Source: Firmicutes bacterium M10-2
Lineage (GTDB): Bacteria > Bacillota_I > Bacilli_A > Erysipelotrichales > Erysipelotrichaceae
Reading direction: 5' to 3'
Assembly (NCBI GenBank): GCA_000403415.2
Contig: KE159681.1
Coordinates: forward strand, 576,053-634,020
Length of the DNA stretch: 57,968 nt
In this document: positions 1 through 57,968 of the stretch, one piece after another
Position numbering within the stretch: the stretch's first letter is position 1
Layout of the letters: each line of letters opens with the position of its first letter
Notes under the pieces: model-generated
Told to the model about the DNA's origin: nothing
Database searches by the model: none
What the model saw: only the letters and a program-made list of their open reading frames with translations
Program-made: the position numbers and the translations under genes

Positions 1-2350
1 CCTTCGACATTCGAATAATCGTAGTTCGGATCGTCCGCTTTCATGACAATCTCATGCGTATCGTTTTGTGAATGGACAATGGCCGAGTCGTCAACCCAGC
101 TCCATCCTTCCGGAAGCGGCACATTTTTCAAGATCGAGCCCGACATTGCGAAAACAGTCGGCGTTTCGATTGGATCGGCCGGTTTTGGCGTGATTTCAAA
201 TGGAATCGGTTCGCTTTCCAGCGCATTGTAGTTTGGCTGCTCTTCCACCGATGCTTTCATATAGTATGTGCCGGCATCCACCGGTGCCTGCGATACAAAC
301 GGACCGTTTTTCGAAGTTGCATATGTAAATTGTACGGTTCCGACTTCCGCCTGCCCTTGCACGATCGGAGGCTGTCCGTTATATACCGTATTTTCGATTG
401 CCGGTTCGACTTCCCAGTTGTTATCGGCCTTTTCGATCGTAAACGCTTGGCTTGCATGCAATCCTGCGTAATCGGCCGTTCCGACCACATACGCATAAAC
501 GACATAATTGCCGGCATCAATCGGTTTGGAAGCCAGAGGATTTCCGGACGCATCGGTATACAAGTAGCGAACCATTCCATGTTTCGCAATTGCGGTGGGA
601 ATCGACGGCGTTTGTCCGTACGTCCAATTTTTCAATTCAAGCGGATGAACCCACTCATTTTCAAGACGACTCATTTGAATCGTAATCGTCCGGGTAATCG
701 TATCTGTATTCGGATCGTATCCTTCAATATCGGAATAATCGTAATTTTTCGAATCCACCTTCTTGGTGATCGTTTGCTCAAGGGTCGAAGATGTTACGAT
801 TCCGTCCGGATCGGCCCACATCCAGCCGTTTTCCAAAACAAGATCGCTCAGCTTTGTTTGTGAAGTGGCATACACAACCGGCGAAGGCACTTCATCGACA
901 ATTTGACGCAAAATCGTAAAAGGTTGTGTCGCTTCAAGTTCATTGTAGTTGTCCGAAGCCGGAACATACGCCTTGACGATATAATCGCCGGCATCCACAG
1001 GCGGTGTTGACGTAAACGGACCGTTTGGATCGGTAGCATACGTATATTCGACAGTTCCCGATACCGGAAGCGCATTCGGCTTTGGCGGTTTTCCGTTGTA
1101 CACATAGTCGTTTTGCATCAAAGAAAGTTTCCATGAATTATCGGCCTTCTTGATCGTAAAGGTTGCCAGTGCCTGCAGTCCCGCATAGTCTTTCGTGCCC
1201 GGAATGATTGCCTGCACCACATAGGTTCCTGCATTGGTCGGCTTCTCGATCGGCTCGCTCAATGAAGAATCTTTGAAATAATGATATTCGATTGTGTCGC
1301 TGCCGTATTTTGCCTTGGCCGTTGGCGATGACGCTTTTTGCCCATACGTCCAGTCGGCAATTGTCAGCGGACTTTCCCATTCGTTGGCAGCCGCATTCAA
1401 CGAAATTGCGATCGTGCGTTGTACCGTATTGGTTTGCGGATCAAATCCGGACACACCCGAATAATCGGTATTTGCTGAATCAACGACATAATATGCCTTG
1501 TGATGGCGGTTGGCATCGTAAACGTACTCTTCGGGATTTTCCCATGCCCAACCTGTCGGCAACGGAATGTCTTTGAGCTGCATAGTCGACACTGCATATA
1601 CAGTTGGCGTATCCAGTGAGTCGACCACTTGTTTTTGAATGGAAAAAGGCACGATTTTTTCCAGTGCTTCGAAATTTTTCGAGGCCGGAACGTACGCTTT
1701 CATGAAATAGCTGCCGGCTTGTGTCGGCATATCGGCCGTAAACGGACCGTTTTCATCGGAAGCATACGAAAACTCAACGGTTCCTTCGGCTGCTTCTCCG
1801 CTTGGAACACTTGGCTTCTGTCCGTACGTCCAATCTTTGATGGCCGGTTCGGTTTTCCACGAATTTGCGGCCTTTCTGATTTCAAAATCCACTTGTTTGC
1901 TTAATCCTGTATAGTTAGCCGTACCCGGAATTTGCCCGACAAGCGTATAAAGACCCGCTTCTGTCGGCTTCTCGATCGGTGTGGTCAAATCATTGCGCGC
2001 ATAATACGTAAACTGCAGCGCATAAGATCCTAAGGTTGCCAATGCTTTTGGTGTCGAAGCTTCTTGTCCGTATGTCCAATCCTCAATTGTCGGTTCTTGT
2101 ACCCATCGATTTGGCAAAATGCTTCGATGAATCGTAATTTGGCGGACAATGACATGCTCATCTTCCGCAAAACCTTCTACACCGGAATAGTCATAATTTT
2201 GAGTATCGACAGCCAAGATCGCAATAAACTTCTCATTTTGCGCATGAAGATATTGTGAAGGATCGTACCACGACCATCCGGTCGGCAAGGCAATTTGCGC
2301 CAACGATTGGCCTGTTTTTCCGTACACTTCCGGGGTCGCGACTTCAGATA
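1..2350 (-). repeat. Tandem super-repeats of about 715-725 bp inside the surface protein gene
   Basis: Boundaries were set on the conserved segment containing xVVxxxxTPxVYxxS, which falls near 2350, 1628, 903 and 190, giving periods of about 722, 725 and 713 bp. The LPxGWxW segment shows the same phase (about 2280, 1552, 825, 110). Each unit encodes two YGQ/YDG-type modules of about 80 residues plus one GW module. The copies are diverged at both DNA and protein level, so they are old rather than freshly amplified. The array continues past the left edge, so copy number is unknown. Confidence 0.8.
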
Positions 2351-4199
2351 CGACTTGACGATCAATGCGATACGGAACGATTGTGTCAAGCGCTGCTGTA
2401 TTTTTCGATCCTGCCACTTGTGCGCGCATAAAATACTGTCCGGCATTCACAAACGGTTCGCTTTGCCAAGGACCGTTCTGACTTGTGCTGTACGTAATGG
2501 TCACATCCCCGTATTTTGGCTGCGCCACCGGAACCGGCGCTTTCCCATCATATGTATGTTGCGGGACGCTAGGCTCCTGAACCCAGTAATTGGTTTGTTT
2601 TGTGATCGTAAATTGCTGACTTGTCTGAGCGGCAAGCATTGAATCGGTTTCTGCCATCTTTACCTTTACGACATACAATCCGGCATCGACCGGGGCACTA
2701 TCCAACTTCACAAGATCGTCTTTTTCTTGTTGGTACCACTCAATCGTAAGCGCACCATCCGATCCATCCGTGTTTAAATCGTCTTTTGTTAAGGAAACCG
2801 GGTTTCCGTCATATGTTTTGTTTAATTTTTTTTCAATCGTCAGTGTTGGCTGTTTCTGTACGGTATTGATTTGCACAGTCACATCGATTTTATGCCCTTG
2901 CCCGCAATCATACGTGTAAGAAACCGGCGTTTCATTGCTGTATCCGCTCAAAATCGTTCCGTCCAGCTTTGCCCCTTTCAAATTCGATATGCGATCCACC
3001 TTGATGTTCGGGAATCGTTTCGTCACATCAAATTTTTTGGAATCGGTGTCCACATACAATGTATTTTGGGCCGGCAGTTCGGCATAACCTGTCTGACCGG
3101 ATGACGGCAAATTGACATAAAAGTAATTCGATTGGTCGGATCCGTACATTGCTGCTCCAAGCGAAGTCAGCTTTGGATTGTGCGAAAAATCAAGCTCGTG
3201 AACTTGCGTATCAAACACAAACACATCTTTCAATTCGGGATTGTTTGAAGTATCGAGTGTTGTTAACTTGGTCATCTGCACCCACAACATTTCAAGTTTT
3301 GGATTATGGGAAACATCGAGTTCGGTAATCGGCATTATATACGCCTGCAACTCGACAAGTTCGCTCAAATGGGATACATCCAATTGACTAATGTATGAAT
3401 TAGCGCATCGAAGCACGCGCAAGTTCGAATTGGCAGAAACATCAAGCGCTGTCAACGGAGTGGATGTACAATCCAGCGTTTCAAGCGCTGGAACTCCACT
3501 CAAATCCAAACTCGTCAAATTCGTTCCCATGCAATCTAAAGTTTTCAAATCCGGAAGATTTCCTAAAATAAGCGATGTCAATGAAATATTTAGGTGAATC
3601 GTTAAAGAGCGAAGTTTCGTATTCTCGCTCACATCAACGGATTCAAGTGCCCTGCTATAGCATGTCAGTGTTTGAAGATTCGGGAAAAAGCGGATACCTT
3701 CCAAAGACACAAGCGTTTGATCATCGACAATTTGCATATCGGTTACGGCATCTCGTTCTTGATTGCTTAAAATGCCATCGTCATTTGAATCAAAATGGTT
3801 GCTTACATACAATCGAAAGGCCGGATCGGGAAAATTGGCTGCATCGATCGCAATACCGGCCGCATACGCTTTATCAGCCGCACTTTTCGAAGCTGCCTCA
3901 TCATTTGCCGAATCGTTCGTTTCCTCTTCTTCCGGCACAACAATATCAGTCGTATCCTCTGCGGCGTTTTCGTCATCGGATGGCTCCGTTTGGGAAGCAT
4001 CATCTGGATTTTCAGTCGTTTCCGGAATGTTTTTTTCTGTTGGATTTTCCGTTGTTTCCGAAGTATCGGCTGGAACGTCCGGTGTTTCCGCTGTCGGTTG
4101 GGTATCGGATTCCGTAGCGTAAACGGGGCTGCTCAAAGTCAGCACGAGCGTCGTCGCACAGAGAAATGTTGTTGCTTTTGGGATCGTTCTTGTTTTCAT
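1..4199 (-). CDS. Secreted leucine-rich-repeat / MBG-like tandem-repeat surface protein (C-terminus outside window)
   Basis: 1,399 codons are visible and the frame is still open at the left edge. The start at 4199 is set by an upstream GAAGGAAG and a signal peptide (residues 1-28, hydrophobic core, ending SSPVYA). Residues 29-110 are an acidic Thr/Glu/Pro-rich linker. Residues 118-155 carry a NFPDPAFRLYV cap and an EF-hand-like DSNDDGILSNQE loop. Residues about 165-350 are leucine-rich repeats of about 21 residues with the pattern LxxLDVSxNxxL. From about residue 445 onward there are Ig-like/MBG modules with recurring DWTYGQ, AGxYxMKAYV and LPxGWxW motifs, arranged in super-repeats of about 240 residues. 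This build is typical of surface proteins of gut Firmicutes, and a C-terminal cell-wall anchor would be expected beyond the edge. An adhesion or matrix-binding role is inference. Confidence 0.85.
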   Translation of the reverse strand, partial: MKTRTIPKATTFLCATTLVLTLSSPVYATESDTQPTAETPDVPADTSETTENPTEKNIPETTENPDDASQTEPSDDENAAEDTTDIVVPEEEETNDSANDEAASKSAADKAYAAGIAIDAANFPDPAFRLYVSNHFDSNDDGILSNQERDAVTDMQIVDDQTLVSLEGIRFFPNLQTLTCYSRALESVDVSENTKLRSLTIHLNISLTSLILGNLPDLKTLDCMGTNLTSLDLSGVPALETLDCTSTPLTALDVSANSNLRVLRCANSYISQLDVSHLSELVELQAYIMPITELDVSHNPKLEMLWVQMTKLTTLDTSNNPELKDVFVFDTQVHELDFSHNPKLTSLGAAMYGSDQSNYFYVNLPSSGQTGYAELPAQNTLYVDTDSKKFDVTKRFPNIKVDRISNLKGAKLDGTILSGYSNETPVSYTYDCGQGHKIDVTVQINTVQKQPTLTIEKKLNKTYDGNPVSLTKDDLNTDGSDGALTIEWYQQEKDDLVKLDSAPVDAGLYVVKVKMAETDSMLAAQTSQQFTITKQTNYWVQEPSVPQHTYDGKAPVPVAQPKYGDVTITYSTSQNGPWQSEPFVNAGQYFMRAQVAGSKNTAALDTIVPYRIDRQVVSEVATPEVYGKTGQSLAQIALPTGWSWYDPSQYLHAQNEKFIAILAVDTQNYDYSGVEGFAEDEHVIVRQITIHRSILPNRWVQEPTIEDWTYGQEASTPKALATLGSYALQFTYYARNDLTTPIEKPTEAGLYTLVGQIPGTANYTGLSKQVDFEIRKAANSWKTEPAIKDWTYGQKPSVPSGEAAEGTVEFSYASDENGPFTADMPTQAGSYFMKAYVPASKNFEALEKIVPFSIQKQVVDSLDTPTVYAVSTMQLKDIPLPTGWAWENPEEYVYDANRHHKAYYVVDSANTDYSGVSGFDPQTNTVQRTIAISLNAAANEWESPLTIADWTYGQKASSPTAKAKYGSDTIEYHYFKDSSLSEPIEKPTNAGTYVVQAIIPGTKDYAGLQALATFTIKKADNSWKLSLMQNDYVYNGKPPKPNALPVSGTVEYTYATDPNGPFTSTPPVDAGDYIVKAYVPASDNYNELEATQPFTILRQIVDEVPSPVVYATSQTKLSDLVLENGWMWADPDGIVTSSTLEQTITKKVDSKNYDYSDIEGYDPNTDTITRTITIQMSRLENEWVHPLELKNWTYGQTPSIPTAIAKHGMVRYLYTDASGNPLASKPIDAGNYVVYAYVVGTADYAGLHASQAFTIEKADNNWEVEPAIENTVYNGQPPIVQGQAEVGTVQFTYATSKNGPFVSQAPVDAGTYYMKASVEEQPNYNALESEPIPFEITPKPADPIETPTVFAMSGSILKNVPLPEGWSWVDDSAIVHSQNDTHEIVMKADDPNYDYSNVE

Positions 4200-4278
4200 G
4201 AATTCTACTTCCTTCTTTTTTATATTCAGTATCATGATAGCATTGTCCTGTTTTTGATTCCTTTTTCATGCCCCGACA

Positions 4279-4303
4279 TAAAAAAGGGATGACAAAGCAT
4301 CCC
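4279..4303 (-). terminator. Intrinsic terminator after the 99-aa gene
   Basis: On the minus strand the stem GGGATG/CATCCC (arms 4298-4303 and 4286-4291) with a 6-nt loop is followed by a run of seven T. It begins two bases after the stop codon of the 4306-4605 gene and separates the exporter operon from the surface protein gene. Confidence 0.8.
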
Positions 4304-4305
4304 AA

Positions 4306-4605
4306 CTAGGCGAAATCTTGTGAATCATCAAGCCCGTGAAAGAGGAATTGCGCAAATTCTTCGGGAATTTGTTCTCCCATTTCTATATAGGCTTGTTTCA
4401 AACGAGGGGTATCGAAAATAACAACCGGTTGTCCTTCAAATTCCACCTCGTTTAATTTCATTAATGTGGCAAGGACCCGCACTTCATGGATAAAGTCGTA
4501 TCGTTTGAAAAACTCATAATATTCTTGCAGTGCAGGATTTCCGACCGGAAACGGATCGGAATGTTTCGTTCGTTCAACGAATTGTTCTTTTGTGATTTTT
4601 TGCAT
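4306..4605 (-). CDS. Hypothetical protein, 99 aa, co-transcribed with the ThrE-like exporter
   Basis: This small soluble protein belongs to no family I recognise. It is rich in acidic and aromatic residues and has no membrane segment or signal peptide. The start at 4605 has an AAAGGGA ribosome site about 8 nt upstream and overlaps the 3' end of the exporter gene by 32 bp, implying translational coupling. A terminator follows directly, so it is the last gene of a three-gene operon. Function unknown; the coupling suggests a link to amino-acid export or metabolism, which is inference only. Confidence 0.65.
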   Translation of the reverse strand: MQKITKEQFVERTKHSDPFPVGNPALQEYYEFFKRYDFIHEVRVLATLMKLNEVEFEGQPVVIFDTPRLKQAYIEMGEQIPEEFAQFLFHGLDDSQDFA

Positions 4606-5053
4606 AGTCTTTTCCCTTTCTCAAGCATGAATAAAACAAAGCCGTTAAAGTTTCGATAATCAGGATACTTAAAGCGAGTACTCCCGCAATTGTCAAAGTT
4701 CTCAAAAAGAGCGCAAGGGCTTCATAAGGATCGCTTGTGATAATTTCGATCATCATATCGTACATTGTTCCTCCCGGAACCAAAGGAATTAAAGCACAGA
4801 CAATAAACGAAGTAACGGGCGTTTTCATTTTTCGCGCCAATATTTCGGCCATTAAAGTAAAAACGAGGGCAGCAAAAAAATTCGCTTCGATATCGGTTAA
4901 GCGAAGAGCGAGACATAATTCGTAAACAAACCCTCCGATTCCTCCGTTCAATCCGGCAAAAAAAAGTTTTTTCTTATCTTGAATATTAAAGAGGACGCCA
5001 AAGCCCAAACTGGCAAGAAATGAGCCGATAAACGCAATAAAAAGAGTATCCAT
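4574..5053 (-). CDS. Threonine/serine exporter, C-terminal half (ThrE_2 / YjjB-like)
   Basis: A 159-aa integral membrane protein with about four to five hydrophobic segments. It contains the motif PLVPGGTMYD, characteristic of the ThrE C-terminal domain (DUF3815 / ThrE_2). In Corynebacterium ThrE this domain is fused to an N-terminal DUF1212 domain. Here, as in many Firmicutes, the two halves are separate adjacent genes (the other is 5058-5807, with a 4-nt gap). Together they are expected to export threonine and serine, driven by the proton gradient. The substrate is inferred from the family. Confidence 0.85.
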   Translation of the reverse strand: MDTLFIAFIGSFLASLGFGVLFNIQDKKKLFFAGLNGGIGGFVYELCLALRLTDIEANFFAALVFTLMAEILARKMKTPVTSFIVCALIPLVPGGTMYDMMIEIITSDPYEALALFLRTLTIAGVLALSILIIETLTALFYSCLRKGKDYAKNHKRTIR

Positions 5054-5057
5054 GGCC

Positions 5058-5807
5058 TTACCTCCAAATATACAAGATCACACCGGCTCCGATCGTAATG
5101 GCCGTAGCGCAAAGAAACGCTTCTGCTCCGCGGGCAAGACCGGAAATATAATCGGTGGCGACTGTATCGCGAATCGCATTGGTGATCGCAAGACCGGGAA
5201 CCAAAAGCATGATGCTTGAAATGACCATAATATTAATATTGGCTTCTGCGACATAATGGTGGATAACGACCGAAAGCCATGCGGCTGCCATTGCGCAAAG
5301 CAAATTGGTCAAAAAGTCCCCAATATGAGATTTGCCTAACGCCCAGCCCATGCAGCGGATCACGATTCCGATAAAGAAGGTTGCGATCATTTCCTGAATA
5401 TTTCCATGAAAGAACATCGCAAACCCAAAGGCGCCGATTGCTCCGAACAAAGTCGTGATTCCCATAGAGTAGCGTTTTGTTTTGCGGATGCGGTTCAGCT
5501 CACTTTCAATCTCGGGAACGGTCAGATGTTGTCGGCAGCACGTTCGCGAAAGCTGATTGATCTTATCGATCACATCCACATTTGTGCTTCGTTCATGAAC
5601 TCGTCCGATATGTGTCACTGTTTTTCCGTCCACAGTAATCGAAAGCATCAAGCCGGTCAAAGTTCCGTAACTTTGCACACTTTCGACTTCCGAAAAACTC
5701 AAACATATTTTATTCATTGTTTCTTCAACGCGATAAACTTCGGCACCGCTTTCCATAAGCATGGTCCCGAGTTTCATCACGACATTTAAAAGCTGTTCTG
5801 TATTCAT
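5058..5807 (-). CDS. Threonine/serine exporter, N-terminal half (DUF1212 / YjjP-like)
   Basis: 249 aa. The soluble N-terminal part (residues 1-115, with the motif LMESGAEVYRVEETM typical of DUF1212) is followed by about five membrane segments with VPGLAITNAIRD. It pairs with the downstream ThrE_2 gene. No Shine-Dalgarno precedes the ATG at 5807. Instead a TATGAT hexamer (minus strand, 5814-5819) ends 6 nt upstream of the start, which would put transcription initiation at or next to the ATG. The next in-frame ATG (codon 11) also lacks a ribosome site. A leaderless start is therefore likely. Confidence 0.85.
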   Translation of the reverse strand: MNTEQLLNVVMKLGTMLMESGAEVYRVEETMNKICLSFSEVESVQSYGTLTGLMLSITVDGKTVTHIGRVHERSTNVDVIDKINQLSRTCCRQHLTVPEIESELNRIRKTKRYSMGITTLFGAIGAFGFAMFFHGNIQEMIATFFIGIVIRCMGWALGKSHIGDFLTNLLCAMAAAWLSVVIHHYVAEANINIMVISSIMLLVPGLAITNAIRDTVATDYISGLARGAEAFLCATAITIGAGVILYIWR

Positions 5808-5841
5808 GGACTTATCATACTCTATTTTTTTTGTTTTGGGG

Positions 5842-5847
5842 TATAAT
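5842..5847 (+). promoter_or_regulatory. -10 element (TATAAT) for the M20 / adenine deaminase operon
   Basis: A consensus TATAAT lies 38 nt upstream of the ATG at 5885. No good -35 is visible. Its position shows that a longer reading beginning at TTG 5831 would start upstream of the -10, which supports the ATG at 5885. Confidence 0.6.
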
Positions 5848-5884
5848 AAAAACCGATAAGAGAACAGAAAGAGGATTTACGATC

Positions 5885-6982
5885 ATGCTAAGTACATTTC
5901 GCCGTGACCTTCATCAAATTCCGGAACTTGGATTAAATACCGAAAAAACGATGCGTTACATCAAAAAACAGCTTGCCGGGCTTCATTGCAAAATTTATTC
6001 GCCTATTCCCAATAGCGTAGTGGCCTATTTTGACCGAAACAAAGAAGAAACGATTGCGTTCCGAAGCGACATGGACGCCTTGCCGATGGCAGAACAAAAT
6101 ACCTTTTCTTTCCGAAGCGAAAACGGAAATATGCACGCTTGCGGTCACGACGGACATATGAGCATGCTGCTCGGACTGGCGTATCGGCTCGATCGGCGAC
6201 AAGAGCTTGCTTACAATGTGCTGCTGATTTTTCAGCCCGGAGAAGAAGATCCGGGTGGTGCCGAGCTTTTGATCAAAGCCGGCTTGTTTGAACCCTACCG
6301 AATCAAAGCGTTGTTCGGATTTCATATTTATCCGAATTTGCCGGCCGGAAAAATCATAACCCGTCCCGGAGTTATGATGGCCGGCGCTTGCAACTTACAA
6401 ATCGAAATCAAAGGGGTTTCGAGTCATGCGGCAATGCCTGAAAAAGGAAAAGATGCCTTATTGGCCGGTGCGGATCTGGTCAGTCATACGAAGAAAAAAG
6501 AGGCGATGTTGTTTGATAAGGACACGTTTCATTTGCTTCATTTCGGAACGTTTGAAAGCGGAAATGCCTTCAATATCGTTTCCGATCATGCCAAGATTCA
6601 GGGCACGATCCGTTATTTCGAACCTTTTGTTTTCGATCAAATCATGCAGGAAATCAAAGAAGAAATAGAATCGGTCAAGGAAGTGTACCAAGTATCGATC
6701 GACTGGCATATCGATCAGCATTATCCGCCGCTTGTAAACGATCCCGATTTGATTGATCGGATTCGAAGCGAAAACAAAGAAATCGGTTTATTGGAAAAGC
6801 CGGTGCTGATTGCGGAAGATTTTGCTTTTTACGCAAAAACAGTTCCTGCTGCCTTTTTCTTTATCGGCAGCGGCAAGAGCTTTCCTCTTCACAGCAATCT
6901 TTTTGATTTTAACGAACAGCTTTTACCGGAGGGTGTATCTTTTTATGAAAAAGTGTTGGACATGTTTTCCGGGAAACCATAA
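5885..6982 (+). CDS. M20 family amidohydrolase (M20D, N-acyl amino acid / N-acetyl-diaminopimelate deacetylase-like)
   Basis: 365 aa, a zinc-dependent hydrolase that cleaves an acyl group from an amino acid or similar amide. Visible family motifs are RSDMDALPM near residue 58, ACGHDGHMSMLLG near residue 83 (metal-binding His and Asp), QPGEEDPGGAELL near residue 115 (catalytic Glu), a HAAMPEKGKDA dimerisation-domain segment, and C-terminal EDFAFY and LHSNLFDFNE metal ligands. The frame could be extended to TTG 5831, but the -10 box lies inside that extension and AAAGAGG sits before ATG 5885, so that start is chosen. Adenine deaminase follows 30 nt later. The exact substrate cannot be read from sequence. 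Confidence 0.85.
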   Translation: MLSTFRRDLHQIPELGLNTEKTMRYIKKQLAGLHCKIYSPIPNSVVAYFDRNKEETIAFRSDMDALPMAEQNTFSFRSENGNMHACGHDGHMSMLLGLAYRLDRRQELAYNVLLIFQPGEEDPGGAELLIKAGLFEPYRIKALFGFHIYPNLPAGKIITRPGVMMAGACNLQIEIKGVSSHAAMPEKGKDALLAGADLVSHTKKKEAMLFDKDTFHLLHFGTFESGNAFNIVSDHAKIQGTIRYFEPFVFDQIMQEIKEEIESVKEVYQVSIDWHIDQHYPPLVNDPDLIDRIRSENKEIGLLEKPVLIAEDFAFYAKTVPAAFFFIGSGKSFPLHSNLFDFNEQLLPEGVSFYEKVLDMFSGKP

Positions 6983-7012
6983 AATAAATGGGTTAGGATG
7001 AAAGGTGACTTT

Positions 7013-8686
7013 ATGTTTGAATATTCATTAGGGACAATGAAGTCCCAACTTGTGTTGAAAAACGCGAAAATTTTAAACGTTTTTTCCAATGAGTGGATCG
7101 AACAAGATATTGCGATACAATACGGCACCATTGTCGGAATCGGCCAATATGAAGGAGAAAAGGAAATCGATCTTTCCGGAAAATATGTCGTTCCGGGATT
7201 CATCGATGCACATATGCATATTGAATCGTCGCTTGTAGGGCCTGAAGAGCTTTCGAAAGCTTTGCTGGCTCAAGGAACGACGACGATCATTTCCGATCCT
7301 CATGAACTTGTCAATATAAAAGGGACTGAGGCTCTTGATTACGTATTGGCGGCCGGACGCAATACCACTCTTGATATTTATACGATGCTTCCTTCCAGTG
7401 TTCCTTGTTTTGACGAGGACACAAACGGAGCCGGAGAATTCAGTGCCGAACAAATGATTCCGTATATTGAGGATCCGAATGTTCTCGGTCTTGGCGAAGT
7501 TATGCGCGTCAAAGATGTGATTTACGAAAAAGACAAAATGATTTCAAAACTCGAGCTTTGCAAAGATCTCGTGATTGACGGGCATGCACCAAGCCTTGAA
7601 GGAAAAGAATTGGAAGCTTATCGTTTTGCGGATGTACTGACCGATCACGAAAGTTCATCCTTTGAAGAGGCCTTGGCGAAATTGCGTTGTGGGTTTTATG
7701 TGCTGATTCGCGAAGGCAGCCAAGCAAAAAATTTGGAGTCAATCGTAAAAGGATTCCTCGAACACAATATTCCATTTGATCGTACGGCTTTTTGTACCGA
7801 TGATCGGCATTTAGATGATATTTTAAAAGAGGGGCATATTTCTTACGCGATCAGAAAAGCGATCGATCTTGGTTTGGATGTATGTACTGCCTATAAAATG
7901 GCAACTCTCTTTCCGGCTCAAATTTACGGATTAAAACGCAAGGGTGCGATTGCGGCCGGGTATCAAGCGGACTTCGTCGTGCTCAATGACCCGAAAACCG
8001 TATCGATCGATCAAGTGTATAAAAACGGTCACATTGCGACTTTAAAGCATGTAAAAGCATTCGAGCCAAATGAAGATTTAATGCATACGGTTATGATTCC
8101 GGAAGTTCTGAAAGAGGATATTCAAATCAAGCGCCGTGATAAAAATACGATTATTCAATTGGAAGAAGGCAGTCTGTTAACCAAAAAACTTGAAGAAGAA
8201 GTTCCGGGATATGTTTATTTTGAACCGGCTTCTCCGTACAATAAAGTGGTTGTGGTCGAACGTCATGGCAAAAACGGAAATATTGCGACCGGGATCCTGA
8301 AAGGATTCAACTTGGAAGGAGGAGCGATCGGTTCTACGATTGCTCACGATTCGCACAATATGATTCTTGTCGGCGACAACGATGACGATATCTTATTGGC
8401 TGCTAAAACGCTTGAGCACTTCCAAGGTGGGTATGTTTTAATCAAAGACCACGAAGTAAAATGCATCATTCCTTGCCCGATTGCAGGATTGATGAGTACA
8501 CAAAACGCTTCTGTCGTAACAAAACTTCTAACCGATCTAAAAGAAGAAGCGCAGAAAATGGGTGTTCCGAAAGCCATTGATCCTTTCCAGGCTCTTTCTT
8601 TCCTTGCCCTTCCTGTGATTCCCGAGATCCGGATCTTGGATGGCGGAGTGTACGACGTAGTCAATGAAAAATTTATCGAACAATAG
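7013..8686 (+). CDS. ade: Adenine deaminase (AdeC-type)
   Basis: 557 aa, close to the family's usual 570-600. It converts adenine to hypoxanthine and ammonia in purine salvage. The amidohydrolase metal motif HMHIESS is at residues 67-73. TTIISDPHELVN, GLGEVM, IDGHAPSL, LTDHESS and FCTDDRHLDD are all diagnostic of adenine deaminase. The C-terminal domain ends with AGLMST and FQALSFLALPVIPEIRI. ATG 7013 is preferred because AAAGGTGA lies 4-7 nt upstream; an upstream in-frame ATG at 6998 has no spaced ribosome site. The gene ends at a strong terminator. The preceding amidohydrolase is probably co-transcribed. Confidence 0.93.
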   Translation: MFEYSLGTMKSQLVLKNAKILNVFSNEWIEQDIAIQYGTIVGIGQYEGEKEIDLSGKYVVPGFIDAHMHIESSLVGPEELSKALLAQGTTTIISDPHELVNIKGTEALDYVLAAGRNTTLDIYTMLPSSVPCFDEDTNGAGEFSAEQMIPYIEDPNVLGLGEVMRVKDVIYEKDKMISKLELCKDLVIDGHAPSLEGKELEAYRFADVLTDHESSSFEEALAKLRCGFYVLIREGSQAKNLESIVKGFLEHNIPFDRTAFCTDDRHLDDILKEGHISYAIRKAIDLGLDVCTAYKMATLFPAQIYGLKRKGAIAAGYQADFVVLNDPKTVSIDQVYKNGHIATLKHVKAFEPNEDLMHTVMIPEVLKEDIQIKRRDKNTIIQLEEGSLLTKKLEEEVPGYVYFEPASPYNKVVVVERHGKNGNIATGILKGFNLEGGAIGSTIAHDSHNMILVGDNDDDILLAAKTLEHFQGGYVLIKDHEVKCIIPCPIAGLMSTQNASVVTKLLTDLKEEAQKMGVPKAIDPFQALSFLALPVIPEIRILDGGVYDVVNEKFIEQ

Positions 8687-8719
8687 AAAAGAGAGCTGAA
8701 AATGCTCTCTTTCTTTTTT
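8687..8719. terminator. Bidirectional terminator between adenine deaminase and the antiporter
   Basis: The stem AAAGAGAGC/GCTCTCTTT (arms 8688-8696 and 8704-8712) with a 7-nt loop is followed by a T-rich run on the plus strand and a shorter T run on the minus strand. It lies between two converging genes whose stop codons flank it. Confidence 0.8.
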
Positions 8720-9632
8720 ATCTTAAAAAGACGTAAATCGAATAAAGGACATAAAGAAGAATCAATGCCAATCCTTCTTTTTTCGAAATAACGGAATTTC
8801 TGGAAATACCGAACAAGAGGATCGATACAATCAGTACGAGAAAGCAATCAACGACAGATTCCATATTGACTGCATACGGCATGATTGTGCTTGAAATTCC
8901 CAAAATGAATAAAATATTGAAGATATTCGATCCGACGGCGTTTCCCAGTCCCAATCCGCTTTCTCCTTTTTTGCATGCGACAAGAGAAGTGACAAGTTCG
9001 GGTAGCGAAGTTCCGATGGCCACAATAGTGACGCCGATCAAAGTTTGGGACCAGCCTAAATCGGTTGCGATCGTAGTTGCATTGTTGACAACGAGCTGAC
9101 CTCCGCATACGATGGCAATCAGTCCGAGAACAATATAAACGAAGATCTTCCAAGGAGCAAGTATTGCCTCCTTTTGAGATTCTTTTTCGATCGGGGTAGA
9201 TTTGCAGATGAAAACAAGATAAGCGATAAGTCCAATCAACAATATCGATCCGCTGATCCGGTTTAACTGACGACAACCAATCGCGAATAGAAACAGCAGA
9301 GCGGAAATGATCATATTGAAAGGGATATCGCGATTTTTCAATTCAGAACCGACTTGGATCGGAAAGATCAAAGCACAGCATCCAATGACCATCAGCGTAT
9401 TGAACAAATTCGATCCCACCACATTGGATATGGCAATTTCGCCATTGTGATGAAGAGCGGAAATGACAGAAACGCTTGCTTCGGGAAGCGAGGTTCCGAT
9501 GGCTGCGATGGTCAAACCGACCAGAACGGCGGGAATCCCCAGCTTTTTGGCGAGCGAACTTGCTCCGTCGACAAAAAAATCAGCGCCTTTGATCAGGCAT
9601 ACAAATCCAAGCAATAATCCTAAATACTCCAT
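8718..9632 (-). CDS. Calcium/sodium (cation) antiporter, CaCA family
   Basis: 304 aa, about ten membrane segments. It shows the internal duplication typical of the CaCA superfamily: GTSLPEASVSV and GTSLPELVTSL (alpha repeats) and the paired VGSNLFN / VGSNIFN. The reading frame can be extended 21 codons to 9695, but that extension lies inside a riboswitch terminator. The ATG at 9632 has GGGAAGGAG 6 nt upstream and gives the family's usual N-terminus. Control by a yybP-ykoY-type element suggests export of Mn2+ (or Ca2+) under excess. The ion is inferred from the riboswitch, not from the protein. Confidence 0.9.
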   Translation of the reverse strand: MEYLGLLLGFVCLIKGADFFVDGASSLAKKLGIPAVLVGLTIAAIGTSLPEASVSVISALHHNGEIAISNVVGSNLFNTLMVIGCCALIFPIQVGSELKNRDIPFNMIISALLFLFAIGCRQLNRISGSILLIGLIAYLVFICKSTPIEKESQKEAILAPWKIFVYIVLGLIAIVCGGQLVVNNATTIATDLGWSQTLIGVTIVAIGTSLPELVTSLVACKKGESGLGLGNAVGSNIFNILFILGISSTIMPYAVNMESVVDCFLVLIVSILLFGISRNSVISKKEGLALILLYVLYSIYVFLR

Positions 9633-9656
9633 AATTCTCCTTCCCGGCAGGCCAAC

Positions 9657-9780
9657 AAAAAAAGACTCCTGCCATTCAAATGGCAAAAGTCTCATTATTT
9701 CAGCAAAGACCGGTCCGTTACGGACGTGATGACGATCGATTGCACGCTTTATGCGCCAATTACTCCCTTTTGTTGGTTTT
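9657..9780 (-). promoter_or_regulatory. yybP-ykoY-type (Mn2+) riboswitch with terminator expression platform
   Basis: Reading the minus strand from 9775: CAAAAGGGAGTA, then a hairpin region, then CGTCATCA and CCGGTCTTTGCTGAAA, which match the conserved loops of the yybP-ykoY manganese riboswitch. It ends in a long hairpin (minus-strand arms within 9664-9692) followed by seven T. The aptamer's closing stem can form between CAAAAG at the 5' side and CTTTTG at the 3' side. That CTTTTG is also part of the 5' arm of the terminator hairpin, so the two folds exclude each other. This predicts metal binding switches expression on. The family assignment is from recalled consensus, not a covariance search. 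Confidence 0.85.
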
Positions 9781-9810
9781 ATTAAACTCCAAGTCTTAAT
9801 GATTCGTCAA
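9781..9810 (-). promoter_or_regulatory. Sigma-A-type promoter driving the riboswitch transcript
   Basis: On the minus strand TTGACG (9805-9810) and TTTAAT (9781-9786) are separated by 18 bp. Transcription would start just upstream of the aptamer. Confidence 0.75.
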
Positions 9811-9824
9811 GGGAAATGTTTATT

Positions 9825-10532
9825 TTATCGGGCATGGATTGTTTCTACATAGGATTGCGCGATCGCCATACATAAATTATCTTTCATATTCGGATCATTG
9901 ATCAAAGAAAGATCGTACTCGTTCGATAAAAAGCCGAGTTCAAGAAGCATTGAAGCCGAATTTGTCAGATCAACCATATGCAAAGGGGCGTTTGCGGTGC
10001 TCATCAGGCCAAGATCGTATGAATAACCAAGATCAGCAAATTTCCGGCTCATGAGCGAATACACTTGCTGGGTTGCCGTATCTTCTTGGCGAACGAACGC
10101 TTCGTATCCGAAAGCCGAAGGATCCTCGGCCGAATTAAAATGCAGACACAAGAAGTAATCGGGGCTGATTTGGTTGACCATATTGGAACGTCCCATCAGA
10201 TCATCCCATTCAAAGTTTTCGGTTGTGTTTTCATTGACCCATTGAAGCGTATCGTCTGTTCGAGTATAGATGACCGAAATTGTCGGATCGAGCGCTTGAA
10301 TATCCGCACCGATCTTTAAAGCGTACTCAAGCGTGAGGTCTTTTTCGTATTGTCCGTTGTACGCAATTGCTCCGCTGTCGATGCTTCCGTGTCCGGGATC
10401 GATCATGACTGTTGCGGTCATCACGTTTGCTTGTTCATTGGCATGAATTGGTGTCATAAGCAAGAACAAACTACACACCATCAAAAAAGCGATGTTACGG
10501 GTCCATTTTCGTGTTTTTGTTTTCTTTGTCAT
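9825..10532 (-). CDS. N-acetylmuramoyl-L-alanine amidase (Amidase_3)
   Basis: 235 aa, a secreted zinc amidase cleaving the bond between muramic acid and the peptide stem of peptidoglycan. An N-terminal signal peptide or anchor (residues about 12-32, ending PIHANE) is followed by a single catalytic domain with MIDPGHGSIDSGA, the metal Glu in YEKDLTLEYA, LCLHFNSA and the catalytic Glu in LLELGFLSNEYD. No cell-wall-binding repeats are attached. The ATG at 10532 has no Shine-Dalgarno; a TATAGT hexamer preceded by TGA ends 6 nt upstream, the same arrangement as at 5807, so a leaderless message is likely. A GTG two codons upstream is the alternative start. Confidence 0.88.
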   Translation of the reverse strand: MTKKTKTRKWTRNIAFLMVCSLFLLMTPIHANEQANVMTATVMIDPGHGSIDSGAIAYNGQYEKDLTLEYALKIGADIQALDPTISVIYTRTDDTLQWVNENTTENFEWDDLMGRSNMVNQISPDYFLCLHFNSAEDPSAFGYEAFVRQEDTATQQVYSLMSRKFADLGYSYDLGLMSTANAPLHMVDLTNSASMLLELGFLSNEYDLSLINDPNMKDNLCMAIAQSYVETIHAR

Positions 10533-10646
10533 GGACACACTATATCATTAACAATTATCAGGATGCTACTCAAATACACAAAGGGGCTATTTTTCAAGAA
10601 TGATGGGCTATATACAAAATTCCTGCCGATCGAAAAGAATGATTTA

Positions 10647-11144
10647 TCACGCAAAGATTGAATCCCCGAGTTTCACTTCATTCGGCTTTTTAAATTCGAT
10701 TGTCCGGTTATTCGGATTTGTGATAATCAGCATTGTGGACATATCGTATTTTTTGGCAAGCTGCTTCAGATTCACTTTTACTACAGGCTCCCCTGCCTTT
10801 ACGCTCTGTCCTTGTTTTTTTAAAACTTTGAATCCTTCTCCGTTGGCATCGACTGTATTAATCCCGATATGAACGAGAATTTCCATCCCGTTGTTCATCA
10901 TCACTCCGAATGCATGGCCTGTCGGAAAGAGAACGCCCAGCTTCCCGTTTGCCGGAGAACAAAGGGTGATTTCATCTCCTTCATATCGAAAGGCTGTCGA
11001 TTTTCCCATCATTTCCGATGAAAAGACAGGATCGCTCACTTCTTTAATGTCGATCATTTTTCCGTTCGCCGGTGCGATGACACTTGAATCCGAAACCGTA
11101 ATTGGTGTGTTTATCGTTTTTTTAAATCGATCTAGAAATCCCAT
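10647..11144 (-). CDS. PTS glucose-type EIIA component
   Basis: 165 aa, Crr-like EIIA that passes phosphate from HPr to the EIIB domain. The paired active-site histidines are visible at residue 77 (GHAFGV) and residue 92 (VHIGINTVDANGEGF); the latter is the phosphorylated one by family analogy. It is the last gene of the licT operon and supplies the EIIA domain missing from the EIIBC gene at 12703-14121. AAGGAGGATATT precedes the ATG. The gap to the upstream glucosidase gene is 27 nt. Confidence 0.92.
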   Translation of the reverse strand: MGFLDRFKKTINTPITVSDSSVIAPANGKMIDIKEVSDPVFSSEMMGKSTAFRYEGDEITLCSPANGKLGVLFPTGHAFGVMMNNGMEILVHIGINTVDANGEGFKVLKKQGQSVKAGEPVVKVNLKQLAKKYDMSTMLIITNPNNRTIEFKKPNEVKLGDSIFA

Positions 11145-11171
11145 AATATCCTCCTTATATCTTATATTTTC

Positions 11172-12680
<1,509 letters not shown>

Positions 12681-12702
12681 TCATTTCTCCTCTTTCTTTC
12701 AT

Positions 12703-14121
12703 TTATTTTACTAATGCCGGCTGATCCAGCTCCGTTTTCAATTCATTGGCAATCGAGTCCTTGGATCCTACTTCTTTGACGCCCAACAACATGACTGTAA
12801 CGAATGCACCAATGGCTGCAGCAGCCATCCCTAAACATACGGCCCAAAATCCTTCTCCCATAAATACAGGCAAGGAAAGAATGCAGGAATTAACATAAGC
12901 GGATGCATGTCCTCCAAACATTCCGACAATTGCTCCTCCCAAAGCACCACCGGCTACACAGCCGATCATAACTGTTTTAAACTTTAAGAAGCAGCCGTAA
13001 ATGCCGGGTTCCGTGATTCCTATAAATGCGGATATTGCAGTAGATGCACCGATTTGTTTTGTTTCCTGGTTTTTCGAACGGATCCATACAGCTAAACATG
13101 CTCCAAACAGAGCAAGTGTTCCCATTGTATTCATCGGCAACAGATAGTCATATCCAAAAGTTGCCAAATTCTCGATACAAATCGTACTTAATGACAGATG
13201 CATTCCGCTCATCACAACAAACAATCGTGTTCCGCCGACGATTGCTCCCGCAACAGCCGGAGAAAGATCATACAAGAATTTTACGATAACGACGAGAAGC
13301 TGAGAAATATAGCTTGCCAACGGTCCGAGTCCGCAAAGAGCAAGGGGAGTCATGATCAGCATGGTAAACATTGGTGTAAAGACAACACGCAATACTTTCG
13401 GAATGACTTGATCGACTAAGCGATATACATATTTCATTGCAAAAACAGTTAATAAAATAGGGATCGTACTTCCGAAATATCGCGGGAACGGAATTGGCAG
13501 TCCGAACAAGCTCATCGCTTCGGCTCCGGCCGTATTGCCGGCTGTCATGGTCGGATAAAGCAGCACACCGGCCAATGCAATCGCCATAGGGATATTTGTT
13601 TTGAAATATTTTGCGGCTGACCATGCAACTAAGAATGGCAAGAAATAAAACATACAATCTCCTGCCATAGTCATAACTTGGATCAATACAGATGCTGCAT
13701 CCACTCCGCAATACGAAGTAAGGATGGTAACGATTCCTTTGATCATTCCTCCTCCGGCTAAGGCAGGTACGACAGGAAGCATGATTGCGGCCATTGCGGC
13801 AAAAATATCCGAGATCTTAAATTTTTTCTTTTCATCATCTAAATTTTCATCTAAGCTTTTTTGTTCTGAGATCCCGGCAATCTGACATACTTCTTTGTAC
13901 AAGTGATCAACATCCTGTCCGATGATGATTTGCAGTTGATCGCCCGCCCATTGGGTTCCGACTACTCCGTTCACTTTTTGAATATCTTCTGTTTTTGCCA
14001 GTCCTTTATCCTTAAAATGAAATCTCAGTCTGGTCATACAGTGATATGTTTTTGCGATATTTTCTTTTCCGCCAATATAATTAAGTATTTGTTCTGCCAT
14101 TTCATGATAATTCTTTGCCAT
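12703..14121 (-). CDS. bglP: PTS beta-glucoside-type EIIBC
   Basis: 472 aa. An N-terminal EIIB domain with phospho-Cys28 in KTYHCMTRLRF is followed by a linker and an EIIC domain of about ten membrane segments (LPVVPALAGGGMIKG; ITEPGIYGCFLKFK is the sugar-binding loop). The protein ends without an EIIA domain, which is encoded separately at 10647-11144. It takes up and phosphorylates a beta-glucoside such as a cellobiose-like or aryl glucoside. GGAGAGAGAATT precedes the ATG. The specific sugar is not determinable from sequence. Confidence 0.92.
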   Translation of the reverse strand: MAKNYHEMAEQILNYIGGKENIAKTYHCMTRLRFHFKDKGLAKTEDIQKVNGVVGTQWAGDQLQIIIGQDVDHLYKEVCQIAGISEQKSLDENLDDEKKKFKISDIFAAMAAIMLPVVPALAGGGMIKGIVTILTSYCGVDAASVLIQVMTMAGDCMFYFLPFLVAWSAAKYFKTNIPMAIALAGVLLYPTMTAGNTAGAEAMSLFGLPIPFPRYFGSTIPILLTVFAMKYVYRLVDQVIPKVLRVVFTPMFTMLIMTPLALCGLGPLASYISQLLVVIVKFLYDLSPAVAGAIVGGTRLFVVMSGMHLSLSTICIENLATFGYDYLLPMNTMGTLALFGACLAVWIRSKNQETKQIGASTAISAFIGITEPGIYGCFLKFKTVMIGCVAGGALGGAIVGMFGGHASAYVNSCILSLPVFMGEGFWAVCLGMAAAAIGAFVTVMLLGVKEVGSKDSIANELKTELDQPALVK

Positions 14122-14149
14122 AATTCTCTCTCCTTTTCTTTTTAAATAA

Positions 14150-14204
14150 ATTAAAAACCTCGCTTTTCAAAAACGATCCTGTTCTATTTTTGAAAAGTGA
14201 GGTT
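14150..14204 (-). terminator. Intra-operon terminator between licT and the EIIBC gene
   Basis: Two 18-nt arms (14187-14204 and 14156-14173) form a long AT-rich stem with one mismatch, followed by TTTTTAAT on the minus strand. Its loop holds AGGATCG, weakly reminiscent of the start of an antiterminator target, but I do not see a full RAT here. It may act as a second regulated or attenuating terminator, as in E. coli bgl, or simply lower downstream expression. Confidence 0.65.
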
Positions 14205-14212
14205 AAGCTCGT

Positions 14213-15046
14213 TTATTCACGATAACAATCCTCTCGATCACACAATCGATTAATATGTAATATCAGATACATTTTTTCTTCATCAGTTAATGAGATATCC
14301 ATGGTCGCTTTGATCATATCGCTGATTTTTTCAGCGCATTCATTCGTTTTAGGATATTCTTTTACAAGGGCTGAGTACATTTTCCCGTTTCCGGAATGAA
14401 TCAGATCTTGTTTCTTTCCTCTTTTAAACAAATAGTGCATATGAGAAACGAACCTTGAGCAGTTGAATCCTTCCTGATCAATTTGAAACGAAAAGATATC
14501 TTCAATAATTTTCATTGCTTTGCGGATCACTTGATCGTTAAGCATCCGTTCCTTGCTTCTTTGTTTTTCTTCCGAATTAAGCAAATGCATAGCAATATAT
14601 GCAGCTTCGGAACGAGGAAGTGCAATCCGCAATTTTTTCCGAATTAATTTCAATGCGAACTTTCCGACTTCATATTCTTTTTCGTAAAGATATTCGATGT
14701 CGTTTGCTATAGGCAACTTAATGTTCATTCGCTTACGGCATCGCTCAATACTGAATTGAATATGATCGGCCAATGTAAATATCGTATTGGAACTAAATGG
14801 TTGTTCTAAATATTTTTCTGCCGTATCAACGATCGTTGAAGAAATTTCCAAAATATCTTCCGAAATGGTATTGATCATTTCTATATAAGTTTGATCGACA
14901 TCATAGTAAGTTCGTTGTATTTGCGAAAGATCCAATTCATATGGAGGTTTCGCAAAACCGATCCCTTTCCCGAAAGCAACAACTTCCCGCCCCATTGAAT
15001 CTTGGCAGATTGATACATTATTGTTTATATTCTTAACGACTTTCAT
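14213..15046 (-). CDS. licT: Transcriptional antiterminator, BglG/LicT family
   Basis: 277 aa. The N-terminal RNA-binding (CAT) domain covers residues 1-55 and contains NINNNVSICQD and GKGIGFAK. It is followed by two PTS regulation domains, PRD1 (about 65-170, conserved His in LADHIQFSIER) and PRD2 (about 172-277, VSHMHYLFKRG and LHINRLC). It binds the RAT in its own leader and prevents termination when the beta-glucoside is present, and is inactivated by EII-dependent phosphorylation otherwise. This is family knowledge; the RAT is directly visible at 15156-15184. The gene is first in the operon, so the system is autoregulated. Confidence 0.93.
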   Translation of the reverse strand: MKVVKNINNNVSICQDSMGREVVAFGKGIGFAKPPYELDLSQIQRTYYDVDQTYIEMINTISEDILEISSTIVDTAEKYLEQPFSSNTIFTLADHIQFSIERCRKRMNIKLPIANDIEYLYEKEYEVGKFALKLIRKKLRIALPRSEAAYIAMHLLNSEEKQRSKERMLNDQVIRKAMKIIEDIFSFQIDQEGFNCSRFVSHMHYLFKRGKKQDLIHSGNGKMYSALVKEYPKTNECAEKISDMIKATMDISLTDEEKMYLILHINRLCDREDCYRE

Positions 15047-15103
15047 TCATTCCACCAATTTCCCGATTTTCTTTTTCCATAAAAACAAGGTATTCGGCGC
15101 CGA

Positions 15104-15184
15104 TAAAAAAACTCCACGAAACCAACCGAAAAACACAAATTTTATTTTGTATTTAAGGGTAAGCCTCCGTGGAGTAACAAGCCT
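15104..15184 (-). promoter_or_regulatory. LicT leader: RAT antiterminator overlapping an intrinsic terminator
   Basis: The 29-nt RAT (15156-15184) reads on the minus strand with TTGTTACTCC, ACGGAGGC and TACCCT and closely matches the BglG/LicT target. Its CTCCACG (15168-15174) is also the 5' arm of a terminator whose 3' arm is CGTGGAG (15112-15118), followed by seven T. RAT folding and terminator folding therefore exclude each other, the classic antitermination switch. Confidence 0.92.
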
Positions 15185-15199
15185 TGTCTTTATGGACTT

Positions 15200-15228
15200 A
15201 ATATACCTCTGGGTTTTCAAAATGTCAA
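15200..15228 (-). promoter_or_regulatory. Sigma-A promoter of the licT operon
   Basis: On the minus strand a perfect TTGACA (15223-15228), a 17-bp spacer and TATATT (15200-15205). Transcription would start about 10 nt before the RAT. Confidence 0.92.
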
Positions 15229-15236
15229 CGCTTACA
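15223..15236 (-). promoter_or_regulatory. cre site (CcpA operator) overlapping the -35
   Basis: On the minus strand TGTAAGCGTTGACA matches the cre consensus TGWAARCGYTWNCW at 13 of 14 positions. It overlaps the -35 hexamer entirely, so bound CcpA would block RNA polymerase when glucose is present. Confidence 0.8.
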
Positions 15237-15247
15237 GCAAAAAAATT

Positions 15248-16213
15248 TTAAAAATTCCATTCATGCACTTCTTCGAATTCGGGAACGTATTCTTCCTGAG
15301 GAAGTTCCTGTTCTTTTTCGAATCGGATCATGCCGTTTTTGCTTTGTGTCGGTTTATAGCCAAGTTTTTTCCAAAAGCGAGCGGATTCTTCATCGTTTTC
15401 TTTTTCTTCCAAAGCAATATGGGCAAATCCGGCTTTTGCCAATCCTTCTTCAAGAGCATGAACAATCTGACTTCCTATTCCTTTGTTTTGATTTCTCGCA
15501 TCAACCATGAATTTACGAATATATGCATGAAGCGGTTGCGGATAATCAAGGATCAAATCCAGGATTGCGATCAGTTTTCCCTGCTCGTAATATCCGAGAT
15601 AATACTTTTGATCGATCATGCTTTCTTGGGGCAATCGCACCATTTCTGTTTTCACAAAACGAAGTGAAGGTTTTTGCGTAAAGCATTGAGGATTGGACTG
15701 CATCAATCGCAAAACTTGTCCGGCATCTCTGTTTTCCAGTTTTTTCACTTCGTATGCTGCGGCAAGCTCCGGCAAAGAAATTTGATGTCGATACGCGAGA
15801 TCGTGATCTTGGCACCATTCTTCCAAGATTTCGGCACCTCGTTCGTTGCGAAATTGATAATAATCTTCCAGCAAGCCGTTTTGTTCCAACTTTGCACGAT
15901 ATGACTGAAACGGATTGGGTTGATTCAAAGCGGTCAGTAAAGACTTCTGTAAACGCTCCGGAACATAATCAATGTATTCGTCCATGATGTCCATTTCGTT
16001 CAGATCTCTTGCCTTGGGCAATCGCTGCAGGCGATGTTCTTCTTCGAGCAAAAGTGCCTCATCCATTGAAAGATCCGGATTTTGGTATTTCGGATGATTT
16101 GAAACTTTCCAAAGATCGTATGTGTGCGGATCAATAAACAATTCGCTGTCTCTTCCGGTGCGAAAGCTTTGTTCGGCGACATCTTCCAAATATAATAATG
16201 GTTCATTTGACAT
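15248..16213 (-). CDS. UPF0158-like / GNAT acetyltransferase fusion
   Basis: 321 aa with two parts. Residues about 1-150 resemble the UPF0158 family: LPKARDL and the stretch NPFQSYRAKLEQ through YYQFRNERG are its typical LxxxNPFxxFKxxL...WYxFR pattern. Residues about 155-300 form a GNAT domain, with the acetyl-CoA loop in RNQNKGIGSQIVHALE and a C-terminal ARFWKKLGYKPT. The C-terminus is acidic. The start has GAAGG upstream. It stands alone between two regulated operons. The acetyl acceptor is unknown. The fusion is visible as one uninterrupted frame; the N-terminal family assignment is from memory of its pattern. Confidence 0.75.
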   Translation of the reverse strand: MSNEPLLYLEDVAEQSFRTGRDSELFIDPHTYDLWKVSNHPKYQNPDLSMDEALLLEEEHRLQRLPKARDLNEMDIMDEYIDYVPERLQKSLLTALNQPNPFQSYRAKLEQNGLLEDYYQFRNERGAEILEEWCQDHDLAYRHQISLPELAAAYEVKKLENRDAGQVLRLMQSNPQCFTQKPSLRFVKTEMVRLPQESMIDQKYYLGYYEQGKLIAILDLILDYPQPLHAYIRKFMVDARNQNKGIGSQIVHALEEGLAKAGFAHIALEEKENDEESARFWKKLGYKPTQSKNGMIRFEKEQELPQEEYVPEFEEVHEWNF

Positions 16214-16419
16214 GGTTTTGCCTTCTTTCTTTTTTAAAAAATTTTTCGATCAGGCGATTTAAGATTGTTGTTCAGCTCGTCCGAATTCAGTTTATTCTTC
16301 GATTTTCTTTCCGAACAAACTCAAAAACCGGATTTTCTTACAGTTTTCGAATCACAATCCCACCTGACTAAAATTATAAAATGAATTCGGGGAATCATCA
16401 ATAAAGCTTGTTATTCTGC

Positions 16420-17301
16420 TTATACTTTTGCGGTCGCGTCATATGCTCTTTCGAAACGGCATACCATTTTCAATGTATTCTCTTCTATTTCGAATGTTAA
16501 GCTTCCGTTCATTTTTTCCATATACCCTTTTGCGATCATCAATCCCAAACCATGAGAATCGTTTTCGAAGTGCACGGTCGAATAGCGCTCTTTCAATAAA
16601 ATTTTTTCTACTTTCGGATCATTGATTTCGTTTTCGATGACTAGGATGTTCGAAGCCGGCATTTCGATACGAACTGACCCTTCAGTATATTTCAAAGCGT
16701 TGGAAAGAAGATTTTCAAGCACACGCTGTATTCCTTGCTGATTGGCCGAAACGGTTCCTTCCAGTAAGCAAAGATCCGGATCGATGCCTTTTTCGATCCA
16801 TAAAGAAGCCATTCCTAAAATTGTTTCTTCGACTATGTTTTTAAGCGAAATTTGCGTCAACTCAAGCACCTTTTCCTGATCTTTCAGCCATGCCTGCTCG
16901 AATAATTCTTCGCTCAGACTTTTTAAAACTTGAAGCCGGTTTTCGATACGGCGCACATCTTTTTCCTTTTGATCGTAGGAATCTTCCTGCCAAAAAAGCT
17001 GCGTATATCCCAACGCAGCCGTTAATGGCGTTCTGAAATCATGAGCAAGATCAGCCATTTCCCGTTCCATTTGTTTTGTGCGCCCGTTGAGCTCGATTTC
17101 CTTTTCTTTCAAGGAGCGAAGCGCAGCATTAAGAACTTCGGTCAGTTCTACGATCGAACGATTCGAGGAAACGAGCGGAAGCAGACGGTTGGTATTTGTG
17201 TCGGCACATTGTTCCCACTCGTTCTTCAATCGTTTCAAAGCTCTTTCCAGACAAAACAACCGGATCACGACCAATACCAGCAAGATGATGAAAACGACCA
17301 T
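16420..17301 (-). CDS. Sensor histidine kinase
   Basis: 293 aa. A single N-terminal membrane segment (residues 1-18) and a short linker are followed by the HisKA dimerisation domain with phospho-His87 in LAHDFRTPLTA and an ATPase domain with N box NLLSNALKYT and G box SHGLGLMIAKGY. There is almost no extracellular sensor, so it probably senses through its membrane partner, as intramembrane-sensing kinases linked to ABC transporters do. It is the last gene of a four-gene operon with a response regulator, ABC ATPase and permease. The ligand is unknown. Confidence 0.88.
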   Translation of the reverse strand: MVVFIILLVLVVIRLFCLERALKRLKNEWEQCADTNTNRLLPLVSSNRSIVELTEVLNAALRSLKEKEIELNGRTKQMEREMADLAHDFRTPLTAALGYTQLFWQEDSYDQKEKDVRRIENRLQVLKSLSEELFEQAWLKDQEKVLELTQISLKNIVEETILGMASLWIEKGIDPDLCLLEGTVSANQQGIQRVLENLLSNALKYTEGSVRIEMPASNILVIENEINDPKVEKILLKERYSTVHFENDSHGLGLMIAKGYMEKMNGSLTFEIEENTLKMVCRFERAYDATAKV

Positions 17302-17313
17302 TTCTTTTTCTCC

Positions 17314-18111
17314 TTATCGTATGGATTTCTTTTGAAATCCGATCATTCCGATTACAGCACAAACGATGCTCCAGATCATTTCATAAACGATCAGGATCCA
17401 TTGAGGACACCACATTCCCATTGCCAGCTGCATCATGGCGCCACTTGGAAGCAGCGACATCAAATGCTCATAGCAAATTCGAAGTGTTCCCGTAACATAT
17501 CGTTCATTGGCAATTTTTCGATTTTCGAATTCCCCGTTCGTTGCGCTTTCCATGATCATCGTTTCGGGTGGTTCGCTCAGTCTTCCTTGCACCGCAAACG
17601 CAATCAAAAAGAACACAATCAAAGAAATCATACAAATTATGACGCTTTTTGTCTTATTGGAGCACCATGCGCAAATCATGACGTACCAGGCACTCAAAGC
17701 TATGTTGGCAACAAGCACGATCATGACTACATTTCCCAAAGAAGCGGGGCTTGCCAGGATAAAAGTTCCGATCCCGATCTGAACTAGGAGCGATACAGCA
17801 AGCAAAACAAGCATCATGCCTTGGGCGATGATCATATTCGAAGCATAAATGGCCTGTCGCGATTTTCCGATTATCAATTTATTTCGAATGGTTCCGTCTT
17901 CGATATCACTTCCCATGATGGAAGGAACAAGGATACTTTGAGCGCATCCGATCAATGCGATCAGTGCCCATAATCCTTCATCCAAGGTGGTGTGTCGATC
18001 ATATCGTATCCATAAAAGAACCATATTTAAAAGGAACACCAAAAGAAGCGTGGTTCGAAACGTTCCCGATTTCTTGATACGGTACATATCTGTCAAAAGA
18101 AGTGCTCTCAT
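17314..18111 (-). CDS. ABC transporter permease (ABC-2 type)
   Basis: 265 aa with about six hydrophobic segments and no signature motif. Its start overlaps the stop of the ATPase gene by 4 bp (ATGA), which implies coupled translation and a stable partnership. Context (ATPase, kinase, regulator) suggests export of, or protection against, an antimicrobial peptide or similar signal, but the substrate cannot be read from sequence. Confidence 0.8.
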   Translation of the reverse strand: MRALLLTDMYRIKKSGTFRTTLLLVFLLNMVLLWIRYDRHTTLDEGLWALIALIGCAQSILVPSIMGSDIEDGTIRNKLIIGKSRQAIYASNMIIAQGMMLVLLAVSLLVQIGIGTFILASPASLGNVVMIVLVANIALSAWYVMICAWCSNKTKSVIICMISLIVFFLIAFAVQGRLSEPPETMIMESATNGEFENRKIANERYVTGTLRICYEHLMSLLPSGAMMQLAMGMWCPQWILIVYEMIWSIVCAVIGMIGFQKKSIR

Positions 18112-19004
18112 TGGATACCTCCTGTCATCAACCGCAAATAAAAGCTTTCAAGATCTTCCCCTTTATTTGAAATCTTTTTGATCATAATCTTATGCTTTGC
18201 CAGATCAAGAGAAAGTTCTCCGCTTGTCTGGTCGGTCCAGATCCTCCAGCAATGCTCATCCACCATGGAATAGCGAAGTTTTCGCTGATCCAAATAACGA
18301 ATGAGCGATTCGTAGTGTTCCACTTCGATTTCTATAAATTGTTCGGTCTGCTCATCAAGCTGTTCGGCACTCATTTCTTTTGCGATTATACCATCTTTCA
18401 AAAAGCCGTAATGGGTGGCCAGTTTTCCGAGTTCTGCTAAGATGTGACTGGAAATCACGAACGTGATCCGATATTGAGAATTGAGTTTCAGAATCAGTTC
18501 GCGCAGTTCGATGATCCCTTGCGGATCAAGGCCGTTGGTCGGTTCGTCCAAAATGATCAGATCGGGCCTGCCGACCAGCACCATGGCGATACCTAGCCTT
18601 TGTTTCATGCCTAAAGAGAAGTTTTTCGCTTTTTTGTTTCCTGTTTCGGGCAACCCGACAAGCTTGAGAAGTTTGGGAATGTCAACCTGCTCTTCTTCCA
18701 TAAGAATGGCTTGGGTTTTTAAGTTTTCCGCAGCACTCATGTTCGAATAAATGGCCGGCGTTTCCACAATCGCTCCCATTCGTCTGCGTTCTGTGTTCAA
18801 GTTTTTCGAATTGCCGAACAGAGCAATATGTCCTGAATCGGCCATCTGAAGTCCGGAAACGATCCGGATCAAAGTTGTTTTTCCTGCACCGTTCTTTCCG
18901 ATCAGCCCGTAAATGCTTTGTGCGGGTACATGCATAGTGCAGTCTTTGAGCACCGGCTGATCATAAGATTTGGTTATGTGTTCGCATATTAATACATCAT
19001 TCAT
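18108..19004 (-). CDS. ABC transporter ATP-binding protein
   Basis: 298 aa. It has a Walker A GKNGAGKTT near residue 38, signature FSLGMKQRLG, Walker B LIILDEPTNG and a C-terminal domain of about 90 residues typical of bacitracin/lantibiotic-type and drug-exporter ATPases. The frame extends 6 codons upstream to 19022, but ATG 19004 has GGAAGGTGAT directly before it and is preferred. It is coupled to the permease at 17314-18111. Confidence 0.9.
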   Translation of the reverse strand: MNDVLICEHITKSYDQPVLKDCTMHVPAQSIYGLIGKNGAGKTTLIRIVSGLQMADSGHIALFGNSKNLNTERRRMGAIVETPAIYSNMSAAENLKTQAILMEEEQVDIPKLLKLVGLPETGNKKAKNFSLGMKQRLGIAMVLVGRPDLIILDEPTNGLDPQGIIELRELILKLNSQYRITFVISSHILAELGKLATHYGFLKDGIIAKEMSAEQLDEQTEQFIEIEVEHYESLIRYLDQRKLRYSMVDEHCWRIWTDQTSGELSLDLAKHKIMIKKISNKGEDLESFYLRLMTGGIQ

Positions 19005-19076
19005 CGTATCACCTTCCTGCACTTCAATTTATCATTAAAAAGTTACAGTTTTCGGAAAGAAAAGGTTAAGATTCGG

Positions 19077-19724
19077 TTACGATAAACGATAGCCGATCCC
19101 CCATAAAGATTCGATCTTTTCTTCTCCTGTCAGCTCTTTCAGTTTGGAACGAAGTCTGGAAACGTGCACTTTCAAAGTTTGAGGACTCATACCAATGCCT
19201 TGCGTTTCCAGCTGATCAAGAAGCGATGTCCTGCTGATGGTTTTGTCTTTTGCATCCATAAAAATTTCCATGATCATTTTTTCTGTCGGGGTAAGATGGA
19301 CGGTTCGGTTTTCATAGCGTGCTTCGTTTTCCCACAACACCATTTTTTCATATGTCCGGTATGTTTCGTTGGTCGGACTGTTGCGCAAATGGACTCGGAT
19401 CCTTGCGACAAGTTCGTTGAGATCAAAAGGTTTTGTGATATAGTCGGTCGCCCCTTCATTGAGCATCTGCACTTTATGATCGATTTCCTGTTTAGCACTC
19501 ATCACGATGACCGGGACCTTTTTCAAGGAAGAAAGAATTTGTTCTCCGCTCATTCCTGGAAGCATGAGATCAAGCAGGACAAGATCTGAAGGTTCTGTTT
19601 TTTGAACGAGCAAAGCTTCGGTTCCGGAATACGCTCTTTGTACGAGGAAGTTCTCTTTTTTCAAGGCAGCTTCGATCAGATTTCCGATGTATTCGTCATC
19701 TTCGACAATCAATATTTTTTTCAT
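19077..19724 (-). CDS. OmpR-family response regulator
   Basis: 215 aa. The receiver domain has acidic pocket EDD near residue 8, phospho-acceptor Asp52 in LLDLMLPGMSG and Lys in TKPFDLNELVAR. A C-terminal winged-helix domain ends ESLWGIGYRLS. It is the first gene of the operon with the ABC transporter and kinase and probably activates it. It is preceded by an AT-rich region with no clear -35/-10 that I would insist on. Confidence 0.92.
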   Translation of the reverse strand: MKKILIVEDDEYIGNLIEAALKKENFLVQRAYSGTEALLVQKTEPSDLVLLDLMLPGMSGEQILSSLKKVPVIVMSAKQEIDHKVQMLNEGATDYITKPFDLNELVARIRVHLRNSPTNETYRTYEKMVLWENEARYENRTVHLTPTEKMIMEIFMDAKDKTISRTSLLDQLETQGIGMSPQTLKVHVSRLRSKLKELTGEEKIESLWGIGYRLS

Positions 19725-19828
19725 GATGGTATTGTATCAGACATTTTTCATATGCGATGCGACATTTTGCACTTATATATTCAAAAAGAGACCAAAGATT
19801 TTTATCTTCGGCCTTTTCATTGAAAAAA

Positions 19829-23066
<3,238 letters not shown>

Positions 23067-23174
23067 CTGATCTTCCTCCGCTTTCTACAGCTACATTATC
23101 TATTTTTTTTCTATCTTTATCGCCACCATTTTCTATAAAATAAAATCTTTATTTTTTACCGAAATTCAAAACAA

Positions 23175-23215
23175 AGAAAAGAAGGTTTATTTAAAATCAA
23201 AAAATAAACCTTCTT
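23175..23215 (-). terminator. Terminator after the AraC-GH39-like gene
   Basis: A 14-bp stem (arms about 23202-23215 and 23179-23192) contains GAAGGTTTATTT and its complement, followed by TTTTCTTTG on the minus strand. Confidence 0.8.
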
Positions 23216-23217
23216 TT

Positions 23218-25416
23218 TTACTCGTAATACGTAATAAGGTGAATATGACGGATTTCATTCCAATTCATTAAAAAATCTAAAAAAAGAATTCCTTCTTTTG
23301 TTTCCAAGATCTGACTTTCTATTCCCGGCTGAGCTATACCTTGCAAATACTGCAATTCACTTTTTCCAAGAAATGAATCCGGAACCTTCATTTTTGTCCA
23401 TGCTACATATGGATTTCCTACTTCTTCATTGATAATTCGTGTCTTCATGATATAACGCCCATGAAAATTTCCTTTTAAAGAAATTTTTACATGAAGCTTT
23501 TCCTGATCGATAAAATAATCTGCTATAACTTTATTGTGATCAACAACAGATTTCATAAAGTTTTCCCAAGAAAGTTCTTTTACATTATGACAAATAATCT
23601 GTAGATATTTTTCATTATCATAAGTGATCAAAAGATGGTTATCATAGTATAGTAAATATCGATCTGTATGCTTCCAGAAAGAATACAACCAACAAATCGG
23701 TTTTGGAATCTGTCTTCGACAGACCATTCCTTCTTGCCCGGAGAAAAGAGAATCGTTATCTGAAGCCAAAGAATCCAGTAAGATAGGAGTCGGTAGTGAC
23801 GGAACTTTTTGATAAGAATTAAGCAATAATTGGCATGTTCTTGCTGCTCGGAAAGCAACGTCGTTTAAGATTGTTTGAGAAAATATAGTATCTTGCCATT
23901 TCGTAACATACACTTCGAAATATCCATATTCTTGCGCAACAGCTTGACTGATTTGATATTGAGATGCCAAATAATCAGGACTTGTATTGCGACACACTGT
24001 CCATTCCTCTTGAATTTTTTCTATCGAATATGGAGCACAAGAAAGTGTAATCGCATCAATTGCCGGATGATTTTTCAATAAAGTGCGAAGATTCTTTCCC
24101 TGTTTATCCAAATGCAGTCTTGGTCCGTAAATTGAAATCGTAAAATTCAGTTTTTTGATTGTTTCTTTTAAATGTCTGATCCAGTTACAATATCGAACCT
24201 CTTCACCTTGATCAAATGCACTGTCATATTCTATTTCCAAAATCCAACATTGCAGATAATCCTTTCCATATCGATTTGCAAAATGATTTAAGAAGCGTTC
24301 AATAAACGGAAAAAAAGAATTATCTCCATATTTACGAAAAGGAAAGGTAAGAATTGGCAAAATTTTTTGTTCCACCAAGATATCAAAAACAATTTGTTCT
24401 TGAGAAAAAGTAGAGGTGTGATGAATATCCCCATCAAATTCCAATTGTACTTTTTTAATATTTAATTTCTGCAAAGCTTGCTGAACCGATAAAATTTGAT
24501 GTTCTTTTGAAAATGCAGAAATAGAGCCTAAAGGCATAAGTGCGTTTACGAACGTATGACGAAAAACCTCTTTGGTAGTCCCCATTTCGATTTCCGCATT
24601 CCATTCATTCTCCTTTTGAATTTCATCCAAATCAAAATCATTCAAAATACCGCTTAAATCCACTTGCTTGCTTTGAGCTAGTATTTGCGAACGATATTCT
24701 CCCGGTGTGCAGTTGTAATAACGACGGAATTCCCGCTGAAAAGAATTAAGATTTGGAAAACCTGCGTTCAAAGCAATCTTCAATAAATTCCCTTCTTCCT
24801 CCGCTAAATCTTTCGCAGCATTTTCGGTTCGGATGCGATTTAGATACTTTATAAATGAAATATCAAAATTTTGTGCGAACCATCTTGAAAAATAGGCAGA
24901 GGAGAATCCAAACTCTTGCGCAGCTTTTTCTAAAGTACAATCCGAATTCCTGGAATTTTTAAACATATAAACTCGTACTTTATGCTTTAGATCCATCGAC
25001 TCTATTTTGGGGATTGCATAGTGTTGCCGTAAGAAATTTAAAAGTTCAATATCATTTTGTGTCTGCCGATATAAATCAATATGTGAATCAAAATGAAAAC
25101 GGAGTGTTCTTTTAAGAAGCATTTTGAACTTCTTCATCATAGCGTTCTCATCGATCAATGAGCAGCAATTATAATCATAGAGATCCAATGATTGAAAGTA
25201 AGGCCACGTAGGGGTTAAAATCACAAAAAGATCAGTAGGATCAGCCTCTATCTCATCTTCAGTATTACATACAATAATGGTATCTTCAGGACATTCTAAT
25301 ACTTCCTGATTTTTTATAAATCGAGTATTCCCTTTTAAAACCATGCATATTTTCATACCTTCCGAAACAAAATGAATCGGTTTTTGATGATAGACTGCCA
25401 CTTCCAACATTTTCAT
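23218..25416 (-). CDS. AraC-family regulator with C-terminal GH39-like glycosidase domain
   Basis: 732 aa with three parts. Residues 1-140 are a cupin-like sensing region. Residues about 160-265 are an AraC DNA-binding domain with two helix-turn-helix motifs: TLEKAAQEFGFSSAYFSRWF and GNLLKIALNAGFPNLNSFQR, then CTPGEYR. Residues about 290-720 resemble a beta-barrel glycosyl hydrolase related to family 39 (xylosidase-like). Such AraC-GH39 fusions are known in Firmicutes. The domain probably binds rather than cleaves sugar, an inference. ATG 25416 has TTGGGAGGT upstream; a longer TTG-start version to 25431 overlaps that site. It likely controls the adjacent PTS-glucosidase pair. Confidence 0.85.
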   Translation of the reverse strand: MKMLEVAVYHQKPIHFVSEGMKICMVLKGNTRFIKNQEVLECPEDTIIVCNTEDEIEADPTDLFVILTPTWPYFQSLDLYDYNCCSLIDENAMMKKFKMLLKRTLRFHFDSHIDLYRQTQNDIELLNFLRQHYAIPKIESMDLKHKVRVYMFKNSRNSDCTLEKAAQEFGFSSAYFSRWFAQNFDISFIKYLNRIRTENAAKDLAEEEGNLLKIALNAGFPNLNSFQREFRRYYNCTPGEYRSQILAQSKQVDLSGILNDFDLDEIQKENEWNAEIEMGTTKEVFRHTFVNALMPLGSISAFSKEHQILSVQQALQKLNIKKVQLEFDGDIHHTSTFSQEQIVFDILVEQKILPILTFPFRKYGDNSFFPFIERFLNHFANRYGKDYLQCWILEIEYDSAFDQGEEVRYCNWIRHLKETIKKLNFTISIYGPRLHLDKQGKNLRTLLKNHPAIDAITLSCAPYSIEKIQEEWTVCRNTSPDYLASQYQISQAVAQEYGYFEVYVTKWQDTIFSQTILNDVAFRAARTCQLLLNSYQKVPSLPTPILLDSLASDNDSLFSGQEGMVCRRQIPKPICWLYSFWKHTDRYLLYYDNHLLITYDNEKYLQIICHNVKELSWENFMKSVVDHNKVIADYFIDQEKLHVKISLKGNFHGRYIMKTRIINEEVGNPYVAWTKMKVPDSFLGKSELQYLQGIAQPGIESQILETKEGILFLDFLMNWNEIRHIHLITYYE

Positions 25417-25626
25417 ATTCTTACCTCCCAACTCTTTATTGACTTTTTCTTAATACTACTTGATTTTTTATTGAAACAAAATAGTTTTCCTTTCTTTGCT
25501 TTTCCTCATTCCATTTTTTCGTGCATTGCACGGATTTTAGGAATGAGATAGGGAAATCGAAGATTCATCTTCCCTAAAGTACACATCAACCATTACAATA
25601 AAAGAAAAAGAAGGAGGAAATCGTTT

Positions 25627-26772
25627 ATGAAATACCGTGCTATTCCCCGACTTGGCCGTGATGTAAGTGTCATTTCTCTTGGTTGTGAAGGGTTTATCGA
25701 ACTGGATCAAAAACAATTTGTTGCGATGTTCGATCATGCGCTTGACAAAGGAATCAATTTTATCGATATGTACACTCCGAATCCCGATTTCCGGGCGCAT
25801 TTGAAATATGCGATACAAGGGCGAAGGGAACAAATTGTCCTTCAAGGCCATATTGGTTCCATTTGGGAAAATGGTGATTATTTGCGTACAAGGGATCTTA
25901 CCAAAACGAAAAAAGGGTTCGAAGATCTACTTGAAGAATTGGGAACGGATTATTTGGATATCGGAATGATCCACTATGTCGATGAGATGAGCGATCTGGA
26001 AACCGTGTTTGAATCCGAACTGTTCGACTATATTAAGGAATTAAAGCAAAGCGGACGGATCAAAGCAATCGGAATGAGTTCTCACAATCCGGCTGTTGCT
26101 TTGAAAGCTGTCCAAAACAACTGGATCGATGTGCTCATGTTTTCAATCAATATGGCATATGATATGGCGCCTGCAACCGAAAACGTTGACGAATTATTTG
26201 AGAAAAAGACGTATAAAAGCGAATTGTCGGTCGAACCGTTGCGAAAAGAATTGTACGCTTTATGCGAACAGAAAGGTATTGCGATCGATGTCATGAAAGC
26301 GTTTGGCGGAGGAGATCTTCTTCGTTCCGACTATTCCCCGCTTGGTGTCGAGTTTACGGAAGCCATGTGTCTGCATTACGCTTTATCGAGGCCGGGCGTT
26401 GTCGCCGTGATGGCAGGATTTCATTCAAAAGAACAAATTGATACGTTATGTCGTGCGCTTGATGCGTCCGAAAAAGAAAAAGATTTTGCTTCAGTGCTTG
26501 CCAAAGTCGATAATGTATCGCTTTCAGGCCATTGTGTGTACTGTTCTCATTGTCAACCTTGCACGGTTGGGATCCAGATTGCGCAAGTCAACAAGTTTGC
26601 TGCACTTGCCAAAGTACAAAACGAAATTCCGGAAACGGTTCGCGAGCATTACAAGGCGCTTGAGCATCATGCAAGCGAATGCATTGAATGCGGTGCCTGC
26701 ATGAGTCGATGTCCGTTTGGTGTAAATATCATTGAAAAGATGAAGGAAGCCACAGAGATTTTCGGTTATTAA
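25627..26772 (+). CDS. Aldo/keto reductase with C-terminal 4Fe-4S ferredoxin-like domain
   Basis: 381 aa. The first 280 residues are an AKR barrel: ISLGCEGF, NFIDMYTPN in place of the usual FDTAxxYG, YLDIGMIHYVD, IKAIGMSSHNP. The last 90 residues add cysteine clusters HCVYCSHCQPC and CIECGACMSRCPFGV, the second a typical 4Fe-4S ligand set. Such ferredoxin-tailed AKRs are common in anaerobes; the physiological substrate is unknown. AGAAGGAGGAAATC precedes the ATG. A terminator follows immediately. Confidence 0.9.
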   Translation: MKYRAIPRLGRDVSVISLGCEGFIELDQKQFVAMFDHALDKGINFIDMYTPNPDFRAHLKYAIQGRREQIVLQGHIGSIWENGDYLRTRDLTKTKKGFEDLLEELGTDYLDIGMIHYVDEMSDLETVFESELFDYIKELKQSGRIKAIGMSSHNPAVALKAVQNNWIDVLMFSINMAYDMAPATENVDELFEKKTYKSELSVEPLRKELYALCEQKGIAIDVMKAFGGGDLLRSDYSPLGVEFTEAMCLHYALSRPGVVAVMAGFHSKEQIDTLCRALDASEKEKDFASVLAKVDNVSLSGHCVYCSHCQPCTVGIQIAQVNKFAALAKVQNEIPETVREHYKALEHHASECIECGACMSRCPFGVNIIEKMKEATEIFGY

Positions 26773-26800
26773 AAAGTCCGTTCAAAGCGGACTTTTTCTT
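26771..26800 (+). terminator. Terminator of the aldo/keto reductase gene
   Basis: Stem AAAAAGTCCG / CGGACTTTTT with a 7-nt loop, starting within the stop codon and ending in TTTTTCTTATTT. Confidence 0.9.
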
Positions 26801-26986
26801 ATTTATTCAATATTCCTTCTACACAACAATGCAAAATAAACAATAGGTTCAATTCCATGCCCACTATCTCGATTTCGAAATCCGGTAACCAAATTTTATC
26901 ATTTTCATATTATCCTCTTTCATCAATTTGTTGAGCAGCTCTCCATATAAAGAAGAAAAGCAAAATATCCACTACCGCAAAAATCA

Positions 26987-28228
26987 TCATCGCAGAGGCC
27001 ATGATAAAATACCATTTCCGACACTTACACTGAATGAAGGTTCAATCTGAAACGGTAAGAGCGGAAATAATAAATTCGAGTACCGATTCCCGTAAATATA
27101 AATTCCTGCAAGTATTAAACTTGATCCATAAATCACTGCATAATTGGCTATCAACATCGCAACCATCATACCTAACAAGCAATAAAAAGTTATTTTCACT
27201 ATTTCTAAAAGAACAGTAAAAATCAGCGGTTTGATCATTATGACATATGAATATTCCATAGGAATCAATCCATCGTTTACATATGGGTATTCTGAAAGTC
27301 CCTGAACAGTTAACGGCATTGCAGTCGATTTTGTTTCAAACAGCTTTATGCTGTTCTCGTTCATCAGGATCCATGCATTCCATCCGGAAAATCCATCTCT
27401 TAATCCTAACCCTATAAACGGAATCAAGTATGAAAGAATAACCAAGATCAAAAATGAAATTGTTACTTGTGCAGCAGCTTCTGCCCACCACCTTCTTGCA
27501 TTTAATTTCATCATTTCCAAAATGCCGCATTGCCTATAATTCAAAATAATCTGAACCGCAAAAAAAATCGCAAGCACAGGAATAAGAAGTGCGATTAAAC
27601 TATCTGTTTGAAGTTGACGCACTAAGAACAACCAAGGTCCTCTTGTGATCGTTGCACTATCTAAATTATTCCACTCATACATTTGTCTTTCTGTCGTCTT
27701 TTTTAAGGTAGAGTATTTTTCATCTACGTGATCTGTAATAAGGCGTCCGACAAAAGATATTTTTTCAGGATCGAAATCAATTCTCGGCATTTCGTATTCT
27801 TGAATAAAATCATGAAAAGTATTATTCGCTAAAGCCTTTTCGTCAGGAGCATATTGATCCATTTCATATATGGAATTCAATAGCAATATTTTCCTGTATT
27901 GTTTTAACAGATCCGTATCACCAAACACATCTTTTCCGTGTTTTATAAACAATTCTCTTCCGGATCGTGCATTTTTCTGTTTCCAATCCAAATAATTTCG
28001 AAATTCATCAGCATCTTGCAAAGGAACTCCTTTTTTCTCTAACAAAGAAATCATAGATTTTTCCGATTGAGCCTCTTTCATTATATTCTCAAATTGAAGA
28101 ATGACTTGTTCTGCTTCGGAATTTCCCTTGAATTGAGTCATAACTCCCAATGATTGTATGATTAACATAAGGATAAAGACGATGCCCGATACACGTGTTT
28201 TCAAGATATTTTTAATTGAAAGCCTCAT
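26987..28228 (-). CDS. ABC-2-type permease, apparently frameshifted near its C-terminus
   Basis: 413 aa in the open frame. An N-terminal membrane segment (residues 10-30), a large extracellular region (about 35-200) and about five further membrane segments. It is the third gene of an ABC operon (ATPase 29327-30220, permease 28230-29330; 1-nt gap). The frame stops at 26987, but a different frame starting at about 27015 continues to 26910 with WYFIMASAMMIFAVV and LLFFFIWRAAQQIDERG, clearly a last membrane helix and tail. Adding one A at the GGAAATGG site (minus strand, about 27013-27018) restores it. So it is either a genuine truncation or a sequence error. Confidence 0.7.
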   Translation of the reverse strand: MRLSIKNILKTRVSGIVFILMLIIQSLGVMTQFKGNSEAEQVILQFENIMKEAQSEKSMISLLEKKGVPLQDADEFRNYLDWKQKNARSGRELFIKHGKDVFGDTDLLKQYRKILLLNSIYEMDQYAPDEKALANNTFHDFIQEYEMPRIDFDPEKISFVGRLITDHVDEKYSTLKKTTERQMYEWNNLDSATITRGPWLFLVRQLQTDSLIALLIPVLAIFFAVQIILNYRQCGILEMMKLNARRWWAEAAAQVTISFLILVILSYLIPFIGLGLRDGFSGWNAWILMNENSIKLFETKSTAMPLTVQGLSEYPYVNDGLIPMEYSYVIMIKPLIFTVLLEIVKITFYCLLGMMVAMLIANYAVIYGSSLILAGIYIYGNRYSNLLFPLLPFQIEPSFSVSVGNGILSWPLR

Positions 28229-28229
28229 A

Positions 28230-29330
28230 TCATTCTCCCCTCAGATCACTCTTTTGTACATTTATTCCCGTAAGTCCGCTCAAAAACAAAGAACATACAA
28301 TCAAGAGCCAAAAACATGAATTTCCTTTATACAATATTTCCTGACAAAAAACATATGAAAATATATCAGTGAAAGAAAACGAGAAGATCATTATTCCCAT
28401 AAGGCAGAGGATCCCGATCATAAGCACCATGATTCCGTCTTTTATCCACCAGGAAACCGATTGAATAAAAACCGAAAAGAACAATATATATACGGTCTGT
28501 ATTCCTATTCCTTCCCATACGAACTTGTTTATTTGTATCACGCCATTTTCTGTCATGATCAACTGTCCGTTTCCGGATCCATGCAAAAGGGTACCAACCA
28601 GAAAAATAATGAGGAGCCATATCCAGTATTCGAATACATTCACCCCTATCACGATTCCGGTACGTATCATAAAAAGACGAATTCGTGATATGGGTGCTGT
28701 AAACAATTCCTTATACATGCCGTGTTCAAATTCCTTTCCCCATAAATCCGAATTGCTAAAGAGTATAAAAAGTAAAAAAACAACAATCATATAATTTGAC
28801 GGAACGAATAGATGACGAATCAGTCCATATCCATCCGGCTGTTCCGGAATCAAATAGTTGTAATTCTTCTTTTTGATCGAATGTTTCGCTAAAACGATGC
28901 GATCCTTGAGATCGCGTTGGTTTGTGTTTAACAAAGAAGTATACGATGCAATTGGATACTGTTTTTTCAATGCTTCTTCCAACAATTCGTCAAAGCAAAG
29001 AGAATCCTTGGCAATGATTTCCAGATCCTCATTATTCACCCAATCACAATATACTTGATAATTCAGATCATAGGCTTGTTTCCAAAAAGACAACAATGCT
29101 TCCTGATCCTGTGTGATTTCCCCGCTTTCTTTTTCGAACAACAGAAAATTAATATTCGACTGAATGAGTTCCGTTTGCGCTTGATAATCTTCCATTCTGC
29201 TCTGTCGGATGTTTTTGTACGCCATCTCTTTTTGTACTATCAAAGCAAATGTCATTAAGATAAAAATTAAAATACATACTTTGTTCTTTCTTTGAAAAAG
29301 AAAAAATATTTCGGCTCTAATGCGGTTCAT
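28230..29330 (-). CDS. ABC-2-type permease
   Basis: 366 aa. One N-terminal membrane helix (residues about 17-33), a charged extracellular region to about residue 160 and about five C-terminal helices. Start overlaps the ATPase stop by 4 bp (ATGA). The two large permeases with long extracellular N-terminal loops resemble each other in architecture and probably form a heterodimer with the ATPase at 29327-30220. Substrate unknown; divergence from a LytTR two-component locus suggests a peptide. Confidence 0.78.
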   Translation of the reverse strand: MNRIRAEIFFLFQRKNKVCILIFILMTFALIVQKEMAYKNIRQSRMEDYQAQTELIQSNINFLLFEKESGEITQDQEALLSFWKQAYDLNYQVYCDWVNNEDLEIIAKDSLCFDELLEEALKKQYPIASYTSLLNTNQRDLKDRIVLAKHSIKKKNYNYLIPEQPDGYGLIRHLFVPSNYMIVVFLLFILFSNSDLWGKEFEHGMYKELFTAPISRIRLFMIRTGIVIGVNVFEYWIWLLIIFLVGTLLHGSGNGQLIMTENGVIQINKFVWEGIGIQTVYILFFSVFIQSVSWWIKDGIMVLMIGILCLMGIMIFSFSFTDIFSYVFCQEILYKGNSCFWLLIVCSLFLSGLTGINVQKSDLRGE

Positions 29331-30220
29331 CCTTCTTCTCCATAGATCCGCCGATATACTTGTTCCAAGTCATTTCCGTTATCTTCTATTTTGTAAATAT
29401 GAATATTTGCCTGAATTACTTTTTCGATCAGTTGAGCAAATTCTTCTTTTGATCCAACCCATAGATATACATTATTTTTTTCTATTCTTATGATCTGATC
29501 AGAAGGCAAAATTCTTTTGATTTGTGTTGGTTCCGATACATTCAATATGATCTTTTTTCTTTGTTCTCTTAATTGGTCCATCGTTTGCTCATCAATGATT
29601 TGGCCTTCTTTGATAAAAATCACCCGATCGACCAATTGTTCCACTTCATTTAACTGATGACTGGAAAGCAAAATACTCGTACCCTGATCACGGATCTGAG
29701 CTATTTTCTTTCTTAATTCGAAAACTGCTTGCGGATCCAATCCGTTCATCGGTTCATCCAGGATCAGAACTTTCGGATTTGCCAGCATTGCCAAAGAAAG
29801 AACCAATCTTTGTTTCATTCCCATAGAATAGGTTTTCGCTGCATGATTCAGTTTTTCGCTTAATCCGCTGAACTCTGCCATCTCTTCTATTCTTTTTTTA
29901 TCTACATTTCTCCATTGTGCCACCAATTTCAAATGTTCCCATCCTGTAAGATTTGGATAGAGAGAAGGATATTCTATACTTACTCCCAAACCACTTAACG
30001 CTTTGTTTTTTTCATCTTTAAGGGAATAGCCATTTATAATAATTTCCCCTTCTGTCGGATGATATAGTCCGCAAAGACATTTCATAGTCGTTGATTTTCC
30101 TGCTCCATTCGGTCCAATGAATCCCACGACTTCATGATCTTGAATATGAAAAGATATGTCTTTCAGAATCGACTTATGATGAATTTGCTTGCTCAGTTTG
30201 TTAACAATCAATACATCCAT
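29327..30220 (-). CDS. ABC transporter ATP-binding protein
   Basis: 297 aa with Walker A GPNGAGKST, signature YSMGMKQRLV, Walker B VLILDEPMNG and a 90-residue C-terminal extension. AAAGGAG lies before the ATG. It is the first gene of a three-gene operon with the permeases at 28230 and 26987 and diverges from the LytTR regulator at 30404. Two TTACnATT octamers (30239-30246 and 30253-30260) sit in its leader with a 14-nt period and might be regulator contacts, though that is weak. Confidence 0.9.
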   Translation of the reverse strand: MDVLIVNKLSKQIHHKSILKDISFHIQDHEVVGFIGPNGAGKSTTMKCLCGLYHPTEGEIIINGYSLKDEKNKALSGLGVSIEYPSLYPNLTGWEHLKLVAQWRNVDKKRIEEMAEFSGLSEKLNHAAKTYSMGMKQRLVLSLAMLANPKVLILDEPMNGLDPQAVFELRKKIAQIRDQGTSILLSSHQLNEVEQLVDRVIFIKEGQIIDEQTMDQLREQRKKIILNVSEPTQIKRILPSDQIIRIEKNNVYLWVGSKEEFAQLIEKVIQANIHIYKIEDNGNDLEQVYRRIYGEEG

Positions 30221-30354
30221 ATTTTCTCCTTTTTATCATTACGATTAAGCAATTACAATTTGCCTCCTCCGGATTTCCTTAAATAACATTTATCATTTTG
30301 TTTTTAAAAGAACAATATATCGGACGCATTCGGTTTAATCCATGACTCATGTGG

Positions 30355-30360
30355 TATACT
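30355..30360 (+). promoter_or_regulatory. Extended -10 (TGGTATACT) before the LytTR regulator
   Basis: TATACT with an upstream TG one base away lies 44 nt before the chosen start at 30404. No convincing -35 is seen, as is usual for extended -10 promoters. Confidence 0.55.
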
Positions 30361-30403
30361 AAAATTAATTAAAATGATTATTATTGATCATAGAAAGAGT
30401 TTT

Positions 30404-31081
30404 ATGAATTTATTGATTGTTGAAGATAACCTTTATTTCCAGAAAAAAGTTAAGAATGTATTAATGCAATCATATCCAGGAAGTTCCATTACCTTGGTTG
30501 ATCGTTTAGGAGATATCGAAAAGAATCATTCATCGTTTGATATTTGTTTTATGGATATAGAATTACCGGATGGAGATGGAATAGAGTTTTTAAAAAAATA
30601 TCCGAATCGATTTCCTGCTGTTGTATATTTCACTTCTCATGAAGATCGGGTATATGAAGCGTTCGGAAAAAACATATATGGATTTATTCCGAAATCAAAT
30701 GAGTACTTTGAACAAAAGATGCTTGATATTTTAAAGAAAATTCCTGGTTCCCGTTTCATCCATGTCACGGATGAAAACGGCCGACATTGGAAGATCGATC
30801 TTGATAAAATCATTTTTGTGCAAACTGATCAGCGAAAGCTTATTTTACAGCTGGTGAACCAGTCTTTGATCTTAAAAAGACAACCGATCCGGGAATTTGC
30901 GCAAGTGCTTGATCAGCAATTTATCTGGATCAATCAATCAACTTTGATCAACATGAAATATATCAATGCATGGAAAAAAGAAGAAGTTATTATGATTAAC
31001 GGCCATATTCTTTATGCCAGTCGCCGCTTTGCAAAAGAGGCGTGCCATAAGTATCTGGAGAGTACGTATGTTCACTCTTGA
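30404..31081 (+). CDS. LytTR-family response regulator
   Basis: 225 aa. The receiver has pocket VEDN and phospho-acceptor Asp in CFMDIELPDGDG (near residue 47), then Lys in GFIPKSNEYF. The C-terminal LytTR DNA-binding domain (about 125-220) includes LDKIIFVQTDQRK and INQSTLINMKYINAW. ATG 30404 follows AAAGAG; an upstream in-frame ATG at 30374 has no ribosome site. It overlaps the downstream membrane/kinase gene by 14 bp and is divergent from the ABC operon, its likely target. Confidence 0.88.
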   Translation: MNLLIVEDNLYFQKKVKNVLMQSYPGSSITLVDRLGDIEKNHSSFDICFMDIELPDGDGIEFLKKYPNRFPAVVYFTSHEDRVYEAFGKNIYGFIPKSNEYFEQKMLDILKKIPGSRFIHVTDENGRHWKIDLDKIIFVQTDQRKLILQLVNQSLILKRQPIREFAQVLDQQFIWINQSTLINMKYINAWKKEEVIMINGHILYASRRFAKEACHKYLESTYVHS

Positions 31082-31391
31082 TCATTTTATTGCCGTATTT
31101 TATACATGTATATTATTTGCGGTATTTTTCGCTATCCTTTACGGAAAACCAACCCAAAAGACGAGTATCCTGATTTTTGGATTTATTGCAGAAGTTATAA
31201 GTACCTACTTTTTAGGGTCGATCGTTCCTCGCTGGTTTCATTGGAATTGGATCTTTGCTTCATGCATCATAACCGGATTGCTCGCTCTATTTATTTGGCA
31301 GGCCTACCGTTCGGATCCGCATATTAGTTTCTGGAGCGTTTTGCTCATTGCGATACTGATCGATTGTTCAGCAAGAGCTTTGCCATTTTGA
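31068..31391 (+). CDS. N-terminal membrane part of an AgrC-like sensor kinase (separated from the kinase by a frameshift)
   Basis: 107 aa with about four membrane helices (IAVFYTCILFAVFFAILY, ILIFGFIAEVISTYFLG, FASCIITGLLALFIW, VLLIAILIDC). The ATG at 31068 has GGAGAG upstream and overlaps the regulator. It ends at 31391 in a frame that differs by one base from the kinase frame beginning at about 31364. Joined, the two give a protein of about 430 residues with six to seven helices plus a GHKL kinase, the normal AgrC-like layout. Taken alone it would be an orphan membrane fragment. Confidence 0.6.
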   Translation: MFTLDHFIAVFYTCILFAVFFAILYGKPTQKTSILIFGFIAEVISTYFLGSIVPRWFHWNWIFASCIITGLLALFIWQAYRSDPHISFWSVLLIAILIDCSARALPF

Positions 31392-32344
31392 TGGATTACA
31401 TCATGGATATTCAGCCCTATATTTCACCAAAAGGGGAGTTCTTTTCGGCACTCACCTACCGCTTGCTGACTTTGATCCTTATAATCGGTCTTGCCTTGTT
31501 CTGGAAAAGAAATAAAATTTTCCCATCCGCAAAAACGAGCAAAATGAATATATGCATGTTGATCATGCCGGTCTTGATGCAGTATTTTGTTTATGATTAT
31601 TATCGAACTTTTCCTTTGCATAATACAGCTTTTCCGCGTTTGCTGGTTTTATGTCAGCTGACATTAGCTTCTATGATTGCGATCATTTGTCTGGCTATGG
31701 CCTATCAGGAACAAACGATTCGTAATCAGATTACCGGCGAATTGTTGTCTGCATCCCAACAGCAGATGAACTCCTTAATGAAAAAAGAAGAAGAAATAAA
31801 AGGTTTGCGCCATGATCTGAAAAACCATTTTCTCGTGCTTCAGCGTTTATATCACGAACAGAAATATGAAGAAGCCAAACAATATATTGATATGATCCAA
31901 GCTTCGGTTTTAACGGCTTCAGCGCAGATTTATTGTTCCGATCCGTTTCTTAATGCTCTTTTAAATGAAAAGATCAATCAAAACCCGACCATCAAATTTG
32001 AGATTGCGATTGATCCTGTCTGCATTCGTTTTTTTGATAGCATCGATCTTTGTATTTTGATGGGAAACCTGCTCGACAATGCTATTCGCGAAATAAGTAC
32101 CTATCCTGATCTTGATCGCTCGATTCACATTTCTTTTATTCAAACAAATGTCGGTTTCTGGCTGCGGGTCGAAAATCCTCTTTATTTTAAAAAGTCGCTG
32201 AAAAGCGACAAACAGGATTCTTCCCCTCATGGTCTTGGCCTCTCGATCATCAGAAATATCGCTGATAAATATCATGGAGATCTTTCAATCAAGCAAAATG
32301 AGCGGTTTCTTGTTTCAATCATATTTCAGGAACACGAAAAGTGA
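31364..32344 (+). CDS. AgrC-like sensor histidine kinase (GHKL), C-terminal part after a frameshift
   Basis: 326 codons open from TTG 31364; the first ATG is at 31391. Three membrane helices (LLTLILIIGLALFW, ICMLIMPVLMQYFVY, LVLCQLTLASMIAIICLAM), then the phospho-acceptor region IKGLRHDLKNHFLVLQ, N box MGNLLDNAIREI and G box PHGLGLSIIRNIADKYHGD. This is the HPK10 (peptide-pheromone type) family. It has no own ribosome site. One extra T at TGTTCAG near 31366 would join it to the upstream membrane part. It pairs with the LytTR regulator at 30404. Confidence 0.75.
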   Translation: MFSKSFAILMDYIMDIQPYISPKGEFFSALTYRLLTLILIIGLALFWKRNKIFPSAKTSKMNICMLIMPVLMQYFVYDYYRTFPLHNTAFPRLLVLCQLTLASMIAIICLAMAYQEQTIRNQITGELLSASQQQMNSLMKKEEEIKGLRHDLKNHFLVLQRLYHEQKYEEAKQYIDMIQASVLTASAQIYCSDPFLNALLNEKINQNPTIKFEIAIDPVCIRFFDSIDLCILMGNLLDNAIREISTYPDLDRSIHISFIQTNVGFWLRVENPLYFKKSLKSDKQDSSPHGLGLSIIRNIADKYHGDLSIKQNERFLVSIIFQEHEK

Positions 32345-32376
32345 ACCCCAAAATTTGGAAGGAGGTTCACTTTTTC
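32341..32376 (+). terminator. Terminator after the sensor kinase
   Basis: Stem GTGAACC (32341-32347) / GGTTCAC (32364-32370) with a 16-nt loop, followed by TTTTT. It overlaps the kinase stop codon. Confidence 0.8.
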
Positions 32377-32431
32377 TATGTCTAAAATAAACAAGCTGCC
32401 GATTTCTTTCTGTACTTATACTAAGTTTTGC

Positions 32432-32854
32432 TTATATTTTTTGTTTCCTTCTGATCCCGATAAAGTACCCCAGCCAAAGTATGAACAGTATGATCCAAAA
32501 CCACCTGGAAAACTGAAACTGTTCTGCATAAACGAGCCATGCTCCTGTACAGATTTTTGAAAACAGAACAGCTCCCAATACTTCAACGACTACGATTCCG
32601 ATCCCTCCATTGAGCCATTTTATTCGTCCTTCTTTTAACCCAAAATATCCAAATAGAGCAAAGCTGATCAGAACCAGAAAAAGCGATACTGTCTTTCCGA
32701 TTTCCATGATTTGTTGAGCGTTTTGAATCTGCTCAAATTGTTCAGGAGAAATTTCTCCCTGCATAGCAAACAGAGTTTTAAATGCCGAATTGACACATAG
32801 CAGACAAATTATATACAACAATACAGGGACAATCGCGATCCATTTCTTTTTCAT
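32432..32854 (-). CDS. Small membrane protein of unknown function
   Basis: 140 aa with four membrane helices (residues about 5-22, 56-74, 82-102, 117-133) and charged loops; residues 31-55 form an acidic external loop (GEISPEQFEQIQNAQQ). TAGGAGC precedes the ATG. It ends facing the kinase gene's terminator. I do not recognise a family. Its place among two-component and ABC genes hints at an immunity or accessory role, but nothing in the sequence proves it. Confidence 0.65.
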   Translation of the reverse strand: MKKKWIAIVPVLLYIICLLCVNSAFKTLFAMQGEISPEQFEQIQNAQQIMEIGKTVSLFLVLISFALFGYFGLKEGRIKWLNGGIGIVVVEVLGAVLFSKICTGAWLVYAEQFQFSRWFWIILFILWLGYFIGIRRKQKI

Positions 32855-32911
32855 AATTTTGCTCCTATACTAAGAAAGGCAGAATCAATGATTCTATCCT
32901 TTCTTAACCAA

Positions 32912-33416
32912 CTAACTTACTGTATATTGATGGCTAATGCTTCCAAAACTCATAGATCCCATTTCAGAAACATAACTAATTACATTATAGTGGCAATAGA
33001 ATGTTACACTCATTTTATTACCACTATCGAAGATGACGAATTGTTCCATATGCTGACATATTTGTATATTGTGGATAAAATGCAGATCCCATCCAGTAAA
33101 CAGTACATCTGCTGTGCATGATGCAGATGAAATTATTCCTGTTCCTACATTTCGAGTATATGTGCCATACATATAAGGATTGACATCTTTATAATAGCGG
33201 CCATATTCATCATCATGAACGATATCATAATACTGCCGATTGGCGTGTACCGTTTCAATTGCATATGGTATGATTCCAGAAGTTTCATCAAAATACAGAT
33301 ACAGATCATTTGATATTATTAAATCAATAATTGCTTCCGAATTATTGTTTTTAAAGTCATCTTTAAATTTATCAATATATTGATCTGTTCTATCTCGTTC
33401 CTCTTTATCAAAGTTT
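32912..33416 (-). pseudogene. C-terminal, probably extracellular part of a frameshifted membrane protein
   Basis: About 160 codons are open (FENFDKEERD to the stop at 32912), but there is no start codon before the internal ATG at 33172. The upstream 75-codon membrane gene at 33417-33644 stops exactly where this frame begins. Removing one T from the TTTT run at 33419-33422 (minus strand) fuses them into a protein of about 236 residues: three membrane helices plus this soluble domain, which is rich in Tyr, Asp and His. No family recognised. Either decay or a sequencing artefact. Confidence 0.55.
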
Positions 33417-33644
33417 TCAAAAGAATACCAACAATACTATTAACACAATCACAAATATTCCATACATTAACCAATCTAGCTTTTTTGACTGAAAATATTT
33501 GATCAGGACTGTTCCAAAATATAAAACCGTAAAATATAGAATTGATTGCTGGTTAATACAATGACCGACTACTTGTTTTATCAACAGTACACCGTAAACG
33601 ATCCATAATACGATTGATAAGATATTATTTTTAATTTTTTTCAT
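33417..33644 (-). CDS. Membrane protein, N-terminal part (truncated by frameshift)
   Basis: 75 aa made of three hydrophobic helices (LSIVLWIVYGVLLIKQVV, ILYFTVLYFGTVLIKYF, LMYGIFVIVLIVLLVFF). GGAGAGAG lies directly before the ATG, so translation initiation looks intact. The stop at 33417 falls at a TTTT run, after which another frame continues for about 160 codons (32912-33416). I take them as one gene with a one-base shift. Confidence 0.55.
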   Translation of the reverse strand: MKKIKNNILSIVLWIVYGVLLIKQVVGHCINQQSILYFTVLYFGTVLIKYFQSKKLDWLMYGIFVIVLIVLLVFF

Positions 33645-33864
33645 ATTCTCTCTCCGTTTTTCATTTCTTTACTATGCCCTTGACTCTCAATAGAATTATT
33701 AGATTTCAATAATCTTCAATCCTATGAAAATCGGGCATTATATGTATAAGATGAGAATATCACCGATATAAGCAGTCCATTTCGATTGTTCTTTTTTCAT
33801 CATTTCTCCGTATCAAGGTAACAAATTATTATTTATTCCCTTTTTAAAAACAATTACGTTTCTT

Positions 33865-34059
33865 CTATTCATCTCCAAAATGTGTTCCATGAGGATCTCC
33901 TGCTTCATTCATCCAACATAAATCCATTTTATGATGAATTTCACAAGGTTTAAGAATGATTCCTCCTGCCAATAAAATTGCTAAAAATAATTTCGCGAAT
34001 TTTTCGTAATTTTGTTTCCTTTTTGCTAATACAATCTTACCATCAACCTCTGTCTTTTT
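33865..34059 (-). other. Possible small secreted or membrane peptide frame, 64 codons, no standard start
   Basis: A 64-codon open frame on the minus strand encodes a Lys-rich head, a hydrophobic helix (FAKLFLAILLAGGIIL) and a polar tail with two Cys ending in GDPHGTHFGDE. This is the shape of an exported signalling or bacteriocin-like peptide. No ATG, GTG or TTG is in frame before the helix. A TTG at about 34062 would be in frame if the A6 run after it were A5. It lies divergent from the HTH-TPR regulator at 34144 with a palindrome between them. It may be real with a shifted base, or a decayed remnant. Confidence 0.3.
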
Positions 34060-34069
34060 TCAATGCTGT

Positions 34070-34085
34070 ATATTTTCGAAAATAT
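34070..34085. promoter_or_regulatory. Perfect 16-bp palindrome, candidate operator
   Basis: ATATTTTCGAAAATAT is a perfect inverted repeat placed between the divergent short peptide frame and the HTH-TPR regulator, 58 nt upstream of the regulator's ATG. A TTGACT (34092-34097) that could serve as a -35 begins 6 nt after it. The position suits autoregulation by the HTH protein. Confidence 0.5.
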
Positions 34086-34143
34086 TTCCTATTGACTTTT
34101 TGAAATTATTGTAATCTATTGAAATTTCATTTATTGTAAAGAT

Positions 34144-35394
34144 ATGGAAAGTTTATTTTATAGAAATTATTTGAAATATTTACGAAATGAATTTTATATT
34201 GCGCAATCGGAAATTGCCGATTTTCTTTACTGTTCGATCAGTACGTATTCAAAAATGGAACAAGGAAAAAAAGAAATCAGCTTTAAGGACTTTGAAACAG
34301 TGATCCATTTCTATGAAAAGAAAAATAAGAGATACTCTTTTTGTTTTGATAAAAACAAGAAAAAAGAAGCCAAAGATTTGATTCGTAAATGCATCATTGC
34401 CTTTGTCTATCGCAGTCAAAAAGAAATATTAGATGAATTGGAATCCTATTTGTCCGATCCGTCCAATCTTCATTCTTACGCATTCTTTGAAACCAAACTG
34501 ATCGAAATGATCTATGACTATTTCGCGGATCTTCCATTTCAGGAACGACTGCCCTTTATGCTGGAACATATGAACTTATACGATCATACCGATCAATCTT
34601 TAATTTATGACTTACACGGACTCAGCAAATTAAGAGCCTATGATCAGTCGGCCATTGAATGTTTTCAATCCGCAAAAGCGCTGAGTGTATTGGTCAATAT
34701 TCCCGGGTGGCTGGGACTAATTGATTATCATCTTATCATCACTTATTTGCAATCCATGAATCCTGTAAAAGCATTTCCTTTATTTGAAGAATGCAGTCGG
34801 GAATTCCAAACTGCAGGAGCTCATCGTAGAATTTTGAATTTACGATTCAATCAAGCACAATGCTTTTTAAAACTAGGCTTATTTGAAGAAGCTGATCAGA
34901 TTCACATAAATCTTCTTCAAACGTATGATCAGGTCGATACCGATCGATTCGTAGCGATTATTTCCGTGAATTATTCATGGAGCCAGTTCCTTCAAAAAAA
35001 CTATGCAAATGCGATCAAGCTGTGTCAAAAAGCGCTTGCGCTTCATTCACAGTTTCCCGATCTTTATATTACTTTGTCTTATAGCTTTTATCAGCTGGAC
35101 GAACCCGAAAAAGCTCTTTCTGTCATTGCCGACTTTCGAACACAGGAGCGAACAGATCCTCGATCGAAAATGGTCATGAAATTTCTAGATGTGCTTGAAA
35201 GCTATTTGCTTGAATACGGACCTGCTTTTGAACATCTTGCCAATCAGCTTTTACCACTTCTTACGGAGTGGAAAGATCTTGAAATCGATCTTCTCATCTA
35301 CCAAATGTTGATCGACTATCACAAAGCGAAACAAAACGAACATGCGCTTTGTGATATTCAGGACAAAATGATCCAATTCTTATTGAAAGAATAA
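34144..35394 (+). CDS. HTH-TPR transcriptional regulator (RRNPP/Rgg-like)
   Basis: 416 aa. Residues about 8-62 are a Cro/C1-type HTH (IAQSEIADFLYCSISTYSKM, EQGKKEISFKDFE). Residues about 120-410 are helical TPR-like repeats (ALSVLVNIPGW, AQCFLKLGLFEEADQ, AIKLCQKALALHSQFPDLY, SYSFYQLDEPEKALSVI). This layout is that of peptide-sensing RRNPP regulators (Rgg, PlcR, TprA), though it is longer than most. The ATG at 34144 has only a weak AAAG site. Adjacent genes are an ABC remnant and a LytTR regulator. The cognate peptide is unknown; the divergent frame at 33865-34059 is one candidate. Confidence 0.75.
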   Translation: MESLFYRNYLKYLRNEFYIAQSEIADFLYCSISTYSKMEQGKKEISFKDFETVIHFYEKKNKRYSFCFDKNKKKEAKDLIRKCIIAFVYRSQKEILDELESYLSDPSNLHSYAFFETKLIEMIYDYFADLPFQERLPFMLEHMNLYDHTDQSLIYDLHGLSKLRAYDQSAIECFQSAKALSVLVNIPGWLGLIDYHLIITYLQSMNPVKAFPLFEECSREFQTAGAHRRILNLRFNQAQCFLKLGLFEEADQIHINLLQTYDQVDTDRFVAIISVNYSWSQFLQKNYANAIKLCQKALALHSQFPDLYITLSYSFYQLDEPEKALSVIADFRTQERTDPRSKMVMKFLDVLESYLLEYGPAFEHLANQLLPLLTEWKDLEIDLLIYQMLIDYHKAKQNEHALCDIQDKMIQFLLKE

Positions 35395-35442
35395 AGGATG
35401 GATTGTTTGTTGATCCTCTTCTTGATTTATATAAGTATATAT

Positions 35443-35626
35443 CTATACACTTACGGAAACGATCTTCCCCTTTTCCATGTGGATGATCTCATCGTATTGT
35501 TTTTGATTTTCCAAAATGGGTTTATGGCACACATGGATCAGCGTGATATTCGGATTTTCCTTTTTCATTTTATCCACTCGAAAATTTATAGCTATGGTTT
35601 TATTGTTCCATTCCCGTTATAATGAA
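35443..35626 (-). pseudogene. C-terminal remnant of an ABC transporter ATPase
   Basis: On the minus strand a frame of about 60 codons without a good start ends at 35443. It reads NPNITLIHVCHKP, then NQKQYDEIIHMEKGKIV, which is the H-loop and following strand typical of ABC exporter nucleotide-binding domains. Walker A and B regions are absent. It sits between the HTH-TPR gene and the LytTR regulator, evidence that a transporter gene was lost here. Confidence 0.55.
35618..35623 (+). promoter_or_regulatory. -10 element (TATAAT) of the second LytTR gene
   Basis: Consensus TATAAT 24 nt before ATG 35647, followed by AAAGAAAGGAAATTTG as ribosome site. The -35 is poor (TGGTTT at 17 bp). Confidence 0.55.
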
Positions 35627-35646
35627 AAAAAGAAAGGAAATTTGAT

Positions 35647-36348
35647 ATGTTTAACATCATACTGATTGAGGATGATCCAAACGATCTGGAAAATTTAAAA
35701 ACGATCCTTTCCGATTTTTTAAACGCTCGAGGGCTGGCGTATACTTGCCAAGTATATAACAACTTTTATATGGATCCTTCTATTTTCGAAAAAACAGATC
35801 TTGTTTTTCTTAATGTAAAAGATGACAACACCAATGAAATCGAATTTGGACGTGCACTGAATCGGCAATTCCCAAAAATTACGATCGTGATTACATCGAA
35901 TCATTCTCAAAATCTCATTGACGGTTATACGATACGGGCTGCCCGCTATTTTTTAAAACCGATTGATCCCGATCTTTTTGAATTTGAAATGGATGACGTG
36001 TTCGGAGATTTCGCACTCTCTCAACGTCAAGGGATCATGGATCAAAGACTTGCTCCCTGCAAAGTTTTATTTTCGGAAATCATGTATATTGAATATCAGG
36101 ATCATAAGACGATTGTCGTGTTGAAAGACGGCTTATTTTTGAAAACGGTCATTCCGTTTAAAGAATGGATCTCACTTCTTGAAGAGCAATCTTTTGCTCG
36201 TCCATATCCATGTTTTATCGTCAACTTGCGTTTTGTTGAGTCGATCGGTCCTAAAGATATCATTTTGAGAAACAAAAGAAAAATCCCGCTTTCTAAAGAT
36301 TTCAAGCAGGATTTCATTGCATCTTACAAGCAAATAAAACAAAAATAA
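35647..36348 (+). CDS. LytTR-family regulator with a degenerate receiver domain (Asn at the phospho-acceptor site)
   Basis: 233 aa. The receiver domain (1-120) keeps acidic EDD at residues 8-10, a Ser near 84 and Lys in YFLKPIDPD, but the phospho-acceptor position reads FLNVKDDN, with Asn56 instead of Asp. The C-terminal LytTR domain (about 135-230) includes FSEIMYIEYQDHKT and FIVNLRFVESIGP. No kinase is adjacent. It may work without phosphorylation or respond to a ligand. The gene has its own -10 and terminator, so it is monocistronic and apparently intact. Confidence 0.85.
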   Translation: MFNIILIEDDPNDLENLKTILSDFLNARGLAYTCQVYNNFYMDPSIFEKTDLVFLNVKDDNTNEIEFGRALNRQFPKITIVITSNHSQNLIDGYTIRAARYFLKPIDPDLFEFEMDDVFGDFALSQRQGIMDQRLAPCKVLFSEIMYIEYQDHKTIVVLKDGLFLKTVIPFKEWISLLEEQSFARPYPCFIVNLRFVESIGPKDIILRNKRKIPLSKDFKQDFIASYKQIKQK

Positions 36349-36366
36349 TACAATCAATTATTTTAT

Positions 36367-36392
36367 AAGCCTTTCTTTAAGGCTTTTTTTTT
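36367..36392 (+). terminator. Terminator of the second LytTR gene
   Basis: Stem AAGCCTT / AAGGCTT with a 5-nt loop and a run of eight T. Confidence 0.88.
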
Positions 36393-37284
36393 CGTTCTAT
36401 TTACTAAGTAACGAACATATTTGTTAACGTATCCTAGACATTTATTCGATAAATACTGCAAATGATAGATTTATATCAAATTATTCCTCCTATCTATTTC
36501 TTAAAATATTCTTCCATTTCATCCAGTGACATATGGCATATCTATTGAAGACATTGAAAGATAAGGGTGATGAGAAACTCTAATAAAAGAGAATTATTTG
36601 ATTAAAGCGGGTGAACGAATGGATAATCAAAAACTGGCCGTCTATGTAAAGTCGGCTCCATTTTGAAAAATATTTTTTATCGTATCCCTCCTTACTGGAT
36701 GCAATTTTCCAAATGACACAAGCCACATTTTTTTGTCATATTCAATTTAGGGGGGGTAAAAAAATATATTCTGCCCTCAATATTTCTCAATATTTTTTCG
36801 TCTCCATTTATATGAAATTTAGGCATATCTTTCCTATCATTTAGCATACCATTAAAGTCTTTTCTATTCTGATTCACCATAAACAAGCACTTCATGCATG
36901 AAAGCTTCATGCGAAAAATATATACAATAAAATAGTTTAAAAATTATACTTTTATTTCTTTGATAGCGATTATTTCACAGTTCTTACATAATATTGCGTG
37001 CTACTTAACTCTCGATTACAGGCTCAGCTCCTGACAATTTAAATCAAAAATCGATTCGCATCAATTGTTTAATCTCTTTTATTTTGCTCCTTTTTCCATA
37101 TCAGACCGTAAAGTTGAATACATACAATATGAACGAATTTCTTCATTTTTGTAAATACTGTTCCGTATTGTACTCCCTCTTCACAAAATATTTATCTAAC
37201 TTTAGAGGCTGATAGAATTAAATAAAAAAGACTGCCGACTTATTTATCAACAGTCTGAAAATCCTTTATTCACTACCTATCTAC
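36393..37284. other. AT-rich intergenic stretch with only gene scraps
   Basis: No convincing gene is seen in about 890 bases. Short scraps include MSLDEMEEYFKK before a stop near 36497 (minus) and ERMDNQKLAVYVKSAPF before a stop near 36668 (plus), both too short to assign. A 72-codon minus frame at 36692-36910 ends in a Cys-rich tail (KKCGLCHLENC) but has no ribosome site. A 7-bp inverted repeat GCATGAA/TTCATGC lies at about 36897-36913. The stretch ends at the left junction of the conjugative element remnant. Confidence 0.5.
37223..37260 (-). terminator. Orphan minus-strand terminator at the edge of the element
   Basis: Stem CAGACTG... / CAGTCT with the T-rich side on the minus strand (TTTTTTATTT). 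No minus-strand gene precedes it, because the Tn916-like fragment begins at about 37285. It may have belonged to a gene displaced by the insertion. Confidence 0.5.
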
Positions 37285-37559
37285 TATTCGAACTCCAGAC
37301 AGACAGTACGGAGTATAAAGCAAAAGGCATGAATGACATTAACGTGGTCATTCAATCTTATAACTATGGTGGTGGCTATACAGACTATGTAGCGAAAAAT
37401 GGAAAAAAGCACAGCTTCAACCTTGCGGAGAATTTCAAAAAGAATAAATCTGGCGGTACAAAAGTGACCTATACGAACCCGATAGCGGTCAATAAAAATC
37501 GTGGCTGGCGGTATAACTACGGAAATATGTTCTATGTGAGCTGGTCAACCAATATCTGA
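37285..37559 (+). pseudogene. cwlT (Tn916 orf14-like) lysozyme-domain fragment
   Basis: The frame opens without a start and reads from LFELQTDSTEYKAKGMNDIN on through VVIQSYNYGGGYTDYVA and NENF-like stretches to GWRYNYGNMFYV. This is the last part of the N-terminal muramidase domain of the Tn916-family CwlT/Orf14 cell-wall hydrolase, which opens a path for conjugation. The first about 150 residues including the catalytic Glu are missing. The frame ends in SWSTNI at 37559, one base out of phase with the next part: LVNQYLTVKQFSN continues in the neighbouring frame. Confidence 0.75.
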
Positions 37560-37561
37560 CC

Positions 37562-37909
37562 GTGAAGCAGTTCAGCAACGAAACGGTACAGGCTGTTATG
37601 AATGAAGCGTTGAAGTATCAAGGCTGGAAGTATGTCTACGGCGGCAGTAACCCGAACACCTCTTTTGACTGTTCTGGTCTTACCCAGTGGTGCTACGGAA
37701 AAGCCGGAATCAGCCTGCCACGAACCGCACAGGCTAGCGATTTGATCTTTTTCCATTCCACCTACAACACCAGCGACTATGTTACCCATGTAGGAATCTA
37801 TGTAGGAAATAATCAGATGTATCATGCCGGAAATCCAATCGGCTATACCGATTTGACCTCTGCCTACTGGCAACAGCACATCATTTGTGCCGGAAGAATC
37901 AAACAATAG
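37562..37909 (+). CDS. NlpC/P60 domain fragment of cwlT (Tn916 orf14-like)
   Basis: 115 codons. The catalytic Cys is in SFDCSGLTQW and the His in DYVTHVGIYVG; the end QQHIICAGRIKQ is the natural C-terminus of the Orf14 family. Between SLPRTAQA and DLIFFHS about 16-17 residues present in relatives (the QYDxxxHxPLSQAxxG segment) are missing in frame. No ribosome site of its own precedes 37562. It was one gene with 37285-37559 and is now split by a frameshift and trimmed by a deletion, so it is probably inactive. Confidence 0.65.
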   Translation: MKQFSNETVQAVMNEALKYQGWKYVYGGSNPNTSFDCSGLTQWCYGKAGISLPRTAQASDLIFFHSTYNTSDYVTHVGIYVGNNQMYHAGNPIGYTDLTSAYWQQHIICAGRIKQ

Positions 37910-37923
37910 AAAGGACTTGAAAT

Positions 37924-38748
37924 ATGTTTAAGAAGAAAGAAAAAACAGAGAAAGCACCTAAGAATAAGAAAGTGCGTACCATGAAAGTCGGGACACATAA
38001 GAAATCTGTCCTGCTGTTGTGGGCGGTGCTTTTAGTAAGCACCAGCTTTGGTGTGTATAAGAATTTTATCGCTATTAACACCCACACGGTACATGAAAAA
38101 GAAATCATTCAGCTAAGATTGAACGATACCAACGCTATTGAGAATTTTGTCAAGAACTTTGCGAAAGCCTACTACTCATGGGATACCAGCAAGGAAGCCA
38201 TTGAAGCAAGGACAACAGAAATCAGTAAATGCCTTACCAAAGAATTGCAGGACTTGAACGCCGATACCATAAGAACGGATATACCAACCAGTGCTACCGT
38301 TACAAATGTGCTGGTCTGGAATGTGGAACAGTTTGGAACGGACGATTTTACCGTTGCCTACGAAGTAGATCAGCAGGTAAAAGAGGGCGAACAGACACAG
38401 GTAGTCACAGAAAACTACATCGTAACTGTCCATGTAGATAAGGACGGTGCAATGGTCATTACCCTGAACCCTACCCTTGCTCCGGCAATACAGAAATCAA
38501 AGTATGAACCGAAAGCACAGGAAGCCGATGTCAGTGGAACTTGCCTACTATGTCAAAGACGGTGTGCTTGCTCCTGTATCCGGCGACTATGTATTTTCAG
38601 AACTGGTAAATCCTGTCTTTACCAAAGACGGCGCAACCTCAAGGCTAGTGTGTCTGTGAAATATCTGGATAACAAGTCGAAAATGACACGAATCTCACAG
38701 TATGAGTTTGTGCTTCATAAGGACGATAACTGGAAGATTGTAGAATAA
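37924..38748 (+). pseudogene. tcpC-like conjugal transfer protein (Tn916 orf13), broken
   Basis: The N-terminus is intact: GAAAGGACTTGAAAT precedes ATG 37924, then basic KKKEKTEKAPKNKKVRTMK, a membrane helix (residues about 29-48) and the first NTF2-like domain to about 205. After EADVS the frame turns into Cys/Arg-rich nonsense. The expected sequence ELAYYVKDGVLAPVSGDYVF appears one frame over (about 38537-38640). The original frame resumes with ASVSVKYLDNKSKM and ends DDNWKIVE at 38748. A deletion of about 80 bp and a second shift near 38640 explain this. TcpC is a bitopic scaffold of the conjugation pore. Confidence 0.8.
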
Positions 38749-38764
38749 ATGATACCACAAAAGA

Positions 38765-38813
38765 CCGTAGCCTGTAAGATAACATTCTAATGTAAAATAC
38801 AAGCTACGGTTTT
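38765..38813. terminator. Terminator between orf13 remnant and the sensor kinase
   Basis: Stem CCGTAGC (38765-38771) / GCTACGG (38803-38809) with an internal ACATT/AATGT stem and TTTT after it. It separates converging genes. Confidence 0.65.
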
Positions 38814-38814
38814 A

Positions 38815-40191
38815 TTATTGATTTTTTATGGGCAAGGAAATAGTCGTGGAAAATCCGTTATTTAATGCACTTGAAATAGATACAGTTCCATTATGAATAG
38901 AAACAATTTCTTTCACAAGAAGAAGCCCTAAACCATGCCGTAAATCTAACCTTTCATCTGTACTTTGCAGATAATGAGGTGTTGACTGTATTTTTTGTAA
39001 TTTTTCTTCTGATATTCCTTTTCCGTTATCACTGATTACCAATATTAAATTGTTTCCATTTACAGCTAAACTAACTGAGATTGTACAACCATTTTCATTA
39101 TGATTGATACTGTTAGAAATAATATTTTGTATTGCTCGATATAACAATCTTTCATCTCCTATAATAGAGATTTGTTCTGTATTACAATCTAAATTTAATT
39201 CAAAATCAAATTTATTATTTAGATTGTTATTTAGATACTCAACGACAATTTCTCGTATCATTTTACATAAATGAACAGGCGTTTGTTTAACTGGCTGAAC
39301 ATTATAATTTAATTGACTCACAAGGTTCAAATCCTGAACCAAATTTTTAATTTTAACACTTTGGATTTTGATAATATTTGCTTGTTTTCTGGTGTTTTCC
39401 CCAACATCTAATGAAGAAGTTATTCTATCTGCATACCCCACAATCATGGAAAGAGGTGTTCGTATATCATGTGAAACGCCACTTATCCAGTTTGCTCTCG
39501 CTTTATTTTGTTTGTCTAATTGCAATGATGTTTCGTTAATATGTTTTCCAACATCTTCCAATTCCCCATTTATATTAAGGACAACCGTTTCGCCATGAGA
39601 TAGCTTATCTAATCCATTGAGAATAGGAGCAACTTTCAGCATTACATTTCGTTTTGATAAATAATATACAATAAATAGAATAGTTACATTTGATGCCAAC
39701 ATAATAAAAAGAATAATGGGAGTTTTCTGCATTACTGATAAAGGAAGATAGTTAGTCACAATTTTTGAATAACTGTTCCTTGGATAACCTAATACCAATA
39801 AATCATTTTCTTGCTTCCATGTGAATACGGGATAATTTTTGATATACCCCTTAGAAAAGGTGGCAACGTCTTGTAATGAATATTTAAGCGGTACTTCTTC
39901 AGGTAGATTGTATTGCCAGATTACATTACCGCTATTATCTATTACAATTCCCCAGATGTTGTTTGTAATTAAATCTTTTTGACACCTATTATTTAATATA
40001 TATTTTCCATCTTGGATAGTAAGATTATTAGATACTTTTTCTAATGTTTGGACAGGATTATTTTCGTTTATACCGTTGACAGTACCATTAAAAGTTAGGA
40101 AGAAAAGCAGTAAATCAAAACCCACTATAAGGATTATTACTGACAAGTATATAAATAAATGTTTACTAATAAATTTCCCAAAATTCCGCAT
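38815..40191 (-). CDS. Sensor histidine kinase of the immunity module
   Basis: 458 aa. Two membrane helices (residues about 10-33 and 157-178) flank an extracellular sensor of about 120 residues. HAMP-like linker, then HisKA with phospho-His241 in GVSHDIRTPLSM, N box NIISNSINHN, G1 box DNGKGI and G2 box LRHGLGLLLVKEI. It is the partner of the response regulator at 40194-40901 (2-nt gap). Such pairs next to MutE/MutG-like ABC permeases sense antimicrobial peptides (lantibiotics) in Firmicutes. The ligand here is inference. Base composition is visibly more AT-rich than the window's core genes. Confidence 0.88.
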   Translation of the reverse strand: MRNFGKFISKHLFIYLSVIILIVGFDLLLFFLTFNGTVNGINENNPVQTLEKVSNNLTIQDGKYILNNRCQKDLITNNIWGIVIDNSGNVIWQYNLPEEVPLKYSLQDVATFSKGYIKNYPVFTWKQENDLLVLGYPRNSYSKIVTNYLPLSVMQKTPIILFIMLASNVTILFIVYYLSKRNVMLKVAPILNGLDKLSHGETVVLNINGELEDVGKHINETSLQLDKQNKARANWISGVSHDIRTPLSMIVGYADRITSSLDVGENTRKQANIIKIQSVKIKNLVQDLNLVSQLNYNVQPVKQTPVHLCKMIREIVVEYLNNNLNNKFDFELNLDCNTEQISIIGDERLLYRAIQNIISNSINHNENGCTISVSLAVNGNNLILVISDNGKGISEEKLQKIQSTPHYLQSTDERLDLRHGLGLLLVKEIVSIHNGTVSISSALNNGFSTTISLPIKNQ

Positions 40192-40193
40192 TA

Positions 40194-40901
40194 TTATAAT
40201 CTGCTCTCCACATTTATTTTATATCCCAATCCTTTAACAGTTATTAGTGATTTTGGTTTTGAGGGGGTAATTTCAATTTTTTCTCTTATGCGTCGAATAT
40301 GAGCAAGCAGCGAATTTCCATATCCAAATGGGTTGTCGCCCCATACAGCTTCACAAAGAGCGTCTATTGTTACAATATAGTTAGCATTTCGTACAAGTGC
40401 TTCTAAAATATCATGTTCTTTTGCAGTAAGAGGTAAAATCTTATCTTCCCATATAACCTGTGCATTAGCTAAATCAATTTTACAATCACGTAATTCTATA
40501 AGTGGACTATCTTCCTTATAACATCTGCGTAATACAGCATTTAGGCGAAATATAAGTTCTTTTGGCATAAAGGGTTTTGTTATATAATCATCAGCTCCCA
40601 ACCCAAATCCAGAATATTTATCCTGTATATCATCTTTTGCGGTCAAAAATATCACTGGAATATTAGTGAAACTTCTTAGTGTTTCCATAAGTTCAAAACC
40701 GTTTCCATCTGGAAGCATGACATCTAATATAGCTATATCTGGTTTTTCCTGTTGACAGATTTCCAAAGCTGTTTTTACACAATCAGCGGTAATAATATTT
40801 AAAAAATTTTCATCTTCTAATATGGTTATAAGCATACTTCTTAAACATTCTTCATCATCAACTATCAATATTTTTTTTGATTTTAAGTATGTATCATTCA
40901 T
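40194..40901 (-). CDS. OmpR-family response regulator of the immunity module
   Basis: 235 aa. Receiver with VDDEE near residue 15, phospho-acceptor Asp60 in ILDVMLPDGNGFE, Thr in FLTAKDD and Lys in TKPFMPKELIF. The C-terminal winged helix contains NPFGYGNSLLAHIRRIREKI and ends GLGYKINVESRL. It diverges from the ABC operon at 41062, whose upstream region holds three helically phased TGTAAkGT repeats, the likely binding sites. Confidence 0.9.
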   Translation of the reverse strand: MNDTYLKSKKILIVDDEECLRSMLITILEDENFLNIITADCVKTALEICQQEKPDIAILDVMLPDGNGFELMETLRSFTNIPVIFLTAKDDIQDKYSGFGLGADDYITKPFMPKELIFRLNAVLRRCYKEDSPLIELRDCKIDLANAQVIWEDKILPLTAKEHDILEALVRNANYIVTIDALCEAVWGDNPFGYGNSLLAHIRRIREKIEITPSKPKSLITVKGLGYKINVESRL

Positions 40902-40979
40902 TTATTTGTCGCGCCCTTTTTGCAGTTTATTTATCTCATTATAACATTTAAAAAAAAGTTAAACAGTCATTTTCTCATT

Positions 40980-41020
40980 TGTAAGGTAAATGTAAGGTAG
41001 AGAGAATGTGGCTGTAATGT
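40980..41020 (+). promoter_or_regulatory. Three in-phase direct repeats, candidate response-regulator operator
   Basis: TGTAAGGT at 40980-40987 and 40991-40998, then TGTAATGT at 41013-41020. Start-to-start distances are 11 and 22 bp, one and two helical turns. TATATT at 41029-41034 follows as a likely -10 with no good -35, which fits an activator-dependent promoter. Confidence 0.7.
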
Positions 41021-41061
41021 AGGTGTTTTATATTGTGAGTATGAAGAGAGGAGCAAAAATT

Positions 41062-41826
41062 ATGAAAAACATGATTGAAACTAAAAATTTAACAAAAACA
41101 TACAAAGAGTTTACCGCCGTAGACCATGTGTCTTTACACATTAAGAAAGGTAGTATTTACGGATTTCTGGGTCCAAATGGTGCTGGAAAATCTACAACTA
41201 TGAAAATACTTTTGGGATTAACTGCACCTACCGATGGAGAGTTCCAAATAGATAACTTGACTTTTCCGAATGATCGCGTTCAAATTTTGAAAAAAATCGG
41301 TTCTTTTATTGAATCCCCGTCATTTTATCCAAACTTAACAGGTAAAGAAAATCTTGATATTATTCGTAGAATTTTAGGTCTTCCTGCGTCAAGTGTTGAT
41401 GAAGCGTTAGAATTAGTAGGATTATCTGAATTTGGTAATCGCTTGGCGAAAAAATATTCTTTAGGAATGAAACAACGTTTAGGGCTTGCTTCCGCTTTGC
41501 TTGGAGAACCACCCATTTTAATTTTAGATGAACCAACAAATGGATTAGACCCAGCAGGTATTCACGAAATTCGCAATCTCGTTAAATCACTGCCGAAAAG
41601 ATATGATTGTACGGTTCTAATCTCATCACATATGCTGTCAGAAATTGAACTGTTAGCTGATGATATTGGTATTTTGAATCATGGAAGATTACTATTTGAG
41701 GGAAGTCTTGAAGATTTGAAATTTACGGCACATGAAGCAGGATTTGAAAATGATAATTTAGAAGAAATGTTTTTATCCATGATTGATGAGGATAACACAA
41801 ACAGAAAGCAGAGGTTAAAATTATGA
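41062..41826 (+). CDS. Lantibiotic-immunity-type ABC transporter ATP-binding protein
   Basis: 254 aa. Walker A GPNGAGKST, signature YSLGMKQRLG, Walker B ILILDEPTNG. Residues ESPSFYPNLTGKENL and the whole layout fit the LanF-type ATPases (such as NisF, MutF, CprA) that expel lantibiotics from the membrane. ATG 41062 has GAGAGGAG upstream; in-frame upstream starts lie over the promoter region. It overlaps the first permease by 4 bp. The resistance function is inferred from family and context. Confidence 0.88.
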   Translation: MKNMIETKNLTKTYKEFTAVDHVSLHIKKGSIYGFLGPNGAGKSTTMKILLGLTAPTDGEFQIDNLTFPNDRVQILKKIGSFIESPSFYPNLTGKENLDIIRRILGLPASSVDEALELVGLSEFGNRLAKKYSLGMKQRLGLASALLGEPPILILDEPTNGLDPAGIHEIRNLVKSLPKRYDCTVLISSHMLSEIELLADDIGILNHGRLLFEGSLEDLKFTAHEAGFENDNLEEMFLSMIDEDNTNRKQRLKL

Positions 41827-42548
41827 GAAATTTGACCATAGAATTGAAAAAATGTAAACGCACCGGAATATTGGAAGTTTTACCGATTATTGGACTTCTT
41901 GGTGCCTTATACTCTTTTGCAAATTTTATAGTTCGCAAAGATGTTTTGTTAAACTTACCGCTTCCACCTATGGATGTTTTGCTGACACAGCTTTACGGAA
42001 TGATTATGGTTCTTAATATGTTTGGCATTATCGTAGCGACAACTTTAATATATAATATCGAATTTCAAGGAAGTGCAATTAAAAAGATGTATATGCTTCC
42101 TTTTAAGACATCATCTATTTTCAAAAATAAATTTTATATATTGTTTGTTTTGCTCGCTGTTTGTATCGTCTTGCAGAACGGAGCTTTGTGTATTATTGGA
42201 AATATATTTTTGCCCAGTGGAACTTTTGAATTATTAACACTTGTTAAATATACAGGATATTGCTTTGTTTCAACTTTACCAGTATTAGCATTTATGCTCT
42301 TGGTATCATCACGATGTGAAAATATATGGTTTACATTAGGTATTGGCGTGGCAGGATTTTTTAGCGGTATGGCAATGTCGCTTTCAGATATAGCTATATT
42401 TCTTATTAACCCATTTGTACTAATGATGAAACCAGCGGTAGCTTCTACTGCTAGTATTGATATGAAAGTTTTAATTTTAGGCTTTGTTGAAACAATCATA
42501 TTCTTCATGGTTGGCTGGTATTTAGGCAAAATAAAGCATTATGAATAA
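41823..42548 (+). CDS. Lantibiotic-immunity ABC permease, MutE/EpiE-like
   Basis: 241 aa, six membrane helices. N-terminal LTIELKKCKRTG, NIEFQGSAIKKMYMLP and SSRCENIWFTLGIGVAGFF are typical of the LanE permease family. Start overlaps the ATPase stop (ATGA). It partners with the next permease to form the LanFEG complex; that assignment is from family resemblance. Confidence 0.82.
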   Translation: MRNLTIELKKCKRTGILEVLPIIGLLGALYSFANFIVRKDVLLNLPLPPMDVLLTQLYGMIMVLNMFGIIVATTLIYNIEFQGSAIKKMYMLPFKTSSIFKNKFYILFVLLAVCIVLQNGALCIIGNIFLPSGTFELLTLVKYTGYCFVSTLPVLAFMLLVSSRCENIWFTLGIGVAGFFSGMAMSLSDIAIFLINPFVLMMKPAVASTASIDMKVLILGFVETIIFFMVGWYLGKIKHYE

Positions 42549-42561
42549 AGGAGACAATCGT

Positions 42562-43326
42562 ATGTCAATTATTGAATTGTTAAAAATAGAATTTATGAAA
42601 GTGAAACGGTCTATGATTTTACCTTTGCTTTTAATTCCACCTATTTTAGTTGTGGTTTCTGGTGTTTTCAGTATCAGTATGTATATGACACCAGAATATA
42701 CAAATGCTTGGTTGGCAATGTTTATTCAAAGTGCATTGCTTTTTGGTTATTATTTACTTCCGTTTTCAATGGTAGTTGTATGCGTTATGATTGCTAACAG
42801 AGAAACAAAGAATAATGGTATATTAAAAATGCTTGCTTTACCCATCAGTAAGGGAAAACTTGCCTTAACAAAATTCTTTGTGTTATTGAGTTTTTTAGCA
42901 ATCCAGTTACTTATCTTTTTTATCTCATTCGTCATTGCAGGCATTATCGCTACTAAAATAATGAATGTAACAGAATCTATTCCTGTCCTTTATTTATTAA
43001 CGTGGACATTAAAATTATTTATGACTATGATTCCAGCTATTTCTTGTATGTGGGCAATTACCATACTGTTTGAAAAACCACTATTATCTATGGGATTAAA
43101 CTTACTTTTGATAATTCCGGGGGTTTTGGTTGCTAATACACCTTTATGGATAGTATATCCTTATTGTTATAGTGGTTATGTTGTGTCAAACGCATTACAT
43201 ACAGTAACAACGACAGGTACAGGAAATACACTATCATTATTTTCGTTTGTACCGTGTGCTGTAATTATATCAGCCTTTGCGATATGTGTTTCTATTAAAT
43301 ACTTTGGAAGAAAAGAAATGAGGTAA
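42562..43326 (+). CDS. Lantibiotic-immunity ABC permease, MutG-like
   Basis: 254 aa, six membrane helices. N-terminal IELLKIEFMKVKRSMILPLLL and NRETKNNGILKMLALPISKG match the LanG permease family. AAAGGAG before ATG 42562 decides the start against the in-frame ATG at 42541, which overlaps the previous gene's end. The third gene of the module. Confidence 0.82.
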   Translation: MSIIELLKIEFMKVKRSMILPLLLIPPILVVVSGVFSISMYMTPEYTNAWLAMFIQSALLFGYYLLPFSMVVVCVMIANRETKNNGILKMLALPISKGKLALTKFFVLLSFLAIQLLIFFISFVIAGIIATKIMNVTESIPVLYLLTWTLKLFMTMIPAISCMWAITILFEKPLLSMGLNLLLIIPGVLVANTPLWIVYPYCYSGYVVSNALHTVTTTGTGNTLSLFSFVPCAVIISAFAICVSIKYFGRKEMR

Positions 43327-43332
43327 TATAAA

Positions 43333-43617
43333 ATGAAAAAAAGTAAATTAAGCGTTGTTGCATTGGTCATTTCGCTATTACCATTTATCACATTATTGAT
43401 TTCCCTTTTTTCAGGAAAAATTACAGGTGGGCTTCAAATGGGATTAACAGCATTAAATGTAATTTCAATATTATTGGGTTTAGGTCTTTCAATTTCAGTA
43501 GTAAAAAACCCAAAACGTAGAGATGTATTTTCAATTATTTCTTTATGTATTTGTGGCTTTTTGGGGCTACTTATGGTTGGTATTTTAATTTTGGGCTTAA
43601 TATTCACTTTTATGTAA
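43333..43617 (+). CDS. Small three-helix membrane protein of the immunity operon
   Basis: 94 aa with three hydrophobic helices (residues about 5-27, 33-54, 65-92) and short basic loops (KNPKRRD). Starts 6 nt after the MutG-like gene and 9 nt before the receiver pseudogene, so it is in the same transcript. ATGAGGTAAT gives a spaced ribosome site. I know no family; a membrane-embedded immunity or accessory peptide is plausible. Confidence 0.65.
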   Translation: MKKSKLSVVALVISLLPFITLLISLFSGKITGGLQMGLTALNVISILLGLGLSISVVKNPKRRDVFSIISLCICGFLGLLMVGILILGLIFTFM

Positions 43618-43626
43618 GAGGTGCTT

Positions 43627-43980
43627 ATGGGAAATATATTGATTGTAGAAGATTAAGCTGCTTATAGAGAATTATTATGTAAAGTTCTCAAAGGTAAAGG
43701 ATATAAAGTAAAAGGTGTCGGCTCAGTAAAATCTGCTCTAAATGAAATAGAAAAGAATATTTATGATTTCATTTGTACTGATTATAATATCCCAGACGAT
43801 ACAGGTACAGCATTACTTCAACATGAATTCACAAAAAATATACCCATCTGCATAATGACAACTTCTGTTGATAGACACATATTTAATATGGCAAAGTCCT
43901 TAGGTGCTGTTGAGTGTTTTGATAAAGCAACATTTGATTTTGTGGATGATTTATGTAATTGCATAGAGAATAAAAAGTAA
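43627..43980 (+). pseudogene. CheY-like single-domain receiver with an in-frame stop at codon 10
   Basis: AGAGGTG precedes ATG 43627. The frame reads MGNILIVED, then TAA at 43654-43656, then continues uninterrupted for 107 codons (AAYRELLCKVLKGKGYKV ... DFICTDYNIPDDTGTALL ... IMTTSVD ... CFDKATFDF) to 43980. It is a complete receiver domain: acidic pocket at residues 8-9, phospho-acceptor Asp in CTDYNIPDD, Thr/Ser in MTTS and Lys in FDKAT. GAA to TAA at the codon after the acidic pair is a one-base change. No DNA-binding domain, so it was a stand-alone receiver. Confidence 0.75.
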
Positions 43981-44053
43981 CATATTAAAATTTATTGCCT
44001 GCGGAGCAGATCAACAAATAAGTGTTAAAAAATCTGTATAGAAAAACAGAGAA

Positions 44054-44078
44054 AATAAGAAGCAAATCACTTCTTATT
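44054..44078 (-). terminator. Hairpin after the orf9-like stub
   Basis: Perfect 9-bp arms AATAAGAAG (44054-44062) / CTTCTTATT (44070-44078), followed on the minus strand by TTTTCTCTG. The stop codon of the stub at 44067 lies in the loop. Confidence 0.5.
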
Positions 44079-44150
44079 CTCTCTGGCTTCTCTGATTGCC
44101 AGTCCTAAAAGACGAAAATCAAAGCTGTGCGTATCTTTCTTTTTTCTCAT
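44067..44150 (-). pseudogene. N-terminal stub of the Tn916 orf9-like HTH repressor
   Basis: 27 codons starting at ATG 44150 and ending at a TGA. The sequence begins MRKKKDTHSFDFR and continues LLGLAIREARENKK. Tn916-family Orf9 regulators begin almost the same way (MRKKxxxYDFRxxGLAIKEAR) and run to about 117 residues. The HTH itself (TREQVGxxIxIDPRYL) is missing, so it is a truncated remnant. Its place (opposite strand, after the cargo) is that of orf9 in Tn916. Confidence 0.7.
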
Positions 44151-44461
44151 TTTTAATCACCTAGCATGAGTTTATACTTCGTGTTATGTGATTAGAATGT
44201 GTTAAAAACTCATATTATATGCACTACAAATTCGATAAAAACATTGCCTCGTTCGGTAAATTGAGTATTCCGCCCAAACTGAGCCACCCTTTCCGGGACA
44301 GAGAGCCATTTTTTCCCAATGACCATTCCGCCCTAAGAGCCACTTTTCCCCCAATCGCAATCTTTATATTTTTTAGACATATGCACCTTCTCTGCCTCCT
44401 CTGTATGATTTTTTTGCAGACTCCGTCTGCGAAAGAATCTGTATGTAAGGAGGTATTTTTT

Positions 44462-45610
44462 ATGCAGAATTCTAAATCTATTCTTCTCGAGTTTTCTAGT
44501 GGTAACAGTCAGAGAGGCATTTCTAAAAAACTTGGCGTTTCAAGAAACTCCGTCAGCACCACTCTGAAAGCTTTCCATTCTTCAGGTTGCTCTCTCGAGC
44601 ATCTTCTTTCGCTATCTAATGATGAGATTCAGGAGCTTCTTTTTCCTGATGAAATCGGCAGAGACTATCTGCAACCAGATTATGAATCCATCAATCAAGA
44701 ACTGTGTAAACCAGGTATGACGCTTGGGTTCCTTTTTGAACGGTATGTTTCATCCTGTCGTGCTGCAGGACAGAAGCACTGTCAAAAAAGTGCATTCTAT
44801 GAAAACTACAGTCGTTACATAAGCACCAATAACGTCACAAAGCATCTTATTCATAAGCCAGGACGGGAGATGATGGTTGATTGGGATGGCAAGACCCTTA
44901 AGGTGGATGATCTGGCTACAGGCCGCACTGTCAAAGCCTATCTGTTCATTGCGACTCTTCCATACAGTATGATGTCCTTCGTTAAAGCTTACCCTGATAT
45001 GAAACAGAACAGCTTTCTTGATGGTCACATCAAAGCGTACGAGTACTTTGGCGGCGTCACTCCTGTACTGGTTCCAGACAATTTGAAAACTAGTGTTATC
45101 GAAAACAAGAAATATAACGAGCCGATTTTGAATCATAGCTACGAGGAAATGGCTGATTATTATGGAGCATCGATCGTTCCTGCCAGAGTAAGAAAGCCAC
45201 AGGATAAAGCTGCTGTTGAAGGATCTGTTCGCCAGATAACACAATGGATCTTCCCATGGCTGGATGGTATGCGCTTCTTCAGCTTTGAAGAGCTCAACAA
45301 AGCCATTTTCAGGCTCATAGACCAGTTTAATGAGCTCCAGTTCCAGAAACGCATAGGATCAAGAAGGTCTGTTTTTGAGGAAGAAGAAAAGAAATGGCTC
45401 AAGCCTCTCCCTTCTATCCCTTTTGAGCTGGCGACATGGAAAACCTCAATAGTTCAAAATAATTATCATATCTCGACGGATCATCAAAACTATTCATGTC
45501 CATATAAATACGTACGAAAAAGAGTGGATGTAAAGATAACGAATGAAAAAGTCGAGTGTTACTATCAAGGGAGGGATACTTATCAGTTCTCACAAACGGC
45601 TAAAAGGTAG
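44462..45610 (+). CDS. istA: IS21 transposase IstA, C-terminally frameshifted
   Basis: 382 codons. N-terminal HTH (NSQRGISKKLGVSRNSVSTT), then an integrase-core domain with MVDWDGK, VLVPDNLKT and DKAAVEGSV supplying the DDE triad. ATG 44462 has AAGGAGG upstream, and the longer frame to 44219 runs through the IS end. The frame stops at 45610. The expected continuation SSHKRLKGRKNQYSTMPKHM lies in the next frame (about 45583-45660), so it is shifted near 45585, then cut off at the deletion that joins istB. Probably inactive. Confidence 0.78.
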   Translation: MQNSKSILLEFSSGNSQRGISKKLGVSRNSVSTTLKAFHSSGCSLEHLLSLSNDEIQELLFPDEIGRDYLQPDYESINQELCKPGMTLGFLFERYVSSCRAAGQKHCQKSAFYENYSRYISTNNVTKHLIHKPGREMMVDWDGKTLKVDDLATGRTVKAYLFIATLPYSMMSFVKAYPDMKQNSFLDGHIKAYEYFGGVTPVLVPDNLKTSVIENKKYNEPILNHSYEEMADYYGASIVPARVRKPQDKAAVEGSVRQITQWIFPWLDGMRFFSFEELNKAIFRLIDQFNELQFQKRIGSRRSVFEEEEKKWLKPLPSIPFELATWKTSIVQNNYHISTDHQNYSCPYKYVRKRVDVKITNEKVECYYQGRDTYQFSQTAKR

Positions 45611-45672
45611 AAAAAATCAGTACTCTACCATGCCGAAACATATGCCAAAAAGCCATCAGTATTCCGAATGGA

Positions 45673-45822
45673 ATGGAAAAAGGATGGATCAAAAGAATCA
45701 AAGATTCGACGCAGGCGGATGCGATCGTAGACAGGATAGTAAACACAAGCCATCTGGTAAAGCTTGAAGGTCCTTCTATGAGAGAATTGTATAATACCTT
45801 GAACACCATTCGAGAAGAATAA
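45673..45822 (+). pseudogene. istB: IstB C-terminal fragment
   Basis: 49 codons ending at 45822. ADAIVDRIVNTSHLVKLEG then PSMRELY is the C-terminal end of the IS21 helper ATPase IstB (family pattern ADAILDRLVHxAHRIELKGxSMR). Walker A and B regions are absent. It follows the istA frame remnants without a gap, so the deletion joined the 3' part of istA to the 3' end of istB. Confidence 0.65.
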
Positions 45823-45877
45823 TCGCCTTCGGCGTATGCTCCGCATAAGACAATAATTATTATATAAATTAAATAAT

Positions 45878-45914
45878 GGCGTCAGCTTTTAGGCATTGGC
45901 TGACGCCTGTTTTT
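45878..45914 (+). terminator. Terminator inside the IS right part
   Basis: Stem GGCGTCAGC (45878-45886) / GCTGACGCC (45899-45907) followed by TGTTTTTTG. Confidence 0.8.
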
Positions 45915-46225
45915 TGTGGAACACACTATAATTACGAGTGGTTCTTTATTCCAGAATAGGTGGCTCTATTTTTTCGGAATATTCACCCACATAAACGTGA
46001 ACGCTCTTAAAAGTCTATTATATTCCAATGTATAAATTATTATCTATTGACTTTAAAACCCAATTTCTTTCATCTCATTACTTGTTGCATAATCCAGGAT
46101 GTAGTCTATATAATTCAATGCTCTACCATCCTCCTTTAAGAGGATTACACTTTTATCATGGATCAGCTAGCATATTTTTGAACAAGTGAAATAATAAAAC
46201 GAGTATCTTTTGCGTGCCTTAAGGT

Positions 46226-46270
46226 ATTAAAAAAGCTAGAATGTGCTTTATATATAGCACTTCTAGCTTT
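46226..46270 (-). terminator. Terminator of guaA
   Basis: Long stem AAGCTAGAAGTGCT / AGCACATTCTAGCTT (minus strand, arms about 46256-46269 and 46233-46247) followed by TTTTTTAAT, directly after the guaA stop. The 46003-46225 stretch to the left of it holds nothing I can assign. Confidence 0.88.
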
Positions 46271-46276
46271 TATTTT

Positions 46277-47818
46277 TTATTCGAACTCAATCGTTCCCGG
46301 AGGCTTGCTCGTAATGTCATACAGAACACGATTTACGTGATCGACTTCGTTTACGATCCGGTTTGCTACTTTATCCAGCACTTCATACGGAATTCTTGCC
46401 CAGTCAGCTGTCATTCCGTCAATACTTGTTACGGCACGAATCGCAACCGCATAATCATACGTGCGCTCATCTCCCATGACACCGACACTGCGCATATTTG
46501 TTAATGCAGTGAAGTATTGCCAAATATCCCGTTCAAGACCGGCTTTCGCTACTTCTTCTCTTAAGATCGCATCACTATCCTGAACAATTTTGATCTTTTC
46601 TTCTGTCACATCTCCGAGAATACGGATTCCCAGTCCCGGTCCCGGAAACGGTTGTCGCCAGACCATTTCATCAGGTAGTCCAAGCTCCGTACCCAATTCG
46701 CGAACTTCATCCTTGAACAATGTGTTCAACGGTTCGATGAGCTGAAATTGCATATCTTTCGGCAAGCCGCCTACATTGTGATGGGACTTGATCGTTTGAG
46801 CGGTTTTTGTTCCCGACTCAATCACATCCGTATACAATGTTCCTTGGGCCAGCCACTTGATATCTTCGCCTGCCGTAAGCTTTTTAACCTCTTCGTCAAA
46901 TGTATAAACAAATTCGTTTCCGATGATCTTGCGCTTCTTTTCAGGATCAGTAACCCCAGCCAGTTTTCCGAGAAAACGATCTTTCGCATCGATCTTCACA
47001 AGATGGATATTCATGTTTTTGCCAAACGTTTCCATGACCGATTCCGCTTCGCCTTTGCGCAGCAAACCATGATCAATAAACATACAAATCAATTGATCAC
47101 CGATTGCTTCATGAAGCAAGGCTGCCACAACACTTGAATCGACCCCTCCGGAAAGTCCAAGCAGCACTTTATCCGAACCGACTTTTTCTTTGATCTTTTC
47201 TTTCTCCACTTCAATGAAGTTTTTCATCGACCAATCGTTTTTCGCGTTGCAGATCTTAAATACGAAATTTTTCAAAATATCATTTCCGTATTCGGTATGA
47301 CGAACTTCCGGATGGAACTGAAGACAATACATCTTCTTTTCGACATTGGCTGCTGCCGCATATGGACAATTCTCGCTTTTAGCCACACCGACAAACCCTT
47401 CGGCAAGCTCTGTCACTTTGATTCCGTGACTCATCCAAACCGTTTCTTTTTCCGGCAGGCCGGCAAAAAGATCGGTCGGATCGAACACATCGATCTCCGT
47501 ACGTCCGTATTCCGAAGACCCGGCAGGTTCCACCTTTCCTCCCATCATAAACTGAATCATTTGCATTCCATAGCAAATCCCTAAGATCGGAATCCCGCTC
47601 TCCAAGATTGCCGGATCGCATTTTGGTGCATCCTCTTCATACACACTATTCGGACCACCTGAAAAAACGATTCCTTTGACATCGCCAAGCGCTTTGATTT
47701 GCTCTAATGTCATTTCATTGGAATGGAGTTCCGAATAAACGCCGAATTCACGAATTCGACGCGCAATCAATTGATTGTATTGACTTCCAAAATCAAGGAC
47801 AACAATTTTATCTGACAT
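46277..47818 (-). CDS. guaA: GMP synthase (glutamine-hydrolysing)
   Basis: 513 aa, the usual length. It aminates XMP to GMP using glutamine and ATP. The N-terminal class I amidotransferase has the Cys in GICYGMQ and His/Glu in [12 protein letters not shown]. The ATP-pyrophosphatase domain has the P-loop [10 protein letters not shown]. The C-terminal dimerisation domain ends with [16 protein letters not shown] precedes the ATG. The gene is monocistronic, with its own promoter and terminator. Confidence 0.98.
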
Positions 47819-47843
47819 GATTTATCTCCTTATACCTATCGGT

Positions 47844-47852
47844 ATCATACCA
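47844..47852 (-). promoter_or_regulatory. Extended -10 (TGGTATGAT) of guaA
   Basis: On the minus strand TATGAT with TG one base upstream, 25 nt before the guaA ATG. TTCAGA at 17 bp is a weak -35. No guanine riboswitch fits in the short leader. Confidence 0.6.
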
Positions 47853-47905
47853 TAATTCATTCATTTTCTGAATATTCGATCACTTCCGAAAATTTATCGC
47901 ATTGA

Positions 47906-48778
47906 TCATTCCTGCTCCCCTTTGTCTTTCTTTAAATTTAAAAAGCTCCAAAGTTTTTTTGATGAGCTCAGTTTCAAATTTTCTTCAAAATTGCGTTTAA
48001 AAAACAAACTGTACAACACATCGAAAATAAATTGAAGGGAAACCATACTTGAAAATTGGCCGATCTTTTCGGAGGTCGGTGCCTCTTTTGAAGCAATGAT
48101 CAAATGATAGTCGCAATATTTTTTATACGTATTGTCCCAAAGCGAAGAAATCAGCAGAACAGGATGTCCATGCTCTTTCAAATATTCCAGAATCGGCCTG
48201 ACTTCCCGTATACGCCCCGCATATGTGATGACAATCGATAATGTATCTCTTCTTGTCTGAAGCACAGCCAGCTCCTGATCATATACTTCTGTAAGGACAT
48301 GCACCCGTTTGCCAAGCCTGGCCATATCGAATTTAAAATCCAACGCTAAATTTCGATATCTACTTGAAGTATATAAATTTATATCCTGTGCTTGTTCAAA
48401 TCGATTGATAATCAGGCGTACTGTATTGAGATCAATCAGCGAAGCCGTTTCATCAATTGTTTCTTTTTTCAACGAAGCCAGCGTTTGAATGACTTCATAA
48501 TCCGTATTGTCCGCACAAAACGGCTCATCGTAATTCGCCACATCCTGATCAAGTCGAGGCAATTCCTGCATGATTTGAAATCTCAGATCCGCATATCCTC
48601 CGACTTCTAATTTCTCGCATACCCGGTATACCGTCGATAAGGATGTATTTGCTTTTTTCGCCAATTCCCGACTTGTCATTTCGATCACAAAAGTCGGATC
48701 GGATAAGATCAATTGGACTAATTGCTTTTCGGCTTGGGTCCAACCTTGCATATACTCTAATTTTGAAAATATCGACAT
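47906..48778 (-). CDS. RpiR/MurR-family transcriptional regulator
   Basis: 290 aa. The N-terminal HTH_6 domain (residues 1-75) includes MTSRELAKKANTSLSTVYRV. The C-terminal SIS domain (about 115-255) includes INLYTSSRYRNLALDF and TLSIVITYAGRIREV, which binds phosphosugars in this family. ATG 48778 is preferred over TTG 48790. Target genes are not evident: the neighbours are guaA and tsaD, neither a sugar pathway, so it probably acts elsewhere. Confidence 0.85.
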   Translation of the reverse strand: MSIFSKLEYMQGWTQAEKQLVQLILSDPTFVIEMTSRELAKKANTSLSTVYRVCEKLEVGGYADLRFQIMQELPRLDQDVANYDEPFCADNTDYEVIQTLASLKKETIDETASLIDLNTVRLIINRFEQAQDINLYTSSRYRNLALDFKFDMARLGKRVHVLTEVYDQELAVLQTRRDTLSIVITYAGRIREVRPILEYLKEHGHPVLLISSLWDNTYKKYCDYHLIIASKEAPTSEKIGQFSSMVSLQFIFDVLYSLFFKRNFEENLKLSSSKKLWSFLNLKKDKGEQE

Positions 48779-48899
48779 ACTCTTTCTCAACTCTCTGTTT
48801 CTTCGTCCTTATTTTCTGACAAAATAATTTCAATATTCATCGCCGTTCTATGCATTTTCCGCATTTCCGGATACAATAAAATCATCTTACAGTTACGTG

Positions 48900-48918
48900 T
48901 CAGCAGAAATCCTGCTGA
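48900..48918. other. Perfect hairpin after tsaD
   Basis: GTCAGCAG / CTGCTGAC with a 5-nt loop, 5-6 nt past the tsaD stop. The T run is on the plus-strand side (TTTTTATT), not downstream of tsaD, so it is not a textbook terminator for the minus-strand operon. Confidence 0.5.
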
Positions 48919-48922
48919 CTTT

Positions 48923-49924
48923 TTATTCGATTTCCCAACTTGAGTCTGCGGTTAAAGAAGCATCTGCAAGACGCCCTGTACTGTAGGCGATATCTCCTGC
49001 AATCGCAATCATACTTGCGTTATCCGTACAACAATACATCGGAGGCACCGTAAATTCCGTATTGGGATAGCGTTTTCTCAAATCTTCAACTTTTTCTCTC
49101 AATCTCGAATTCGCGGAAACACCTCCGCCGACCACAAAATGGCGGATTTCCGGATGATCATCCAGCACTCTAGTTACCCGTGAGAAAATTTCGTTCAAAG
49201 CTGTTTCCTGAAAACTTGCCGCAAGATCAGCCATATCGAACGTTTGATTCGTACGCTCCATTCGTTTGACAAACTGCAGCACCCCCGATTTCAGTCCCGA
49301 AAAGGAAAAATCATATCGGCCTTCTGTTTTCGGTTGAGGAAGCGAGTAGATTGCTTTGCCCTCTCTTGCCAGCTTGTCGATTTTCGGACCTCCGGGATAA
49401 CCAAGTCCGAGAACACGAGCCACTTTATCATAAGCCTCTCCGATTGCGTCATCTTGTGTTTCCCCCAAAATCTCAAAACTATGTTCGTCTTTCATATATA
49501 CAAGTTCCGAATTTCCGCCGCTGACAATGAGTGCGAGCACCGGATATTTCATATCGACTACAAGCTCGTTTGCATAAATATGTCCTGCCAAATGATGGAC
49601 CGGTACAAGCGGTTTATGATAAGCAAACGCCAAAGTTTTTGCTGCCTGCACGCCAACATGCAGACAACCAATCAATCCGGGCCCTTTCGTGACCGCAACC
49701 ACATCCACATCCTCCATGGTCATCTTTGCTTCTTTAAGTGCTTTTTCGATACAAATCGAAATGTTTTCCACATGAATTCGGCTGGCTACTTCCGGAACGA
49801 CCCCTCCGAATTCTTTATGTACATCAATTTGGGTCGCAACAACAGAAGAAAGCACTTCTTTTTTATCTTTTACGATTGCGACTGCGGTTTCATCACAGCT
49901 GCTTTCAATCCCTAAAACAATCAT
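48923..49924 (-). CDS. tsaD: tRNA threonylcarbamoyladenosine transferase TsaD
   Basis: 333 aa, the usual length. It transfers the threonylcarbamoyl group to A37 of ANN-decoding tRNAs together with TsaB and TsaE. Start ILGIESSCDETAVAIV; metal-binding HHLAGHIYANEL; VSGGNSELVY; VVGGGVSANSRLR; ASMIAIAG. Its ATG overlaps the rimI stop by 1 bp (TGATG). It is the last gene of the rarA-tsaE-tsaB-rimI-tsaD operon. Confidence 0.97.
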   Translation of the reverse strand: MIVLGIESSCDETAVAIVKDKKEVLSSVVATQIDVHKEFGGVVPEVASRIHVENISICIEKALKEAKMTMEDVDVVAVTKGPGLIGCLHVGVQAAKTLAFAYHKPLVPVHHLAGHIYANELVVDMKYPVLALIVSGGNSELVYMKDEHSFEILGETQDDAIGEAYDKVARVLGLGYPGGPKIDKLAREGKAIYSLPQPKTEGRYDFSFSGLKSGVLQFVKRMERTNQTFDMADLAASFQETALNEIFSRVTRVLDDHPEIRHFVVGGGVSANSRLREKVEDLRKRYPNTEFTVPPMYCCTDNASMIAIAGDIAYSTGRLADASLTADSSWEIE

Positions 49925-50367
49925 CAGTCAAGTCCTCCTACCGGTTTTGTCATGATGATGGCATCTTCGCCATCCGGATAATATTTTTTCGATATATTCA
50001 TTTGAATGTATCCGTTTTTTTCGTAAAGTTTCCGCGCTGCCATATTGGATGCCCGAACTTCCAACGTGATCACTTCACATCCTGCATCCATCGCCCTACG
50101 GTCCATGGCCTTCATTAACTGATCGGCAAAATGCTTTCTTCTCTTTTTCGGATCAATTCCGATTTTCGCAATCTGTCCTGTTTCAAACGTTTCCCAAAAA
50201 AAAGTATAGCCGACAATTTCTTCTTCCTCGATCAGGACCCAGCCATGGGAAAACGGGTTTCCTTCCAATTCATAACGCAAGTTATCAAAGGTCCAAGGCT
50301 GAGCGAAACACTGTTTTTCCAGCATCAATACTTGATCGAGGTCTTCAAGCACCATTTCCCGAATCAT
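49924..50367 (-). CDS. rimI: Ribosomal-protein-alanine N-acetyltransferase RimI-like
   Basis: 147 aa GNAT domain, with GQIAKIGIDPKKRRKHFADQLM as acetyl-CoA-binding region and NMAARKLYEKNGY near the end. The gene sits between tsaB and tsaD, the conserved position of rimI in Firmicutes. It acetylates the N-terminus of ribosomal protein S18 and perhaps others. ATGA overlap with tsaB. Confidence 0.93.
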   Translation of the reverse strand: MIREMVLEDLDQVLMLEKQCFAQPWTFDNLRYELEGNPFSHGWVLIEEEEIVGYTFFWETFETGQIAKIGIDPKKRRKHFADQLMKAMDRRAMDAGCEVITLEVRASNMAARKLYEKNGYIQMNISKKYYPDGEDAIIMTKPVGGLD

Positions 50368-50963
50368 GCTTTATACGCATCGCTTTCCTTTAAATACTTA
50401 GGTGCAAGCGTATGCTTGTTTTCAATGACGCGATATTGATCTTTTAATTTTATGAAATTGTCCAAAAAATCAGACTGCGCGCTTTCCTGTCCGATTAAAT
50501 ATCCATCTCCGTAAAGGGTTCCCGGATTTTCTTCGAGAAACCGAGGAATCTGATCCACTTCAAGAACACAAGGTTCTTTCAAGATCTTTCCATCTTCAAG
50601 ATGCGCCACATAAGCACGTTTTGATCTGGCATCCAGGATCACGTTGGCTTTTCCTTTTGCGCCTGCATAAAGCTGCATCGTCGAAATGCAGCAAAGCTCT
50701 TGTCCCATCTGGGTCGATAAAACCTTCGCAATTGTCATTGCGATCCGGATACCGGTATAGCTTCCCGGACCATCGGTAATCACGATTCGATCGATATCTT
50801 TATAATCGATATTGTTTTGTTTTAATAATTTTTCCAATTCGACAAAGATCGTTTCGCTTTGTTTCTTAAATGCCTCAAAAGCAATTCCATCTATAAGCTT
50901 GTCATCCCGATACAATCCGATGACTAAATTTTTATATGCGCTATCCATGCATAATGTGATCAT
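50364..50963 (-). CDS. tsaB: tRNA threonylcarbamoyladenosine biosynthesis protein TsaB
   Basis: 199 aa. Actin-like fold scaffold with VITDGPGSYTGIRIAM, the diagnostic motif. It binds TsaD and TsaE. ATG 50963 is chosen because AAAGGAG lies 7 nt before it; the ATG two codons earlier (50969) is too close to the same site. It overlaps tsaE by about 23 bp. Confidence 0.95.
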   Translation of the reverse strand: MITLCMDSAYKNLVIGLYRDDKLIDGIAFEAFKKQSETIFVELEKLLKQNNIDYKDIDRIVITDGPGSYTGIRIAMTIAKVLSTQMGQELCCISTMQLYAGAKGKANVILDARSKRAYVAHLEDGKILKEPCVLEVDQIPRFLEENPGTLYGDGYLIGQESAQSDFLDNFIKLKDQYRVIENKHTLAPKYLKESDAYKA

Positions 50964-51411
50964 GTTCATACTCCTTTACAATTTGCTGCGAAATCGGTCC
51001 GGTTCCGATCATTTCGATCGAACGATCTTCATCGATTCCTTCCAAGATTTTGATTTCTATGTGATCGGCAGGAATTTGATTTTCGATAAAATGAGACCAT
51101 TCAATCACACAGATCCCATCGTCAAAACATTCTTCGAATCCCAGATCCTGATCGATTCCTTCAAGGCGATAGGCATCAATGTGATAAAAAGGTTTCCCAT
51201 CCCCTTGTTTGTATGCTTTCATAATGTTAAAAGTCGGGGAATTGATCACTTTTTTTACCCCAAGTTCTTTTCCGAACGTTTGGGTCCAAGTCGTCTTTCC
51301 GGCCCCAAGATCTCCGCTCAAGCATAAGACGAGGTCTTGGCCTTGTACAAGTTTGGCCATCAATTTGGCAAATTGCTTTGTTTCGTTTAATGAATGAATT
51401 TCAAACTTCAT
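50941..51411 (-). CDS. tsaE: tRNA threonylcarbamoyladenosine biosynthesis ATPase TsaE
   Basis: 156 aa. Walker A GDLGAGKTTWTQ, SPTFNIMKAY, HIDAYRLEG and VIEWSHF are the typical TsaE blocks. It powers turnover of the TsaBD complex. Its start overlaps the rarA stop by 4 bp (ATGA), so translation is coupled. Confidence 0.95.
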   Translation of the reverse strand: MKFEIHSLNETKQFAKLMAKLVQGQDLVLCLSGDLGAGKTTWTQTFGKELGVKKVINSPTFNIMKAYKQGDGKPFYHIDAYRLEGIDQDLGFEECFDDGICVIEWSHFIENQIPADHIEIKILEGIDEDRSIEMIGTGPISQQIVKEYEHDHIMHG

Positions 51412-52775
51412 TTTTTCCTCCTGATTTGTGAATAATGGTCTTTGATCGCCTTGATCTGTTCCATTCGCTTTTTCACCTTTATTTCCGAGCCCTGATCGGA
51501 AGGTTCATAATAATGCTTGTCCTTTAACGGATCGGGCAGGCATTGCATATCCGTCATATGGTATGCATAGTCATGTGAATATTCATAATTTTTTCCGTAC
51601 CCAAGCTCATCCATCAATTGGGTCGGCGCATTGCGTATTTGCATAGGAACCGGCAGATCAAATGTTTTTCGTGCATCTTCTTTCGCCGTATTGTAGGCAA
51701 CTTCCAGTGCGTTCGATTTGGGAGCTAAACAAAGATAAACCACCGCATGAGTCAAATGCACATTGCATTCGGGCATTCCTAAATAATGGCACGCATTGTA
51801 AGCGGCAATACATATTTCCAATGCTCTTGAGTCGGCCATCCCGATATCTTCGCTTGCCATACGAACAAGCCTTCTGGCTACGTAAAGCGGATCTTCTCCG
51901 CCTTCGAGCATACGGGCCAGCCAATATATGGCCGCATCGACATCCGAGTTGCGTACACTTTTGTGCAATGCCGAAATGATATTATAATGTTCTTCCCCTT
52001 TTTTATCGTAAATGAGGGAACGCCTTTGCAGACATTGCTTGATGATATCTTTCGAAACATGAACACCGTAAATATCATTTGGGGAATTCGTTACGACCAT
52101 TTCCAACGTATTCAGGCAAAATCGGGCATCTCCGTTTGAAAAAGCGGCAATCGCTTGAATATCTTCTTCGGAAATATCGATCGGCATCGTTCCTAAACCT
52201 TTGGAAGACTGCAACGTTGAATGAATCAGCTCAATTAAATCATTTTGATCTAAAGCATTGAGAACGAATGTTCGACATCTTGACAAAAGAGCCGAATTGA
52301 TTTCAAAACTCGGATTTTCAGTCGTGGCTCCGATCAAAATAATACTTCCTTTTTCCACATAGGGAAGAAAAGCATCTTGCTGCGCTTTGTTGAATCTGTG
52401 AATCTCATCAACAAATACGATCGTTTTTTTATTGGAAAGCCGATTGTACTCAGCTTTTTTCATCACTTCCTTGATTTCTTTGATCCCACTTTGCACAGCT
52501 GAAAAATCGATAAAATTCGATTTGGTCTGCTTGGCAATAATACGGGCAAGCGTTGTTTTCCCTACACCCGGAGGTCCCCAGAAAATCATAGATGTGATCT
52601 GATCGTTTTCAATCATATTGCGCAACAAGTTTCCGGGCGCAACCAATTGTTTTTGACCAACATATTCATCAAGTGTTTCGGGTCGCATTCGATCCGCCAA
52701 AGGTCGAAATATGTTTGTATCGTTTTGTGTGATTTCTTGTTCGTCATCAAACAATGAAGTTTGTATCGTTTCCAT
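51408..52775 (-). CDS. rarA: Replication-associated recombination protein A (MgsA/RarA)
   Basis: 455 aa AAA+ ATPase. LADRMRPETLDEYVGQ at the N-terminus, Walker A GPPGVGKTT, Walker B FVDEIHRFNKAQQD, sensor GATTENPSFEI and a C-terminal tetramerisation domain (ALEICIAAYNACHYLGMPE). It acts at stalled replication forks. TATAAT (minus strand, 52794-52799) lies about 18 nt before the ATG with GGAGAG between, so the tRNA-modification operon probably starts here. Confidence 0.95.
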   Translation of the reverse strand: METIQTSLFDDEQEITQNDTNIFRPLADRMRPETLDEYVGQKQLVAPGNLLRNMIENDQITSMIFWGPPGVGKTTLARIIAKQTKSNFIDFSAVQSGIKEIKEVMKKAEYNRLSNKKTIVFVDEIHRFNKAQQDAFLPYVEKGSIILIGATTENPSFEINSALLSRCRTFVLNALDQNDLIELIHSTLQSSKGLGTMPIDISEEDIQAIAAFSNGDARFCLNTLEMVVTNSPNDIYGVHVSKDIIKQCLQRRSLIYDKKGEEHYNIISALHKSVRNSDVDAAIYWLARMLEGGEDPLYVARRLVRMASEDIGMADSRALEICIAAYNACHYLGMPECNVHLTHAVVYLCLAPKSNALEVAYNTAKEDARKTFDLPVPMQIRNAPTQLMDELGYGKNYEYSHDYAYHMTDMQCLPDPLKDKHYYEPSDQGSEIKVKKRMEQIKAIKDHYSQIRRKK

Positions 52776-52807
52776 AATATCTCTCCGAATTCCATTATAT
52801 CAGAAAT

Positions 52808-54103
52808 TCAGGAAACTTGATTCCCCGGTATTGTTTCCAGCAGCCTCCATACTCGCGCGATCGCATAAGGAAACGGGAATTTTTTTCGAAAAATCTCAAA
52901 TTGAGAGGGTAGTTTTTCATGATATGACAACAGCAAGCTGTGAAAGAACACAATCATATTGCGCACGCTTTTTATTTCCATGGCTTTGTACTCCAACGGA
53001 TACGGCAAGACATTCGGATCTTGATCAAAATGTTTCAGTCCATAAAGGACAAGTTTTATAAATTCATCAAAATGATATTGTTTGCTCATCGAAATGTTAC
53101 AGATGATTCCAATCATTTCTACTATACGTCCAAGAATATATTTCGATGAATATCGATTTTCAAGCGGCCGAGGACTGTAACCAAAGAAAAATCCGTACAT
53201 CGCTTCCATTGTCGAATCAAAATGCTCAAGCACATCAAGTGCTTGTGTATCGACAAGCATTTCCATGTATCTTTGTTCAAATTGTACGATCTTTTCCCAA
53301 TCTTCTTTGTAAAAGGTATATAAATATCCGGGTGCTTCGTTTAAGTATTTAAGGGTTTCCAAATATCCTTCCTGCATTTGGGGAATAAGATCTTTTGCGG
53401 TAAAATCAAGAAAATAATGCAGCTTAAATAAAGGCCGAATCAATAATTGATCCCCATTCGAAAAGAGCGGATCTTTTTGGTAAAAACCGCTGATATCGAT
53501 CACGATGCTTTTTTGCGCTTTGAACCGATCGGCAAGTTCAAAAGGAACTGCATTGGCGTAAGCTCCATCGGCGTACCAATCCTCACCGATTTTTACTAAA
53601 TTAAAAGCCGGAAAATACGCGGCCGAGGCAAAAAGGATATCGAGTGCATTGCTTTCATTGAAATCGGATTTAAAAAAGACTTTCGGCTCTTTGCGAGATA
53701 TATTATATGTTATACAGGCAAAGTCGATCTTCGAATGTTTAAACGTTTCAAGGTCGAACATTTTTTCATAGCTTTGACGAAACGCGTGAATATCCGGGCC
53801 TTTTTGACAAAGAGGATCTAAAAAAGCGTCAATTCCTTGATTGAACAAATCCGGATGATGATACAGTTGAGGAAACATAAATAAATTCTTCGAGAGTTCT
53901 GATTGAGTAAAACTCTTGATCCAGCATTCGAGAGCAGGAAGATCTTGCTGGACTAAGATGGCTCCGCACAAGGAACCGATGCTTGCTCCGATTACGGCAT
54001 CAAACCGATAGCCGCATTCGAGAAGGGCTTTACATGCCCCTACTTCATAACTTCCTTTGGATCCTCCTCCGCCTAACACAAGAGTAATGGATTGTTGATT
54101 CAT
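52808..54103 (-). CDS. Patatin-like phospholipase
   Basis: 431 aa. Glycine-rich oxyanion loop GGGGSKGSYEVG (residues 11-22), nucleophile Ser41 in GASIGS and the dyad Asp in DGAYANAVP near residue 182. No signal peptide, so it acts in the cytoplasm or at the inner membrane face. The C-terminal about 200 residues are helical and not recognised. It probably hydrolyses acyl lipids; the substrate is unknown. The gap to rarA is 32 nt, but rarA has its own -10 there. Confidence 0.88.
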   Translation of the reverse strand: MNQQSITLVLGGGGSKGSYEVGACKALLECGYRFDAVIGASIGSLCGAILVQQDLPALECWIKSFTQSELSKNLFMFPQLYHHPDLFNQGIDAFLDPLCQKGPDIHAFRQSYEKMFDLETFKHSKIDFACITYNISRKEPKVFFKSDFNESNALDILFASAAYFPAFNLVKIGEDWYADGAYANAVPFELADRFKAQKSIVIDISGFYQKDPLFSNGDQLLIRPLFKLHYFLDFTAKDLIPQMQEGYLETLKYLNEAPGYLYTFYKEDWEKIVQFEQRYMEMLVDTQALDVLEHFDSTMEAMYGFFFGYSPRPLENRYSSKYILGRIVEMIGIICNISMSKQYHFDEFIKLVLYGLKHFDQDPNVLPYPLEYKAMEIKSVRNMIVFFHSLLLSYHEKLPSQFEIFRKKFPFPYAIARVWRLLETIPGNQVS

Positions 54104-54108
54104 AAAAT

Positions 54109-54148
54109 AAAAAAATCCTTTCCGAATCTTATCTTAATCGAAAAGGAT
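54109..54148 (-). terminator. Terminator after the GNAT gene
   Basis: Stem ATCCTTTTCGA / TCGGAAAGGAT (minus strand) with one wobble pair and a run of seven T, placed between the GNAT and patatin genes. Confidence 0.82.
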
Positions 54149-54168
54149 AAGAATGAAAATTCTCATAC

Positions 54169-54633
54169 TTACAAGATTGTTTCCATGCCGATCTTGTAAG
54201 GTTTCATACCCAAACTTTCGTAAAACTTTTGGGCATCCGGATTCAAGCTCCATACATTCAATGTAATATTATAAAAATTATTTTGTTTCGCATATTTGAC
54301 AACATATTCGTATAATTGTTTTCCGATATGCTGATGACGAGCATTTTTATCGACACAAATATCATCAATGTAAAGTGTCTTGATATCGGTCAACAACTGA
54401 TCATGAAGATGGCACTGGTATATGCAAAACGCATAGCCTTTTACTTTCCCGTTTTCACCGATATAAACAAAAACCGGTCGTTCTTCATCCTCGATAATTT
54501 CTTTTAATTCATCTGGCGTATATTTCGTGCCGCGTTTAAAAAGATCCGGTCTGCCTTGATAGTGCACTTCATTGACTTGGTGCAGCAGATTCATCAATAC
54601 CGGAATATCTTTCATTTGAGCTCTTCGAATCAT
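54169..54633 (-). CDS. GNAT family N-acetyltransferase
   Basis: 154 aa. IRRAQMKDIPVLMNLLHQV at the N-terminus, the acetyl-CoA loop in DDICVDKNARHQHIGKQLY and a C-terminal NVWSLNPDAQKFYESLGM. The acceptor is unknown. AAAGGAGAGAATT precedes the ATG; a TGATATATT extended -10 lies about 30 nt upstream. Monocistronic between the rRNA terminator and its own terminator. Confidence 0.88.
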   Translation of the reverse strand: MIRRAQMKDIPVLMNLLHQVNEVHYQGRPDLFKRGTKYTPDELKEIIEDEERPVFVYIGENGKVKGYAFCIYQCHLHDQLLTDIKTLYIDDICVDKNARHQHIGKQLYEYVVKYAKQNNFYNITLNVWSLNPDAQKFYESLGMKPYKIGMETIL

Positions 54634-54738
54634 AATTCTCTCCTTTTTTATTTTCTTTATTACAATATATCAGAAATAATTGAGATTTATCTTCAAACAT
54701 AAAAACCGAATAAATTTCTTATATACCCAATGATCATT

Positions 54739-54770
54739 ACGAAAAGGAGTGCCTAACAGAGCACTCCTTT
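54739..54770 (-). terminator. Terminator of the rRNA operon
   Basis: Stem AAAGGAGTGC / GCACTCCTTT (arms 54761-54770 and 54743-54752), followed by TTCG on the minus strand. It lies 20 bp after the 5S gene. Confidence 0.8.
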
Positions 54771-54791
54771 ATCATTGTTCCATAAAAAAAA

Positions 54792-54908
54792 AGACCCGGC
54801 AACGTGCTATTTTCGCAGGCGCAAGGCCAACTATCGTCGCCGCTGGGGTGCTTAACTGCTGAGTTCGGAATGTATTCAGGTGTCTCCATCCCGCCTTCGT
54901 CACCGGAT
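54792..54908 (-). rRNA. rrf: 5S ribosomal RNA
   Basis: About 116 nt on the minus strand, from TCCGGTGACGAAGGCGGGAT to the matching 3' end CACGTTGCCGGGT. Conserved CCGAACTCAGCAGTTAAGC and the terminal stem are present. Exact ends are uncertain by a few bases. Confidence 0.95.
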
Positions 54909-54990
54909 CTTCTTTTGCTCGATCCCTCAAAACCGACATCCACTCTTCTCTCTTACACTTCTTTCGTCTCTTTCGCAAGTCGCGGGCTCT

Positions 54991-57908
<2,918 letters not shown>

Positions 57909-57968
57909 AGTTGGTTCTCTTGTTTCTTGTGCTTTCTTCAAGATCTTTCTAAACTGTTCACTGTTTTT
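57909..57968 (-). other. Start of the 16S-23S spacer
   Basis: 60 bases upstream of 23S, AT-rich, with no tRNA visible inside the window. 16S would lie to the right. Confidence 0.7.

Follow-up and report, generated by a model that had tools for sequence, protein, structure and literature searches.

An RRNPP(A)-type receptor beside a peptide gene that has probably fallen silent: one unit of an apparently undescribed signalling family in Erysipelotrichaceae

Does the HTH-TPR gene described here form, together with the short hydrophobic frame that diverges from it, a peptide-signalling pair of a new kind? An initial annotation of the window, by which we mean the whole 57,968-nt stretch of DNA analysed, had raised this possibility from a regulator of RRNPP shape (34144-35394), a 64-codon frame on the opposite strand (34059-33865) and a perfect 16-bp palindrome between them (34070-34085). 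All three features were recovered in our analysis. The proposal of a new pair holds for the receptor, the peptide family and the palindrome, which are conserved in paralogues and relatives, but the window copy is probably an inactive signal gene. With a probability of roughly 0.75, we read the locus as one unit of a lineage-specific family of RRNPP(A)-type quorum-sensing systems, in which the window copy has lost its own peptide signal. The features of the locus are as follows.

32912 to 33644, minus strand: gene downstream of the peptide, with a membrane segment (33417-33644) that is followed, in a different frame, by a hydrophilic portion reaching 32912; a frameshift has apparently disrupted the gene
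33865 to 34059, minus strand: propeptide frame of 64 codons, stop to stop (translation; family alignments; homologues in three genomes)
33868 to 34008, minus strand: conserved body of the window peptide: a hydrophobic segment, followed by the core C-x2-H-H-x2-D-x-C-W and the tail DPHGTHFGDE (family alignments)
34070 to 34085, no strand: 16-bp perfect palindrome ATATTTTCGAAAATAT, presumed operator of three paralogous units
34144 to 35394, plus strand: predicted RRNPP(A)-type receptor/transcription factor of 416 aa, with an HTH and nine TPR helix pairs (Pfam HTH_3/TPR, profile, AlphaFold, Foldseek, VIA-align)
35452 to 35577, minus strand: what is left of the C-terminal end of an ABC-transporter ATPase; 42 aa align with the ABC protein of unit L002 at 57% identity (tblastn)

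Receptor sequence, fold and selection

Pfam places an HTH_3 domain at residues 10-53 of the window receptor with E 1e-4 and 22.7 bits, just below the cut-off of 23, which the HTH_3 of the paralogue L017 exceeds; no NCBIfam family scored above its cut-off for the window receptor, and the Pfam TPR calls are weak or absent in the regulators of G005, a genome from a different genus. The AlphaFold model (pLDDT 93.3, pTM 0.87) consists of a helical HTH followed by nine helix pairs, as opposed to the five TPRs of Rgg-type regulators. When solved structures were searched with a profile of 12 related regulators, the top full-length match was NprR (4gpk; residues 74-413, E 6e-7), and Rap proteins came next among peptide receptors. 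Foldseek (E 1.5e-6) likewise ranked NprR, both apo and in complex with NprX, ahead of Rap proteins with Phr peptides. VIA-align gave Z 25.9 and an rmsd of 3.5 over 340 residues for NprR (5dbk) and Z ~26 for the Rap protein of Phi3T; since the TPR arrays of eukaryotic LGN reach Z 22.1, the margin of NprR over a generic TPR array is only moderate. Profile, Foldseek and VIA-align all point to a C-terminal TPR superhelix of the NprR/Rap/PlcR/AimR type, while the identity to NprR is about 15% and does not amount to the sequence similarity of the NprR subfamily. Judged from sequence and predicted structure, the window ORF is a receptor of the RRNPP(A) kind with HTH-9TPR layout, and over its full length it resembles NprR and Rap most. 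This layout matches clan B of the RRNPPA phylogeny (PMC12700828).

Contig C16 of the same genome carries two paralogues of the receptor (64 and 62%), the congener G001 has an orthologue (67%), and the HTH region is near-identical among these four proteins. Comparison with the G001 orthologue (pN 0.19, pS 0.70) indicates that purifying selection acts on the window receptor. The receptor found no match in phage or plasmid records, and the viral contigs searched held no relatives of receptor or peptide; we therefore rejected a phage or plasmid origin.

The peptide family, its palindromes and operons

The minus-strand frame translates as KKTEVDGKIVLAKRKQNYEKFAKLFLAILLAGGIILKPCEIHHKMDLCWMNEAGDPHGTHFGDE, ending in LFLAILLAGGIILKPCEIHHKMDLCWMNEAGDPHGTHFGDE before the stop codon. 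In members of its family, the N-terminus is mostly positive and leads into a hydrophobic segment; the C-x2-H-[H]-x2-D-x-C-W core comes next, then a tail that varies, and the propeptides of intact units measure 46-52 aa. In the family alignment, the conserved part comes after the hydrophobic segment, and units differ at the far C-terminal end, with PHGTHFGDE in the window and PYGTEYGNE, PYGYGLGDK, PNGTIYGDE, PNGAPNGKK, PYGDHKGDK and others elsewhere. We know of no characterised RRNPP propeptide that carries such a Cys/His core, a point against the signalling reading. Export signals were judged from hydropathy alone, and we infer the position of the pheromone. A search with a profile that includes the window copy itself returned eight peptide copies in its own genome, two in the congener G001 and four in G005; nothing convincing was found beyond this genus and G005 among 315 genomes of the order and 392 of the phylum, with weak matches in two further genomes (G217 and G309).

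At 12 of the 14 peptide loci, spread over two genera, a short frame with a hydrophobic segment diverges from an HTH-TPR regulator gene, which is frameshifted or truncated at two of them (C12 and C21b). The two loci without a divergent regulator are a degenerate copy (C1:189111-189218) and one on contig C47 of G005. The family as a whole thus has the adjacent propeptide gene of RRNPP(A) systems, whereas the window copy itself has lost its start. The distances among receptors correlate with those among peptides (Mantel r 0.53, P 0.009, n = 10) and with those of the tail only (r 0.42, P 0.014); this fits a pairing of the two, but may only mirror the shared ancestry of neighbouring genes. One contig carries duplicate peptide genes with identical translation (G000 C21:47536-47676 and 49575-49715; L067), one beside an intact receptor and the other beside a truncated one.

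The palindrome ATATTTTCGAAAATAT has exactly three perfect copies in the 2.4-Mb genome, each between a paralogous receptor and its peptide frame, against a composition-based expectation of ~0.01 copies. Allowing up to two mismatches gives 30 sites, compared with 3 for a reversed control, and a 14/16 copy stands 88 bp upstream of the G001 orthologue. The initial annotation had named the lack of either element in relatives as a refutation of its proposal. Neither refutation held: homologues of the peptide frame occur in three genomes, and the palindrome recurs near homologous regulators. More distant units have other palindromes. One of these, ACTGTTTTTGAGCAAAAAACAGT, occurs a single time, at G001b; a divergent form at L009 is suggestive but no proof. 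One-mismatch copies of ATATTTTCGAAAATAT at C12 and C20 were discarded as operators, being inside ORFs or without a clear target, and a promoter scan performed no better than on shuffled sequences.

Several of the peptide genes head an operon, and the layout suggests that the receptor controls these operons. The order in G001a is peptide, radical-SAM/SPASM gene, a 34-residue precursor candidate and ABC transporter. The Gly/Cys/His-rich candidate, MKELVIGRNIQEKIQAKLNYMNGGAGGHNCHCGS (L034:6196-6300; G001 C1:608576-608677; core NGGAGGHNCHCGS), has its own Shine-Dalgarno sequence and, apart from a fused copy in L002, is absent from the other family genomes searched. L002 has the same gene order with a shortened radical-SAM ORF of 343 aa (G000 C16:169975-171006; L065:9975-11006) that ends in the precursor-like HQIQARLSYMNGGAICHCES / YMNGGAICHCES, apparently a fusion of maturase and precursor through a deletion. 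In both L002 and G001a, the end of the peptide gene overlaps the start of the radical-SAM ORF. In L003, the peptide leads an operon that encodes two proteins without Pfam match plus an ABC pair, and the C12 peptide precedes HAD, MFS and kinase-like genes. Seen by eye, the 107-aa protein directly behind the L003 peptide (G000 C16:177517-177840; L066:1018-1341; no Pfam match) is acyl-carrier-like; it is followed by the 241-aa second Pfam-less protein and the ABC pair, possibly an unusual biosynthetic operon.

The start region of the window copy and alternative readings

The absence of a standard start, already noted in the initial annotation, is confirmed: no in-frame ATG, GTG or TTG precedes the hydrophobic stretch, and the sole listed standard start, a TTG at 33972, lies past most of it. 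A comparison of the start regions of nine units, together with a DNA alignment, places the following features in the window.

34000 to 34004, minus strand: five consecutive A immediately behind the ACG; in the paralogue L003 the run has six A and the one-base offset is equal
34005 to 34007, minus strand: ACG where homologous genes have their ATG start; a reading frame begun here differs by one base from that of the peptide
34017 to 34021, minus strand: AAGGA resembling a Shine-Dalgarno sequence, upstream of the ACG; it aligns with the AAAGGAGAAATAATT-ATG of L002

In seven of the nine units (L002, G001a, G001b, C12, C21a, C21b and C16c), a Shine-Dalgarno sequence is followed by an in-frame ATG. 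L003 has kept its ATG but shows the same offset as the window, with 62 nt from the start position to the Cys codon in both. The initial annotation had sought the repair elsewhere, in the removal of one A from a run of six at about 34054-34060. Since the homologues set the start at 34005-34007, about 50 bp further in than this run, that repair has to be rejected. In this assembly, the window peptide gene has an ACG in place of the lost ATG and its frame is shifted by one base, and for this reason it is probably no active signal gene; most likely, it has been silenced while receptor and operator persist. As there is one assembly per species, the ACG and the offset could be specific to the strain or, less likely, assembly errors. 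Other units of the genome have decayed as well, with truncated or frameshifted regulators at L007/L008, L009 and L012 and the degenerate peptide copy on C1.

Might the window unit nevertheless be fully active? Translation could begin at a non-standard codon, such as the ATT at 34033-34035 behind a GAGG, or slip on the A-run after the start, as in L003. The window and L003 do resemble each other in the offset, in the spacing to the Cys codon and in the A5/A6 run right after the start, and both frames are otherwise open and retain the motif. We consider full activity unlikely all the same: the window copy would have two lesions to bypass, the ACG and the frame offset, seven other units make do with a plain Shine-Dalgarno sequence and ATG, and decay is evident both around the window unit (the broken downstream gene, the ABC remnant) and in its siblings elsewhere in the genome.

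The remaining alternatives concern the nature of the peptide, and both are less probable still. A Cys-containing peptide whose gene overlaps a radical-SAM ORF in two units, and which has two conserved Cys, might be the precursor of a sactipeptide-like, radical-SAM-modified RiPP, with the HTH-TPR protein merely its regulator. However, the G001a unit holds a separate precursor candidate behind its radical-SAM gene, the radical-SAM ORF of L002 carries a similar sequence fused to it, and most units have no radical-SAM gene next to the peptide; we therefore rejected the divergent peptide as RiPP precursor and find it best read as a signal. It is about as improbable that the peptide is a type I-like toxin or a non-signalling membrane protein repressed by the HTH-TPR protein, a view that its shortness, its hydrophobicity, its few charged residues and a neighbouring regulator of its own would otherwise accommodate: conservation sits after the hydrophobic segment, the extreme C-terminus varies across units, the regulator has the NprR/Rap fold and the peptide stands at the head of operons in several units.

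Proposed circuit and relation to known systems

By analogy, we infer export, processing, import and binding of the peptide, as well as the direction of regulation and any cross-talk. The divergent gene would give a propeptide that is exported via its hydrophobic segment, after which the C-terminal tail would be set free as the pheromone. This would be re-imported, presumably through an Opp transporter, and bound in the TPR groove of the HTH-9TPR receptor. Opp-type binding proteins (matches to SBP_bac_5, PF00496) number four in the window's own genome, five in G001 and three in G005. The receptor would act at the palindrome in the common promoter region and so control the peptide gene together with those that follow it, including the radical-SAM RiPP cassette in two units. 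Left without its own signal, the window receptor may answer pheromones from sibling units with an identical operator.

It is tempting to go further, and we offer the following as a whole with considerable doubt: that the C-x2-H-H-x2-D-x-C-W module binds metal or forms a disulphide and is needed for export or processing, that the family is a new RRNPPA subfamily in which several receptors share one operator within a genome, that the receptors with silenced peptides (window and L003) eavesdrop on the intact sibling, and that the A-run offset is an on/off switch of signal genes.

Among known systems, NprR/NprX of Bacillus and QssR-type systems, which belong to the HTH-9TPR clan B of RRNPPA, share with our family the HTH, the nine TPR pairs and an adjoining peptide gene. 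Here, in contrast to NprR/NprX, the peptide gene diverges from the receptor gene with a palindrome in between, and we know of no C-x2-H-[H]-x2-D-x-C-W pro-region in NprX. Rap/Phr systems of Bacillus and phages have the TPR fold in common with the window receptor; Rap proteins lack an HTH domain and are no DNA-binding factors. In streptococci, Rgg/SHP systems control RaS-RiPP operons (PMC13361665, PMC8092268). The likeness lies in a cytoplasmic peptide-sensing regulator with a small hydrophobic peptide gene and in the G001a operon with its radical-SAM enzyme, separate precursor and ABC transporter, whereas our family differs in its 9-TPR receptor of NprR/Rap type (by structure search), its Cys/His core, its polar tail and its bacterial family. 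The Alo systems of Paenibacillus polymyxa also comprise many paralogous receptor-peptide pairs per genome, some receptors being without an intact peptide, but AloP genes lie directly downstream of aloR (PMC7425212), whereas the peptide genes here are divergent, with the palindrome between. The main texts of large surveys and a full-text literature search made no mention of RRNPP systems in Erysipelotrichaceae or Erysipelotrichales, and the pairs of secreted peptide and receptor in this genome apparently form a subfamily, not described before, within a known kind of signalling.

If this reading is correct, some Erysipelotrichaceae own a set of private peptide signals, and the congener has one wired to a radical-SAM RiPP cassette, following the Rgg/RaS-RiPP logic with a receptor from a different clan. 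Three receptors with one operator, two of whose peptide genes are silenced, would offer a natural case in which to test eavesdropping and the turnover of signals, and the propeptide motif could serve as a search handle.

A few minor observations were made along the way. No convincing relatives were found for the protein encoded downstream of the window peptide (32912-33418). In G001, the repeated FQSTHPKRDET in ORFs at L070:196-1230 (C1:2212195-2213229) probably reflects a CRISPR array. Elsewhere in the window, an ABC transporter of two permeases and an ATPase adjoins a LytTR response regulator and a GHKL histidine kinase (26987-32344), and a second LytTR regulator lies at 35647-36348. An NlpC/P60 fragment with a TcpC-like conjugative protein (37562-38748) represents the remnant of a conjugative element; a transposase with a Mu-type C-terminal domain is found at 44219-45610, and 5S and 23S rRNA genes on the minus strand (54794-57908) lie close to the contig end.

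Follow-up and report, generated by a model that had tools for sequence, protein, structure and literature searches.

Integrative conjugative elements (ICEs) such as Tn5801 and ICE_SmiB6_guaA, as portrayed in the relevant portions of their descriptions, combine a Tn916-type conjugation module with insertion at the 3' end of guaA and a size of about 25 kb (PMC4844618, PMC4701971), and the core of Tn5801 takes the form of 11-bp direct repeats (PMC4844618). Two further kinds of element come close by description—Tn5386 of Enterococcus faecium, which is Tn916-like and carries genes for a probable lantibiotic ABC transporter (PMC2530867), and CTn1 and CTn1-like elements of Clostridioides difficile, with accessory ABC transporter modules predicted to serve antimicrobial peptide resistance (PMC3158075). 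They differ from the locus described here in that both are reported without orf9 in the part of PMC7288454 that treats them, and guaA goes unmentioned in the passages of PMC3158075 on CTn1. Among resistance operons, LcrSR-LctFEG of Streptococcus mutans and CprABCK-R of C. difficile are described in the sections concerned as comprising a kinase, a regulator, an ATPase, and two permeases, the permeases of known LanFEG/CprABC members being about 240–260 aa long; BceAB-type transporters instead have a single permease of about 620–650 aa with a large extracellular domain (PMC5786555).

We analysed a stretch of 57,968 nucleotides from Firmicutes bacterium M10-2 (hereafter, the window), part of which is the remnant of a Tn916/Tn5801-type ICE at the 3' end of guaA. 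Judged by description, the element resembles Tn5801 and ICE_SmiB6_guaA in conjugation module, target, and size, and Tn5801 also in the 11-bp core; however, where Tn5801 carries tet(M), the window has a lantibiotic-type module, and the window copy has decayed. Its features, compared where indicated with an intact relative (L002), are as follows:

37285..37325, plus strand: left terminus of the element, 95% identical over 41 bp to the intact element's left end
37285..37295, plus strand: left copy of the 11-bp attachment core, repeating the core at the guaA end
37316..37909, plus strand: orf14 fragment (lysozyme-like and NlpC/P60), frameshifted, with deletions
37924..38748, plus strand: broken orf13 (TcpC; TpcC/TcpC profile, 2e-28), with an internal deletion and an out-of-frame stretch
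38815..40191, minus strand: sensor histidine kinase (HisKA, HATPase_c), 98% aa identity to L002
40194..40901, minus strand: OmpR-type response regulator (Response_reg, Trans_reg_C)
40981..40997, plus strand: GTAAGG-N5-GTAAGG box upstream of the ATPase gene, presumed response-regulator site from its conservation
41029..41034, plus strand: putative -10-like TATATT at a conserved TAt.aT position in an alignment of 42 intergenic regions
41062..41826, plus strand: transporter ATPase, LanF/LctF/CprA-like (TIGR03740, 254.5 bits; E-loop GSFIE)
41823..42548, plus strand: permease 1, LanE-like (ABC2_membrane_4, 5.6e-7)
42541..43326, plus strand: permease 2, LanG-like (ABC2_membrane_4, 4.9e-26; MutE/EpiE model 47.2 bits, cut-off 145.2)
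43333..43617, plus strand: 94-aa protein with three helix-like stretches by hydropathy, a frequent transporter companion
43627..43980 (approximate), plus strand: single-domain receiver with an early in-frame stop, read from the sequence; intact (119 aa) in L002
44067..44150, minus strand: orf9 (HTH regulator) lacking its middle part, by comparison with the intact orf9 of L002
44262..45984 (ends approximate), plus strand: IS21-like remnant (transpos_IS21, 211.6 bits; inverted ends matching at 15/20)
46278..46288, plus strand: right copy of the 11-bp attachment core, at the guaA 3' end
46277..47818, minus strand: guaA, the target gene, 55.5% aa identity to L002 guaA and 92.8% to that of a genus mate

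The element lies at the guaA 3' end between 11-bp direct repeats, as described for Tn5801, and the 11-mer core occurs in the window solely at 37285 and 46278. The preliminary description had read 37285 as the start of an orf14-like gene; that position is instead the left terminus of the element, and the junction from terminus to orf14 falls, judged by eye, within 10 bases common to both sides. Its designation of the locus as a Tn916-family scar is supported, with the refinement that the element is guaA-specific (Tn5801-like) and not Tn916 itself. We rejected Tn916 proper as a source given this insertion site and the orf14/orf13 DNA, which is ~64% identical over half the query to enterococcal Tn916-type copies; the three best plasmid records reach 70–72% identity.

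An intact relative of ~25 kb, integrated at guaA, is present in Lachnospiraceae UBA1683 (L002/G407). Between its orf13 and orf9, the place where Tn916 carries tet(M), it holds the same seven cargo genes, as had been predicted for an intact element. The window matches it over 1267 bp at 91.6% and, across the cargo, 5550 bp at 98.6% identity, too much for a chance resemblance. This element encodes a Rep_trans relaxase, an FtsK-type coupling protein, an AAA_10 VirB4, and an integrase with Arm-DNA-bind_4 and Phage_integrase domains. Nine of its conjugation genes, orf21 to orf13, are collinear with a Tn916-type segment (49–85% aa identity), and a tenth, a second orf18-like gene, has a 29% match at the same place of that segment. 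On an E. faecalis plasmid, a Tn916-type segment has tet(M) and its leader directly after orf13, just where L002 has its cargo, bearing out the proposal that the cargo occupies the tet(M) position; toward the right of the pARO1.1 segment, orf9 does not appear where it is expected, with one 33% match elsewhere. Other elements vary in content: one (G359) has the same backbone with different cargo, and a Blautia ICE has related cargo. A copy of the cargo at a chromosomal locus with no mobile context, which had been named as evidence against a mobile origin, turned up once, in Roseburia inulinivorans, where the module is 97–98% identical and no element genes were found within the stretch examined around it; this is outweighed by the intact element with the same cargo. 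Synonymous divergence between window and L002 is ~0.027 in six cargo genes vs ~0.155 in orf14/orf13; the histories of cargo and backbone thus differ, and cargo has probably been exchanged between elements.

As in L002, the window order is orf14, orf13, cargo, and reversed orf9, but the backbone genes, intact in L002, are broken in the window. Profile matches confirm the broken orf14-like and orf13-like genes reported earlier on the plus strand: the two orf14 pieces, together retaining residues 121–335, match Lysozyme_like (37329–37559, 1.6e-20) and NLPC_P60 (37562–37909, 5.4e-21), and the orf13 match covers just profile positions 1–128 of 231. The minus-strand orf9-like gene, intact in L002 with HTH and DBD_HTH domains, was correctly named and oriented but is no simple stub; an internal deletion has kept both ends, with residues 1–24 retained at the protein level, 44077–44160 corresponding to the start and upstream flank, and 44018–44085 to the downstream flank and the last ~19 bases. 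Further right, the IS21-like remnant occupies the place of the relative's orf7/orf8/xis/int-type genes. No tyrosine integrase was found in the remnant, and neither relaxase (Rep_trans), coupling protein (FtsK-type), nor VirB4 (AAA_10) in window positions 37001–48900; the window copy is thus a remnant and not a working ICE. At 46128–46277, where the element end was expected, the sequence matches that following guaA in the genus mate G392, which requires stacked elements or later replacement. No empty guaA site was obtained from the genus mates G392 and G259: the former has its own insertions beside guaA, with a second core copy in one of its two versions, and searches of the latter returned no candidates.

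The cargo genes are all present, but the kinase and regulator, placed on the plus strand by the preliminary description, are both on the minus strand and divergent from the transporter; in 40 of 48 relatives the regulator gene immediately precedes the ATPase gene and points away from it. The two-component and transporter genes stayed open as had been claimed, and so did the small membrane gene, whereas the receiver did not, having acquired its in-frame stop. One ATPase with two different ABC-2 permeases (241 and 261 aa, in contrast to the BceAB type), next to a kinase and OmpR-type regulator with no biosynthesis genes, corresponds to a LanFEG/CprABC-type operon; the module differs from LcrSR-LctFEG and CprABCK-R in its divergent arrangement, conserved box, 94-aa companion, and location on a mobile element. 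For the ATPase, whose start at 41062 was picked from the sequence (searches used 41023 or 41065), the TIGR03740 lantibiotic-protection model was the best of 188 families, though its score lies below the cut-off of 309.75. The kinase has two membrane-helix-like stretches by hydropathy, with ~117 residues between them. Profile searches gave no family for the 94-aa protein, homologs of which lie downstream of the transporter in part of the relatives.

The GTAAGG box, presumably the binding site of the OmpR-type regulator, scores at least 11 of 14 in all 42 comparable intergenic regions and at least 12 in 40 of them, vs ~1.2% and ~0.1%, respectively, in a shuffle control (2100); the motif was defined on the intergenic region of the window itself, and the relatives do not form independent samples, several of the Gardnerella rows being nearly identical. 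In Faecalicatena faecalis, 48 kb separate the regulator from the transporter, and each has its own box. The box at 40981 is the sole exact site in the host's 2.4-Mb genome (reversed control, 2 sites), and the strict motif occurs at 43 sites vs 27 for the reversed control in the genomes of 33 of the 48 relatives—by itself weak evidence, it being the placement of the sites that counts. We found no published description of the box in a limited literature search, which does not prove that none exists; GTAAGG is also absent from the main text of a C. difficile regulator paper.

There is moderate support for the suggestion that the cargo may be maintained by selection. Six cargo genes remain open and have the same length as in L002, vs five deletions or frameshifts, counted by hand on alignments, in ~1.8 kb of backbone genes (P ~0.0012 for an even spread of these lesions over backbone and cargo). 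On the window branch, which includes time preceding decay, the six genes show 15 synonymous and 17 non-synonymous changes, the latter below the 23.7 expected if neutral (P 0.007), with dN/dS of ~0.3. The lost receiver, which shows no sign of constraint (pN 0.024 vs pS 0.027), counts against retention, and in raw counts replacements are proportionally more frequent on the window branch than on the L002 branch (11 synonymous, 4 non-synonymous). It is possible, though we think it unlikely, that the whole stretch is dead, cargo included, and that the cargo appears intact merely through recent arrival or exchange. Its low synonymous divergence from L002 and the receiver's stop would fit such a history, as would the Roseburia module, in which one deletion truncates kinase and regulator and permease 2 is frameshifted; a copy nearly as close is thus decaying, and the module is not always retained. 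The open genes and the replacement deficit argue instead for constraint, as do the box and -10-like site, both the same as in L002 while all five intergenic differences fall outside them.

Both element and module belong to known kinds, and we consider that the nearly intact, self-regulated pump probably guards its host against lantibiotic peptides of neighbours. The nukacin-type cluster of plasmid pPI-1 (S. warneri), unlike the window module a producer cluster, has LanM, a C39 transporter, and FEG order, as in Kineothrix; its record names a lacticin 481 family lantibiotic, which we take to be nukacin ISK-1. The window ATPase is 53% identical to that of pPI-1, itself under the TIGR03740 cut-off (267.6 vs 309.75), and the permeases are 22–24% identical to their pPI-1 counterparts. 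In Kineothrix, two copies of one lacticin-481-like precursor, a LanM (426 bits, cut-off 304), and a C39-peptidase transporter are followed by the box and the same kind of transporter, with an ATPase 76% identical to the window's.

It seems improbable that the transporter acts on a different drug (bacitracin, for example) or has a housekeeping role as a BcrA-like exporter: the ATPase shares 45% identity with BcrA, and the account of similar C. difficile cargo compares it both with BcrAB and with a nisin/gallidermin transporter (in the relevant part of PMC3158075), but the pPI-1 ATPase is closer, the window has two permeases with a kinase and regulator, no counterpart of the BcrR activator or the BcrD phosphatase that stand beside BcrAB in the BcrABD bacitracin system was among the ten proteins scanned, and the same module kind serves a LanM-type cluster in Kineothrix. 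We dropped the E-loop as a mark of LanF, since BcrA carries one too. Immunity for a lantibiotic of the host's own making is highly improbable and was set aside, for although in Kineothrix the module lies inside a producer cluster, a LanC-like domain (PF05147) was not found in the host genome (99.8% complete) and occurs in five of the 48 relatives' genomes, near the module, by coordinates, in one (Kineothrix).

Taken as a whole, it appears likely that an ICE targeting guaA and equipped with conjugation genes of the Tn916 type brought in an inducible lantibiotic-defence cargo between orf13 and orf9 and then decayed, most of the cargo staying open. Missing from the window are the left arm, segments of the orf14, orf13, and orf9 genes, and the right arm along with its integrase. 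Deletions, some at short repeats, would account for the left arm and the gene segments, and the IS21-like insertion now stands in place of the right arm. In the defence module, the membrane kinase may sense a lantibiotic of the lacticin 481/nukacin kind; the regulator, to judge by conservation, would bind the pair of GTAAGG half-sites between the divergent promoters and raise expression of its own operon and the pump; and the ATPase and two permeases would, by homology, expel the peptide from the membrane.

A broader proposal, on which we consider the balance even, is that a single autoregulated lantibiotic-defence cassette, marked by GTAAGG-N5-GTAAGG, moves among producer clusters of the lacticin-481-like kind, ICEs of more than one family (the guaA type, and one with a MobA-type relaxase), a plasmid of Lactococcus, and ordinary chromosomes in Bacillota and Bifidobacteriaceae, and that in this host the cassette was domesticated while the element that brought it died, just one site in the genome being under its control. 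The locus shows how protection from microbial peptides may pass between gut bacteria, as ICE cargo that can be exchanged and can persist once the element itself is dead. The conserved box can serve as a sequence marker in searches for such modules, and from the Kineothrix cluster comes a concrete substrate guess, lacticin 481/nukacin-type peptides, which makes the idea testable with laboratory strains. The finding also bears on how gut commensals would react to lantibiotics given as drugs or added to food.

Profile matches and alignment to L002, an intact related element in Lachnospiraceae UBA1683, recovered the broken orf14-like and orf13-like genes and the orf9-like stub claimed in the preliminary description. 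The two-component system, transporter, small protein and receiver that it listed were likewise all present, although the kinase and regulator lie on the minus strand:

37329-37559 and 37562-37909: pieces of an orf14-type lysozyme/NlpC-P60 protein (profile matches)
37924-38748: orf13 (TcpC), the match limited to the first half of the profile
38815-40901, minus strand: histidine kinase and OmpR-type regulator
after this pair, plus strand: ATPase, two ABC-2 permeases, 94-aa protein, receiver
right arm: IS21-like remnant, inverted ends near 44266 and 45981 (15/20 matching)
54794-57908, minus strand: 5S and 23S rRNA genes, which account for the high-GC window end

The orf9 stub keeps its beginning and last ~19 bases but has lost its middle, and the next intact gene past the IS21-like remnant is guaA, which also ends the L002 gene order. 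The transporter and two-component genes had been described as open. Six cargo genes show no length change relative to L002; in the receiver, an early in-frame stop was read from the sequence.

A search with the second permease collected 48 relatives' loci in named genomes, among them L002, the kind of intact element with the same cargo between orf13 and orf9 that the preliminary description had proposed to look for. L002 matches the window at 98.6% identity over 5550 bp of cargo and 91.6% over 1267 bp of orf14/orf13, and carries an intact orf9 on the other flank of the cargo, followed by sigma-like, HTH_16 and integrase genes and then guaA. The element spans ~25.0 kb (from coordinates) and encodes a Rep_trans relaxase, an FtsK-type protein, an AAA_10 VirB4-like ATPase, TcpC, the HTH protein orf9 and a tyrosine integrase. 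From orf21 to orf13, nine conjugation genes of L002 are collinear with the Tn916-type segment of the Enterococcus faecalis plasmid pARO1.1 (49-85% aa), and a tenth, the second orf18-like gene, has its match at the same place at 29%; directly after orf13, the pARO1.1 segment has tet(M) with its leader. For orf9 of L002, no match was found at the expected place of that segment, and elsewhere only 33% over 54 residues. In the window, the 11-mer TATTCGAACTC occurs only at 37285 and at 46278, the very end of guaA; 37285-37325 is a 95% match to the left terminus of the L002 element (same contig), and the terminus/orf14 junction falls, by eye, within ten bases common to both sides. Tn5801-like elements, too, are described as inserting at the guaA 3' end between 11-bp repeats (PMC4844618). 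Given the L002 element, the 11-mer pair, the left terminus, the Tn916-type collinearity and the insertion habit of Tn5801-like elements, the most fitting reading of the remnant is a decayed guaA-type ICE.

In this genus, the end of guaA seems to attract insertions frequently. Window positions 46128-46277 are also found in the genus mate G392. That genome has insertions of its own adjoining guaA and a second core copy in one of two versions; these versions (L090 and L091, one assembly) are identical for 7072 bp beside guaA and then diverge. We infer that the site was used repeatedly, and that the window's element was pushed outward or had its right end replaced. Just outside the attachment repeat, a broken minus-strand frame (36692-36910) resembles, by eye, a protein of a different cargo on the same ICE backbone in G359.

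Backbone and cargo appear in other combinations. G359, from the same order, has a nearly identical backbone (94-100% aa in 8 of the 9 genes matched from orf20 to orf13, with orf20 matched only in part, and 87% in the ninth, orf18-like gene), with a different cargo between orf13 and orf9 and a different integrase. Conversely, a Blautia massiliensis ICE, again with a different integrase, carries a related cargo after orf13 (72-93% aa) that lacks the receiver and has additional transporter and regulator homologs. In Fusicatenibacter (L007), a MobA-type relaxase and a Tn916-type integrase lie close to the module. Homologs of orf14 and orf13 were near the module in at least 2 of the 48 loci, a lower bound because some loci are short contigs. 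Roseburia inulinivorans (L108) has a 97-98% identical kinase-regulator-FEG block, decaying and set between lexA-like and rsfS-like genes (from translations); no element gene was found in this 19-kb stretch. Between the window and L002, synonymous divergence is ~0.027 in six cargo genes versus ~0.155 in orf14/orf13, so the cargo has not had the same history as the backbone. Receiver homologs lie downstream of the transporter in 3 of 4 relatives checked (L006, L017, L019 near 11590; 32-37% identity to the L002 receiver), and a receiver may recurrently accompany the module.

Across the six cargo genes, window and L002 differ by 27 synonymous and 21 non-synonymous changes (ratio 0.21). When polarised with Blautia as the outside reference, 15 synonymous and 17 non-synonymous changes fall on the window branch (ratio ~0.31) and 11 and 4 on the L002 branch, one change being assignable to neither. 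The observed mutation spectrum predicts 23.7 of 32 non-synonymous on the window branch under neutrality (P 0.007). Deletions and frameshifts, scored by eye, number five in backbone genes and zero in the cargo genes compared (P ~0.0012 under equal rates). The earlier suggestion that selection may be keeping the cargo thus finds backing for these six genes but not for the broken receiver, which shows no evident constraint (2 synonymous, 7 non-synonymous changes from L002). Because the window branch also takes in time before decay, these patterns support, rather than prove, continued selection.

The box GTAAGG-N5-GTAAGG was scored in the 42 intergenic regions (the window, a Lactococcus plasmid and 40 of 48 relatives) where the regulator gene sits immediately upstream of the ATPase gene in divergent orientation. 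Two half-sites 11 bp apart score at least 12/14 in 40 regions and 11 in the other two, compared with ~0.1% of 2100 shuffled regions reaching 12 and ~1.2% reaching 11; the motif was drawn from the intergenic region of the window itself, and the relatives do not count as independent cases. In L033 the top-scoring position lies elsewhere, with a near-perfect copy just upstream. Eight relatives fell outside the scored set (L004, L010, L026, L029, L030, L043, L047, L049), and separate inspection found the box in L004 and L043. TAt.aT is conserved at the -10 position of the alignment. Genome-wide, the host has a single exact copy of the motif (reversed control, 2), and relatives' genomes have 43, in 31 of the 33 covered out of 48 (reversed control, 27); with controls this comparable, the count by itself is weak evidence, and the weight lies on where the sites are. 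In Faecalicatena faecalis, where the regulator pair lies ~48 kb from the transporter, a box stands beside each. Together these make a strong circumstantial case that the regulator's site is this box; a literature search for its sequence found no printed description.

The left flank of the remnant holds many transporters and regulators. One transporter (16420-19724, minus strand) has its own two-component system, with kinase and ATPase identified by Pfam and permease and regulator by eye; its ATPase is 39% identical to that of the module. Another (26987-31081; ATPase 36% identical) has two large proteins that look permease-like by eye and adjoins a LytTR-type regulator, with a sensor-kinase-like protein following at 31364-32344 (by eye). 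At 34144-36348, an HTH/TPR regulator resembling Rgg (by eye) precedes a LytTR regulator.

The module's ATPase best fits the lantibiotic-protection model at 254.5 bits, under the cut-off, as is its counterpart from the nukacin-type cluster of plasmid pPI-1 (267.6); it is 53% identical to the latter and 45% to BcrA. Of the 47 ATPases examined, all but one have the E-loop (46; the exception, L030, is a fragment), but BcrA has it as well. The most telling relative for function is Kineothrix alysoides (L043:2958-11069), where a kinase and regulator, a short peptide gene in two copies, a LanM synthetase and a C39-peptidase exporter are followed by the box, an FEG transporter of the same kind (ATPase 76% identical to the window's) and a 98-aa protein. 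This is apparently a complete lacticin-481-like lanthipeptide cluster with a duplicated precursor gene, whose peptide core we take to resemble lacticin 481. The kinase-regulator-FEG make-up is shared with LcrSR-LctFEG of Streptococcus mutans, for which lacticin 481 and nukacin ISK-1 are listed as targets (PMC5786555). A search of the host genome gave no LanC-like domain, so here the module would more likely confer resistance than self-immunity.

Probable lantibiotic transporter genes are reported in Tn5386 (PMC2530867), and transporters predicted to resist antimicrobial peptides in Clostridioides difficile CTn1-like elements (PMC3158075). We claim no priority for the combination of guaA, ICE and lantibiotic cargo; the remnant is a new, decayed example of the Tn5386/CTn1-like kind.
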